Shown piece after piece: positions 1 through 64,000 of a DNA stretch of 64,000 bases. Origin of the DNA: Scilla litardierei. Its lineage: Eukaryota > Streptophyta > Magnoliopsida > Asparagales > Asparagaceae. A program made the translations under genes and the position numbers. Numbering within the stretch: the stretch's first letter is position 1; the number at the start of each line of letters is the position of its first letter. Where the stretch lies: assembly GCA_030789695.1 (NCBI GenBank), contig CM061133.1, positions 98,413,128-98,477,127 on the forward strand, written 5' to 3'. The notes under the pieces are model-generated. The model was not told the DNA's origin. It made no database searches and saw only the letters and a program-made list of their open reading frames with translations.

Positions 1-1119
1 CCGCTCTCATGTATGTATGCCTGGTAACCCACAATGCACAAGTACGAGTAATCTCCAGCTTCACCACTCCATATCTCCTCAGGGATCTTATAGCCAATCG
101 CTAATGAAGGAACTCTATTCACAATGTGCACACCAGTCGAGAGTATCTCACCCCAGGATTCCTTCCCCAAACTGGCTGAGTGTCTCAAACACCGCACTCT
201 CTCCAACAATGTCCGATTCATCCGCTCCACCACACCATTCGACTGCGGATCACCGGGTGTGCTAAAGTGTCTGTGGATCTCATGGAGTTTGCAGAAATTT
301 CTAAACTTCCTCGAGGTAAACTCACCTTCATTGTCAGATCTAAGCACCTTCACGTGCCTTTTGATTTGCTTCTCCACATGGTCTTCTACTCTTGAAACAT
401 ATCAAAAGTCTGGTCCTTTGACTTCATTAAGTACATCCAGACTTTGCGAGAGTAGTCGTCAATAAATAAGACAAAATACTTAGCTCCTCCTCTTGACGGC
501 TCTGGGCATGGTCCCCACACATCTGTGTGTATATAGTTAAGTGGTCATTTGCTAGTATGCTTTCTCGTGTTAAACTGCAGCTTTTTCTTCTTACCGTACA
601 CACAGGATTCGCAGAATTCTACACTCTCATTCAAGGCTTCAATTAGTTTTCTTCTTCGAAGTACATCAAGCATTTTGTCACACGGATGACCCAAACGATA
701 ATGCCATAGCTTGGCTGAATCTTTCGAAACTGCGCTCGAAGTGCGTACGTCTGCTTCACCTTCAACTGTGGTACCTTGAAGGGCGTATAGGTTTCCCACT
801 TTTCTTCCCTTCATTACAACCATGGCTCCTTTAGAAACTCGAAGTTGGTCTTTTCAAAGACCGACTTACATCCGGCATTGTCTAATACACCTATGAAGAT
901 TAGGCACTTCTGTAAATCTGGGACATGCCTCACATCGACAAGTGTACGCACTATGCTGTCATGCATCTTTATCCGAACGGTTCCAATACCCGAAGTTCTA
1001 CATTTTGCATTGTTTCCCATAAGGATTGAGCCTCCATCTTGCTTGAAACGGTATGTCGTGAACCAACTCCTATGAGGAGTCATATGATATGAGCATCCAC
1101 TATCCATGAGCCACGCCAA
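1..1119 (-). pseudogene. Copia A protease, GAG-pre-integrase and integrase core, broken
   Basis: The segment reads from right to left. It begins with an aspartic protease (WLMDSGCSYHMT, about 1075-1115) and a GAG-pre-integrase domain with its zinc site (LWHYRLGHP ... CESCVYGK, about 590-705). The integrase core follows, with the first Asp in HTDVWGP near 520, the second in DNEGEF near 325, and Glu in NGVVERMNRT near 225. The protein would cut the polyprotein and insert copia cDNA. Lesions are visible: an in-frame TGA just before PLNYIHTDVW (about 540), a TAG plus one-base loss after DMFQE (about 390), and a frame break between protease and pre-integrase near 820. Gag and protease are separated by several stops (1120-1195). 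The annotation stops at the window edge, so the reverse transcriptase is unseen. Confidence 0.85.
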
Positions 1120-1195
1120 GTTAGCATCACCTGTAATCCCTGCAGCAAAATCTCGGTATCTCTACTTTCATCATGGACCTGCTTACCATCAATCC

Positions 1196-1975
1196 CTAAA
1201 GATGCCGAACCTTCTCGGTTTCCTTTTCTTTCTTCCTATTCTTGATAGGACAATGATTCGAATAATGATCCTTCTTGTGGAAATTGTAGCATGTGATGTT
1301 CGCAAACCTATCCTGCGAGTGTCTCGACTTGGAGCGGTCATTATTCTTCCTGAAGCCTCCTCTCCTTTCCTGTCGACCCCTTACATGCAATGCCTCCTCG
1401 CGGTTACTCACATGATCTCTACCTTGAACCTTGCCACATAGTTTCTCTGTGTGAAGCACCGCCTTCACCTCTTCCATGGTGAGAGTAGTCCGATTGTAAT
1501 TCATCGACCGAACAAATTGATTATACTTTTCAGGCAATGAACACAAAAAGATAACTTCTTGTTGCTCATCTTCAATCTTCACATCCATACCATGCAACTC
1601 TAGTACAATCCCGTTCAACTCATCCATGTGATCCTTCACCGCTGAACCTGACTTCATCTTGAGAGTATACAGCTGCTGAAGCAAATATAGGCAACTCGTG
1701 AAGGATGTCTTCATGTATAATCCCTCAAGCTTCTTCCATATATCAGATGACGTAGCCTCATCCAGGACTTTCCTCAGAACATTATCTGATAACGACAACT
1801 GAATCACGTTATACGCCTTCCCCTCCATTTCCACTCTAGCAGATGCAGTCACCTTCTTATCGATATTCGAGACATTGAATACGATCTGGTAACACCCCGT
1901 CTGCATAAGAAAACTCTTCACCTTCGTTTGCCAAATCCGAAAATCATTCCGGCTGGTGAACTTCTCAATGTTCAA
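1196..1975 (-). pseudogene. Copia A gag
   Basis: This is a 259-residue gag (capsid/nucleocapsid) of a copia retrotransposon. It packages element RNA into cytoplasmic particles. The N-terminus (EKFTSRNDFRIWQTKVKSFL) and the central UBN2-like region with a GMDVKIEDEQQEVIFLCSLPEKY core are typical copia gag. The C-terminus has a zinc knuckle, CYNFHKKDHYSNHC, in which the second Cys of the CCHC set is Phe, so metal binding is probably lost. The ORF ends at a stop that cuts gag off from protease. The start ATG at 1975 lies about 57 bases past the primer site, a normal spacing. It is annotated as a pseudogene because of the broken knuckle and the stops downstream. Confidence 0.85.
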
Positions 1976-2032
1976 GTTTCCAAAGACACCATCTTTCCTT
2001 CGCCACTAACTTCCTTTGCAATAAAACCATAA

Positions 2033-2045
2033 GCTCTGATACCAC
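2033..2045 (-). other. Primer-binding site of element A (tRNA-iMet)
   Basis: On the minus strand it reads GTGGTATCAGAGC, complementary to the 3' end of plant initiator tRNA-Met. It sits one base inside the LTR edge, so it fixes the element's orientation and the LTR boundary. Confidence 0.93.
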
Positions 2046-2546
2046 TTGTTGGGGGTGAAAATCGAAAACACATTGGGATCAATGCGGAAACCAACCCTAA
2101 TAAACTAATCAGGAATATAGAGCTAGCAAAAATCTAATCCCAATGACCCAACAAAATTCCCAAACGACCTTGCAATAGAAAGTAGCAAACGAATCACAGC
2201 AACAAATAACTCAATCGCAGACACAAGAGGATTTACCCTGGTTCGGTTGTAAACAACCTACGTCCAACAATCCAATCCGAGACGATTCCACTAGTAGAGA
2301 GATCAAAACAATTAAGGTTACAAAACGCTCCCTCACACGTGAGTAATAACTTGTCAACAGAACAAGCCCTCACGAATCCACTCAAGAGGAAGAAATCAAT
2401 GGAGGAAGAGGAGAAGGAAAAGCCAAACCTTTCTCTCAAGAACACAAACCCTAAAACTCTCTCCAATCTCCAATAGGGTAGCAAGAGGCTCTCTAAAACT
2501 CAATGGAGGCTTTGGAGGCTTGACCTAATCTAAAACAATAGTTAGG

Positions 2547-2556
2547 TTTAAATACA
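2547..2556 (-). promoter_or_regulatory. Candidate TATA box of LTR A
   Basis: Minus-strand GTATTTAAAC lies about 85 bases downstream of the palindromic array and upstream of the predicted R/U5 region. The placement is inferred from sequence only. Confidence 0.5.
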
Positions 2557-2639
2557 AACCCAAAACAAAGGAGAAAAACCTCATCGAGCCGTCAGTTTTC
2601 ACGCATGGGCCCGCGACGACTCGGCCCGAGCCGGCTGTC

Positions 2640-3005
2640 AGCTCAGTCTGCTCGGTCGAGCAGACATGCCCTAGGAACATCACTGATGGAGTCGAGTCGA
2701 CTCTGTCGAGTAGGCCAGCTGCTCGACTGAGTAGCCTTCCTACTCGATCAAGTAGGAGTCACCCGAGTCGGAGGAAAAACTTCCCAAAGCTCTCTGCCTG
2801 CTCGGTCTGTCAAAGACTTCATGCTGCTCGGTCGAGTAACTTCCTGCTCGACCGAGTAGCTTCCTACTCGACCAAGTAGGAGTCGCCCGAGTCAGAGGGA
2901 AAACTTCCCAAAACTCTCTACCTGTTCGGTCTGTCAGAGACTTTATGCTGCTCGGTCGAGTAGCTGGATACTCGACCGAGTAGCCTCCTACTCAACCGAG
3001 TAGCC
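2640..3005 (-). repeat. Palindromic GGTCGAGTAG word array in LTR A
   Basis: About ten copies of CTCGGTCGAG and TACTCGACCGAGTAG words lie in alternating orientation, together with a roughly 115-bp near-duplication (about 2745-2860 against 2865-2985). The array lies just upstream of the LTR TATA box in transcription sense. Confidence 0.8.
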
Positions 3006-3046
3006 TGGAAAAAAAGCATGTTGGATTTGAATCACCAAAAACAACA

Positions 3047-3910
3047 TCTTCCTCTATTGCATGATTGTGACGATGATCTTTCATTTAATCTTTCATTTTT
3101 GAATTCCTTCGATGGATGAACCTCGAAAGGATAACCAACTTTATGGTAGCTATGGCTACCAAGTTAGTTTTCTGCACCTTTATCTTCCATTCATTTTATC
3201 TTTCATTTTAAAATTGTATAGTACCCTCTTCATACCATTACAATTGATTGTAGTTATTATGGTATGAGATTCATGAAAAAAATTCCCTTCACAAAAATGA
3301 AAACATCATCCCAGATCATGTTTGTAGTTTTAGTTTTAATTTATATTTATCGCATTTTTTATTTTGACATCTATTAACGTTATTTGATCTGATATTCTAT
3401 TTTGTAGTACTTCCCTGACTACAATTGTGCTACTACTTTCATTATCAAATAGCTGAAGTCAAGAAAGATTGGTGTGTTATGTGTTCCAGAATTATGTCAT
3501 TTAGTATAGCTCTCGAAACTAAAGGTCGGTAATCAGTAAAACTTTGTTTTTACCTTTGATAAAGTTGTGATCTTTGGTAAATTTGCGATCTTTGATGATA
3601 AAGTTGCAACCTTATGATGCATATTATTTTTTGCAGCAATATGTGTTCTAAAATGTTGTCGTCATTGATGTCACCGACGATTGAATGCAACCCCTTTTTG
3701 TGCAGGAATATCACACTGGTAAGATGACCGTTTCCTTTCTTTATTTTTCCACTTCTTCTTGACTATGGTTCTGGAAATTAGAAGTAATCGTGGACTCTTC
3801 TTACTAGGAAATCCTCTCCCACTAACTTGACAACTCCCAAAACAACTGGTAATGGTTCTATCATAGTGTAAAAAACTAATGTTTCAACTTTTCTTGGAGA
3901 ATGTTCATAT
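3047..3910. other. Unassigned AT-rich interval
   Basis: I see no reliable coding sequence or repeat here. It lies between LTR A and the kinase fragment and may hold introns or upstream parts of that captured gene, but no further kinase exon could be recognised. Confidence 0.4.
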
Positions 3911-4332
3911 GGGAGCAAATACAAAAGGGGCATCTATATGGTCTTTGAATTCATGGAAAACGATCTGACATATTTGTCAGATCAACCTGGTATGCGAATT
4001 AATATACCTCAGATGTATAAAGGTATTCTAATTTCATGTAGCAACGTTAATTTTGTGTTAATCAATTCTTTGTTGTTTTTTGACATCTGAAATCATTCTA
4101 AACAATATGCTAGTGCTACATGAGGCAGTCGCTAACGAGATTGCACTATTGCCATGTGAATCAAGGTCTCCATTGTGACATAAAGGGTTATTATTAAAGC
4201 CAATTGTAAGTATTTCTAAATAAACTTTTTCTAATGCTAATGTTATGTTCGACATGAAATGTGTAGTGTCAAATCGACAACGAGGGAAACTTAAAGCTTG
4301 CTGATTTTGGCCATTCACGATCATTCTCAAGT
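3911..4332 (+). pseudogene. Fragment of a CDKC-type cyclin-dependent protein kinase, with introns
   Basis: Three exon-like blocks read as consecutive parts of a plant CDKC/CDK9-type kinase domain. Block 3911-4021 gives KYKRGIYMVFEFMENDLTYL, the hinge and helix D region. Block 4114-4186 gives CYMRQSLTRLHYCHVNQGLH followed by CDIKG, the catalytic loop. Block about 4266-4332 gives DNEGNLKLADFGHSRSFS, with the DFG motif. The gaps of about 92 and 80 bases sit where a plant gene could have introns, so this was copied as DNA and not as mRNA. Lesions: the HRD Arg is Cys (HCD), about three codons before IDNEG are lost with a frame change, and neither the N-lobe nor the activation loop onward is seen. 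The fragment runs directly into CACTA subterminal repeats, which suggests capture by that transposon. The family call is strong; the exact exon edges are not. Confidence 0.82.
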
Positions 4333-4893
4333 ATAAGCGCTGTCTAAGGTGGACCTTTGACAGCGCTTGTACTAAACGAAGTGATATCTATTTCTGACCT
4401 TAGACAGTGCTTGTACTAAACAAGTGATGAACAAGCGATGTCTAAGGTCTCATTTAGATAGCGCTTGTTTAGTACAAGCGCTGTCTATGGTGGACCATTA
4501 ACCGAACTTGTATTAAAAGAGCTTGTCTATTGGGACCTTAGACAACGCTTGTACTAAACACGCATTGTCTAAGGTCCCAGTGTTGTCTATGGTGGACCTT
4601 TAACAACACTTGTGCTAAAGACCGTAGTCTATTGGGACCTTTGACAGTGCTTGTACTAAACATGCATTGTCTTAGGGCCCAGATAGTTAGTGCTTTTTTT
4701 AGTACAAGCGCTGTCTACGGTGGACCTTTGATATCGCTTTTACTAAATAAGTGATGTCTATTGGGACCTTTGATAGCGCTTGTACTAACAATCGTTGTCT
4801 AAGGTCACAGATAGATAGTGCTTTTTTAGTACAAGCGCTATCTATGGTGGACCTTTAACCACGCTTTTACTAAAGAAGCGATGTCTATTGGGA
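4333..4893. repeat. CACTA (En/Spm) subterminal repeat array, left part
   Basis: About six imperfect units of 80-95 bp are built from words such as AGTACAAGCGCTGTCTA, GGTGGACCTTTGACAGCG and CTTGTACTAAAC, in both orientations. This is the organisation of CACTA subterminal regions, where the transposase binds. The array is interrupted at 4894-4898 by the insertion of element B and resumes at 24212. Confidence 0.75.
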
Positions 4894-4898
4894 CCTTT

Positions 4899-5333
4899 TG
4901 TAATGCCCTGCGTAGCTACTGCATAAGTACTAGAGGGGGGGTGAATAGTACTTTAAAATAATCAAGAGTATAATTTCTAATTATTGTGCAAACACAAACA
5001 ACAATGCGGAATAATCTACAAACAACAAGAACTAAACAACGCAAACAACTGATATAACGGGTTCGGATCCACCCAAGTCTCCCCGACTTGTTCTCGGTGA
5101 TCCTACGTCTCAAACACCCAGATCCCATCTGGCTACTTGAGTTAGAAACCACTAACCCAAGCTTTGCACTATGAAATTCTTGTAGAAAAACCTCCACAAG
5201 ACCAAATCATACGCAAATGAAATGTGACTCCCACAACCCGGGATCACACACTTCTCTCACAACCGAGAGAACAACTTTCAATAACAAAGTAAATGAAACA
5301 ATGAAATACGTACCAACAAAATCCTATGCCTTG
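4899..5333 (-). repeat. 3' LTR of element B, piece 1
   Basis: It aligns with 22491-22925 of the other LTR. It is cut by solo LTR I after ATGCCTTG; the CCTTG at 5329-5333 is the target duplication. Confidence 0.93.
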
Positions 5334-5604
5334 TGTAATGACTGGTTTTCGTGTAATTGGATTATCTATATTAAAATATATGCTTGGTGGATTTTCTCCT
5401 TGGATGTGTGGTTTTCGTCGCCGTAGCTTTCACTTTCGATCGTTTCATCGTGATTTTCTAGCTTCTTCCTTCGATCGTCGATTTCGGAGTAAGTCATTCG
5501 TGACGAGCTTCAAATCGCTCATATCTTAGAGTTAGAGTGATCTTAGAAGCCATAGGAATCTTCCCGAAGCTCCGCGATTCGAATCGACACTTTTAGTACA
5601 TCTT

Positions 5605-6030
5605 AGTTGGTTCGAGAAGGCGGACCAACCGACTAGAATTCAATCTAGTCGGTCAGGAACTCTTCTCCAACCGACTAGTTCTTTAAATCTACTGTACAGG
5701 AGTTACTGTTTACTCTTAGTCGGTCTAAGAACACTCACCGACCGACTAGATGTGAAACTAGTCGGTCTGAACTTGCTCTCAGACCGACTAGTTCCTTTGA
5801 TTAATTTTACCTAAGCTACTATTCCTCGTTAGTCGGTTCATGAACACTCACCGACCGACTAGATTCCAAACTAGTCGATCGACGGGCCTTCACAGACAGA
5901 CTAATTCACTTCCCAGATTTTCCCCTTCGTTCGCTGTTTGATTCTAGTCGGTCACAGTTGGTCGACCGACCGACTAGTTGCTAAACTAGTCGGTCAGTAA
6001 CTCTTCTTTGACCGACTAATCAGTGTCGAA
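5605..6030 (+). repeat. Palindromic AGTCGGTC/GACCGACTA array in solo LTR I
   Basis: About five units each pair TAGTCGGTC with GACCGACTA across spacers of about 15-25 bases. Units are separated by short AT-rich stretches containing an ACTGTTTAC-like word. The array ends about 30 bases before the TATA box at 6063. Confidence 0.88.
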
Positions 6031-6062
6031 ACCCTAATTTCTGGGCAGCCGCCAGCTCTTCC

Positions 6063-6070
6063 TATTTAAA
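6063..6070 (+). promoter_or_regulatory. Candidate TATA box of solo LTR I
   Basis: TATTTAAA occurs in the context CCTATTTAAACCC directly downstream of the palindromic array. The same context is found at 17738 and 10345 (minus strand) in element C. Confidence 0.65.
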
Positions 6071-6871
6071 CCCCCCAAACGTTTTCTTTTCTTCTTTCAT
6101 TTCTCCTGAGCCTCCTTCTTCCCCAAATCACCATCCATCTTCCCCTAGCCTTCCTCCTTCATCAAGAGCCCTTCCCCCTCTCCATTTTGGCCGGCCACCA
6201 CCTCTAGGTCGTCGAAAAACCCCCAAAAATCCCCAAAACCCCATTTCTCCTTGTTTTCTCCCCATTCCAGATCTGAACCCTAGGTTTCCCCGGATCGTTC
6301 TTCCGTTGCCGTGCTTGCTCAGCATTGATCTTCCGCTTCTATATGCGATTTCCTCTCCGTAGATAACTTTTGTGGCGTGCCTCGTTGATCATCTTCTTTG
6401 GCGTGAGGCAAGTGAAACTTGCATCTCTTGATTTGGGCCATGTCTTAGGCCATTTCCTTGCTTTAGCGTAAAAGAGATTAGACGGTGAAAGGATAGCAGT
6501 CTAGACGCCATTGACCTAGCTTGACAACGAAGCTTGGTCACCCTCGTCATGCTTGTATGTCACGTTTAATTTCACTTAACGGTACACGTATTAACTGTTC
6601 ATGTCATCCATGCATCTTTAACTGCCATGTTTAATTTAAATTAATGGTACGCGAATATCTGTTCATGCCATTGCATTTTGCCTGTCATGTTTAATTTAAT
6701 TAACGGTACGCGAATAACTGCTCATGTCATTGCATGCTTGAACACTCATCGTGATTGCGTAGCATCGCTACATACTAGTGCTACTTGTTCCGGCTAGGCA
6801 CCTGTTTTGCGGGCACAACCCTAGGCCAATTACAAATCTGGCTCGTGGTCCAGAAAACGAGCTCAATACAT

Positions 6872-7098
6872 CCTGCGGGCAATAGGGCACTCGCCTGTGT
6901 GTGAGTGATCCCTTGTACTTGAATACAGCCTGCGGGCAGTAGGGCACTCGCCTGTGTGTGAGTGATCCCTTGTACTTGAATACAGCCTGCGGGCAATAGG
7001 GCACCCGCCTGTGTGTGAGTGATCCCTTGTACTTGAATACAACCTGCGGATAATAGGGCGCTCACATGTGTGTGGGTGACCCCTTGTACTTGTTACTT
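6872..7098 (+). repeat. 57-bp minisatellite, four copies, in solo LTR I
   Basis: Units start at 6872, 6929, 6986 and 7043 with CCTGCGGGCAATAGGGC-like sequence. Because 57 is a multiple of three, open frames run through it, but they are not coding. Element C's LTRs lack this expansion. Confidence 0.9.
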
Positions 7099-7784
7099 GA
7101 CAATACATGGCACACCTACCACTTGTACTTGTCCGTGTTTTACTTGTAAAACTTGTTATCCATGACATACTTGCTACTTTCTACTTGTACTTCCCTTTAC
7201 TTGTCACTTCCATACTATACTTGCCATGTCATGCATCATACTATAACTGCTAGGTTGTTAGTTACCTTTCTTTCAGTTTCCTTGCACAAGTCTTTCGACT
7301 TGCTGACATGTGCCCCTTTTCTCTTTTGGGTGACACATGTTAGATCCCGAGCCTGAGTTTGTCGCTGAGGACGTAGTGTTTACTGGCGCTGAGCCAGTGG
7401 TTGCTGAGGAGGAGTTTGTGGTCATTGGTGACCAGTCTTAGAGGTCGCTCGTGTTCTCTTCCTTGTTTAGGTTTGCTGTTAGTTGTTGGTGCGGGGCACC
7501 CTTGCTTGTATGTTGTACTTTGTTGGCCATGTTGGGCCTTAGCTTTTCCCTTTTGAGCCTGGTGGCTTTTCTGTGATATTGTAATTTATTTTATGGATAT
7601 TCTGAGATTTAATAAATTGCTTATTGTCTCACTTCATTATTAATATCGTTGTTTCGTATTGCGTTGCAAGGACCTGCCAATTTATTGTTGATTGACGCTT
7701 ATCGGGCTTGGAGCTTTACAGCTTCAAGTCTGTGCGGACCTTCTCACGTCTCGCCTCCAAATTTTTGGGAAGCGGGGCGTGACA

Positions 7785-8537
7785 CCTTGAGTAAACTTAC
7801 AATATTAGGGCATGGAGGATTTTGAGGAAGACGAAAGCACCAAACCCTAGCTCCACCAAGATGGACATCAATAGATGGCTAGGGTGGAGATGGTGACCTT
7901 GAATCAAGCTCTTAGCTTGAGAGGCTCACAATGAAGAGAATCTCTCTTGAGGAATTAGGGCTCAAGAAGTTGAGGGAGAGATTCTTGTGAGAAGAGAGAG
8001 CTTTGAAATAGAGTTGAATGGCTCCTCTTTGATTTCTCTAAACCTCTAGAATATCAGCCTTGATAGCCTTGAAGAAGCCCTTCAAGTATATATAGATTAG
8101 AGGGAGAGAGAGAGAGCAGAATTCGTAGCATTTAATGCTCCAACGGCTCTGTTCTGAAGCAGCTTAATCGGTCTAAGAAGGATCACTGACTTATTAGTTT
8201 CTCAACTAGTCGGTCGGTGATTCTTCTTGGACCGACTAAGAGGATGACAGCCAAGAATATAGAATTCAGGTCGATAGAACTAGTCGGTCTAAGAAGACTT
8301 GCCAACCGACTAGTTTGACAACTAGTCGGTCGGTGAGTGTTCTTTGACCGACTAAGAGTTGAAATCAATAGGATGTCTTCAAGGAGAACTAGTCGGTCTA
8401 AGAACAACTTCCAACCGATTAGATTCTCAACTAGTCGGTCGATGATTGTTCTTTGACCGACTAACGATAAATAGTAGCTCAGGCTGTGAAAATGAAAGAC
8501 ATAACTAGTCAGTCTAAGAAGGATTCCAAACCGACTA
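7785..8537 (-). repeat. 3' LTR of element B, piece 2
   Basis: It continues the B LTR after solo LTR I, matching about 22926-23673 of the right LTR. It contains the TATA sequence TATATATA (8087-8094, minus-strand sense) and palindromic words from about 8168. It ends at target duplication GACTA (8533-8537) where element C inserted. Confidence 0.92.
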
Positions 8538-11082
8538 TGTCACGACCCGCTTCCCTGAAATGGAGGCGAGACGTGAAAAGGTCCGCACGGGAGTGGAGCT
8601 GTGAAGCCCCAAACCTGATAAGCGTCCACAATACATAAACAGGTCCCTGTAACCACAACAGAATAACAATAATAACACAAGGCGAGACTGAAATAAAATT
8701 CCACATCTCACAAATTGTCCAACATCAAAATAAGTCCAACATCCAGAAAAGCCACCAGGCTAAAAGAAAAGAGTCTAAAGGCCCAGAACAAGGCCAACAA
8801 AGAAACGACATAACAAAATATAGGTGCTACGCACCGATAACAAAAAAACTGTCTAACAAAAGTAAAACACAACGAAGACACTAGGACTGGTCCCCAGTGT
8901 CCACGTACTCCCCGTCAAACACAAGCTCGGGCTCGGCGTCAGCAAACACCTCGTCCTCAACGAGGTACTCGGGCTCAGGATCTAACATGTGTCACCCAAA
9001 AGAGTAAAGGGGCACATGTCAGCAAGTCTAAAAGACTTGGATAAGGAAACTGAAAGTAAGGCAACTAGCAACCTAGTAGTTTAGTATGATGCATGGCATG
9101 GCAGTTATAACATGAGTGCACAATTTAAAACATGGCAAGACAGTTTGTACAAGAGAACAATCATCGGGACAAGACAAGACAAGACAAGACAAGACAAGAC
9201 AAGAGTAGCCACGCTACTATCAATCTCAATCAATTCACATTGTTGGTGTTTACGCCCTTCGCTGAATGGTAAACATTCAGACCGATCGGCACTAAACACG
9301 ATTCACATTTCACGGTTGTTTTGTAGATGTTTGCACCCTTCGCTGAATGGCTAGCATGTCAGTCCGATCGGCCCCAAACACTACCCCACCCCAAAGAGTT
9401 TACGCCTTACAACTGCAGTTGTTGATCAAACAGACTCCCAGTTGAATGGCCGCTTAACCCTCACCCCCTATACCCACACATAATGGAGCCAGGGTCCCCG
9501 CACAATGAACTCAGCTAGTGAGCCTGGGGTTGCCCCGCACATTGAGCTCGCATTCTTAAACATTTGGCGTAGGGGTGCACCTAGCCGGAAACACGCAATT
9601 CGGGCATTGGCTATCAACCAACACATGGCCCGCTTCTGGAACACGAGCCAGGAACACAAGCATTTGTAGCAAAGCTACGCAATCACATAAACACTTAAAG
9701 AATGCAATGACATGACATTTAATTTGCGTACCGTTAATGGAAAGTAAACATGACATGGTTATCGTGCAACATGCTAAATGTCGGAACTAGCTTCGTTGTC
9801 AAGCTAGTTCCTCAATTTGCGCCTAGGCGAGTATCATTTCGTCGCCTAGCCTCTTTTACGCCTACTATAAGAAAATGGCCTAAAACATGGCCTAAACCCT
9901 AAGTGGCAAGTTTCACTTGCCTAGCACCGGGGATGACGACCACTTCGTCACACGGATGCTAATCTACGGGGAAATCGCTGTTATGGGGGAAACAAACACC
10001 AAACACATGAAATTAATTAGGGTTTCACCAAAAGTATAAATAAGTTATAAAAACAACGGTAGATCGATTTCTTACCGAGAGAAGACGGAAGAAACACTCC
10101 GGGGAACCCTAGGATCAGATCTGGAAGCAAATGGAGAAGTTTGGGGACACTAGGGTTTTGGGGGATTTAGGGATTTTGATGGAGATTTGGGGAAGATGAG
10201 GGGTAGATGGAGTGAATGGATGGATTGGATGATGGATTTAGGGCTTGGAATGGAGAAATGGAGCTTGGAGGAAGATGGGGGCTGAAGGGGAAGGATTTTA
10301 GGGTTTTGGGTCGTGTTGGAGGAAGAAGAAACGTTTGGGTTGGGTTTAAATAGGCTAGGCTGGCGGCTGCCCAGAAATTAGGGTTTTAACACTGGTTAGT
10401 CGGTCAAAGAGCAACCACTGACCGACTAGTTTGACAACTAGTCGGTCAGTCGACCAACGCAGACCGACTAAGTGCAAACAGTAACTTTTGAACGAAAATA
10501 GGATTCTAGAGTTAGTCGGTCCATGAACAAATACTGACCGACTAGTTTAGCATCTAGTCGGTCGATGAACGTTCTTAGACCGACTAAGGGTAAACAGTAA
10601 CTGATACAAAAATAATATGATGAGTTAGTCGGTTCAAGAAGCATTGCTGACCGACTAGTTTGCAACCTAGTCGGTCAACCAACGTTCTTAGACCGACTAA
10701 CGATAAACAGTAACTCCTGAGAAATTTAGAAAGCTAACTAGTCGGTCCAAGAAGGATTGCCGACCGACTGGATCGTCATCTAGTCGGTCGGTGGCCCTTC
10801 TTACACCGGCTAATGAGCACAGAAAGTACCGATACGGAGCGCGGGGCCCCGGGATCGATTCCTAAGACTCCTAGGCTTGATCTAATAGTTAGATACGACC
10901 GTTAAGAAGTCCGTCACGAGTGACATACTTCGAAATCGACGATCCTAAGGAAGAAGCGAGAAAATACGACGAATCGATCGAAAATGAAATCTACGGAGAC
11001 GAAAACCACACAAGAGGAGAAAATCCACCAAAACATATATTATATTATATTAAATCCAGATACATGAAAAGCAGTCGTTACA
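8538..11082 (-). repeat. 3' LTR of chromovirus C (2545 bp)
   Basis: The LTR runs from TGTCACGACCC to GTCGTTACA. It includes an (ACAAG)n pentanucleotide run at about 9170-9206, the palindromic array at 10394-10815 and the TATA context at 10345-10352. Confidence 0.95.
10394..10815 (-). repeat. Palindromic AGTCGGTC/GACCGACTA array in left LTR C
   Basis: About five paired words, TAGTCGGTC ... GACCGACTA, occur at a period of about 80-90 bases, each followed by an AACAGTAAC-type word. In minus-strand sense it lies just upstream of the TATA box at 10345-10352. The same word recurs in copia B. Confidence 0.9.
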
Positions 11083-11096
11083 TCCTCCCCAACTTA
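11083..11096 (-). other. Polypurine tract of chromovirus C
   Basis: The minus strand reads TTGGGGAGGA immediately before the 3' LTR. It would prime plus-strand DNA synthesis. Confidence 0.8.
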
Positions 11097-11128
11097 AGAA
11101 AAATTCCGTCCTCTGAATTTCCAAAAAC

Positions 11129-12031
11129 TCACGAGTCCGGAAACAAAAGTGGGAAACGCTCTCGCATCTCATCCTCATTCTCCCAAGTAGACTCTCCAGG
11201 TGAACCGTGTCGCCACATCACCCTCACAAGATTGACAATCTTGTTCCGAAGCGATTTCTGACGCCTGTCCAGAATCTGCACTGGATGCTGATCATACGTC
11301 ATATCGGGGCGAACGGTAATCTCCAAAAAATCCACCGCATGAGACGGATCGCTAATGTATCGACGAAGCTGCGACACATGGAAAACATTGTGAACTCCTT
11401 CCAAAGATGGCGGCAAGGCCAAGCGATAAGCTACCTCGCCAACCCTCTCCAAAACGTCAAACGGTCCAATGTATCGCGGGCTCAACTTCCCTCGCTTCCC
11501 GAAACGAATCACACCGCGATTCGGGGAAATCTTCAAGAACACATGGTCGCCCGGCTGAAATTCCAAAGGACGACGTTTAGCATCCGCCCAATGCTTAAAA
11601 CGGTCCTGAGCAATCCTCAGCCTCTCCTGAATATTCCTGACGATATCCACGGCCTCCACGATCATCTCAGGTCCCAACAACTCCCGATCACCAACGTCAT
11701 CCCAACTCAATGGCGATCGACATTTCCTCCCATAAAGAGCGGCGAAAGGCGCCATGCCAATACTCGCCTGGAAGCTGTTGTTGTAGGAAAACTCCACCAA
11801 ATGCAGATGGTCCTCCCACAAACCCTTGAAATCCAACATGCACGCCCTCAGCATGTCCTCCAAAATCTGAATCGTCCTCTCGGACTGGCCATCCGTCTGC
11901 GGATGGTACGCCGTGCTGAAACTCAGACGTGTACCCAAACTCTTCTGCAAACTCTGCCAAAACTGAGATGTGAACCTCGTGTCTCTGTCCGACACGATAC
12001 TCACGGGGACTCCATGAAGTCGCACGACTTC
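11129..12031 (-). CDS. Chromovirus C integrase, catalytic C-terminal part plus chromodomain (exon 3)
   Basis: This is the third exon of the spliced gag-pol. It starts with [20 protein letters not shown], holding the second catalytic Asp. The catalytic Glu follows in [10 protein letters not shown]. The GPF/Y-type region ([19 protein letters not shown]) comes next, about residues 185-205. A C-terminal chromodomain ([10 protein letters not shown] ... [20 protein letters not shown]) fills about residues 255-300. Chromodomains steer integration to heterochromatin marked by histone methylation. The frame is open for about 300 codons to a stop at 11129. The exon begins directly after a candidate 3' splice site (12032). 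An open frame extends six codons upstream into the intron, but alignment to the usual gypsy sequence YxxEIVRLHG supports the splice. Confidence 0.9.
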
Positions 12032-12102
12032 CTGCACGATTCACGTTACATCATTATCCAAACTAGGAAAAGGACATAAAACGGAGAGTAAAAGAATTTT
12101 AC
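12032..12102 (-). other. Candidate spliceosomal intron 2 in chromovirus C integrase (71 bp)
   Basis: On the minus strand the exon ends RRYME (GAG), then GTAAAATTC ... GAATCGTGCAG, then EVVRLHG. It has GT-AG ends, a T-rich body and phase 0. Removing it yields [15 protein letters not shown], which aligns without gaps to the usual gypsy integrase. Read through, it shifts the frame and brings a stop. G has a 73-bp counterpart at the same codon boundary. Confidence 0.8.
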
Positions 12103-12627
12103 CTCCATATATCTCCTCGCTAGCGCCTCAGTGGACTGTCCCACTCGGAATGGAATAAAGTGTGCAGATTTGGTCAATCGATCTACGATCACCCAAATCG
12201 CGTCATTCTGCTTCGGACTCCGAGGTAGTCCAGTCACGAAATCCATAGTGATGTGTTGCCATTTCCACTCCGGAATCGGAAGCGGTTGTAGCAACCCGGC
12301 CGTACGCTGATGCTCCGCCTTCACTTGCTGGCAAACCAAGCACTTGGCTACACTCCGAGCCACGCTCCTCTTCATTCCATGCCACCAATAATTCAGACGA
12401 AGATCCTGGTACATCTTGGTGCCACCAGGATGCACAGAATACGGCGAACTGTGTGCCTCCACCATCAGCTCCTCTCTGATATCCCCAGCGGGCACACACA
12501 ACCTGGCTCCAAACCTCAGCGAGCCATCCTCATGAATCAAAAAGTCAGTCCGTAGACCGGCTTCCACCTGCTCCCGAATCTTCACCAGCTTCGGATCCTC
12601 GGCCTGGCCAGCCTTAATCCGATCCAC
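12103..12627 (-). CDS. Chromovirus C integrase, N-terminal zinc and core part (end of exon 2)
   Basis: This stretch carries the integrase N-terminal HHCC zinc domain (EAHSSPYSVHPGGTKMYQDL ... KCLVCQQVKAEH). It then has the first catalytic Asp in QHITMDFVTGLPRS, followed by VDRLTKSAHFIPF. It is in the same frame as the protease-RT ORF upstream but separated from it by an in-frame TAG (12637-12639). It ends at the 5' splice site after RRYME. Integrase inserts element cDNA into chromosomes. Confidence 0.88.
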
Positions 12628-12636
12628 GATCGTCGA

Positions 12637-14522
12637 CTATACCTGCATGTACATCAACGACGAAGCCTCCCCAGGAAGAACAATCTCCACGCCAGACTCG
12701 CAAAAATCCTGCTGCAATCTCCACTGCGAGGTCAAAATCATCACCGCTGGAAGCCTACTCAAAGCATCCGGAACCACATTCACCTTGCCAGGGTGAAACT
12801 GCAAATCAATATCATAATCCGCCATAAGCTCCAACCATCATCGCTGTCGCATGTTGAGCTCCTTCTGAGTGAAAATGTACTTCAAGCTTTTGTGATCGGT
12901 GAAAATCTTCACTTTCTCACTCAGCAGGAAGTGCCTCCAAATCTTAAGAGCAAACACGACGGCAGCCAACTCCAAATCATGTGTCGGGTAATTCTTCTCA
13001 TGAACCTTAAGCTGACGAGACGCATACGCCACAACGTGTCCGTGCTGATGCAGCACGCAACCGAGACCCTTGCCAGAAGCATCGCAAAAGATCTCAAATC
13101 CACTGCTGCAATCAGGCACAACAAGAATAGGGGAACTCGTCAACCTCTCCTTCAGAACACCAAAAGCACCCTCACAATCACCCGACCAAGCATAAGCAAC
13201 ATCCTTCCGCGTCAACCTGGTCATCGACTCAGCAATACGAGAAAAATCCTTAATGAAACGTCGATAGTAACCAGCCAGTCCAAGAAAACTCCGAATCTCA
13301 GACGCTGACGACGGAACAGGCCACTCCCTGATGGCCCGAATCTTCTCAGGATCCACTGAAATACCATCTCCAGTCACCACATGCCCGAGAAAAGCAACTC
13401 GATCCAGCCAAAACTCGCACTTCGAAAACTTAGCATACAACCGATGCTTCCTCAAAATCTCCAACACCGTCCTTAAGTGCGAGGCATGCTCTTCCTCCGA
13501 CTTCGAATAGATCAGAATGTCTTCAATAAAGATAACGACAAACTTATCCAAAAATTCGTAGAAAATCAGGTTCATCAGATTCATGAAAACTGCGGGCGCG
13601 TTAGTTACGCCGAAAGGCATAACCACAAACTCATAGTGTCCATACTTCGTCCTGAACGCTGTCTTCGGAACATCTCCCTTCTTCACCTTCAACTGATGGT
13701 AACCACTCCTCAAATCCAATTTAGAAAACACCCTCGAACCTCCAAGCTGATCAAAAATATCATCAATGCGAGGCAACAGGTATTTATTCTTAATGGTTAC
13801 CGCATTCAACTCCCGATAGTCCACGTACATGCGACGCGAACCATCCTTCTTCTTAACCAGCAACACCGGTGCTCCCCACGGAGACACACTAGGATTAATA
13901 TAACCCTTCTGCAAAAGCTCATCCAACTGCTTCCGCAACTCTTCCAACTCTGCAGGTGCCATACGATACGGCGCCTTCGAAATCGGCTGCGCACCTGGAA
14001 CAAGATCGATAGAAAATTCCAAAGCCCGATCAGGCGGCAAACCAGACATCTCCTCGGGGAAGACGTCGCCAAAATCTCGCACCACAGCTGGCCACTCCAG
14101 CTCCATCTGCATAGCCACAGCCTCCACCGGCCTGGCCCGAAATCTGACAGGACCAAGCGAACTGCTACCACGACTGAACTCAAATACTGGATGTCTGGGA
14201 ATCTCGAACACCACCTTCTTTCTCCGACAGTCGATCGTAGCATAGACGCTCGCAAGCCAGTCCATCCCAAGAACTGCATCATAGTTGATGAGGTCGTGGA
14301 CAATGAAATCAGCAAAAAGCTCATGTCCACAGACCACCAACGAGCAAGAATTGCAACCACGATGCACCGAGACCACACCATTCCCTGTAACGATATTCCA
14401 ACTCTTCGGAAGAGGGGACGTCGACAAGGAATGCCTCTCCACGAAGCTCCGAGAAATAATGCACATCGATGCACCAGAGTCAAAGAGGACTCGTGCAGGA
14501 AATGTGCACACCAACACCAAAC
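12637..14522 (-). pseudogene. Chromovirus C protease, reverse transcriptase and RNase H (exon 2)
   Basis: The exon begins at a 3' splice site (14523/14522) with [20 protein letters not shown], the aspartic protease active site. RT follows: [15 protein letters not shown], then [20 protein letters not shown], then RSGYHQL. The catalytic motif reads FIEDIL where FIDDIL is expected, so the first Asp is Glu (codon at 13522-13524), which should cripple polymerase activity. RNase H covers [18 protein letters not shown] through [10 protein letters not shown]. Two stops interrupt the frame: TGA at 12838-12840, inside RQR(stop)WLEL, and TAG at 12637-12639. Both look like single-base changes. Apart from these the frame is continuous into integrase. 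Confidence 0.92.
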
Positions 14523-14635
14523 CTAACAAGCAATTAACAATCAAACCCTAGTCTAGCAAACAACCATGTTCAAGCAAACAACACAATCAAACAATCAAAA
14601 CCAGCTCGGAAAATGACAGCTAGATTGAGGATTAC
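14523..14635 (-). other. Candidate spliceosomal intron 1 at the gag/protease boundary of chromovirus C (113 bp)
   Basis: On the minus strand GTTATCGCAG is followed by GTAATCC ... TTGCTTGTTAG, then GTTTGGTGTTGG. It has GT-AG ends, phase 1 and a T-rich body with stops. Splicing joins VIAG to [16 protein letters not shown] and moves the gag frame exactly into the pol frame. The gag stop (14595-14597) lies inside the intron. F has an intron at the matching site. Confidence 0.78.
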
Positions 14636-15767
14636 CTGCGATAACCTCATCCACAGCCTCGTTCTCCACAGCGGTCATCAGAAAAGCCTGCCTCCTCGGC
14701 GGAACAGCCTGCCGAAAAGCCTGCCCCTGCGGAACAAGAGCCGCTCCACGCCCAGCAGGAACAGACGCTCGCTGCTGCAACGGCTGAGCTGCAACAGGAG
14801 CCCTCCGCAGCGGACCCGCATGCCGACAATCCTTCGCGATATGAGAAGCATCACCGCAAACCAGGCACTGGCCCAAAAACTTCTGACACTGATCCTTGAT
14901 GTGGCCAGGCTTACCGCAGAAATGGCAAGTCTTCAGAATAGGCCCTCCTGGCCTCTTAAACTGAGCGGACTGATTAGGCCTGAATCCAGGTCTAACCACA
15001 GCTCTCGCCTGTTCCACAGGCCTCTTCCCAGCACCAATAACAGACCCCCTCCTTTGGTTCACGAGCAGCTCCTGCCTCTTGGTAGCGACCAGAACCTTCT
15101 GATAAGATTCCCGGTCAGAAGAGGTCACAAAACTCTGGAGCTCCGAAGCAAGCCACTGCAGGAACCTGTGAGCTCTCTCCTCAGCGTCCTGCACCATCTT
15201 TAGTGCAAACCGACTCAGCCTCATGAACTCCTGGTGGTACATGTCCACCGACGAGTTCCCCTGCTTCAGATCGATAAAACGCTGCAGCATCTCCTCCTTG
15301 GCAGCCTTCGGGAAGAACTCACCCTCAAATCTGGCTTTGAAGGTAGCCCAAGCTATCGGCTCCACCAACAACTTCTCTTCCGCATCCCACCAATTCCTGG
15401 CGTTATCCTTGAGTTGCCTCTTCGCCAAATCAACCCATCCAGCCGGGGTGATCTTGGCCATCTTCAGGTTGTCCTCGATATTCCTCATCCACTCATCGAC
15501 AGCCAGAGGACCCTCAGAACCATCAAAATATGCGGGACCCAGCTCCCGGAATTGCTTCGCTCCTGGCTCAGAGCGAGGAACATCCGGAAGAGCCCGGGCA
15601 GCTCGAGCAGGTGGAGCATTCTGGACTTGCAAAAGCACGCCCTACTGCACTTGCATCATCTGCAACATCATCCGCATCATCTCACCGCTGGTGGGTTCCC
15701 GCTCAGGCTCCTCATCATGAGGGAGCGCACCACTGCCCCCACCACGGGTGAAACGCCTTCCTGCCAT
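14595..15767 (-). pseudogene. Chromovirus C gag
   Basis: The gag polyprotein forms the particle and binds RNA. It starts at ATG 15765-15767 (MAGRRFTRGGGSGALPHDEE). An in-frame TAG at 15642-15644, codon 42, probably a CAG-to-TAG change, interrupts it. The open part has the plant gypsy gag domain: DEWMRNIEDNLKMAKITPAG, then ARNWWDAEEKL, then FEGEFFPKAAKEEMLQRFIDL. Two zinc knuckles follow, CHFCGKPGHIKDQC and CLVCGDASHIAKDC. A basic, Gln/Pro-rich tail precedes the splice donor at 14635. Unspliced RNA adds twelve residues (NPQSSCHFPSWF) and stops at 14595, giving Gag alone. Confidence 0.9.
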
Positions 15768-15910
15768 CTAATGACACGGAAAACAAATCAGATTAGACTC
15801 ATAGCTTATGACTCGGACGTCGAACTTAATTTATTGGACATTCAAATATTATTATTGCTATTCCAAAAATCGCAGTAACAGAAGGACCTGCATGGGCCAC
15901 CACTAAAACC
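15768..15910 (-). other. Leader and candidate primer-binding site of chromovirus C
   Basis: The 143-base leader lies between gag and the 5' LTR. The bases against the LTR (15884-15910, minus strand) read GGTTTTA then GTGGTGGCCCATGCAGGTCC. They do not match initiator tRNA-Met, and I could not assign a tRNA. The 20-base word recurs at the same place in F and G. Confidence 0.6.
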
Positions 15911-17737
15911 TGTCACGACCCGCTTCCCTGAAATGGAGGCGAGACGTGAAAAGGTCCGCCCGGGAGTGGAGCTGTGAAGCCCCAAACCCGATAAGCGTCC
16001 ACAATACATAAACAGGTCCCTGTAACCACAACAGAATAACAATAATAACACAAGGCGAGACTGAAATAAAATTCCACATCTCACAAATTGTCCAACATCA
16101 AAATAAGTCCAACATCCAGAAAAGCCACCAGGCTAAAAGAAAAGAGTCTAAAGGCCCAGAACAAGGCCAACAAAGAAATGACATAACAAAATATAGGTGC
16201 TACGCACCGATAACAAAACAACTGTCTAACAAAAGTAAAACACAACGAAGACACTAGGACTGGTCCCCAGTGTCCACGTACTCCCCGTCAAACACAAGCT
16301 CGGGCTTGGCGTCAGCAAACACCTCGTCCTCAACGAGGTACTCGGGCTCAGGATCTAACATGTGTCACCCAAAAGAGTAAAGGGGCACATGTCAGCAAGT
16401 CTAAAAGACTTGGGCAAGGAAACTGAAAGTAAGGCAACTAGCAACCTAGCAGTTTAGTATGATGCATGGCATGGCAGTTATAACATGAGTGCACAATTTA
16501 AAACATGGCAAGACAGTTTGTACAAGAGAACAATCATCGGGACAAGACAAGACAAGACAAGATAAGACAAGACAAGAGTAGCCACGCTACTATCAATCTC
16601 AATCAATTCACATTGTTGGTGTTTACGCCCTTCACTGAATGGTAAACATTCAGACCGATCGGCACTAAACACGATTCACATTTCACGGTTGTTTTGTAGA
16701 TGTTTGCGCCCTTCGCTGAATGGCTAGCATGTCAGTCCGATCGGCCCCAAACATTACCCCACCCCAAAGAGTTTACGCCTTACAACTGCAGTTGTTGATC
16801 AAACAGACTCCCAGTTGAATGGCCGCTTAACCCTCACCCCCTATACCCACACGTAATGGAGCCAGGGTCCCCGCACAATGAACTCAGCTAGTGAGCCTGG
16901 GGTTGCCCCGCACATTGAGCTCGCATTCTTAAACATTTGGCGTAGGGGTGCACCTAGCCGGAAACACGCAATTCGGGCATTGGCTATCAACCAACACATG
17001 GCCTGCTTCTGGAACACGAGCTAGGAACACAAGCATTTGTAGCAAAGCTACGCAATCACATAAACACTTAAAGAATGCAATGACATGACATTTAATTTGC
17101 GTACCGTTAATGGAAAGTAAACATGACATGGTTATCGTGCAACATGCTAAATGTCGGAACTAGCTTCGTTGTCAAGCTAGTTCCTCAATTTGCGCCTAGG
17201 CGAGTATCATTTCGTCACCTAGCCTCTTTTACGCCTACTATAAGAAAATGGCCTAAAACATGGCCTAAACCCTAAGTGGCAAGTTTCACTTGCCTAGCAC
17301 CGGGGATGACGACCACTTCGTCACACGGATGCTAATCTACGGGGAAATCGCTGTTATGGGGGAAACAAACACCAAACACATGAAATTAATTAGGGTTTCA
17401 CCAAAATTATAAATAAGTTATAAAAACAACGGTAGATCGATTTCTTACCGAGAGAAGACGGAAGAAACACTCCGGGGAACCCTAGGATCAGATCTGGAAG
17501 CAAATGGAGAAGTTTGGGGAAACTAGGGTTTTGGGGGATTTGGGGATTTTGATGGGTTTTGATGGGTTTTGATGGAGATTTGGGGAAGATGAGGGGTAGA
17601 TGGAGTGAATGGATGGATTGGATGATGGATTTAGGGCTTGGAATGGAGAAATGGAGCTTGGAGGAAGATGGGGGCTGAAGGGGAAGGATTTTAGGGTTTT
17701 GGGTCGTGTTGGAGGAAGAAGAAACGTTTGGGTTGGG

Positions 17738-17745
17738 TTTAAATA
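17738..17745 (-). promoter_or_regulatory. Candidate TATA box of chromovirus C 5' LTR
   Basis: Minus-strand TATTTAAA sits in the context CCTATTTAAACCC, just downstream of the palindromic array. The R/U5 start would follow about 30 bases later. Confidence 0.65.
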
Positions 17746-17787
17746 GGCTAGGCTGGCGGCTGCCCAGAAATTAGGGTTTTAACACTG

Positions 17788-18205
17788 GTTAGTCGGTCAA
17801 AGAGCAACCACTGACCGACTAGTTTGACAACTAGTCGGTCGGTCGACCAACGCAGACCGACTAAGTGCAAACAGTAACTTCTGAACGAAAATAGGATTCT
17901 AGAGTTAGTCGGTCCATGAACAAATACTGACCGACTAGTTTAGCATCTAGTCGATCGATGAACGTTCTTAGACCGACTAAGGGTAAACAGTAACTGATAC
18001 AAAAATAATATGATGAGTTAGTCGGTTCAAGAAGCATTGCTGACCGACTAGTTTGCAACCTAGTCGGTCAACCAACGTTCTTAGACCGACTAACGATAAA
18101 CAGTAACTCCTGAGAAATTTAGAAAGCTAACTAGTCGGTCCAAGAAGGATTGCCGACCGACTGGATCGTCATCTAGTCGGTCGGTGGCCCTTCTTACACC
18201 GGCTA
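17788..18205 (-). repeat. Palindromic AGTCGGTC/GACCGACTA array in right LTR C
   Basis: It matches the left array unit for unit. One substitution (AGTCGATCG at about 17948) breaks a word. Confidence 0.9.
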
Positions 18206-18475
18206 ATGAGCACAGAAAGTACCGATACGGAGCGCGGGGCCCCGGGATCGATTCCTAAGACTCCTAGGCTTGATCTAATAGTTAGATACGACCGTTAAGA
18301 AGTCCGTCATGAGTGACATACTTCGAAATCGACGATCCTAAGGAAGAAGCGAGAAAATACGACGAATCGATCGAAAATGAAATCTACGGAGACGAAAACC
18401 ACACAAGATGAGAAAATCCACCAAAACATATATTATATTATATTAAATCCAGATACATGAAAAGCAGTCGTTACA

Positions 18476-19013
18476 GACTAGTTTGACAACTAGTCGGTCG
18501 ATGAACCTTCTTGGACAGACTAATTGGTCAACAGAGAATGAGCTGAAATGAGGTAGGATATCTAGTCGGTTCACGAAGAATTGCCGACAGACTAAATTGC
18601 CATCTAATCGGTTGGTTCTTTTTCTTTAACCAACTAAGATGCACTAGAAGCCGTGAAATGAAGCGCGAAGCTTCGAGAAAGTTTCTATGGGCTTCTATGA
18701 TAATCCTAGCTCTTATAATGTAAGACCTACTCAAGGCTTAACATTCTATACGATGAAGCTAGAAGACATTAAATTAAACATGACAAACCGTCTTCAAAGC
18801 TTCAATCCGGATCTCTTGACTTCAATAATGCTCCTTGAGCTTCAACGAAGCTTCAGGCATACGATCACGCGCTTTGAGAAGTCTTGAGACGTCGCTTGAG
18901 ATGTACGAAGTAATTTGGCGACGATCTCCATAACTGCGCTCACAAAGGAGTTAGTTCATGATATTTATATTTGCTCATCACCAAAACCAAATCCAAGGAA
19001 TCAATACTCAACA
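18476..19013 (-). repeat. 3' LTR of element B, piece 3
   Basis: It continues the B LTR after element C, starting with the second GACTA and ending CTCAACA at 19013. It aligns to about 23674-24206. The three pieces sum to 1716 bases once target duplications are removed. Confidence 0.93.
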
Positions 19014-20216
19014 TTATCCCCCTTTTTTGGTGATGACAAACCAACATAAATAATAATCAATAATAATGATTCAAATGAAATTTACTTACACCCCCTGCAT
19101 TGATGCCACGTTAGTTCCGTATTAAATATTAATCATACACATCAAGCAGACGAGGAAGATATAAAATATGAACCCAATTATTGAAATTTAGGATCTAAAT
19201 CCATTTTTATATCTTGACTCCCCCCTGAATCTAACATATCAAATTAGATTCACGGTAAATTACTTTGAATTATCATTTAGCACATCGTCATTATTAATTC
19301 TCTCCCCCTTTGGCATTAGTAAAAAGAGCGGGAGGATATCAATGACAATGGCTAAAAATAAAAGCACGAGAGTCTAAGAATACGACCACGGTCCAAATGA
19401 CACCAATGTAAAATACCAAATGTAAAATACCGAAGAAAGTCAAAGCGTGCCAACGAGACCATAGTCGAAAATCGAAATCATCAAAACTCAAATCAATTTC
19501 ACGAATTGAGTTATGGAACATACTCTCCAACATCAACATTCATAACAAATTGAGTGCATGGAAAACAATTCTATGTTTTCATACAAACAAATCTATAAAA
19601 TCAATATAATCGTCGAGCGACGAAATCAATATCAGAGACATAAATGCAATATGAATATCAACTATCAGTATCATGCAAAAGTGTTATGCCAGAAATAGAA
19701 AATAATTTCATAAAACTGATGGCATACACAATTCTAGCACATTAGGATACTAAGAGAAACAATGTTCAAAAGAACCATAGTACTAGCATGCACTCCGAGA
19801 TACTCACTAAATGAGTCAATAAAAAGCATGGAATGACATGAGCATAAGCAAGATAAGAATTATAACATATGCTCAAAACTAGCATCAAGATATGCATGAG
19901 ATAGTCTAAAACACAAAGACACATCTACATGCATTCAACACACATGGATACCAAATGTAAGAATATACTTACAGCATTAAGCTCCCCCTACTTTGGTGCA
20001 ACACTTAAGCACCATCAACTCCATTTGAATGAAAAACTTTGCAAATCAAGGAGTTGGTAGGGTTGGTATCCCACTGTGGATTGAACCTAGAAAAAATAAT
20101 TGATATCCAATTATTCTTGGAGCTAAATTTTGAATTGTTGCCCCTTCTCTTATTCTTGAGTACCTGAAGATAAAAATATCGTTCCGTGGTACCCAAGGTC
20201 ATTGGGTCCTAAGAGA
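19014..20216 (-). other. Element B polypurine tract and non-coding 3' interior
   Basis: The minus-strand AAAAAAGGGGGATAA next to the LTR (about 19014-19028) is the polypurine tract. The remaining 1.2 kb is AT-rich with no open frame matching protease, integrase or RT. A short frame at 20005-20202 directly after gag may be its decayed tail. Confidence 0.75.
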
Positions 20217-22463
20217 TTAGACCTTTGGAAGCCAAGTCCAATTGGACTTAGACTTCCCAACAAAATCATCATTGTGCACAACATTCATGAAATACGAATT
20301 AACATACGCTTGTTTTTCATGCATGCCAGTGTTCTTCGGGCCCCAAATAGTGAATTTCTTGGGAGCCCTATTCCTATTGGGAGCATGCATACGTTGTTGA
20401 TGTCTACGTGATGCATGTGGCCTATGAGGAGGTGGCCTAGGAAATGCATGTCGTGGATAAGCATATGGCACATGATGAAATGGTGCATGATGATAATTGT
20501 TCATATGATAGTAATGAGGATGAACATATGCATGTGGAGGAACACGTGCATGAGTGTGTCTCACATGGTGTGCACGTGCTTGTGGACGTGGAGCATAAAA
20601 ATTATCATACATATGAACCGGTGGAGTAGGATGTGTGTTCCTACGTGGCATAGCATTGCTGTACATAAATGCATGACCCTTCTTTGGAGGTCCACACAAA
20701 GTGGGTTTCTTTCCAAACGAGGGTGTGTTCCTAGTGGAAGCACCATTGGTAGATGAACTACCCATGGGGTGTTTACTCCCACTAGTTGAGGCATCAGAAG
20801 TTGGCCTAACAAAGGTCGTGGCCGTTTTGGATGAGTCTCCCATCTTATACCCAAAGCCAATGTGATGATTGGCCGGAAGTAAGTCATGTAGGAAATTATC
20901 CAAATGGCCCTTACCTTTATTGAATTTATTAATTCGGCCTAATGTGTACTCATACTTCTCGATGAGAGAATGCACAGAAGCATCCAAGGTGGACACTTGC
21001 GATGTGAGTACAAAAACACGAGACTTGAGATTCTCATTCTCAATACTCAAAGTTGAGTTTCGAGAAATCAAATCCGCTATCTCGCGTTCATCTGATTCCT
21101 CAATATGAACATGCTCAAGTTGAGATTTGAGATTTACAATCTCATTTCTCAAGTCTTCAACAACGGTGTCGTCGTTGATGACGATAGGCTTAGGTGAGGT
21201 TTGGAGACTAGTTAGCTCATCTTTAGTCTTAATATATCTATTAGCTAATTTAGAAAACTTAAGCCAAAGTTGTTCGTTAGCTAATATAAGTTCATACATA
21301 GTTACATCATCGCCTTCATCCTCGCTTTCATCGTAGGAGGACTCTTGATCATGTTCCTCTCTTGCCATGAAGCACATGTGTGCTTTCTCCACTTGTTTGT
21401 CATCCGACTCTCCACTTGAGGAGTCCTCTTCGGAGTCGGTGAAAGAACCGACAAGCCCTTTCTTGTACCCTTTCTTGTACTTTTTTGACTTGTTGTACTT
21501 GGGGGCCTTCCACTTCTCCTTGTGTTTGTTGAGAGGACAATCCGCCTTGATGTGTCCTGGCTTGTTGCAGTTATAACACAAAGGAGCGGAGGTATTAGTC
21601 GAACTAAATTTAGATTTATTCTTGAAATTACCTTTTCGGAAGAATCGGTTGAGCTTCTTTGCCAACTCGGCCAAAGATTCTATGTCCAACTCGTCTTCCG
21701 ATTCTTCATCATCGGTAGATGTGGATGGAGCGGCCTTGAACGCAATCATCTTTTTCTTTGGCACGTCTTGCTCCAAGTACGACTTCATCTTTTCCTGCAT
21801 ATTGATCTTACTGTCCTTGCGTACCTCATAAGACAACAAGGTACCCATTAGTTGTACGACAGTATACTTATTCATATCGTTACCTTCCTCGATGGCGAAG
21901 GTACGCTTTTCCCAACAAGAGGGAAGTCCGTCAATAATCTTAGCGACTTTCTCCTTTTGGGTATAGTTCTTCCCAAGAGCTTCCAATTCGTTGGAAATGT
22001 CCACGAAGCGAGCATAGTACTCCTTCATACTTTCACCCTGTTCCATGTGAAATAATTCGAACTCTTTGTTAGCAACAACGAGTTTAGAGTCTTTTACCGT
22101 ACTCGTTCCTTCGTGCAAGATGAGGAGTTGGTTCCAATTTTGATATGCACTCTTACATGTGCATATCTTGTTGAAGTCTTCGGGCTCCAACGCACATTGC
22201 AAGGCATTCATTGCCTTGGCATTGTTTACCTCCGCGGCGACCTCCGTGGTATTCCACTTAGCGAAATCTTCTTCAACGGACTCAACATACACCGTCAACG
22301 TGGCTCTCCATAGTGAGGTGCTCCGGAGGAACGTTTCCATCTGGCATTTCCAGTACCCATAATTGGTACCGTTGAAGAAAGGAGGCCTAGTTGAGGAGTG
22401 TCCTTCCATCACCGAAGAAGCTCCTTGACGATTCTTGAAGACGCTGTAGTCGTTGTTTGTCAT
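20217..22463 (-). CDS. Gag of element B (748 residues)
   Basis: A long uninterrupted gag of copia type. It starts at ATG 22463, 14 bases inside the primer site. The N-terminal DUF4219/UBN2-type region has RPPFFNGTNYGYWKCQMETF and later a YARFVDISNELEALGK stretch. An acidic segment and a CCHC knuckle, CYNCNKPGHIKADC, lie near residue 300. A coiled-coil-prone segment covers about 400-530 (NSTLSIENENLKSRVFVLTS). The C-terminus is unusual: about 75 residues very rich in His, Pro, Tyr and Arg (HAYVHPHYYHMNNYHHAP), ending TWLPKV. No pol follows in frame or in the rest of the element. The intact frame suggests selection on Gag, which would need RT and integrase from a relative. Confidence 0.9.
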   Translation of the reverse strand: MTNNDYSVFKNRQGASSVMEGHSSTRPPFFNGTNYGYWKCQMETFLRSTSLWRATLTVYVESVEEDFAKWNTTEVAAEVNNAKAMNALQCALEPEDFNKICTCKSAYQNWNQLLILHEGTSTVKDSKLVVANKEFELFHMEQGESMKEYYARFVDISNELEALGKNYTQKEKVAKIIDGLPSCWEKRTFAIEEGNDMNKYTVVQLMGTLLSYEVRKDSKINMQEKMKSYLEQDVPKKKMIAFKAAPSTSTDDEESEDELDIESLAELAKKLNRFFRKGNFKNKSKFSSTNTSAPLCYNCNKPGHIKADCPLNKHKEKWKAPKYNKSKKYKKGYKKGLVGSFTDSEEDSSSGESDDKQVEKAHMCFMAREEHDQESSYDESEDEGDDVTMYELILANEQLWLKFSKLANRYIKTKDELTSLQTSPKPIVINDDTVVEDLRNEIVNLKSQLEHVHIEESDEREIADLISRNSTLSIENENLKSRVFVLTSQVSTLDASVHSLIEKYEYTLGRINKFNKGKGHLDNFLHDLLPANHHIGFGYKMGDSSKTATTFVRPTSDASTSGSKHPMGSSSTNGASTRNTPSFGKKPTLCGPPKKGHAFMYSNAMPRRNTHPTPPVHMYDNFYAPRPQARAHHVRHTHARVPPHAYVHPHYYHMNNYHHAPFHHVPYAYPRHAFPRPPPHRPHASRRHQQRMHAPNRNRAPKKFTIWGPKNTGMHEKQAYVNSYFMNVVHNDDFVGKSKSNWTWLPKV

Positions 22464-22476
22464 AGCTATGAACTTG

Positions 22477-22488
22477 GCTCTGATACCA
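22477..22488 (-). other. Primer-binding site of element B (tRNA-iMet)
   Basis: The minus strand reads TGGTATCAGAGC, two bases inside the LTR edge at 22491. Confidence 0.93.
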
Positions 22489-23222
22489 AATGTAATTCCC
22501 TGCGTAGCTACTGCACAAGTACTAGAGGGGGGTTGAATAGTACTTTAAAATAATCAAGAGTATAATTCCTAATTATTGTGCAAACACAAACAACAATGCG
22601 GAATAATCTACAAACAACAAGAACTAAACAACGCAAACAACCGATATAGCGGGTTCGGATCCACCCAAGTCTCCCCGACTTGTTCCCGGTGATCCTACGT
22701 CCCAAACACCCGGATCCCCTCTGGCTACTTGAGTTAGAAACCACTAACCCAAGCTTTGCACTATGAAATTCTTGTAGAAAAACCTCCACAAGACCAAATC
22801 ATACACAAATGAAATGTGACTCCCACAACCCGGGATCACACACTTCTCTCACAACAGAGAGAACAACTTTCAATAACAAAGTAAATGAAACAATGAAATA
22901 CTTACCAACAAAATCCTATGCCTTAAGTAAACTTACAATATTAGGGCATGGAGGATTTTGAGGAAGACGAAGGCACCAAACCCTAGCTCCACCAAGATGG
23001 ACAGCAATAGATGGCTAGGGTGGAGATGGTGACCTTGAATCAAGCTCTTAGCTTGAGAGGCTCACAATGAAGAGAATCTCTCTTGAGGAATTAGGGCTCA
23101 AGAAGTTGAGGGAGAGATTCTTGTGAGAAGAGAGAGCTTTAAAATAGAGTTGAATGGCTCCTCTTTGATTTCTCTAAACCTCTAGAATATCAGCCTTGAT
23201 AGCCTTGAAGAAGCCCTTCAAG

Positions 23223-23230
23223 TATATATA
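23223..23230 (-). promoter_or_regulatory. Candidate TATA box of element B 5' LTR
   Basis: TATATATA lies about 75 bases downstream (minus sense) of the palindromic array. The same string is at 8087-8094 in the other LTR. Confidence 0.65.
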
Positions 23231-23302
23231 GATTAGAGGGAGAGAGAGAGAGCAGAATTCGTAGCATTTAATGCTCCAACGGCTCTATTCTGAAGCAGCT
23301 TA

Positions 23303-23835
23303 ATCGGTCTAAGAAGGATCACTGACCGATTAGTTTCTTAACTAGTCGGTCGGTGATTCTTCTTGGACCGACTAAGAGGATGACAACCAAAAATATAGAA
23401 TTCAGGTCGATAGAACTAGTCGGTCTAAGAAGACTTGCCAACCGACTAGTTTGACAACTGGTCGGTCGATAAGTGTTCTTTGACCGACTAAGAGTTGAAA
23501 TCAATAGGATGTCTTCAAGGATAACTAGTCGGTCTAAGAACAACTTCCAACCGATTAGTTTCTCAACTAGTCGGTCGATGATTGTTTTTTGACCGACTAA
23601 CGATAAACAGTAGCTCAGGCTGTGAAAATGAAAGACATAACTAGTCGGTCTAAGAAGGATTCCAAACCGACTAGTTTGGCAACTAGTCGGTCGGTGAACC
23701 TTCTTGGACCGACTAATTGGTCAACAGAGAATGAGCTGAAATGAGGTAGGATATCTAGTCGGTTCACGAAGAATTGCCGACCGACTGGATTGCCATCTAG
23801 TCGGTTGGTTCTTCTTCTTGAACCAACTAAGATGC
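23303..23835 (-). repeat. Palindromic AGTCGGTC/GACCGACTA array in LTR B
   Basis: About seven paired words of the same sequence as in gypsy C and solo LTR I (TAGTCGGTC ... GACCGACTA, often with GTGAACCTTCTTG between). They sit upstream of the TATA box although B is a copia element. Confidence 0.9.
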
Positions 23836-24211
23836 ACTAGAAGCCGCGAAATGAAGCGCGAAGCTTCGAGAAAGTTTCTATGGGCTTCTATGATAATCCT
23901 AGCTCTTATAATGTAAGACCTACTCAAGGCTTAACATTCTATACGATGAAGCTAGAAGACATTAAATTAAACATGACGAACCGTCTTCAAAGCTTCAATT
24001 TGGATCTCTTGACTTCAATAATGCTCCTTGAGCTTCAACGAAGCTTCAGGCACACGATCACGCGCTTTAAGAAGTCTTGAGACGTCGCTTGAGATGTACG
24101 AAGTAATTTGACGACGATCTCCATAACTGCGCTCACAAAGGAGTTAGTTCACGATATTTATGTTTGCTCATCACCAAAACCAAATCCGGGGAATCAATAC
24201 TCAACACCTTT

Positions 24212-24333
24212 GACAGCGCTTGTAAAGTGCTATTAAAACCATCCCCCCTTTAGCAGCGGCGAGATAGACATCACGTAAAAGTCCTGTTAAAGACCTTATT
24301 TAAGCGCCGTTAAAGGTCCCTTTTGTAGTAGTG
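24212..24333. mobile_element. CACTA transposon terminus with terminal inverted repeat
   Basis: The array interrupted at 4898 resumes (GACAGCGCTTGT) and ends at 24333. The end reads CACTACTACAAAAGGGACC on the minus strand, a canonical CACTA terminal repeat. Each side is continuous once element B is removed. The opposite terminus is not in the window, so the element's length and transposase are unknown. The next three bases (AAG) would be the target duplication. Confidence 0.82.
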
Positions 24334-25603
24334 AAGGAATATGGTGCTGACATCGAATTTCAATGAAGTTCATATGCCAAACGGTAATGCGAAGGTATGA
24401 TTTCTTGTTTGAGCTTATTGGTTACATTCATCGAATATTTTGGTATGATTTTTCATATTTTGGTGTGCATTTTTATTTTTTGGTCTGATGTTTTCTTTTT
24501 CATTGTGTTCTTTTTTGCTGTATTAGAAAAATAGAAAATGAAAGAAAATGAAAAGGTGAAATTTATATAAATTGAGCTTAATGAATATCTCTCTTTTGTT
24601 CATTAGAAAAAGCCACTTTGGATGAAAATCAAATTTTGTATATAATTATAGAATTATTTTCTTAACTATGTTTTCATAATTGACTTTATGGATAGTTAAG
24701 ATATATTTAATAACAAATAACTAGATTTCTACATCTCCACCTTACACTTTCATGATATCGAGTGTTATAGTTGTATGGTGTTGGGTTCATGAATATTGGA
24801 AAGTGCGTGAATGCGGATTAAAAAAATGCAAAGTATGTTACTTGATGGGATATGTAGTGTCAAGCATTGGATGAAAAATAAAGCTTATGAAAAGAAATAT
24901 ATATTGAAAAAGAAAAGAAAAACAATGTGTCTTATAAAAAAATAAAAAAAAAGAAAAGAGCATCGTATATAAAATGGATACGATCCATGGCTACATACGA
25001 CCCACGGGCATCCGACTTATGCTATAGAGTTATATCTTTTAGTGTCGGTGTTATGTCTGTCAAGCAATGCCACCCCTCGTCTATGGTCCTTCTACACTAT
25101 GTATGGGTATAGGTATCTTGAACTCTTGTCTCATGAGGTGGGAACATACAATCCTGGTAAAAGTACATACAAATTTGGATAATTAGTTTGAAAGGTTGAA
25201 TTTCATGATTACTTCTCCTAATAACCTTTACTTTTGATCATCACATGAGCACGAAGATGTTTTAATCATAGTTATGAATTATTGGACATCGATTAACTAT
25301 TCGTGATTGTCATATTGTAATCGTCTATCTTGTTTAATAATGCTCTATTTTCTATATGGAATATGATATTTTTATCGTGTTTGTTTGTTTAATGTTAACA
25401 AAAGTGGGCGAATATGCAAAGATTTGATTCATGATGATGCATATTGATAATGGGAGCTTATTGATTGGGGGAACATGTCAATAGGGAGAGATATTTGCAT
25501 ACAATATATTTCGTTATCATGCATGATCACACTTCACAAGCACAATACACGATGATATGTTTTTGAGCTTTTATTGATCAAATATTAATTGCAGGTTGTC
25601 ATT
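24334..25603 (+). other. AT-rich interval, probably the 3' untranslated region of a dead SIRE-like copia element
   Basis: I see no coding sequence. The right edge leads into a polypurine tract and LTR start, and words such as TTATCATGCATGATCACACTT resemble SIRE-type 3' regions. The assignment rests mainly on what follows it. Confidence 0.4.
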
Positions 25604-25680
25604 ATCAAAAGGGAAAGATTGTTGGAAACAACGGTCTAGTATTTCTTATTTGATGATAACAAACCTTCATGAACTATATT
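25604..25680 (+). repeat. Polypurine tract and first 61 bases of a copia 3' LTR (relic)
   Basis: TCAAAAGGGAAAGAT is followed at 25620 by TGTTGGAAACAACGG, the usual plant copia polypurine tract/LTR boundary. The LTR is cut at 25681 by gypsy LTR J. Confidence 0.6.
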
Positions 25681-26069
25681 TGTCACGCACCGCTTCTCAA
25701 GTACAGAAGGCGAGACGTGAGGAGGTCCGCTCAGACGTGGAGCTGTGAAGCTTCAGTCTGATAAGCGTCTGTAAAAATTACAAATAATAGTAGGTCCTTG
25801 CATTGCGACGAAACAACAATAATAATAATGAAGCAGATAAAAGAACATCTACCAACAAAACATCCAACAATTATTCCAACATCACAGAATAGTCACAAAA
25901 GTACAAGTCTGAACAATAGGCCTAAAGCATGGCCGAAACAAAAGTAAAGAGAGTCACCGGCTGAGACTAAGGGTACGACCGAAATCCTCGAACTGAATGT
26001 CAGCAACCTATCATCCTCTGCAACTAAGTCAGGCTCAAAACCTGACATGTGACACCCAGAGAGAAAAGG
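25681..26069 (-). repeat. Gypsy LTR J, truncated by LTR K
   Basis: It starts TGTCACGCACCGCTTCTC, followed by GGCGAGACGTGAGGAGGTCC, matching the beginning of the C and I LTRs at family level. After GACATGTGACACCC it is interrupted by LTR K. AAAGG (26065-26069) may be the target duplication, but its partner was not found. Confidence 0.7.
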
Positions 26070-28520
26070 TGTCACGCCCCGCTTCCCATTATACTTGGGA
26101 GCGAGGACGCGAGCGGGCCCGCTTGGGCTGGAGCGGTGAAGCCCCAACCCAATAAGCGTCTGTGTATGACCACTTGGCAGGTTCTTGCTTACAAACATTC
26201 AAAATAATAAGACGATGACATTATTTCTTTGACTTCCAGATTACATGTATACAAAGAATTAAGGCCCATCATGGCCATTACAAACAGTTACACCAGATAA
26301 AATTACACCTGAAAGAATACAACAACAATTATTGATTTAATGCAGCACTGCGAAAGAATGTCGTTCTTCAGCAGTGGGTCTCAGCGTCCCGGTTCTCTTG
26401 GTCCTCCTGCTCAATCTCCAAATGAACTCTTCAGTGAACTCTGCTCAAAACCTAACGTATATTTCACATACAAAGAAATATACGTCAGCGAGGGTCGCTC
26501 GGCAAGATTTAAAACGTTGGTAACAAAAGACCCTCGGCAAGATAATAATATAAATTACAAAAATATGATAACAACAAGATGGTACATAGCAGCGTAAGGA
26601 AACATGTGAGCATAGCGACTGTAGTGTGCAAAGCAGTGAGCATGAGTAGTGTAGTGTGCAAAGCAGTGAGCATGAGTAGTGTAGTGTGCAAAGTAACGAG
26701 CATGAGTAGTGTAGTGTGTACAGCAATGAGTATAGATAGTGTGGTGTGTACAACAATAATCATGACAAGTGTAGTGTGTACAACAATGAGTGTAGCAAGT
26801 GTGATGTGTACAGCAATAATCGTGACAAGTGTAGTGTGTACAGCAATACTCGTGACAATAAGTTTAGCAGGTTACACCATAGCATCAGCAGAGGTAAAAA
26901 GAGTGCAACAATCAATCCCTTAACTAGTGACAAGCCCAGTGTCTGAGGGGAAAGTGACTAGCATGACACCCAAGCCAATGAGAGCTACCCGTGACTGTAT
27001 ACTCACCGACCCGGCCATGTGTCGGTCAAGTTCACCAATAGAGTGTAATCCAGCTTTCCGGCCTCTACTACATTGGACTACCCCACCCAAAGTGTCCATA
27101 TGTGCATCCGTAGTTCAATGTTTGCCGTATGACAAACATTCCGTAAATGGCCCGCGGCCCAATATCCGTAATGCCCAAAGGCCCAATAGTCCGTAGTTTG
27201 TCCCAAGGCACAATAGTCCGTAGTTTACCCAAAGGCACAATAGTCCGTAGTTTGCCCCAAGGGCCCAGTATCACATTTCATTAGATACATTCATTCCACA
27301 AGTAGTGGCACAACAAGCGAGAAGAAGATTTTTCATACATTGTTAAAAGGACAACATCACTTTGAAAGTAAAAACAAACCATACATCATTAGGGTTATTC
27401 TGTCAAGAGTTATTAGGCAACTTACTTTTGAAAATGTGATTGTATTGTACTTTAAAAATCGGCATGCGATAAAAATATTTGCAGGTGGTAATTACTTGCC
27501 TGGAATGATGCGTTTCAGGGTGCCCACGCGATGACAATGAGAGACGAGATTTCTCTGCGAGGTTGGGTTTATAACATCAGGCTAAAGAATTAAGCTAGCC
27601 AATATCTTCATGCCATATATACTGTTATTTATTAATTTACCGTAGTTATAATAACTAACGTTGTACCCACCCACTAACATCTCATTTTAACAACTAGGTT
27701 ACAAGTATACATCATTAGTTGTTATATTTATAATAACCTAAAACTTTATATATAAGCACAATTACACACATATACTGCAAGTACCAGTACGCCACATAAC
27801 TTATTAGATAACACAAACCCATTACTTGTTTACATGCAGGACAACTAACACCTACATGCATTATAAAATAAACCAAAAGTTATAATCTACTCACAGCCTT
27901 ACCTCTTCTTTTATATAAAGCCTCGGGTTTGCCTGCAGAGGGTTGCGGCGAAGGCTCTGGAGCGGTGGCGTCTTGGCGGTGTGTGCTGGCTGAAACAGCG
28001 GGGTCGTCGGCGTTGCTGTTGATGGGAGGCCGCGCGGCGTCACGTGTGGGGCTGCGGGGTGATGAAGGTTGAGGTTGGCGGCTCGTCGGTGCTCGAAGGC
28101 GAAAGGAATCGAACGGCGGCGTGCAGCGTGGATCTGCTCTACAGGCGGAGGAGGTGATGGATGCGTGGGCTCGGCATGAGGTCGATGGGCGGTGAATGGG
28201 CGTGCGGCTAAGGTCCGGTGACGGGGTCGCCGGTGCACGTTGCGTTGGCGTGCGAAGAGATACGCGTGAGGGAGGAGGGAGCTTGAGGGGTGGCCCGAAG
28301 AAGAAGAAGAAGAAGGAGACGGCGGGGTTACGCGGCCTGCGTGGGCGAGGGGGGTCCTGGGGGGTGAAGCCGTGAAGAATGGCAGGGGGTAGGCTAGCTG
28401 TGAGGGTAGGGAGAAACGAGGTACCTAGGGTTTAGTTTATAGAAATAAAGCAGTATGTAGGGCTGCTGTCCTATATAAATGTGAAGGGCAGCACGTGACT
28501 GTGTAAGGCCTTGGCTCTTA
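26070..28520 (-). repeat. Gypsy LTR K, left part
   Basis: It starts TGTCACGCCCCGCTTCCC, a gypsy LTR edge in minus orientation. It contains a 30-bp minisatellite (26612-26870) and a run of CAATAGTCCGTAGTTTG-type repeats (about 27165-27260). A GC-rich stretch (27890-28400) may be R/U5-adjacent. The Harbinger element interrupts it at 28521. The far LTR end was not identified. Confidence 0.6.
26612..26870 (+). repeat. 30-bp minisatellite in LTR K
   Basis: About eight to nine copies of a unit containing GAGCATGAGTAGTGTAGTGT. The period is a multiple of three and creates non-coding open frames on both strands. Confidence 0.88.
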
Positions 28521-28983
28521 GAGCAACTCCAACCCACATCTCTAAAAATCCCCCTTCAAAATGGAATATCTCTAAAAGATGCCATTTTGGAGGATGGGCA
28601 ACTCCAACCCACCATCTTCAAATCTTATTTTCTCTTTGTTTAAGCTTTACTAATGAAAGATATTTATCATTAAAATGGGATAAGCTAATACATTATTTCT
28701 TCATGGAAGAAAATTATAAATAATATAAAATTATTATTATTTTATTATAATAATAATATAAAATTATTATTATTATATAGAAATAATATAAAAGTATTAT
28801 TATTTTATAATAATAATTTTGATGAAAAATATTAAAATAACATTCATGAGACATATAACATTAAACAAAAACATATAACATTAAACATTAAAAGCAAAAT
28901 ACAACACTTTAAAAATTAAAAGATACAACAGATCGAAATTACAACATAACATATTAAACAACAACATAAAATTAGGACTAAAA

Positions 28984-30003
28984 TTAAAACTCCGGTAGGT
29001 CATCTCCCGTGCCACTTTCCTGATATCCATGTCCTCCATGACCACTTCCGCCATAATAACCACCTCCAGATCCACCTGCATCATATCCACCACTGTGATA
29101 TCCACCTTGATATTGATTGAAAGCACTAGGAGTATAATGATTAAATATAGGTGATGGCCGGAAAGCTTCAGAAGTATTGTGCATGCTTAAAATTTGATCT
29201 TTTTTCTTTTGAAAATATTCTCGTTCGATCGGATCAGTTATAGAATTTGGATCTTTTTCTATAATTTCTTTCTCTTGACGCTCTCGCTCTAGTCTTTGAT
29301 GCTCTTGCTCAATCTCTAATTTTTTCTTCTCATTTTCAGCCATGATCATTGCAAGTTGGTAACGCATTGAAAAATCCTTCTCTCGCCCTTCTTGTCCCCG
29401 TTTTAATGTCTTCAAAATTTCTCGATTTCCTTCTGCTATTGATTCAAACATTTTATATTGTTCACTTGACTGTCTTTTTTTCATCTTTTCTTTCTTCCTT
29501 CCAGTTGGTCGGTTAAGTGAGGTATTGTCTACCACTTGCTCCTCTCCGATTGGTGTTTGCACCTCTTCATCTGTATTCAGATCCAAGCTTCTTGAATTAA
29601 ATGGAGACCTTTCTTTAGAGTCTTGAGAGATGTTAGTTCGTGAAGCTCTAGAAGTTGCAGGAGATCCATACGGTATATCAGCTCATTTCTCAGCATCCTT
29701 TAGGATGGCCCAGACATGATCAAATACAAACCCTTTTTTCTCATCAGGATCATGCGAGAATAAAATTTTAGCAAACAAACAAAGAAATAAAATTTATTAT
29801 CAAATATTATATATTAATCATAAATAAATAAAAATAGTTACTTACAATGTCCAACTCGGAAGCGCCGCTTGGATTAAGCCACTCAATTTGACGAATGCAT
29901 CCGCGAAACTTATTTATAGCCTTAGAAATTAAAGACATGCGACATGAGAGAGACTTTGATGTCCGGGCTTCCACGCAATGAGCAGGTCTACGAGCATAAA
30001 AAA
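28984..30003 (-). pseudogene. Harbinger ORF1 (Myb/NAM-associated-like DNA-binding partner), truncated
   Basis: This is the accessory protein that helps Harbinger transposase bind DNA and enter the nucleus. Exon 1 (about 29848-30003) encodes KAINKFRGCIRQIEWLNPSG, typical of this ORF, and lacks its N-terminus. A GTAAGT donor at about 29845 (minus) starts an AT-rich intron, but no AG precedes the next recognisable codons (AKILFSHDPDEKKGF, near 29770), so the acceptor seems lost. A stop follows near 29680. Exon 2 (28984-29586) keeps a 200-residue tail with TGRKKEKMKKRQSSEQYKMF, a charged coiled coil (QEHQRLERERQEKEIIEKD) and a Gly/Tyr-rich end. Confidence 0.72.
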
Positions 30004-30009
30004 TTGTAG

Positions 30010-30403
30010 AAATACGCTCCCAAAGAAAAAATATTTTGCAATGATGCAAGAATCGTGTCGAAAAGACGTGGAGCGAGCATTTGGAGTCCTTCAAGCACGA
30101 TTTGCCATTATCAAAGGGCCAGCACGTTTTTGGGATAAGCGTGTGCTCCATGATATCATGTCTGCATGCATTATAATGCACAATATGATCATTGAGGATG
30201 AACGCGAGGATCCTCAAGATGTTACACTGCCTACTCCACCAAATACTCAAGACGCTCATGAGATGGAAGGCAATGACACAGAGAGATTCCGACGGGTTCT
30301 TGCTCAACACAAGAAACTCAAAGACAAAGTTGCTCATATTGAACTTAGGAATGCACTGGTCGAGCATTTATGGGCAAAACATGGAGATGAAAATGATAAT
30401 TAG
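30010..30403 (+). pseudogene. Harbinger transposase, C-terminal fragment
   Basis: This is the end of the DDE transposase of the plant PIF/Harbinger group. MMQESCRKDVERAFGVLQAR, then AIIKGPARFWDK, then IMSACIIMHNMIIEDER are diagnostic. By family knowledge the Glu in VERAFG is the third catalytic residue; the first two Asp residues lie upstream and are deleted. The open frame starts in sequence belonging to antisense ORF1 (29978-30010), so the first dozen residues are not transposase. It ends with a normal stop. Confidence 0.88.
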
Positions 30404-30861
30404 TAAATTATCAATGTAATGTTTTTTATATTTTTATTATGTAATATTTGCAATCAATGAAATGTATTCAGCATCTATCACTATTATTCTTCAATGTTCA
30501 TTTTTTTAATTTTTAAGTATTAATTATTTCTTGTTATATTGTACATATTTTAAATTTGCTCGAAAAATATCCAATATTGGTCTTATTTTATAGGTATAAT
30601 TGAGATATTTCCAACGGTACTAAAATTATTAAATTTGGTAATGTGGTTTGTAAAATACTTTAGTTATAAATAATAATACTTAATTTAATAAAGGGTTAAA
30701 AAGGTAAATACCTGGGGATTTAATTTTTGAAGGAGTGAACAGTGCCCCTTCAAATTTGAAGGGGCACTGTTGAAGATCGGCATCGCTGGCTCCATTTTGC
30801 CGACGCGTTGGAGAGAAATTTCTCTCCAAAATGCAGTTATAGCAACGCGTTGGAGTTGCTC

Positions 30862-31380
30862 TTAGGTTAGATTTCAATGTCTTTCTATTGTTTCTCCTTG
30901 TGTGTGTGTGTGTGTGTGTTAATTGTGTGCATGAGTAACTGTGTAAGGTTCGGCCTAGAGACAAAAATGGGCTAGAGTTTAAATTAGGGAAATAATTTGA
31001 AATCTTATTAATGGGATTGTAATTAATGGGTTTTAAAAGGGAAATAATGGCTAACCAATCTTAGTTATTAGGTTTTATTAGGAAGGTTTTTGAAATACTA
31101 ATAATGAGATTTAATCAGTGGAATTTAGAGCTAGTTAATTGGTTTAAATGTGAAGTTTTGAAAGGGAATTAATAGGTTTAATCAATGGAATAAGAGCTAT
31201 TCAATTAGGCTTAAATGGGTCTTAAGAAGGTCTTCCTTTGAAATTTAAAAGTTAAAAAGATTTGAAATTGGAATTTAAATTTGAAAACTTATAAATATGA
31301 AAAAGTTTTAAAGGAATTTGCTAAAAATTAATAATAAAAAAATGTTGAAAATAATAAAAGCTAATACTTATAAGGCTAGC
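30862..31380 (-). repeat. LTR K, right part, up to insertion of element D
   Basis: It continues the host sequence after the Harbinger element, with a (TG)n run at about 30898-30920. GTAACTGTGTAAGG here resembles GTGACTGTGTAAGG just left of the transposon, consistent with one interrupted unit. CTAGC (31376-31380) would be the target duplication of D. Confidence 0.5.
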
Positions 31381-33498
31381 TGTTGGATCTTGATCCTAGC
31401 CTAGAGGGGGGGGGGGGGGAATAGGCTTATAAAAATAATTCGTGCAACCCACGAATAAGCACAAGCATTTATAGCATCAACAGGGTAAATAAAAAGCAGA
31501 CACAGAGTACACAGCAGATTTACCCTGGTTCGGTCGACCATTCGACCTACTCCAGCCCCCAAAGCAGATACTAGTATTGAATAGCGCAATAGGTACAAAA
31601 CCAGAAGTTAGAGCACGCTCAGATTACCCTCTACGTCTCTACACTCGCCAGGCTTTCAGTAACCCACTCACTGTGTTTTCTCTCACTATCAATCCTAGTA
31701 AAGCTTTCTACCAGCTAGTCCCAAACTAGCTGGGTCCCACTTGTCTAGCCCCAACCAGACAAGTCCCAAAATAGTCCCCAAAAATAGGTAAAGTTTCTCC
31801 TACATAGAACGTTACACTAAGACACGAATAAAAGAGTTTAAGGGTTTAGAAATGATCAGTTCGTGTCCGTGTAGGCGTCTCTGTCAATCAGCACGTCGTC
31901 AGCTCCAATCTGACGCAAACGGTGTCTCGATCCGACTCCTGGATGTCAAATAGCATACTGGTCTGTGCCTTAAGTAATTCCAGTTCAAAACACAATTATC
32001 AGTGGTTGGTGCGTAGAGAACTCCTTAAACAAAATATTCCACGTCAGTAGCTCTTCTCCGCATTTCTTTTCGTTTAGATGTGATCGACACGTCAGCACGT
32101 TTCGATTCCTTTTTCACATATTAGGGTATGCAGGCAACGACGAGCTTCGTGTTATTCAACGGCAACGGTGGCGTGCTCTTCTGCTTCGTCGACTGGCCCA
32201 ACTCAGCAGCACGAGAGCTTCGATGGTGACTCAGAGATTGACGGCGTCCTCTTCGACTCTTCGGCGTGCGGCAGCGACTTCTTAGCGTTGTTCTCCGACG
32301 TGCATCGGCGAGAGATTCTTCAGCGACGACGAGCTCTTCGACAGTGTGGGCTTCATCGTTCGCTCTTTCTTCGATGGTGATGGTCGGTGGACTTCTCTGT
32401 CTGCAGCACTGGCAGCGACTCGACCTCTCGGCGTGGACGTCGACGGCGATGGGCGAGATCTTCTCCGGTTTAGCTCGCTTCCACCTTTCGCTCGACAGCT
32501 CCTCGAACAACGATGACAGCGTCTTCAACTTCTTCGCGTGCGATGGAGACTTCGACAAACTCCGACTACAGCAGCTTCGAGGATGGTGGCGGATTCCTTC
32601 AAACGTGCAGCGACGTCAACTTGGTAGCAGGGGAGCGACGGCGAACTCCGACAGTAGATGCGCTGCTCGTTGAAGACGACGACTTCTCTTTGCTGCAAAC
32701 GGCAATGGTGCAGGCTGCTTCTACTTCTCGACGGTGGCAACGGAGATCCTCACCACGGCAGCAGTAAGGAGCTTGAAGATGAAGGGTAGCAGCGGACACC
32801 TTGGTTGTTTGATGGAGAAGATGATGAAGATCTCTAATGAACTCTCTCTCTAGATCTCTCTCTCTCTAGATCTCTCTCTTTCTCTCTAATGTTGTGCAAT
32901 GGTGGCTTGGAGAAAAAAAACAAATGCTCGATGTGCTTGTGGCTTGCGGCAGTAGAGAAGTACAACTAGGGTCCTTTTAATATATGGGCATGTATGGGTT
33001 CTATTAAACTAGGGTTTTGTTTTTCGTTTTAATCAGTTGCACACCTAAATTTTTTGTATGACCGTCTCTTTTTTTATTGCCGCACGCTTTCAACCCTAGA
33101 AGAAGATGGGTATATATAGGACAAGGGTTTCTTTTGAATATGGATATAAATAGGAGATTTGATTTGGATTTGGTAGTTTGAATATGAATTTTGAATTGGA
33201 TATGAAGATTTGCAAAGATATGCAATGGGATTTGATAGTAATTCAAATTGGATATGGAATAAAAAGATCATTGCAAATCTTGCTAATTGATTTAACCGCA
33301 TCCATCTCATCCCATATAGGACCAAGTCCAACTTGCTTTAGCCAAAGCTCTCTCTCTCTCTCACCCAAATAGCTATATGAATAGCAACTCCTCCAAATAT
33401 AACGTTTCCTCAATCCTGAAACACATTAAGCACACACGTCAGATATAACGACACGTTTGTCATCATCAAACCAAGATCCTAGATCGTTGCTTCCAACA
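31381..33498 (-). repeat. 3' LTR of element D (2118 bp)
   Basis: It runs from TGTTG at 31381 to CAACA at 33498. A G-run of about 13 bases lies near 31407, and a CT-rich microsatellite is near 32845-32890. A TATATATA context at 33110-33118 (minus sense) is the likely TATA box. Unlike A, B, C, E and H it has no palindromic array upstream. Open frames at 32121-32799 on both strands overlap each other and are not supported as genes. Confidence 0.92.
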
Positions 33499-34783
33499 AT
33501 CTCCCCCTTTTGGTGATGACAAACCCATAAAAGATTTGAGCAATAAGTATGGGTGTGTGAAGTGTGTTGAAGGGTGTAATTCAATATGAATCATGGAATA
33601 AGATATTCAAGTATTACATCATAGCATGCACAACATTATACCAAATAAAAGCATGCTCCCCCTTCTCTCAAGCTCCCCCTTCAACATTATTTTTCATGCT
33701 CCCCCTTCAACAAATACTACCGACATCAAATCTGTCAAATCTTTCTTTTCTTTCTCCCCCTTTGTAATCACCAAAAGTGGATTAATGAAGTCATAAAAAT
33801 ATTCCATGCAAAAAATAAACCATTATTAAATGTACCGTGCAATTTGCATGGGTTTTCCAAAGAATAGACAATCCAAGCTCATAGAATTTCATAACAAGAC
33901 TTCTCCACCTTTGTGTAAGTGTAGTGATATGGACAATAAAGTACTAAATGAGATTAAATCTTAGAAAATCAACCAAATCAATCCACTTTTTCCAATTTTT
34001 ATGAATATCACTAGGATTGATTTTTCCCACCTCATCAAAGATGAGTTCAAGTTACCGAACCCCAAAACATAGCCTTAAAGGACTTTTAAATGTGGGGTGG
34101 CATTACTTGACGAGTTATATACACCAACGCTAATGATTACCCATGTAGCATAAGTTGGATACTCATGTGTTGTGCTTTAGCCGTGAAGTGTATCCATTTT
34201 TCATACGGAGCAATTTTCATCATTTTTTATTTGCAATTCTTTTGTGCTCAATTTTAATTCATGGCTAAACACTTCATATCCCTTAGAAAACTCAGAAATT
34301 AATCATTCCTACATTCACTTTCCATTATTCTTCAAAAGAATCTCCAAAAGCACTAAAAAGTCAATTATCGTGCAAGTGCAAAGTAGGTGTAGAAGTCAAG
34401 TTTAAACTTATGAGACATGTCATGGCTACTAAAAAGAATAACATCATGTTCATGTAGCTACAACAATAATGAATTGACTTCTACAAGGGATAGATTTGAT
34501 CATTCATACAATACCACTTAGGATAAAACATAAAGGGTATTCTTTTAAGCCCAATTTTTTTATTTTTGGTTTTTCAAAATTTTTTTTCCATAAATAAAAA
34601 CATTAAAAATCATGCAAGCAAGCATACAAAACAAAATAAAAACAAGCACACAAAAACAATCTATGAAGGTATGCAATGAGATGCAAAGAGGGATAAAAAT
34701 TATACCTTCTCGTCGCTATTTGACGAAGGAGCTAAAAGAATGAGATATTGAAAAATTTGCTCCTCGCCAAATCTCCACCTTAC
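33499..34783 (-). other. Element D polypurine tract and non-coding 3' interior
   Basis: The minus-strand CCAAAAGGGGGAGAT against the LTR is the polypurine tract. The rest is AT-rich with CTCCCCCTTC-type clusters (about 33650-33760) and no recognisable coding sequence. Confidence 0.75.
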
Positions 34784-36655
34784 CTACATGAAAGGTGTTA
34801 AGTGTGACCTTGGAATCCAACAAGGTCCACTAGTGTTAGCCATTATTGTTTTAGGAACCCACACTTGTTTAAACTTGATATTTGTGTTCCTAAATTTACA
34901 ATAATATGAAGTGTGGCCTACACTATCACAAGTAAAGAACTTTGCATATTTGTTCTTTGCAATAGAGGGTACATTGTGAAATTTCTTGAATTTTTGCTTT
35001 TCAACGTTTTTCAGACCAAAACCAAGTCCTCTTCTATTATTGTCATATAATTGATTCTCTAAAATAATGTCCAACGATTGTTTTCCCATAGAGAATTTCT
35101 TACTGGCCACTTCAAGATGAGAGACTTTGATTTTTAATTGTTTATTTTATTCCACAAGCATCGTGCATTTACTAACGAAAGCCAACTTGTTTACTTTTTC
35201 CTTCTTTTCATATTCAATTGTTTTCTTTTTAAGATCGTTATCTGGCATGCAAAATTTATCCTTAAGCTCTCTTATTTCATATTCTTTTTCAGCTTCGAGC
35301 TTCATTAAATCTTGTTTAAGCATGCTATTTTGATTTAATAATGAGGAACAAGAAATACAAGGAGCAATTTCATCAAGGCTAGCTTTTTCCTTCTTCATGA
35401 TTTCAATAGTAGACTTACATGCATTAAGTTCAATTTTAAGCTTTTCATTCTCTTTAAACACATTATCATCTCTAACTTGCATGTCATAGTTCTGATTTTG
35501 GAGACATTCAATAGTGAACTCATGATCTACTATTTGATTTTGCATTTCTTCACAAATTTTAAGAAGTTCAACTTTGCTACCTGACGGTTTCTCATCTTGG
35601 ATGCCCATCAAAGCCATGCAAGAATGGGCTTCATGTTCCTCCTCGCTTTCAGCTTCGCTATCCATATCCCATGTTAATACATTCGCTTTTCCTTTTCCTT
35701 TAGCGAGCTGAGCAGTTTCATTTGGGCAATCCTTCATCAGATGTCCTCTTCCCTTGCATTTAAAACATTGCATTCTATCAGTAGATTTCTGATCATTAAA
35801 TTGCTTGGAAGAATTATTAAAGTTAGAACGATTAAACCTGGGTGCCATTTCATTTCTCCCATGCTTTGTCTTGATGAACTTTCTGAAGTTTCTCACCATT
35901 AGCGCTATGTCGTCATCATCATCCTCTTCTTCGCTAGCTTGCAAAGCAAGGGGCTTTATGGCTTTCTCTTTCTCCTCAGGTTTCTCTCTCGCTTCAACAT
36001 TTTGCAGTTCCAACTCATGGTACATCAAATTACCAATAAGGTCCTCCACCTTCAATTGTGACAATACCTTTACTTCCTGGATGGCGGTGATCTTTGGTCT
36101 GAAAGAGCTTGGCAATGCTCTTAGGATCTTCTGCACTTGATCGAGGCTATCATATGGCTTTCCAAGCGAGCTAGACTTGTAGACTATGTCGGTGAACCTC
36201 GCATACATCTCTGATACGCTCTCTGATGGTAGCATGTGAAATCCCTCGAACTCTGCACTCAAAAGAGACAGTCTAGACTCCTTTACATATGACGTTCCCT
36301 CGTGCGTCACCTCCAAAGTATGCCATATCTCATGCGCAGTTAAACAATGTGAGATTCTAATATATTCAGATTTATCAAGTGCACAAACGAGAGCATTCAT
36401 AGCTTTAGCGTTTAAAGAATAAGATTTCCAATCATTATCATCCCATTTGTCATTTGGTTTTTCAATCTCAATATTATCTACTTTAATAACATGCAGTTTA
36501 TAACCTTTTTCAATTATTTGCCAAGCTTTATAATCAACAGAAATAAGGTAGATTTTCATTCGATTTTTCCAATAAGCATAATCACCTCCATTAAACCTAG
36601 GCGGACGAGAAACAGACTGACCCACAGCAAAAGCACTATCCATATGGTTATTCAT
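34784..36655 (-). pseudogene. Gag of element D, one in-frame stop
   Basis: A copia-type gag starting at ATG 36655 (MNNHMDSAFAVGQSVSRPPR). DUF4219/UBN2 features are RPPRFNGGDYAYWKNRMKIY, then AHEIWHTLEVTHEGT, then MYARFTDIVYKSSSLGKPY. A first zinc knuckle, CFKCKGRGHLMKDC, lies near residue 285. A coiled-coil-prone region follows. A TAA at 35144-35146 interrupts the frame, which then continues with a second Cys/His cluster (CDSVGHTSYYC) and the WVPK-type motif usual at the end of SIRE-like gag (KQVWVPKTIMANTSGP). The stop is probably a single-base change. Nothing from pol follows. A frame opens upstream of 36655 through the primer site, but that is leader. Confidence 0.87.
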
Positions 36656-36684
36656 GGTAAATCCTAGGCTAGATCCTAAAACCT

Positions 36685-36697
36685 GCTCTGATACCAC
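36685..36697 (-). other. Primer-binding site of element D (tRNA-iMet)
   Basis: The minus strand reads GTGGTATCAGAGC, one base from the LTR edge at 36699. Confidence 0.93.
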
Positions 36698-36698
36698 T

Positions 36699-37636
36699 TG
36701 TTGGATCTTGATCCTAGCCTAGAGGGGGGGGGGGAGAATAGGCTTATAAAAATAATTCGTGCAACCCACGAATAAGCACACACAGTTATAACAGTAACAG
36801 GGTAAATAAAAAGCAGACACAGAGTACACAGCAGATTTACCCTGGTTCGGTCGACCCTTCGACCTACTCCAGTCCCCAAAGCAGATACTAGTATTGAATA
36901 GCACAATAGGTACAAAACCACAAGTTAGAGCACGCTCAGAGCACCCTCTACGTCTCTACACTCGCCAGGCTCTCAGTACCCCACTCACTGTGTTTTCTCT
37001 CACTATCAATCCTAGTAAAGCTTTCTACCAGCTAGTCCCAAACTAGCTGGGTCCCACTTGTCTAGCCCCAACCAGACAAGTCCCAAAATAGTCACCAAAA
37101 ATAGGTAAAGTTTCCCCTACAGAGAACGTTACACTAAGACACGAATAAAAGAGTTTAAGAGTTTAGAAATGCTCAGTTCGTGTCCATGTAGGCGTCTCTG
37201 TCAATCAGCACGTCGTCAGCTCAAATCTGACGCAAACGGTGTCTCGATCCGACTCCTGGATGTCAAATAGCACACTGGTCTGTGCCTTAAGTAATTCTAG
37301 TTCAAAACACAATTATCAGTGGTCGGTGCGCAGAGAACTCCTTAAAAAAAATATTCCACGTCAGCAGCTCCTCTCCGCATTTCTTTTCGTTTAGATGTGA
37401 TCGACACGTCAGCACGTTTCGATTCCTTTTTCACATATTAGGGTATGCAGGCAACGGAGAGCTTCGTGTTATTCAACAACAACAGCGGCGTGCTCTTCCG
37501 CTTCGTCGATTGGCCCAACTCAGCAGCACAAGAGCTTCGATGGTGACTCGAAGATTGACGGTGTCCTCTTCGACTCTTCGGCATGCGGCAGTGACTTCTT
37601 ACCGTTGTTCTCCGACGTGCAGCGGCGAGAGATTCT
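36699..37636 (-). repeat. 5' LTR of element D, truncated
   Basis: It matches the U5-side 938 bases of 31381-33498 and stops at GCGGCGAGAGATTCT, where sequence switches to chromovirus F pol. About 1.2 kb of this LTR is missing from the window. Confidence 0.9.
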
Positions 37637-37650
37637 CAAATGTCCGGCAT

Positions 37651-38741
37651 ATAATCGGTGCTGTCTTAGGGTCTCCAACACAATTCTCAAATGTCCGGCA
37701 TGCTCATCTTCATTCTTTGAATATACCAAGATGTCATCAATAAAGACCACCACAAACTTATCCAAGTAGTCAAAGAAGACTTGATTCATTAGTCTCATGA
37801 AAGTGGCCGGCGCATTGGTCACTCCAAAAGGCATCACAAGGAATTCATAATGGCCATAACGGGTCCTGAAAGCGGTTTTCGAAACATCAGACCCCCTAAC
37901 CTTAACTTGATGATAACCACTAGGCAGGTCCAACTTTGAATACACTCGGGATCCACCCAGCTGGTCAAAGATATCATCTATACGAGGGAGAGGATATTTA
38001 TCCTTCACTGTTACCTTGTTCAACTCCCTATAGTCAATGCACATCCTTCGAGACCCATCCTTCTTATTTACTAGAAGCACTGGTGCTCCCCATGGGGACA
38101 CACTAGGGCGTATCAGCCCTCGTTCAGATAAGTCCGTCAACTGATTGCGAAGCTCATCTAACTCGGGCGGGGCCATACGATATGGTGCTTTCGCAATCGG
38201 CTGTGTGCCAGGTACCAAGTCTATGGTGAACTCTAAGGATCTATCTGGGGGCAGTCCGTATATGTCATCAGGGAACACGTCAGGAAAATCTCGGACAACC
38301 CTTGGTAAGACTAAATCTGCCTCCATAGTTAGCACCTGGGCTTCTACTGGCGCTGCCCTAAACTTCACGGGTTCAAGGGTGTTACTTCCACTACAAAGCT
38401 CAAACTCTGTGTGACCCAGAATCTGAAAGACTACACTCCTTAGTCTATAGTCAATAGTAGCATAAAACATTCCCAGCCAATCCATCCTGAATACGGCCTC
38501 GAAACTAGGAATCTTAATAATCAAAAAGTCTGCATATAACCTCTCCCACCAATCTCCACAGGGCAGTTCCGATAACCCGAGGTGCTACATATCACACAGT
38601 TCCCCGTATGAACATTCCAACTAGCAACGAAGGAATCTACCGTTATCACATGCTTGGTCACAAATTTTTCAGACAGGAAACAATGAGATGCCTCAGAATC
38701 AAAAAGCGATAAGGCGGGAAAGGAGGCTATTCTAACGGTGC
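37651..38741 (-). pseudogene. Chromovirus F protease and reverse transcriptase, truncated
   Basis: Exon 2 begins after the 3' splice site at 38742 with VRIASFPALSLFDSEASHCF. The protease motif DSGA is DSEA, which should inactivate it. A frame break near 38540 follows GGRGYMQTF. The RT part is open: [20 protein letters not shown], then [20 protein letters not shown], then an intact FIDDILVYS. It ends after QHRLY at the rearrangement junction, where a 19-base stretch is duplicated, so thumb, RNase H and integrase are absent. It is annotated separately from G because it is a second physical copy. Confidence 0.9.
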
Positions 38742-38770
38742 CTAAAAGACATAACACATAAGGGCATCTA
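38742..38770 (-). other. Chromovirus F intron 1, 3' part
   Basis: The minus strand ends TATGTCTTTTAG before the protease exon. E is inserted just upstream, and ATCTA (38766-38770) is its target duplication. The 5' part of the intron lies at 46659-46717. G keeps the same acceptor at 63141. Confidence 0.75.
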
Positions 38771-38887
38771 TGTTGGATATGGACGACACGAATACACCCA
38801 TGAGGGGATGTATGAGGGTATACGGACCTCAGATGTCGCGTGCACGAAGGCGTGCACGAAGGGAACCTTTTCTCGTGTGAAAAGGAC

Positions 38888-38963
38888 CACTCGATAAGTG
38901 GAAAAAGCCACTCGATAAGTGGAAAAAGTCACTTGATAAGTGCATAAAGGCACTTGATAAGTG
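38888..38963 (+). repeat. Palindromic CACTCGATAAGTG array in LTR E
   Basis: Four 13-base near-palindromes at a period of about 20-21 bases (two CACTCGATAAGTG, two CACTTGATAAGTG), about 85 bases upstream of the TATA box. The right LTR repeats it at about 46223-46298 with one mutated copy. Confidence 0.88.
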
Positions 38964-39047
38964 AATGAAGAAGAGGATAAATGAATGCACTTTTATAGGC
39001 TAATAAGCTTATAATTGGTTATTTCCTACAATAACCACCCCTAAAGC

Positions 39048-39056
39048 CTATAAATA
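39048..39056 (+). promoter_or_regulatory. Candidate TATA box of copia E 5' LTR
   Basis: CTATAAATA occurs in the context GCCTATAAATAGGACC. The same context occurs at 46383-46391. Confidence 0.75.
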
Positions 39057-39319
39057 GGACCCAAGGGTAAGGCATTCATTCCATCCCATTCATGCCATAA
39101 GTTTGCAAAAGGCATCTTATGTTCTTCTTCTCCCTTCCATTAAAATCCTCTTCTAGTTAGAGATATAGGCAGTGAAACTCTGCTTCGATCCTCTGTGACG
39201 AAGTATCGACCGTTGTGGCGAATCCGAGGGCGAAGTTCCGAGATTACGGTGCCGCGTACGCAAGCGTAAGTCTCAACTTCATTTATCGATCCTAACGCTG
39301 TTTTGATAGGATCCTACAT

Positions 39320-39332
39320 TGGTATCAGAGCC
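39320..39332 (+). other. Primer-binding site of copia E (tRNA-iMet)
   Basis: TGGTATCAGAGCC lies one base after the LTR end at 39318. Confidence 0.94.
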
Positions 39333-39917
39333 ATACGGATTCGCTCCGGTCAGACCGTCGCCCCGTCGAAACTATGAACGATTCGTTGTCTTTTTCACGA
39401 ATGGGTATCCTACCATTATGGATATGATAGAAACGCTTCGTGACGGAGAGAACACAACGGATGTTCTTTTCACGTTAGGGTCTCCGACCATTACGGATAT
39501 GGCAGGAACTCTCCGTGACGGGAAGAACCGACCGTTCATATCGTCAAACTCGCTCTCTTCATGGATGCTGAGTCTCCATTCATAGGGAATGGGTGCTCTC
39601 TTCATGTGGAGCGCGTAGTTTACGAATTTTTGAAGTGGGTTATTTTTTTGGCACACGGCCATTGGAGGATAACTACTTCCTCGACGAACGGGTGCTTCAC
39701 CGGAGAAGAAGATGGTGGTTATTCCCATCAGGGAAGATGAATTTTGGTGCATGAAATCTATAGCCAAATGGGCAATGGAGGCAATGCATTCCTCCTCCCC
39801 ACGCGGAGGGGGTTGGCTACGGCCAATGACGACGAACACCACCACGGCCACCCCCTCCGGTGGGAGTGTGCGGCCAACCCTGTGAATGGGGGAGGCCGGC
39901 CATGGCCAAAGGGCCAT

Positions 39918-40345
39918 GGCCGGCCTCTGGCCGAGGCCAGGCCAGGCCAGGGGGCCTGGCCGGCCTCTGGCCGAGGCCAGGCCAGGCCAGGGGGCCTCGC
40001 CGGCCTCTGGCCGAGGCCAGGCCAGGCCAGGGGGCCAGGCCGGCCTCTGGCCGAGGCCAGGCCAGGCCAGTGTGGCCAGGCCGGCCTCTGGCCGAGGCCA
40101 GGCCGGCCTCTGGCCGAGGCCAGGCCGGCCTCTGGCCGAGGCCAGGCCGGCCTCTGGCCGAGGCCAGGCCGGCCTCTGGCCGAGGCCAGGCCGGGCCAGG
40201 GGGCCTGGCCGGCCTCTGGCCGAGGCCAGGCCTGGCCAGGGGGCCTGGCCGGCCTCTGGCCCAGGCCAGGCCAGGCCAGGGGGCCTGGCCGGCCTCAGGC
40301 CGAGGCCAGGCCAGGCCAGTGGCCTGGCCGGCCCTGGCAGTGGCC
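39918..40345. repeat. GC-rich 40-bp/22-bp compound minisatellite
   Basis: Units of about 40 bp (GGCCTCTGGCCGAGGCCAGG followed by CCAGGCCAGGGGGCCTGGCC) alternate with a block of 22-bp units (GGCCTCTGGCCGAGGCCAGG plus CC). The words are palindromic and rich in GGCC, so both strands stay open in several frames. Confidence 0.9.
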
Positions 40346-40818
40346 AGGGCTGCCACTGGCCGGCCCTAGGCCAGCCTCGGCCAGGGCAGAGGCCCTGGCC
40401 GGGGGTGCAGGGTGCCAGAACTCTTGGTCGGCATTGGTCGACCAATTCGGGTTTTTTGGTCGACCAATTCATTCGGAGGCCTTGTCAGTAATTTCGGCCC
40501 CGTCCATCTGCAAGGCTAGCCCATACGGGGCCGACGGCAGTCATTAGCGGCAAAATTCTCCTATAAGCGGGGAAGCGCCTGGATCCATACGGGAAGCCGG
40601 CGATAATTGCTTGCAGAAAAATCTCCACCAAAAGGGGGATCCGACCTTGGCACGGCAACGGCTTAAACCCGGCAATGGCCAGGGATTGCCGAATATTTCA
40701 CTAGTATCATAAGGGTACTATGCTGAAATATATTTTTGAAAAATAAGTTTTTCATATGTTTTGAAAAATATGTTTTCAAAAACGCTTTTCCGCTGCGAAG
40801 TACTATAAGAGTACGATT

Positions 40819-41190
40819 ATTTGATAAAGTGATGGGGAAATATTGAAAGTTGCTCTAGATGGTGATTGAAAACGTAGTGACTTTTCCGATTCTAGAGTAA
40901 CATCTTCAATATTTTTCGAAAGTAACTTATCAAATTATGAATATCATTCCAAGTGGGAGTTGATTTTAGAACTATCCATATGGGATATTCTATTATCATT
41001 TCAAGTGGGAATTATATCTGAAAAGTACGTTTTCAAACTCGTTTTTTCCGCTGCTTGTACTATAAGAGTACTATTGTTTGATAAGTGATGGGGGAATATT
41101 GAAGGTTGTTCTAGATGGTGATTGGAATCGTAGAGACCTTTTCGATTCTAGAACAACACCTTCAATATTTTTCGAAAGTAACTTATCAAA
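40819..41190 (+). repeat. Two copies of an imperfect ~115-nt hairpin in the E leader
   Basis: Copy 1 is 40819-40935 and copy 2 is 41077-41190. The outer arms pair TTTGATAA with TTATCAAA. The inner arms pair AATATTGAA...CTAGA with TCTAG...TTCAATATT. One stem pair differs between copies in both arms (CTCTAGA/TCTAGAG against TTCTAGA/TCTAGAA), so pairing is kept. Confidence 0.75.
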
Positions 41191-41344
41191 TATAATATAA
41201 TTCCAAGTGGGATTTGAATTTTTAGAACTATCCAAATGGGATATTCTATTATCATTTCAAGTGGGAGTTATATTTTAAGAATTTTTATGCAATGTTTTGA
41301 TCAAACCTTCGGTTTTGTGTCTTTTGCAACATTTTAAAAGTAAA

Positions 41345-42240
41345 ATGTCTTCCGCTTCAAAGAATATCGTCGCTGAGTTAAACAGAGGTGAAAAACTCAA
41401 CGACGATAATTACAAACTTTGGTCCATCAAGATACAATACGTTTTAGAGGAGCAAGAAGTGCTCGAAACTCTAAAGAACGTAATGATTGAACCCGAGTTG
41501 GGCACTACGGCCCAACACAGACGAGACAAGGAAGATTTTGATGATTGGTCTCGGAAGAACAAGATAGCACGTATTACCTTTATTAAGCAGTATGGCTGAT
41601 GACATAATGCGCATCTTCCGAGAACATGACCTAGCCATGGACATATGGTCCAAGCTAGAAGAGAAGTTCGGTGGCACATCGGTGTCCAAACTTCACGCCT
41701 TAACTATAAGGTTCGATTCATATAAGAAATGTCCAGATCATTCCATGGGGAAACATCTGCGACATATGGCGAATCTTATCTCGGAATTAAAGGACGCAGG
41801 TCATGTGCTCACTGATGAGCAACAAATCCAAGCAGTCATACGTTCCCTACCAAATGGGTGGGACCAAATGAAGATGCATCTCACTCACAATGAGAGAATC
41901 AAGAACTTCATCGACGTTTCAAAGCACCTCGAATTAGAGGAAGAGCGGCTTGCGGCTGCCAAGCCAAGTGCAGAAGTGCACATGGTTGCTAGTTCCTCAC
42001 ATGGGGGAAAGAAACGGAAAGATCGTCGAAGTTCACAAATGAACGTAAAAAGCAACCTGAGTCTACCAAGAAACCCAAACATAGGGGTGGGCACAAGAAA
42101 TGGCACAAGAAGAAAGACTTGAAGAGGATCAAGTGCTTCAAGTGCAACAAGTTCGGTCACTATGCTCGTTCGTGTACGAGTGGAAGTGACGAGGTAACTT
42201 GTAATACTAGTTACATATATGTTTCTAGTTCAATATTTCT
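41345..42240 (+). pseudogene. Copia E gag
   Basis: Gag starts at ATG 41345 (MSSASKNIVAELNRGEKLND), with DNYKLWSIKIQYVLEEQEVL. A frameshift near 41585 moves to the frame of MADDIMRIFREHDLAMDIWS, and another near 42050 leads to the zinc knuckle CFKCNKFGHYARSC (about 42135-42177), which is intact. UBN2 features include KYHALTIRFDSYK-like sequence (here LHALTIRFDSYKKCPDHSMG) and IQAVIRSLPNGWDQMKMHLT. A stop in the linker near 42246 precedes protease. The protein would form the element's particle; it is broken here. Confidence 0.87.
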
Positions 42241-42249
42241 TGTGTAATC

Positions 42250-43236
42250 TAATCCATTTTGGATAATTGATTCAGGTGCCACCGACCACATAGCAAGGGA
42301 CAGACGGTCCTTCGTGGAGTATCACCGGATACCCCAAGGAACGAAGTGGATCTATGTAGGAAACAAACACGTGTTGAAGTGAAAGGCGTTGGGACTTGCA
42401 AGCTAGTCTTGGACAACGGTCGCACTCTCCTACTTCATGATGTCCTCTTCGCTCCAGATATTCGAAGGAATATTATATCTGTGGTCGTGTTGATGGGTCT
42501 TGGTTATAGCTGGTTCTTTCAAAATTGTAAAGTGGACTTGTTTTGTAATAATTCCTTTATTGGTACTGGGTTTGTATTTAAAGGATTTATTGTAATGAGT
42601 ACAATGTATGATTCCTCGTGTAATGAAAATTTCATTATTACAAATTCTAAGACTTATGAGTCTGATGTGATTTGTTGGTACGCAAGGCTTGGTCATATTG
42701 GACCAACGCGTATGGATAGACTTGCCAAACATGGCCTTCTATCCAATGTTTCAAAGGTTGAAATGTCGACCTACGAACATTGCCTAGTGGGGAAATCTTT
42801 TCACAAGCCGTTTGGAACCGGCACAAAGGCCAAGGTTCCATTACAGCTTATCCATTCGGACATATGTAGTCCGATGAATGTCAAGACAAGACGCGGGAAG
42901 TCCTATTTCATCACTTTTATTGATGATTTCAACCGATTCGGACATATCTATTTGATATCCCATAAAAGTGAAGCATTGGCTTGCTTTAAAAACTATATGA
43001 GTTTAGTGGAGAATCAATTAGATCACAAGATTAAGGTCTTGCGAACCGATAGGGGCGGTGAATATCAATCAACAAGTTTTAAGGAACTTTGTGATGAAAA
43101 AGGCATAGTACATCAGGTAACTATGCCTTATACTCCTCAACAAAACGGTGTTGCAGAAAGGAGAAATAGGACTTTAATGGAAATGGTCCGTTCAATGATG
43201 GCGCAAGCTAACTTGCCAATCATTTTTTTGGGGTGA
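42250..43236 (+). pseudogene. Copia E protease, GAG-pre-integrase and integrase
   Basis: The protease active site WIIDSGATDHIAR lies at about 42262-42300; a frame break near 42350 leads into a long open frame. GAG-pre-integrase has WYARLGHIG and the CLVGKSF zinc site. Integrase has HSDICSP (first Asp, about 42855), TDRGGEYQS (second Asp) and QQNGVAERRNRT (Glu). The frame closes at 43236 because of one extra T in a T run (43223-43230); removing it restores ...WGDALLTAAF. The integrase DDE set is complete, so the lesions are mostly frameshifts. Confidence 0.88.
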
Positions 43237-45084
43237 TGCATTATTAACGGCCGCTTTCATTTTAAACAGCGTACCCTTGAAATCAGTTAGCTCCACTCCT
43301 TATGAGTTGTGGAACCATAGGTCTCCTGACTTGAACATTTTGAAACCTTGGGGTTGTGCATCCTACGCACATATTTCCTCCCATAAGTATGGCAAACTTG
43401 GGCCAAGGGGAAGGAAATGTATCTTTATACGATACGCAGAAAACTCCAAAGGTTATGTTTTTGTTAGTCAGGAAGACAATGGTGGGCTAATTGAGTTTGA
43501 GTCGAGGGATGTCACTTTCTTGGAAAACGAGTTTCCAAGACAGGGCGAGATAAGTCAGGACTTATCTCTATTTGAGATTTATGATCAAGAAAGATTACCT
43601 CATTCGAGTGGGAGAATTCTTGGTGAAGAAGAAAATACGTTTCAAACTTCACCAATGGATGATACGAATGATACTAATCCTATTCCATACGGGAATAATG
43701 ATCCAAGTGGGAGCATTTCTAACGACATTCCAAATGGGAGTGATATTAGAATTGATCTAAATTCGAGTCAACAAGGACTTGAAGAATCTCAAATACGACG
43801 TAGTAGTCGTACAAGGTTGGCTCCTCTAAGATTTGAGGATGAATTTCCGCAAACCTTTATGACTTTACTACAAGATGATGACGAGCCTGCTACTTTCAAA
43901 CAGGCCGTATCATGCCCTGCAAAAGACAAATGGATGGAAGCGATGAAGGAGGAATTGAAATCCATGAAATTTAACCAAGTCTGGGAATTAGTTAACTTAC
44001 CCAGAGGACATAGAGCAATTGGGAACAAATGGGTTCTCAAGATCAAGCATAAGGCTGATGGCTCTATAGATAGATATAAAGCTCGCCTTGTCGCGAAAGG
44101 TTTTACGCAACAGGAAGGGATAGACTACGAAGAGACCTTCTCACCTGTTGTGCGTTTTACCTCAATTCGCCTGATTCTGGCAATGGTAGCTTACTTATAC
44201 CTCGAATTACATCAGATGGATGTAAAGACTGCCTTTCTCAATGGAGAATTGGACGAGGAGATCTATATGGAACAACCAACATGGTTTGTAAAAGAAGGAA
44301 ACGAACATAAGGTTTGTAAACTTCGTAAGTCCATATATGGTCTTAAATAATCCTCGAGGCAATGGTATATACGATTTCGAAAAGTTGTCTTATCAAATGG
44401 ATTTTCCATGCTTGATGAAGATAACTGCGTATATATCAAGAGGATTAAAAGCAAGTATGTTATTATGTCTCTATATGTAGATGACATTTTAAATAACCAG
44501 AAATGACAAGGGCTTTGTGATGGATATCAAGGCTTGGCTTTCATCAGTTTTGAGATGAAAGACATGGGAGAAGCCGCATATATCCTTGGAATTAAGATTT
44601 CAAGGAATCGTTCGAAGAAACTTCTTTCTCTTTCACAAGAGACTTATATAAAGAAGGTTCTAGAACGGTTTAATATGTAGGACTGCAAGTCCATTGATAC
44701 TCCTATAAGCAGATGCGATAATTTATGTCTGAAATCATGTCCAAAGAACCAAAAGGAAAAGGAAATTATGGAAAAAGTTCCATATTCCAGTGCAGTTGGT
44801 AGTCTTATGTACGCTATGATGCGTACAAGACCGGACATCTGTTTTGCCGTTGGAATGGTAAGTCATTACCAATCCAACCCAGGGCAAGAACACTGGAACG
44901 CGGTTAAGAGGATAATGCAGTATCTTAAAGGAACTGCAGACTTGCAAAAGACTATGATAAGACCAAGAAGGTAGACATAAGGTACATATCTACGCATGAG
45001 ATGGTAGCGGATCCGCTTACGAAGGTGATCCCCAGAGATGTGTTTCACAAACACTTATCATCTCAAGGATTGCGTAAGAGCTGA
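43237..45084 (+). pseudogene. Copia E reverse transcriptase and RNase H remnant
   Basis: Open from 43277 to a TAA at 44348-44350. It covers the integrase C-terminus (SSTPYELWNHRSPDLNILKP) and the RT start (VWELVNLPRGHRAIGNKWVL, then KARLVAKGFTQQEGIDYEET). RT continues after the stop with LYVDDIL (about 44470-44490), frameshifts, then AYILGIKISRNRSKKLLSLS and PYSSAVGSLMYAMMRTRPDI. After QYLKGTADLQK most of RNase H is deleted; only its end, DIRYISTHEMVADPLTKVIP, is left (about 44975-45080). The copy therefore cannot make active RT or RNase H. Confidence 0.88.
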
Positions 45085-46105
45085 GTTGTACCAATATAAA
45101 TTCCCATGTCTGTAAATGATCAAATTTAATAAAAGAATAAGTTCTTTTTCAAACATTTCATATGAATTTCTTGAGAAATGTTTGTGTACATTTTTGAAAT
45201 CTCAGCTATATTTTCTAGTATGTTGGACAGATTGAGGTTGGCTCTCTCACATGAGCAACCGCCTTATTCTATCAGACGGATAGAATAGAGATGAGACCAG
45301 TTTAAAGTCAAAATCATCAGACGGATGATTTAGAGTCATGACTTAAACAAAATGGTCGCATGAAAGATCTGCATCATATGGATGCTTACAGAAGATCTAA
45401 GAGGATTTTTGAAATCCTATCTGTCTAAATGCGGGATGTGAGTCCAAAGGATTATTTGAGTAGAAAAAGGGACTCAAAGTCAGACATTGTGGTGTCTGAT
45501 CATCATCCTTACAACATCATTGAGACATACACTCCCTGGGAAAGGAGCGATGTTGTAATACGTATTCATACTACGTATGCATTTTTGACCATTGGGTTAG
45601 AATAGTAAATAAGTTTACTATTATGTGAGACCCAAAGACCACATGGGTCTTAATTCATTACCCTTATGGACTCTAATTGGTTCCTTAAGATTTGACTGGG
45701 TGATTGCTATCTTAGCATGTTGCTTATGGACTATGGTTAATTCGGTCCGGCGGGGCATGTTAGAAAAGCGAGTCAAGTCAAGATCAAAAGGATCGCAAGA
45801 AGAGGAAGATTAATTTCATATTCACATTTTGACTTTAGAGATTCAAAGCTGGCCAGCCAATTGTAAATCCAGATGGGATTCAATTGTTGAATGTAAAGTA
45901 TAAGAAATGTGAAGAAATAATCTATGGTAAAGCATGTGTTGATCTACTCAACTTTGCACCTCGAGGGGTGTTGTGTATCTCTAACAAGTGCACAACAGTG
46001 GACTCTATGCGCATGACGGTCACACGGCCTATTTCTCGGTATGACAAACAGAAGAGTTAAAGGAAAAGATGTTTCCTTATAATCCCCTCAAGTGTGAGTG
46101 GGAGA
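45085..46105 (+). other. 3' non-coding region and polypurine tract of copia E
   Basis: About 1 kb without genes. It has small inverted repeats (ATAGTAAAT...TTTACTAT near 45602, ACGTATTCATACTACGT near 45559). GTGAGTGGGAGA at about 46094-46105 is the polypurine tract before the right LTR. Confidence 0.7.
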
Positions 46106-46653
46106 TGTTGGATATGGACGACACGAATACACCCATGAGGGGATGTATGAGGGTATACGGACCTCAGATGTCGCGTGCACGAAGGCGTGCACGAAGGGAA
46201 CCTTTTCTCGTGTGAAAAGGACCACTCGATAAGTGGAAAAAGCCACTCGATAAGTGGAAAAAGTCACTTTATAAGTGCATAAAGGCACTTGATAAGTGAA
46301 TGAAGAAGAGGATAAATAAATGCGCTTTTATAGGCTAATAAGCTTATAATTGGTTATTTCCTACAATAACCACCCCTAAAGCCTATAAATAGGACCCAAG
46401 GGTAAGGCATTCATTCCATCCCATTCATGCCATAAGTTTGCAAAAGGCATCTTATGTTCTTCTTCTCCCTTCCATTAAAATCCTCTTCTAGTTAGAGATT
46501 TAGGCAGTGAAACTCTGCTTCGATCCTCTGTGACGGAGTATCGACCGTTGTGGCGAATCCGAGGGCGAAGTTCCGAGATTACGGTGCCGCGTACGCAAGC
46601 GTAAGTCTCAACTTCATTTATCGATCATAACGCTATTTTGACAGGATCCTACA
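46106..46653 (+). repeat. 3' LTR of copia E (548 bp)
   Basis: Same length as the left LTR with only a few substitutions, followed by target duplication ATCTA (46654-46658). Confidence 0.95.
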
Positions 46654-46658
46654 ATCTA

Positions 46659-46717
46659 AACATCTATACAATGAATAAGGAACTACGCATAACTGACATA
46701 AAGGAGTAAAAACTCAC
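46659..46717 (-). other. Chromovirus F intron 1, 5' part
   Basis: On the minus strand GTTGTTACTG is followed by GTGAGTTTTTACTCC, a strong plant donor. With 38742-38770 the intron before E arrived was 88 bp. Phase 1, as in element C. Confidence 0.75.
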
Positions 46718-47911
46718 CAGTAACAACCTGGCCGGTGCTCTCTGCCTCTACTGCGGTCATCATGAAGGTCTGGGGTCTCTGAGGTGTCTGTGTTGCCCTC
46801 CTAAAAGCCCGCGACTGAGGAATAAGGGGAGGTCCTCTTGGTGCTACAAGATCAGCTCTAGGCGGTGCGGGAAGCGCGTGCCTCTGAGGTGTCGGTGGTA
46901 GGGCTCGCTGCTGAGGTGCTGGTGGAAGGGCCCGCTGCTGAATCGGCCTGGCTGTTACAGGTGACCCCGACCCCGAGGGACGACCCTGATGTAGGCAGAA
47001 CCTGCTGATGTGTCCCCCTCCCCCGCATGTGAAGCACCGTCCAGATGCCCAAAGCCAACAATCCTTCCCCTCGTGTCCTGCCTTACCACAGTGCTGACAG
47101 GACACCTGCCTCTGGGTCGGCGGTGGGACTCCTGGCCTCTTAAAGTGAGTAGTCTGTACTGGCCGAGGGGGAGCTCTCTGCTGTCCAGATGGTCGGCTGT
47201 CTCCCGTGGGTACCCTCCCTATACTCCGCAAATAGACCTCATGCAATCTGGCTGCCTTCAGTACGGCCTCGTGTGTGGGCAAATCCATGGTAGACATCGC
47301 GCCTCTATACTCTGAGTAGAGACCCAAACGAAAACGTCGAGCTCGGTTGGCATCTGTCTGTACTAACTCCGGGGCATACTTGCTGATAATGAAAACTCAG
47401 CATCATACTCATCCACACTCCTTCCACACTGGGTCAAGTGCTCAAATCGCTGCCTCAACTCGTCTCTAGCTGTCTCCAGAAGGTACTTGGCCTCGATGCG
47501 CTCCCGAAACATCTCCCATGTGATAGCAGTCCCAGCCAAATGCCGCTCCTGTGCCTCCCACCAATCACGGGCCTGATAAGTCAAACACCTCCTAGCTGCC
47601 TCCACCCAGCCCTCTCGTGGAAAATCAACCATTGTCAGATCATCCTCCATACGCCTCAGCCACTCGTCCACCTCCAGGGCGCTCTCTTTCCCTTAGAAAG
47701 ACTTCGGATGCATATCCTTAAACAGCTTGTATCCTGGCTTCTTCTGAGCCTAAACTCCAGCCAACTTCTCATCCTGATGGCCCAAGTGGTCTAAGATCCA
47801 CATCAATATCTTGGCCATCTGGGCAGACTCGGAGGACCCAGATGTCCCATCCACGGATCCCCCGGATCCCCCGGATCTGCTAGTCCCAGATATCTCATTC
47901 CCGCCTTCCAT
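46718..47911 (-). pseudogene. Chromovirus F gag
   Basis: Starts at ATG 47911 (MEGGNEISGTSRSGGSGGSV). A stop interrupts after DEKLAGV (about 47750) and another after MHPKSF (about 47693). The gag domain then reads DEWLRRMEDDLTMVDFPREG, then ARDWWEAQERHLAG, then RFEHLTQCGRSVDEYDAEF. A frameshift near 47375 leads to the second half, which has two zinc knuckles, CQHCGKAGHEGKDC and CFTCGGGGHISRFC, and a Pro/Gln/Arg-rich tail (QQRALPPAPQQRALPPTPQR). It ends at the splice donor 46717; unspliced translation would add EFLLLYVSYA and stop at 46683. Confidence 0.88.
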
Positions 47912-48003
47912 CTGTAACGAGAGAGCAAGAGAATTTAGATTAGTATCATATGCTGAAGTATCAGAGCAATGTCTGTGTCATCCTTACGCATGTCGTAGTG
48001 TTG

Positions 48004-48030
48004 TGGACCTGCATGGGCCACCACAAAACC
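48004..48030 (-). other. Candidate primer-binding site of chromovirus F
   Basis: The minus strand reads GGTTTT then GTGGTGGCCCATGCAGGTCC directly inside the LTR, as in C and G. The tRNA is not assigned. Confidence 0.6.
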
Positions 48031-50512
48031 TGTCACGCCCCAGTCACCTAACTACCCCTGGTATCGAGGTACATGGGAGGGGGTTCAACAGGCTGCAGTA
48101 TTGCACCAAGCGTAAAAGAAAACTGCCAGCAGGCCACTGTGCACACTGGGACAACACAGACAGAAGAAAGTGGGAAAACTAACAAGGCTCCAACTCAGTC
48201 AGTAATAAGTACTACACATCACAAGACTGTACAATGGCGTAAGTACAACTGAAAGGTAAGCACAAGTAGAAAAGTGAAGACGTCCCACATATAAGTACAT
48301 CTGAAGTCCACAGATCGAAAGTACAAAACTCTGTCGATAGCTCCTAAGGTCCACAAACACAAAAGTTCAATCAGACCCTATCCTAATCCTGGGGACCAGA
48401 GTGACAAGTAGCATCTCCTGAAGGGTACACAACCGGCTCCCGCTCCAAAGTCTTCTTCTCGGGACCTAAACCACCAAAAGGGGACACGTCACAGCGTGAC
48501 CCAGTAGGAAACCCAACTCGTGCAAGAAGTACATATAATTCAAGACAGTTTGTCATCATACTTCTGTTATGTTTTTTTCCTTCCTTTTTCGCGAATAAAA
48601 CAAAGCATAGAAGAAACACGGCCAAGCAAGAAAAGGGGGATCACATATTGTAAATTTTAATTTACTTACTTATTATTTAAATTTCACTTGGAAAACTGGG
48701 TGTGTTATTGAATATGAGGAACTGGAGTCCACCCCAAGGTGGGGCGGTACGGAGCACCCGCCAGTGGACACGAGCACTGTTTCCTTAACGGGGCCTCTCA
48801 CTCCACCCACTCCCCAACTCTGAGGTGCAAGTGAGGAATACTCCACAACACCACAACTCATCGTACCCAAAACTGAGCAAGGTACGACAACGCCACCAGT
48901 ACACAGAACTGATCAAGGTACAAAACACACCCACAACATAGTCCAGCCCTCGTATTCTACTAGTACCCAGTTCTCCCCCGCCCCTTTCTAGGGTGCTCAC
49001 CCGTTAAGTGGTAGACCGAGACAACCCTATATTTTATTAGTATTTGAGTTAAGTAATTCCATGGATAATTCTAAGGATGTTACAGAAGACTGACAAGTGA
49101 ATTACATATAATCTATGAGGCTAGCTACAATGTTAATGCGAACATCAGGAAAGTAGCAGGAATTGGCATGTTTACAACAAAAAGGGCTAGCAACATTAAT
49201 ATTGAAAAGCAACATGAACTATTTCCATGAAATAGCATTAATGGATTTGGTATTTACATGTTACAAGAACCACTCTCCATAGAACATCACGATGAAGTTA
49301 AGTATTAGCATGCATGAAGGCCCCTTTCCATGAAACATCAGTAATGAGAATCGGTTACCATGCAACCCATACTTTTAGCAAGCAACATAAAGCATGATGG
49401 GAATTCGTATTGGCATGCACCATAACCATTAGCAACCAACAAGGAACATTGAACGACATAAAGTATGCAAGCAGCACGGACTACCCAATTTAGTAAGCAA
49501 GTAGGCAACTACATAAATTATCAATAGCAAGCACTACAAGAATTAGCAACACCATGGTCAAATTCCCTTCTACATGAACCATACAACAACATATTTTGCA
49601 CTTGGAGTTTGCCACAATTTACTCTTCCTAAATATAATTCCTCATGCTATTAACTTAACATCCTCAAAAAATCTTTAAAAGGTCACACCTTTCCTATAAT
49701 GGAATTTTACTTAGCACAACCTTAATGAACACTAGAGGCCCAAGATTGGGAATTCCTACCTTGATGTGGTAGATGAGTAATGTTGATGAACCCCTCCCTC
49801 TTGCTCCTTCTTCCCTTTTTTCTTTCTTTCTTTCTTTCTTTCTTTATTTCTTTATTTAGCTCTTCTTTTGTTTTTTTTGTGTTCACAGGAGAATTCGGCC
49901 TGTACACAGAGGCAAGGAAAAGAAACGAAATAATAGGGAGAAGAATGGAGAAGCAATGGGAAATGTGGAGGTTTCTAGATAATTTTGCAAAATATCTACC
50001 CCTTTTTTAATCCTTCCCTTTTGTTCTTCACTTTCTCTTCTTCATTTATTCTTATTCTTTTGTTTGTCATGTGTGCATTCGGCCAGCAAATCAAAAGCAC
50101 AGGGAAAAGTCAAAGAAAATTTGAAAGGGCAAGAAAAGAAAGGATTTGTAGAAGAATAGAAGGATTTTATTAATAAAGGCTCTTTCTTCAATCCCCTCAC
50201 TTTCCAGTTGCCATGTCAATTATTATTATTAGTGTTATTATTGTTAATCTGTCATGCTCTTAGCTATAGTCTATAGTTACAATGATTCCATTTGTGGAAA
50301 CGAATGAAAAAATGGGAATTGGTTGCCATACACTTGTAGGCTTAATTACACCTCATGTCATCCTAAATTTTAGTCGCCAATGGCCATTCCCGCACACCAC
50401 TTGTCACGAATTCCAAATGGAGGGGATAGTCCCAACATCTACGTACACGGCCCAATGGAGATGTATCCAAAAGAGTGCGTTATAAGCGTATTACATGACA
50501 CGAGGGGTTACA
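48031..50512 (-). repeat. Shared LTR: 5' LTR of F and 3' LTR of G (2482 bp)
   Basis: Runs from TGTCACGCCCCAGTC to GAGGGGTTACA. F's leader abuts its left edge and G's polypurine tract its right edge. It lacks the palindromic array of C. A (TTTC)n run lies at about 49817-49858. The copy starting at 63360 matches it closely. No genes are seen inside; the stretch 49020-50280 is AT-rich LTR sequence. Confidence 0.92.
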
Positions 50513-50619
50513 TCCTACCCTCCTTAAAATAAATTCCGTCCTCGGAATTACAAAATGGCATAAGAGGGTAGATATACGTAGAGTTGAGAGTTAAAAGGGT
50601 TACAAAGCTACGAAGGATG

Positions 50620-51514
50620 CTATGCAAATAAATATGGGTACTTCTCTCGCATCTCGTCTTCACTTTCCCATGTGGACTCTCCCGGAGACTCCCGATGCCA
50701 CATGACCCTCACAAGATTAATGACTTTCCTCCGCTGCATTTTCTGTCTCCAATCTAAGATAGCCACCGGTTGCTGTTCGTAGGTCATGTCTGGGCGTACT
50801 TCAATTTCTGAGAAATCCACAACATGACTGGGATCTCCTATGTATCTTCTAAGCTGTGATACATGGAACACGTCATGAATACCTTCAAGTGACGGAGGTA
50901 GCACCAGCCGATAAGCCACTTCACCAACACACGCTGAGATTTCGAAGGGACCAATGTATCTAGCGCTCAGTTTTCCCCGTCGACCGAAACATATAGTACC
51001 GTGTCGGTGATATCTTTAGAAATACGAAATCACCAGGCTAAAATTCCAAAGGACGCCTCTTAGTATCCGCCCAGTGTTTGTAACGATCTTGAGCAACATG
51101 AAGATTTTCCCGAACCGTCCGTACCACATCAACCGCTTCTACTACCATGTCAGGTCCTAGAAGTTCATGATCCCCAACGTCATCCCAACTTAAAGGTGAT
51201 CGGCACTTCCTCCCATATAAAGCCGCAAATGGTGCCATACCAATACTTGCTTGATAACTATTGTTGTAGGCAAATTCCACCAGGTGCAAATGATCTTCCC
51301 AGGACCCCTTAAATTCTAGCATGCATGCCCTCAACATGTTTTCTAGAATTTGTATGGTGCGCTCAGATTGCCCGTCTGTCTGGGGATGATACGCAGTACT
51401 GAAGCTGAGATGAGTTCCCAGACTAGCTTGTAAGCTTCGCCAAAAATGAGATGTAAATCTGGTGTCCCGATCAGAAACTATACATACAGGAACACCATGA
51501 AGTCTCACGATCTC
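50620..51514 (-). pseudogene. Chromovirus G integrase C-terminal half with chromodomain (exon 3)
   Basis: The exon starts after the 3' splice site at 51515 with [20 protein letters not shown] (second catalytic Asp), then [10 protein letters not shown] (Glu), then [21 protein letters not shown] stop at 51038 after RRPLEF, and a further frame break near 50935, interrupt it. The chromodomain end is open (PVAILDWRQKMQRRKVINLV, then [20 protein letters not shown]), stopping at 50620. It aligns with the C integrase throughout. Confidence 0.88.
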
Positions 51515-51587
51515 CTGGGCACAAAGTTGGCATCAGAACATGTTAAAGAGACAACTAGCAATAACATGAATATGGTGAGCATCATAC
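51515..51587 (-). other. Candidate spliceosomal intron 2 in chromovirus G integrase (73 bp)
   Basis: On the minus strand RRYME (GAG) is followed by GTATGATGCTC ... TTTGTGCCCAG, then EIVRLHG. It has GT-AG ends, phase 0 and the same codon boundary as in C, but the sequence inside is essentially unrelated and two bases longer. Splicing gives RRYMEEIVRLHGVP. Confidence 0.8.
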
Positions 51588-52180
51588 CTCCATATACCTT
51601 CTGGCCAAAACTTCCGTAGACTGACCCACCCGGAAAGGGATAAAATGTGCTGATTTGGTCAATCGGTCAACGATCACCCAAATCGCATCATGACCTCTGG
51701 GAGTTCGGGGTAGACCAGTGACAAAATCCATCATTATATGCTGCCATTTCCATTCAGGAATGGGGAGGGGTTGTAACAAACCTGTAACCCTTTGGTGTTC
51801 GGCTTTCACTTGCTGAAAAATGATACACGAGGCGATACTCCTGGCCACACTACGTTTCATACCATGCCACCAATAATGCTGTCTCATGCACGGTACAATT
51901 TTGTCCCTCCAGGGTGGATAGAATACGGCGAGCTGTGGGCTTCCTTCAGCAGTTCCTCTCGTACATCACCGGATGACACACAGATTCTTTTCCTAAACCT
52001 CAATGAACCATCATCATGAATGCAAAAATCTGTCCAAAGCCCAGCTTCGACCTGTTCTCGTATCCTTCTTAGCTTTGCATCTCCCAGTTGTGCCGCTTTA
52101 ATACGGTCCACTAAATCAGACCGAACTTGCAACCCAAACATAACTATCTGCTCACCCGGAAGTATGACTTCAACTTCCAT
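51588..52180 (-). pseudogene. Chromovirus G integrase N-terminal half (end of exon 2)
   Basis: Contains LVDRIKAAQLGDAKLRRIRE and the zinc domain (EAHSSPYSIHPGGTKLY). A frameshift near 51888 follows, then QHYWWHGMKRSVARSIASC. The Cys pair reads C-I-I-F where C-x-x-C is expected, so the second zinc Cys is lost. HIMMDFVTGLPRT carries the first catalytic Asp. It ends at the donor 51587. Confidence 0.87.
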
Positions 52181-53901
52181 CTATCGCAGCGCCCAGCGGA
52201 GTTGTGGTTGGAAGGTCAATTGCAACACAGCGGGGAGTCGACTAAGAGCGTCTGGAACTACATTCACCTTCCCAGGGTGAAGATCAATGTCATACTCCGC
52301 CATCAGCTCTAGCCACCTACGCTGTCTCATATTGAGTTCCTGCTGGGTAAAGACATACTTCAAGCTCTTATGATCAGTGTATATCTTCACACGCTCTCCA
52401 AGCAGATAGTGCCTCCATAACTTCAAGGCAAAGATTACTGCCGCTAACTCCAAATCATTGGTAGGGTAAGTCTGTTCATGCACTTTCAGCAATCGGGAGG
52501 CATAATCCACCACACGGCCATGTTGATGAAGCACACAGCCGAGGCCTCTACCAGATGCATCACAGAAGACCTCAAACCCCCCTTACTGGTCAGGAACAAT
52601 CAAAACCGAAGCAGTCGTCAATCTCTGCTTCAAGTCCTCAAACGCATGCTGACAGGCATCAAACCATACATATGCACTCTCCCTTTTGGTAAGATGTGTC
52701 AGTGGAGCGACAATCTTGGAGAAGTCTCGAATAAACTTCCGGTAATAACCCGCAAAGCCCAAGAAGCTCCTAATCTCAGTAACCGTTCTCGGAACAGGAC
52801 ACTTCTCTACTACCGCAACCTTTTCTGGATCAACCGATATTCCTTCTCCAGAAACTACATGCCCAAGGAAAGCAACCTTATACAACCAAAATTGACACTT
52901 GCTATACTTGGTATATAATCGGTGCTGTCTTAGGGTCTCCAACACAATTCTCAAATGTTCGGCATGCTCATCTTCATTCTTTGAATATACCAAGATGTCA
53001 TCAATAAAGACCACCACAAACTTATCCAAGTAGTCAAAGAAGACTTGATTCATTAGTCTCATGAAAGTGGCCGGCGCATTGGTCACTCCAAAAGGCATCA
53101 CAAGGAATTCATAATGGCCATAACGGGTCCTGAAAGCGGTTTTCGAAACATCAGACCCCCTAACCTTAACTTGATGATAACCACTACGCAGGTCCAACTT
53201 TGAATACACTCGGGATCCACCCAGCTGGTCAAAGATATCATCTATACGAGGGAGAGGATATTTATCCTTCACTGTTACCTTGTTCAACTCCCTATAGTCA
53301 ATGCACATCCTTCGAGACCCATCCTTCTTATTTACTAGAAGCACTGGTGCTCCCCACGGGGACACACTAGGGCGTATCAGCCCTCGTTCAGATAAATCTG
53401 TCAACTGATTGCGAAGCTCATCTAACTCGGGTGGGGCCATACGATATGGTGCTTTCGTAATCGGCTGTGTGCCAGGTACCAAGTCTATGGTGAACTCTAA
53501 GGATCTATCTGGGGGCAGTCCGTATATGTCATTAGGGAACACGTCAGGAAAATCTCGGACAACCCTTGGTAAGGCTAAATCTGACTCCATAGTTAGCACC
53601 TGGGCTTCTACTGGTGCTGCCCTAAACTTCACGGGTTCAAGGGTGTTACTTCCACTACAAATCTTAAACTCTGTGTGACCCGGAATCTGAAAGACTACCC
53701 TCCTTAGTCTACAGTCAATAGTAGCATAAAACATTCCCAGCCAATCCATCCCGAATACGGCCTTGAAACTAGGAATGTTAATAATCAAAAAGTCTGCATA
53801 TAACTCTCTCCCACCAATCTCCACAGAGCAGTTCCGATAACCCGAGGTGCTACATATCACACCGTTCCATGTATGAACATTCCAACTAGCGACGAAGGAA
53901 T
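52181..53901 (-). pseudogene. Chromovirus G protease (part), reverse transcriptase and RNase H
   Basis: Protease sequence resumes right of H at 63036. Here [20 protein letters not shown] and [14 protein letters not shown] are its end. RT is open and complete: [20 protein letters not shown], then [20 protein letters not shown], then FIDDILVYS intact, then [24 protein letters not shown] after VLIVPDQ (52583-52585) precedes RNase H ([20 protein letters not shown], then [13 protein letters not shown]). Two codons seem lost at [11 protein letters not shown], and a stop lies near 52181. Confidence 0.9.
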
Positions 53902-54147
53902 TGATGTGCGTTTATATTTCATATATTCACGCACGTTTTCTTTTGTGTTTCTCCGTGTTTTTCCGCCGTCTCTTACTCGTTTTCGTATATTTTCCCGTTT
54001 TCTTTCACTTTTCTTTGTTTATCCATGATTGCAGGGGTTCGACCATGTAGGGGACGTTTAACGATGATATCACAAGTCCTCAGAGCAACGGGAGAAGTCA
54101 CGCGTGATCCAGGGGGTCAAACGTCGAAGAATTCATCTTTCAGCCCC

Positions 54148-54518
54148 TCACCCGGTCGGTTGGTCATCTTCAACCGATCGGGTGATGCACGCGTGCACCA
54201 CCCGATCTCTGCCGCAGCTCACAAAGAAGTCACCCGACCGGTTCGCAGACCGGTTCTGCGGGGGGCTGTTCTCTGTTTTTCGAGCAGAATTCCAACCGAT
54301 CGGATGACTCTCACCCGATCGTTTCATCTGTAGCTGAAGAAGAAGAGCTGAAGACACGGACGTCGAACCGATCGATTCACCCGACTGCTCCAAGATCCAA
54401 CCGGTCACTCAAGAACTCACCCGACCGGTTCATGAGATCGGGTTAAAACTCGCCGTTTTCTGCTATTAATCTGTAACGGATCAACCGATCGGTTGACTTG
54501 TCAACCGATCGGTTGATG
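54148..54518 (+). repeat. Palindromic ACCGATCGGTTGA array in LTR H
   Basis: About ten words of the type (A)ACCGATCGGTTGA or CACCCGATCGG, plus ACCGGTCGGT variants, in both orientations. They end eight bases before the TATA box. The right LTR repeats it at about 61722-62089. Confidence 0.88.
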
Positions 54519-54525
54519 CGAAAAT

Positions 54526-54534
54526 CTATAAATA
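54526..54534 (+). promoter_or_regulatory. Candidate TATA box of element H 5' LTR
   Basis: CTATAAATA occurs in the context AAAATCTATAAATAGAACCC, directly after the palindromic array. The right LTR has it at 62097-62105. Confidence 0.75.
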
Positions 54535-55465
54535 GAACCCCTAGGGTTCCAGAAACGAGAGCTGTTCTTTTTTCTACTGTTTTATTTCCTTGTGACGGCT
54601 GTAATTGTTACTCTTTTGTAAGTTTTCAGATCTTTCTAAAATTTTAGTATTGTCTTTATTACTCCATTACTTCCGCATTGCAATTGTCCGATTATGATTT
54701 CAACGGTTAAATTTCATTTAGATCGCTTTTTCATGAATTTTTGTGAGTAGTTCCCAAATCTGGGATTTTGGTGGAAACCCCTTCGGGGGCTCTTCCCGAT
54801 GCGTCCATCGGGTTAGGAAATCGATAGGGAGTAGGAATCTAACGGTTACGCGGGGTGTTTCATTGTCATCGGCGGGAAAAAGACCGCCTTTGACCGTTGG
54901 GCCAAGAGGGAATAAACTTGGCGGTTGACTCCCTAGCCATAGCTCACGCCTTTAGCGTAGACGCCGAATCCTAGCACGCGGGAGCGGCAGGATGAGACGT
55001 CGGGAGATATCGTTGCGGGCTTAGTGCTCCCGGGATCGATCAGTGTTAATGGACATGGGAGTGCCCACTGATCGAATCCGGGAAGTCCGGTGTATCATCC
55101 TGGGCACCGACCGGAATATCGGGCCCATGGGACGCCGGTACCACTTTCAGAGGCAACGTCTCACCATTAGACCCTAATCCCGATCGCTATCCATACCCGT
55201 AGGCCGTATCGGCGAGAGTCTCTCGTCGGGTTGGAAACCAAAGTCCCGGGTTAACTTTCTTTTTGTTCATACCCTTTTATTTTCTTTCGTGACAACCATC
55301 TACCGATTCGGGCTAGCTCGCCCCTCGGGGTGATTTAGGTCCTACCTGACCCAAGCACAACCTCGCCTCCCTGAGTTCGATATTCCCGCACCCTACACTA
55401 ACCGTGAAACTTGCGGTAAACGACACCGCGCCGCCGCGCCGCAAGCAGGGCGCCGGTCAAGTTTA

Positions 55466-55483
55466 TGGCGCCGTTGCCGGGGA
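55466..55483 (+). other. Primer-binding site of element H (tRNA-Asp)
   Basis: TGGCGCCGTTGCCGGGGA lies six bases after the LTR end. It is the usual Athila/Tat-group primer site, complementary to tRNA-Asp. Confidence 0.85.
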
Positions 55484-55668
55484 GGCAACGTGCTTGTTAT
55501 TTTAGGATCTCTTGAACCCTCGTGTCTAGCTCACATCCCTACCTCGCGATAATTTTCGCATTCTCCTTTTTCTTTTTCTTTTTGTTCTTCCTTATTTTTA
55601 TTTTTTCTTTTTTTCTTATTTTATCTGTTTTTTCCCACTTGTCGCTTCACGGGTGTTTGTTGTTTTTC

Positions 55669-57696
55669 ATGCGCAGGAGTTCAAGGAGTCTTGACGACTT
55701 GATTCCCCTCGATCCAGAGATTAACGACACCCTTAGGCGTTTGGCCGCCGAGAAGCGAAGAAGAGAAGATCCCGAATCCATGGAGGAGAACACCCCACCT
55801 CACAAGTCTCTGCTGGAGTACTCGATGCCATCCATCGAGTCGACTTCCCCCATCCGATCTCCAGCTATTGCGGCCCAAAGCTTTGAGCTGAAGCCGTCTC
55901 TAGTGACCTGGATCCAGCAGGACCAGTTTGCGGGTGCACCCATGGAGAGCCCAATTGAGCACCTGGACTCCTTCTTGGAGAAGTGTGACATCTTCCGGAT
56001 TAATGGTGTCACGACAGAGGCTATCCATCTGAAGCTGTTCCCCTTCTCTTTGCGAGACAAAGCCAAGCAATGGCTAAGGGGGAAGGACCCCAACACTTTC
56101 AACACCTGGGAGAAGCTCTCCAACGCTTTTCTGACGAAGTTCTTTCCTCCGGGGAAGACCATGAAGTTGAGGAGTGAGATCTCCTCCTTCTCCCAGGCCA
56201 GCCACGAGTCCTTGCATGAAGCTTGGACGAGATATAAAGAGATGCAAAGAAGATGCCCTCACCATGAGCTTCCGAAGTGGCAGATTATTAATCTGTTCTA
56301 CAGTGGGTTGAGGGATGACCTGAAATCTTCTATGGATGCCGCGGCTGGGGGTTCCTTCATGTCTAGAAGCGAGGAGGATGCCGGGCATATTCTGGAAAAT
56401 ATGGCATCCAACAATGAGCGGTGGTGTGACGAGAGAGCCACACCAAGATCCGGGGGTATACATAGAGTCGAGGACGTTGACAAACTTTCAAGCAAGTTTG
56501 ACTTGCTTTCGACCCAGATCTCCGCACTAATGGTAGGAGCCGGTGAGGCCGGTACACAGCAAATTTCTGCGGTAGAGTCCGAATTCTTTGGGGAATTCGA
56601 CGGTGGTGACATCTCACCACCGTTGGATCAGGCGAGCGCACTATTTTACAACCCTACGGGAAATGCGCCGTATCCGCCAAGGACAAATTCCAACCCGGCC
56701 TACTCTCCAAACAACCGGAACCACCCGAACTTCAGTTACCGGCCACCATTTCAGCCCTCACCGCCTCAGCAGCCGCAGCAACAAACTTATCAGCCGGCTA
56801 GGCCACAGCAGCAACCATTTCAGCAACAATCTTACGCCCCCAGGAATCAGCAGCCGTTCCAGCAGCAGCAGCAGTATGGCCAACAGAGGGCCGTCTCTCC
56901 GGTTGAGTCTCTCTTGACTCAATATATTACCAACCAGGAGAGGATCAACCAAAATCTGGAAATGGGTCAGCGGACCCTCACGGACCAAGTAACCCAGCTG
57001 GGGTTACAAGTGGCGAACCTTGCAAGGTCACAAAACCAATTACCGCCACAACCGGAGGTGAACCCGAGGGGAGCAACCCAGACATCGGCACTCGTGCATG
57101 AGCACGCAAATGTGTCCGCTATCGTTCTGAGAAGCGGGACACAAATTCCTACTAGAGTGCCCCCTAGTAACCCGGAAGCACCATTGGTCGTTGAGAAACC
57201 GATCGAAAAATCAAACGACGCCGGTGCTTCGTCATCAAATCCTATGACTTCGGAGGGAGTCTCTGAAGAAGAGAAGGAGAAGAGGGGGGAAGAGAGCCCG
57301 AAAGTGTATAAACCCGTTGTGCCATTTCCGCAACGGTTGGCTCAGGCAAAAATTGATGAGAAATATGGCAAGTTCTTCGCCATGGTCAAGGACCTGAGTT
57401 TGCAGATCCCCTTCCTAGAAGCAATCGAAACAATCCCCTCCTATGCAAAATCCTTGAAAGATTTGGTGACGAGAGGGTCTAGAAAGGAGAAAGTAGTGCT
57501 GACGGCGGAGTGTAGCGCTCTTATCCAGAGGGCAAATCCGCCGAAACTTAAAGACCCGGGGAGCTTCTCAATTCCTTGCACGATCGGGGCAGTGAAGATT
57601 CATCGCGCACTCGTCGATCTCGGAGCGAGTGTTAGTGTGATGCCCTTGTCAATGTACAGAAGGATAGGGATGGGTGATTTGGAGCCCACCGGTTGA
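55669..57696 (+). CDS. Element H gag with start of protease
   Basis: I place the start at ATG 55669 (MRRSSRSLDDLIPLDPEIND). The 49 codons before it are Phe-rich and read a pyrimidine tract, so they are probably leader. The retrotransposon gag domain is at about residues 85-230: EHLDSFLEKCDIFRINGVTT, then DKAKQWLRGKDPNTFNTWEK, then FLTKFFPPGKTMKLRSEISS. A Pro/Gln-rich segment is at about 345-410 (PFQPSPPQQPQQQTYQPARP). The protease begins with ALVDLGASVSVMPLSMYRRI; DLGAS is normal for Athila. The frame closes at 57696 where protease is interrupted by a one-base loss, so protease continues in the next entry. No zinc knuckle is seen, as usual for Athila. Confidence 0.88.
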   Translation: MRRSSRSLDDLIPLDPEINDTLRRLAAEKRRREDPESMEENTPPHKSLLEYSMPSIESTSPIRSPAIAAQSFELKPSLVTWIQQDQFAGAPMESPIEHLDSFLEKCDIFRINGVTTEAIHLKLFPFSLRDKAKQWLRGKDPNTFNTWEKLSNAFLTKFFPPGKTMKLRSEISSFSQASHESLHEAWTRYKEMQRRCPHHELPKWQIINLFYSGLRDDLKSSMDAAAGGSFMSRSEEDAGHILENMASNNERWCDERATPRSGGIHRVEDVDKLSSKFDLLSTQISALMVGAGEAGTQQISAVESEFFGEFDGGDISPPLDQASALFYNPTGNAPYPPRTNSNPAYSPNNRNHPNFSYRPPFQPSPPQQPQQQTYQPARPQQQPFQQQSYAPRNQQPFQQQQQYGQQRAVSPVESLLTQYITNQERINQNLEMGQRTLTDQVTQLGLQVANLARSQNQLPPQPEVNPRGATQTSALVHEHANVSAIVLRSGTQIPTRVPPSNPEAPLVVEKPIEKSNDAGASSSNPMTSEGVSEEEKEKRGEESPKVYKPVVPFPQRLAQAKIDEKYGKFFAMVKDLSLQIPFLEAIETIPSYAKSLKDLVTRGSRKEKVVLTAECSALIQRANPPKLKDPGSFSIPCTIGAVKIHRALVDLGASVSVMPLSMYRRIGMGDLEPTG

Positions 57697-58382
57697 CCCT
57701 ACAACTAGCTGACCGATCGGTCAAATATCCGGTGGGAGTTGTGGATGACCTCCCCGTGAATGTGAGAGGGGTGCATGTGCCTGTGGACTTTGTAGTCATG
57801 GACATGCCCGAAGACGCGCACACCCCCATTATCCTGGGACGGCCTTTCATGGCCACTGCTGGCGTTCTAATAGATGTGAAGAACGGAAAACTCTCTTTGA
57901 ACGTTAGCGGAGAAAAAGTCGAATTTGATCTGGGGTTATCCATGAAGTACCCCGATCCCCCAGACGACCCTCGGTGTAATCTGCTGTAGATGGAAGAAGA
58001 AAAGGCTGTTGAAGCGAGCTCCTGGGAGATTCTCTTAAGAAACCCCCCCGATGACTTGGGGGATTCAGAAGATGGAGACGGCCCCGAGAACAAAGAAGCT
58101 GCTGGAGAACCGAGTGCCGCAAGAACGACCCCTCCCGGGTTCCCCAAGGCTCCTCCTACGAGGAGAGCGGGGAAAGAGCACATGGACCTCACTAAAGACG
58201 AGGTCCGGATCCTGAAGAAGATGGCGGGAAGCGCCAACACCAAGGAAAAGCCCCCGGATCCCAAGAACAAAGGGAGGGTAGTCGAGCAAGTATTTTTCCA
58301 GCTACTGACTACTCCAAGCGCCTTCAGCTCCAATGAGAAAGAGATGCCCAAATTTGGGCATCACCCGTACCAACCACCATGA
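57693..58382 (+). pseudogene. Element H protease remainder and linker
   Basis: In a new frame, TLQLADRSVKYPVGVVDDLP, then HTPIILGRPFMATAGVLIDV, is the second half of an Athila protease. Its match to gag-protease at 57690 shows a frameshift. A TAG at 57987-57989 follows, then the same frame continues for 130 codons (MEEEKAVEASSWEILLRNPP), charged and without a recognised domain, the position of the protease-RT linker. RT, RNase H and integrase are missing; the sequence goes straight to GGGAGGCAACCCATG, typical of the region after pol. Confidence 0.8.
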
Positions 58383-58573
58383 GCATCTCTTGCGGGCGTC
58401 GAGCCAACGACGTTAAACAAGTGCACTTCATGGGAGGCAACCCATGTTCTAAACTTTTTCCCCACTTTTCAGCGTTATTTTTGACTTTATTTTGTCTATT
58501 TTTATAAATAAAATCAGCCGCGAGAACATCCGTTCGGGGACTTAAACAAATCTATTGGTTTTTACAGGAAACA
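58383..58573 (+). other. Post-pol junction region of element H
   Basis: Contains CGACGTTAAACAAG and GGGAGGCAACCCATG, words common after pol or env-like ORFs in Athila elements. No gene. The pol deletion point must lie at or before it. Confidence 0.5.
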
Positions 58574-58925
58574 AGCCCCAACCGATCGGTTGATAACTCA
58601 CCCGATCAGTTGGGATGTATCAGATACATGCCAAGATTTGTCCACATATGACCCGATCGGTTGAGTAATGAAGAGACCGTGTGGCAGACCGGGTGAGCTG
58701 GGGAGAACTCTCGGAAATTTTTGGGGAATGTCAACCGATCGGTTGAGTTCTAGCGCGATCGGTTGACGCGACCGGGTGAGCAGCCCTAAGTTCTCGGGAA
58801 AATGAATGGAGCGGCCAACCGGTCGGTTGAAAATTCAACCGACCGGTTCGCCTGTAGCATTTCTTCGGCAAGATTTTCGACCTAAACGTCAACCGATCGG
58901 GTGATAAGTCACCCGATCGGTTCGA
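58574..58925 (+). repeat. Internal palindromic ACCGATCGGTTGA array in element H
   Basis: About ten words of the same kind as in the LTR (ACCGATCGGTTGA, ACCGGTCGGTTGA, ACCGACCGGTTCG), here inside the element and directly upstream of a second TATA-like box at 58936. Confidence 0.85.
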
Positions 58926-58935
58926 CTTAAAACCC

Positions 58936-58943
58936 TATATAAA
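58936..58943 (+). promoter_or_regulatory. Candidate internal TATA box of element H
   Basis: TATATAAA occurs in the context AAAACCCTATATAAACCCC, just after the internal array and 440 bases before ATG 59375. It parallels the LTR promoter layout. Confidence 0.6.
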
Positions 58944-59374
58944 CCCCCCCGACACCCGTTCATTCCCACCCTCGCCCGATCGCCCGAATCGCCGCCGTTT
59001 CGACTCCCCTCATGCGCCTTCCTACTTTCTTCCCCAAGATCAGCCTCGATCTTCTTCCCTTGCCATCTCCCTACCCGTCCACCATCATTTCTCTCCATTC
59101 CCCCACCATCTCCCTCCACACAAACCCTAAATTTCACCCATTCTCCCCAACATCGGAACTTGTTGAAGAGATCGCTGCGGCTTCACAGCGTGCTCCAATC
59201 GAGTAGCATCGGGGCGTCTACGATCGACTACCTTCATCTCATTTGGGTAAACTCGCTCCTTTGCTTAATTTTAATCTTACCCCAAATATTCCAATTGCTT
59301 GTTGGTCGTATTTCGTGTTTGTGTTGAATTCGTTGTACTTTTACACACTCGCGCACACACAAGACACCCGCACA

Positions 59375-59827
59375 ATGCCTCCCCGCCGTGTTAAACCCAC
59401 CGACGCCAGCTCTTCGAACCCTAGGCCCAACCGTCGCGCTCGTCGTGCACAGCCCACCGCTCAGCCCACCACCTCCACCCCATCTGCCCCCGATCAAGAC
59501 CAAGCCGATCGATTCATGGCCATGATCCTCCTAGCTGGACAGGGTGGTCGGATAACCGAGGAGTCCGTCGACCGAGACCTCCCCTTTCTTCAAAGCTTCG
59601 TTCGCCACATCCGTGAAGACCCACCCGACGTCTCCGAGCTCCACATTCCACCCCCCCACGACCCCTGGTCCACAGCGCAGGCCCCCGTCACCACCCCCAG
59701 AGGGTGGTGCCCCTGCTTAATTTTTCTCTCCCACTTTTGCCCCCCCCATATTTGTGCCCATCTGTCTTTTCGGGGCCCTGCTTTGTCTCTGTCGGAGGGA
59801 GGGGACTATTTTCCTGTTGCTTTCTAG
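59375..59827 (+). CDS. Uncharacterised 3' ORF of element H
   Basis: Starts MPPRRVKPTDASSSNPRPNR, basic and low-complexity for 35 residues. A more structured segment follows, DQDQADRFMAMILLAGQGGR, then SVDRDLPFLQSFVRHIREDP. After PVTTPRG the frame reads WCPCLIFLSH; a one-base change there would give a short GGAPA end with stop, so the natural C-terminus is probably near 59720. It sits where Athila elements may carry an env-like ORF, but I see no signal peptide, membrane segment or similarity I can name. Function unknown. Confidence 0.5.
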   Translation: MPPRRVKPTDASSSNPRPNRRARRAQPTAQPTTSTPSAPDQDQADRFMAMILLAGQGGRITEESVDRDLPFLQSFVRHIREDPPDVSELHIPPPHDPWSTAQAPVTTPRGWCPCLIFLSHFCPPHICAHLSFRGPALSLSEGGDYFPVAF

Positions 59828-61473
59828 ATTCACCTCTTTTGTTTTTGACTCCCCCTTGCACATCTCTGCATTTCATTGATCACATCATTTCGCTAGCACT
59901 TCTGGTCTAGCTTGGGGGATGTCTACTTTGGCGTGTTGTCGTGTTTTGCTTGTTTTTCTCATTTTTTGTGTGTGTGCTTGTTTTTCATTTTTTGAGTGTC
60001 GTGTCGTGTGGTTTTATTTTTATTTTCCTATTGTTTGATTTTGATTTTGATCTTTCTTTCTTTTTCAATTTTATCTATGTGTTTCCCTCGTTTTCATTTC
60101 TTTTTGTGTCAGTGCGTATTCCCCCCCCCCCATTTTCATTGCCCTCCCGTACTTACTCATATTGCATTGAGGGCAATGCAAACTTTAGCTTGGGGGAGTC
60201 GCACTGTGTGCGTCGTTTTAGTCCTTCTTTTTCTTTTTCTTGTGTCGCTTTCATCGTGTTTTTATTTTTTTTCTTTTCTTCTTCTTTAGCTCTTTCTCCT
60301 AGAAATGAATCCTATGATGAATCGCCACAAAATCACACACACCTAGCATTGCATCGATAATCACACTCACTAACCCTAGGATTTCGAGTCCTCTTGCATT
60401 TCACGCATCGTGGGTCCGCTTAGCTTTTTGTGAGTCGTGTGTCGTGACTAGCATTTGGTGTGCTTCTACCTTGTGATTTTACTTTATATACCTGTCCAGG
60501 AATGACCCCTAGATTATCATGCTCCGATTTGAATATACGGTATTTGTTTCCACTATGTGCATGATATAATTGTATCGTATACTTCAATTTGCATGCGTCG
60601 GGATTCCACAACTAAGGACTAGGATAACCCATTTAGCCTATGCTCTATTTAGTGAGAATAGTTTCCTTTGCCCGAGTGTTTAGATTTCGACTTCTTTTTT
60701 GTTTTACTTGGTGCAAATCCCCTCGTCGTGTACCGTTCTCCCACTTGGGAGAGTACACATGTGTATAGCCAAAAATCCAAAAAGAAAAAAAAGGAGAAAA
60801 GAAAAGAAAAACCTAAAAAGAAAAGAAAAGAAAAATTGTGTATAGCCCAAAAATCCAAAAAAAAATACAAATGCCCAAAACCCAAAAAAATGTCCGTGTG
60901 AATATTTTTTCATACTTGCCAAGAATAAAGGGAAGGCGAGAATTTGCACCGAGTGTTCTTCTCCACATCATCTCAACCCCCGTCATTATCGAAAACACTT
61001 GGCTTAGGAACTTTTTAGCTAGTATCTAGGCTATAGTGGCGTGATTTCCTTAACCCTAGTTGTGGAGTCCCCGATGCATGATACGCTTCTATTCCCACTC
61101 TTCTCATGCATGCTTGAACTTATATTCGCCGCTTAATTCAATTCGGATCGATATTTTGGGTCATATCTTGGATTTGTGTATATCGAGCCTCATAGCACAT
61201 CGTAGAAAGCATCACCATTTGCTAGCACACGACCACGCTCACTCGCGCTTCACTGCGTGGACCCACGACAGTTATTTGGACTCGCTTTCCTAGGTTTAGT
61301 GGTGTGATTTGGCGTTTGCTTGCTTGGTGTGTCGTTTTTGATTTTGGTGGCTCTGATGGACGATCTAGGGCTTAGAGTTTTCTTTTTCTTTCTTCCTCTC
61401 TATTTTTCCCTTCCGAGCTCCTACTCTCACTCGTCTTCCTCGAGGACGAGGAAGAGTTCAGCTTGGGGGATTT
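59828..61473 (+). other. 3' untranslated region of element H with repeated polypurine-like tracts
   Basis: Non-coding. AGCTTGGGGGA occurs at about 59909, 60188 and 61460; the last abuts the LTR and is the functional polypurine tract. The second is preceded by the inverted repeat CATTGCCCTC...GAGGGCAATG (about 60142-60180). A purine-rich AAAAGAAAAG/CCAAAAATCC tract lies at 60770-60890. Pyrimidine- and Phe-rich open frames (59941-60360) are compositional. Confidence 0.7.
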
Positions 61474-63030
61474 TGACGTGCGTTTATATTTCATATATTC
61501 ATGCACGTTTTCTTTTGTGTTTCTCCGTGTTTTTCCGCCGTCTCTTACTCGTTTTCGTATATTTTCCCGTTTTCTTTCACTTTTCTTTGTTTATCCATGA
61601 TTGCAGGGGTTCGACCACGTAGGGGACGTTTAACGATGATATCCCAAGTCCCCGGAGCAACGGGAGAAGTCACGCGTGATCCAGGGGGTCAAACGTCGAA
61701 GAATTCATCTTTCAGCCCCTCATCCGGTCGGTTGGTCATCTTCAACCGATCGGGTGATGCACGCGTGCACCACCCGGTCTCTGCCGCAGCTCACAAAGAA
61801 GTCACCCGACCGGTTCGCAGACTGGTTCTGCGGGGGGCTGTTCTCTGTTTTCGAGCAGAATTCCAACCGATCGGGTGACTCTCACCCGATCGGTTCATCT
61901 GTAGCTGAAGAAGAAGAGCTGAAGACACGGACGTCGAACCGATCGATTCACCTGACTGCTCCAAGATCCAACCGGTCACTCAAGAACTCACCCGACCGGT
62001 TCATGAGATCGGGTGAAAACTCACCGTTTTCTGCTATTAATCTGTAACGGATCAACCGATCGGTTGACTTGTCAACCGATCGGTTGATGCGAAAATCTAT
62101 AAATAGAACCCCTAGGGTTCCAGAAACGAGAGCTGTTCTTTTTTCTACTGTTTTATTTCCTTGTGACGGCTGTAATTGTTACTCTTCTGTAAGTTTTCAG
62201 ATCTTTCTAAAATTTTAGTATTGTCTTTATTACTCCATTACTTCCGCATTGCAATTGTCCGATTATGATTTCAACGGTTAAATTTCATTTAGATCGCTTT
62301 TTCATGAATTTTTGTGAGTAGTTCCCAAATCTGGGATTTTGGTGGAAACCCCTTCGGGGGCTCTTCCCGATGCGTCCATAGGGTTAGGAAATCGATAGGG
62401 AGTAGGAATCTAACGGTTACGCGGGGTGTTTCATTGTCATCGGCGGGAAAAAGACCGCCTTTGACCGTTGGGCCAAGGGGGAATAAACTTGGCGGTTGAC
62501 TCCCTAGCCATAGCTCACGCCTTTAGCGTAGACGCCGAATCCTAGCACGCGGGAGCGGCAGGATGAGACGTCGGGAGATATCGTTGCGGGCTTAGTGCTC
62601 CCGGGATCGATCAGTGTTAATGGGCACGGGAGTGCCCACTGATCGAATCCAGGAAGTCCGGTGTATCATCCTGGGCACCGACCGGAATATCGGGCCCATG
62701 GGACGCCGGTACCACTTTCAGAGACAACGTCTCACCATTAGACCCTAATCCCGATCGCTATCCATACCGGTAGGCCGTATCGGTGAGAGTCTCTCATCGA
62801 GTTGGAAACCAAAGTCCCGGGTTTACTTTCTTTTTGTTCATACCCTTTTATTTTCTTTCGTGACAACCATCTACCGATTCGGGCTAGCTCGCCCCTCGGG
62901 GTGATTTAGGTCCTACCTGACCCAAGCACAACCTCGCTTCCATGAGTTCGATATTCCCGCACCCTACACTAACCGTGAAACTTGCGGTAAACGACACCGC
63001 GCCGCCGCGACGCAAGCGGGGCACCGGTCA
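61474..63030 (+). repeat. 3' LTR of element H (1557 bp)
   Basis: Nearly identical to 53902-55459, with scattered substitutions. Followed by GTAAT, the imperfect target duplication. Confidence 0.94.
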
Positions 63031-63035
63031 GTAAT

Positions 63036-63359
63036 CTACCCTTATCGCATGCTTGGTCACAAATTCTTCAGACAGGAAATAATGGGATGCCCCAGAATCA
63101 AAAAGCGATAAGGCGAGAAAGGAGGCTATTCTAACGGTGCCTAAAAGACATAACACATAAGGTCATCTAAACATCTATACAATGACCTTCAATCATGCCT
63201 TCAATCTGCCAGTCCCAGATATCTCATTCATGCCTTCAATCTGTAACGAGAGAGCAAGAGAATTCAGATTAGTATCATAAGCTGAAGTATCAGAGCAATG
63301 TCTGTGTCATCCTTACGCATGTCGCAGTGTAGTGGACCTGCATGGGCCACCACAAAACC
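63036..63359 (-). pseudogene. Chromovirus G protease start, intron 1 acceptor and gag-deleted leader
   Basis: The right side of H continues G. Protease active site FDSGASHYFLSEEF is intact (about 63050-63105), then VRIASFLA precedes the 3' splice site TTTTAG (ending 63141). Intron sequence as in F follows to about 63185. Then a deletion removes all of gag: the sequence jumps to the area around the gag ATG, with TCATGCCTTCAATCTG present twice (63193-63208 and 63228-63243). The leader and the candidate primer site (63333-63359) follow. Confidence 0.85.
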
Positions 63360-64000
63360 TGTCACGCCCCAGTCACCTAACTACCCCTGGTATCGACGTA
63401 CATGGGAGGGGGTTCAACAGGCTGCAGTATTGCACCAAGCGTAAAAGAAAACTACAAGCAGGCCACTGTGCACACTGGGACAACACAGACAGAAGAAAGT
63501 GGGAAAACTAACAAGGCTCCAACACAGTAAGTAATAAGTACTACACATCACAAGACTGTACAATGGCATAAGTACAACTGAAAGGTAAGCACAAGTACAA
63601 AAGTGAAGATGTCCCACATATAAGTACATCTGAAGTCCACAGATCGAAAGTACAAAACTCTGTCGACAGCTCCCAAGGTCCACAAACACAAAAGTTCAAT
63701 CACACCCTATCCTAATCCTGGGGACCAGAGTGACAAGTAGCATCTCCTGAAGGGTACACAACCGGCTCCCGCTCCAAAGTCTTCTGCTCGGTACCTAAAC
63801 CACCAAAAGGGGACACGTCACAGCGTGACCGAGTAGGAAACCCAACTCGTGCAAGAAGTACATATAATTCAAGACAGTTTGTCATCATACTTCTGTAATG
63901 TTTTTTCCTTCCTTTTTCACGAATAAAACAAAGCATAAAAGAAACACGGCCAAGCAAGAAAAGGGGGATCACATATTGTAAATTTTAATGTACTTACTTA
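63360..64000 (-). repeat. 5' LTR of chromovirus G, cut by the window end
   Basis: Starts TGTCACGCCCCAGTC and matches the first 640 bases of 48031-50512 with few differences. No genes inside. Confidence 0.93.

Follow-up and report, generated by a model that had tools for sequence, protein, structure and literature searches.

Two putative spliceosomal introns, one of them within the integrase core, in a chromovirus-type retrotransposon lineage of Scilla litardierei

Judging from genomic sequence, a lineage of plant chromoviruses in Scilla litardierei very probably carries two host-spliced U2-type GT-AG introns, one in phase 1 at the gag/protease junction (intron 1) and one in phase 0 within the integrase core (intron 2). 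Both are seen in a window of 64,000 nucleotides, by which we mean the whole stretch of DNA analysed, and copies of both were sought throughout the surrounding host assembly (3.68 Gb, 7,266 contigs). Elements that are copied through RNA are expected to lose their introns; here one persists in the catalytic core of the integrase, at thousands of places. If this reading is true, a single genome holds a natural experiment comprising thousands of copies with and without an intron, in which two questions become testable: which RNA, spliced or unspliced, enters packaging and copying, and whether splicing serves plant retroelements to set Gag against Pol. Also affected would be genome annotation, which could call such elements defective where it expects an unbroken integrase frame. 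The features of the window that bear on this reading are as follows.

8538..18475, minus strand: element C, an LTR retrotransposon with two LTRs and a target duplication
11129..12031, minus strand: second half of the C integrase, with an SH3-like domain and a weak chromodomain match
12032..12102, minus strand: putative intron 2 of element C, 71 nt, phase 0, GT-AG, 42% T, in the integrase core
12046..12636, minus strand: first half of the C integrase, with a zinc-binding domain and, by motif, the first catalytic Asp
12838..14547, minus strand: C protease, reverse transcriptase and RNase H frame, ending in this copy at the nonsense codon 12838-12840
14523..14635, minus strand: putative intron 1 of element C, 113 nt, phase 1, GT-AG, 46% T, at the gag/protease junction
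14595..15641, minus strand: C gag frame, whose unspliced reading ends at a stop inside intron 1
37646-38769 and 46654-47737, minus strand: pieces of element F, a second copy of the family of element G
38742..38763, minus strand: 3' end of putative intron 1, element F
46703..46717, minus strand: 5' end of putative intron 1, element F, the remainder interrupted by a nested element
50626..53901, minus strand: element G pol, into whose 5' side another element (53901-63030) is nested
51515..51587, minus strand: putative intron 2 of element G, 73 nt, at the same codon boundary as in C, with a sequence unlike that of C
63141..63162, minus strand: 3' end of putative intron 1, element G, followed by a protease exon piece

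Element C is bounded by LTRs of about 2.5 kb each (8538-11082 and 15911-18475; 98.3% identical) and flanked by a 5-bp target duplication, GACTA. A Pfam scan matched protease, reverse transcriptase, RNase H, zinc-binding and SH3-like domains, and the order protease, reverse transcriptase, RNase H, integrase between LTRs with a target duplication is that of a chromovirus. The Pfam Chromo profile matched the C terminus of the integrase with an E-value of 1.8e-4 and 21.8 bits, the curated cut-off being 25.1, and we take the long LTRs to be only suggestive of the Tekay/Del clade. Also below its curated cut-off was the match to the Pfam integrase core, which covered only the second half of the profile (positions 60-102) and fell on the piece downstream of the insert; upstream of the insert the zinc-binding domain was the sole Pfam match. 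The gag of element C, which matches that of element F, has its likely ATG at 15767, and just upstream of this start the letters CATTAG run directly into ATGG, a possible 3' splice site at the start codon. This copy holds at least three nonsense codons, at 15642-15644, where gag is broken, at 12838-12840, and at 12637-12639, directly before the frame of the first integrase half, and is therefore broken in itself. Element G is a diverged relative of C, and F and G are 97.4% identical across 992 bases.

On the minus strand, the integrase insert of C runs from 12102 to 12032 (GTAAAA...GTGCAG) and that of G from 51587 to 51515 (GTATGA...GCCCAG). As a preliminary description of this DNA had pointed out, both occupy one codon boundary, after RRYME and before E(V/I)VRLHG, in phase 0, and an insert that is retained stops translation, in C at the codon 12046-12048, where the open reading frame 12046-12636 ends. 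By the placement of the motifs MDFVTG and SDRD, to which we assign catalytic-Asp roles by assumption, the insert is between the first and the second catalytic Asp. The same description had the flanks conserved and the inserts unrelated, and this was confirmed quantitatively: protein identity between C and G is 86% over the 80 codons before the insert and 85% over the 158 codons after it, and the two inserts align no better than shuffled sequences, 410 of 1000 shuffles with the splice ends kept scoring at least as high as the real pair. Nucleotide changes between C and G fall mostly on third positions (46 of 62 before the insert, 89 of 125 after), with pS at saturated values of 0.85 before and 0.90 after, and pN at 0.09 on both sides. 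Given that 85-86% of the protein is kept while synonymous sites are saturated, both flanks have been selected as protein; and since constraint on the protein is no weaker beyond the insert than ahead of it, working copies must bypass the insert. Removal of the insert had also been said to restore a gap-free integrase. In agreement with this, the Ty3 integrase (PDB 7q5b) aligns with both pieces, the first alignment stopping 11 residues short of the insert, and the two pieces meet without a gap once extrapolated over these unaligned residues. The T content of the three window introns, 40-46% as compared with 23-30% in the exon flanks, is in line with the T-rich introns of plants described in PMC3735527.

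Across the host genome, a 351-base query over the C site returned 3,773 candidates; all 40 of those scored align over the query, one being short by 1 base, and the insert was present in each of 30 fetched C-site copies and near-identical among them. Searches with the same exon letters identified 13,219 places with a GT-AG insert of 58-88 nt and 2,553 places with the exon letters joined exactly, without the insert (reversed-pattern control 0 in both cases), i.e. a split-to-joined ratio of about 5 to 1 by these two integrase patterns, which are exact patterns over several families and provide no census. Although GT and AG were set by the pattern, it imposed neither the GTAA or GTGA with which all 65 printed inserts start nor the GCAG with which 56 of the 65 end. 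Insert length lay between 66 and 74 nt in all of the 100 first-listed places, where 58-88 nt was allowed (71 nt in 47 places, 72 nt in 27); these lengths fall into the three classes modulo 3 as 48, 34 and 18 and are hence not tied to codons, and a single one of the 65 printed inserts is readable straight through. Single-linkage clustering grouped 63 of the 65 with the insert of C and left two that are unlike C and unlike each other; counting that of G, which is unlike all printed inserts, at least four unlike sequences occupy the intron-2 site. Neither a stop nor an indel interrupts the downstream exon in 18 of 29 bearers, in 12 of 20 joined copies that are C-like, and in one of nine diverged joined copies. 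The preliminary description had proposed the alignment of many copies as a check, and what emerges is a GT-AG insert at a fixed site, of drifting sequence, in thousands of copies. Fixed position and phase of a GT-AG insert, conserved protein on either side, relatives that read straight through, a T-rich drifting body and precise absence are all found here, as they are in spliceosomal introns.

Phylogenetic comparison of copies with and without the insert suggested how the joined copies may have arisen. Among 30 sampled joined loci, identity to C upstream of the site is 91-98% in 20 and under 90% in 10. In trees of 50 rows (29 bearers and 21 joined copies), bearers and joined copies are mixed, with at least 10 changes on the downstream exon and at least six on the upstream exon; the bearers in these trees stem from a biased sample, namely the 30 copies nearest C, loci with an exon match of less than 80% of length were dropped (L005 and L060 for the downstream exon), and diverged rows and G were left out of the final two trees. 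A single clade of all bearers was rejected by the downstream-exon tree (p 0.024) but not by the tree of the upstream exon (p 0.216), and eight sites polymorphic in both classes identify shared backgrounds. Since it is unlikely that a single, near-identical insert was acquired so many times (at least 6 to 10), the C family is better explained by repeated exact loss, or by fewer losses followed by recombination; template-switch recombination could mimic repeated loss. From the existence of joined copies, intron 2 seems dispensable for being copied.

The joined copies might owe their origin to deletion between short repeats at the insert ends, at the DNA level or during reverse transcription, and not to spliced RNA, an origin we consider improbable. 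Short repeats that could yield an exact removal do exist: AGG (3 nt) at intron 2 of both C and G, and AGGT (4 nt) at intron 1 of C. Deletion would also suit the loss of intron 2 from copies that keep intron 1: by coordinates on one contig (C1), of 20 C-like copies that lack intron 2, at least 6 retain the intron-1 5' splice site. Intron 2 can accordingly be lost with intron 1 kept, as partial splicing would also give, and its loss is therefore not simply by way of fully spliced RNA. Against deletion, a search for an alternative microhomology product, in which a 4-nt repeat would remove 47 nt, found 0 places, as compared with 2,553 exact joins over all families (20 of the 30 sampled being C-like); this was the one end point scored of the 18 repeats of at least 4 nt in or within 30 nt of the C insert, and it leaves the deletion reading weakened, not closed. 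Another alternative deletion at the C insert, between copies of a 6-nt repeat, is described by the pattern AGATATATGGAGTYCCYGTGAG.

To much the same degree, it is improbable that intron 2 is real but was gained repeatedly at a proto-splice site, with the joined copies ancestral and not the result of loss. The exon flank, GAG followed by GA, fits the notion of a proto-splice site, the inserts of C and G have no sequence in common, and joined copies also occur in diverged families (10 of the 30 sampled loci). These diverged loci were, however, picked by the joined pattern and so do not tell the usual state of their families, and repeated gain is opposed by the C family itself, in which the same near-identical insert recurs in 30 of 30 copies with joined copies among them on shared backgrounds, at a cost of at least 6-10 changes.

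The preliminary description had pictured a single intron and missed a second insert, at the gag/protease junction, which occurs both in C (14523-14635) and in the F/G family. In C, the gag frame meets a stop at 14595-14597 inside this insert, before the protease, and at the corresponding place the gag end of F and the protease start of F and G show GT and AG, in the same phase 1. Among 20 fetched intron-2 bearers, 19 align at intron 1 (L078 being without a match), and GT and AG are intact in all 19, with short indels in the intron body. The intron-1 5' splice site with its exon letters was identified at 8,886 places and the exact intron-1 join at 18 (control 0 for each), numbers that do not form a rate as the two patterns differ in strictness; the pattern GTTAGGTKTGRTKTTGGTKTGCACATT would give a better-matched baseline for the loss of intron 1. 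This loss seems much less common than that of intron 2 when the 18 joins are set against 2,553, again by patterns of unequal strictness.

Retroelements commonly have gag and pol in separate frames and bridge them by frameshifting or readthrough, and the gag/protease insert might be a recoding or stop-separated gag-pol junction of this kind and not an intron. We think this distinctly unlikely, given the exact joins, for which the control gave none, and the phase-1 position shared with the F/G family; also difficult to reconcile with recoding are a GT and an AG that remain invariant in 19 of 19 aligned copies despite indels in the body between them. For the inserts in general, an origin as chance lesions or small insertions in dead copies is scarcely credible and is rejected: both window elements are indeed damaged (C by its nonsense codons, G and F by nested elements), but the integrase inserts fall on one and the same codon boundary in two families whose synonymous sites are saturated, recur at 13,219 places (control 0) with a tight length in the 100 listed, are borne by about five places for each that is joined, and precede an intact downstream exon in 18 of 29 bearers. 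Intact relatives that code straight through the site had been named beforehand as grounds for regarding both inserts as chance lesions; such relatives do exist (the 2,553 joined places, Ty3, and chromoviruses of Beta vulgaris), but that verdict does not follow from them.

The two introns are linked in the genome. Of 100 intron-2 bearers on contig C1, 48 show an intron-1 5' splice site 2.0-3.4 kb upstream, as compared with 2, 1 and 0 in slid controls, and the spacing from intron 1 to intron 2 in the linked bearers is nearly always close to 2.54 or 2.61 kb. Comparison of coordinates within C1 showed no copy without both introns, and the sole intron-1 join of this contig, at 69.99 Mb, lies outside the compared stretch with no listed intron-2 join within reach. 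On the best reading of these sequence patterns, both introns would be old in this chromovirus-like group.

These observations can be accommodated in a mechanism in which intron-bearing RNA would be the usual template for reverse transcription, so that the introns persist, and part of the RNA would be spliced by the host to give the polyprotein. Unspliced RNA translated from the gag start would stop inside intron 1 and yield Gag only, and splicing would thereby set the ratio of Gag to Gag-Pol. RNA spliced at intron 1 only would encode a Pol cut inside the integrase, whole integrase being expected only from RNA spliced at both introns. Spliced RNA may occasionally be packaged and copied, giving rise to intronless copies, often with respect to intron 2 and seemingly rarely with respect to intron 1; rare loss of intron 1 would fit a need for this intron in setting Gag against Pol. 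The preliminary description had concluded that unspliced RNA is what is reverse transcribed. For the most part this may stand, but the existence of exactly joined copies within the same family suggests that spliced RNA is copied too. The least certain step of the model is the retention of intron 2, whose persistence over a long time may reflect simple inheritance through unspliced templates. In its full form, which we hold tentatively and with somewhat less than even confidence, the model would have this chromovirus lineage long using its two introns as a switch, the intron-bearing RNA serving both as genome and as mRNA for Gag, and the spliced RNA as mRNA for Gag-Pol; integrase would come only from fully spliced RNA, and spliced RNA would leak into reverse transcription frequently in the case of the integrase intron but rarely in that of the gag intron.

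Intron-bearing LTR retrotransposons are already known, and the integrase-core and gag/protease positions in these chromovirus-type elements differ from those described for the elements compared. One such element, the rice centromeric CRR, is a chromovirus, and unlike it the elements considered here possess a short intron inside the integrase. CRR is described as a Ty3/gypsy element with spliced transcripts, in which splicing removes rt and creates two ORFs (PMC3735527). Ogre, of the Tat lineage of non-chromovirus Ty3/gypsy elements, similarly keeps an intron in a plant element, one that is removed from only some of the transcripts, which allows translation of the complete polyprotein (PMC6317226), splicing being what we infer for the present elements; the Ogre intron separates GAG-PROT from RT-RH-INT, unlike the introns described here, which lie before the protease and inside the integrase core. 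Among Ty1/copia elements, facultative introns of BARE1 and EVADE are described that divide Gag from Pol expression (PMC3735527, PMC12786077). In BARE1, splicing knocks out Pol and makes a Gag-only RNA (PMC3735527), unlike element C, in which it is the unspliced frame that stops after gag, inside intron 1, so that its intron is not a facultative one of the BARE1 type. In the present lineage, exact joins number thousands for intron 2.

Other chromoviruses appear to lack such interruptions: a single continuous gag-pol frame is described for chromoviruses of Beta vulgaris in PMC3605345, and one long ORF for LORE1 of Lotus in PMC2832683. Given these continuous frames, the introns mark a lineage and not chromoviruses generally. 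Unlike element C, Cer1 of C. elegans resides in an animal and depends on an export protein of its own, and no integrase intron is known in it. For this Ty3/gypsy element, unspliced genomic RNA has to be exported past the host's retention of intron-containing RNA (PMC10309623). Penelope-like elements are likewise reported, in PMC3846280, to disperse intron-containing sequence; they differ in not being of the LTR type, and antisense templates are discussed there for their intron retention. A limited search of open-licence literature found no chromovirus integrase intron, consistent with the preliminary description, to which none was known, and a term look-up in a survey of plant centromeric elements (PMC3059260) returned no words beginning with intron or splic. 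Among viral contigs and bacterial and archaeal genomes, pattern stretches were the only candidate relatives, none of them confirmed.

Further insertions and repeats were identified around F and G. Nested in G on the plus strand (53901-63030) is an LTR element whose 1.56-kb LTRs share 97.9% identity and which holds a gag frame recognised by Pfam (55516-57696). A direct repeat surrounds G (47875-48672 and 63204-64000; 96.6%), from which F and G may share one LTR in a tandem arrangement, and the gag of G is seemingly missing between intron 1 and this repeat. A second plus-strand element, at 38770-46653, possesses 549-bp LTRs (98.5% identical), is nested inside intron 1 of F, and is copia-like as judged from ORF reading; it includes at 39838-40401 a G+C-rich array with a 40-nt unit spacing (10 overlapping copies).
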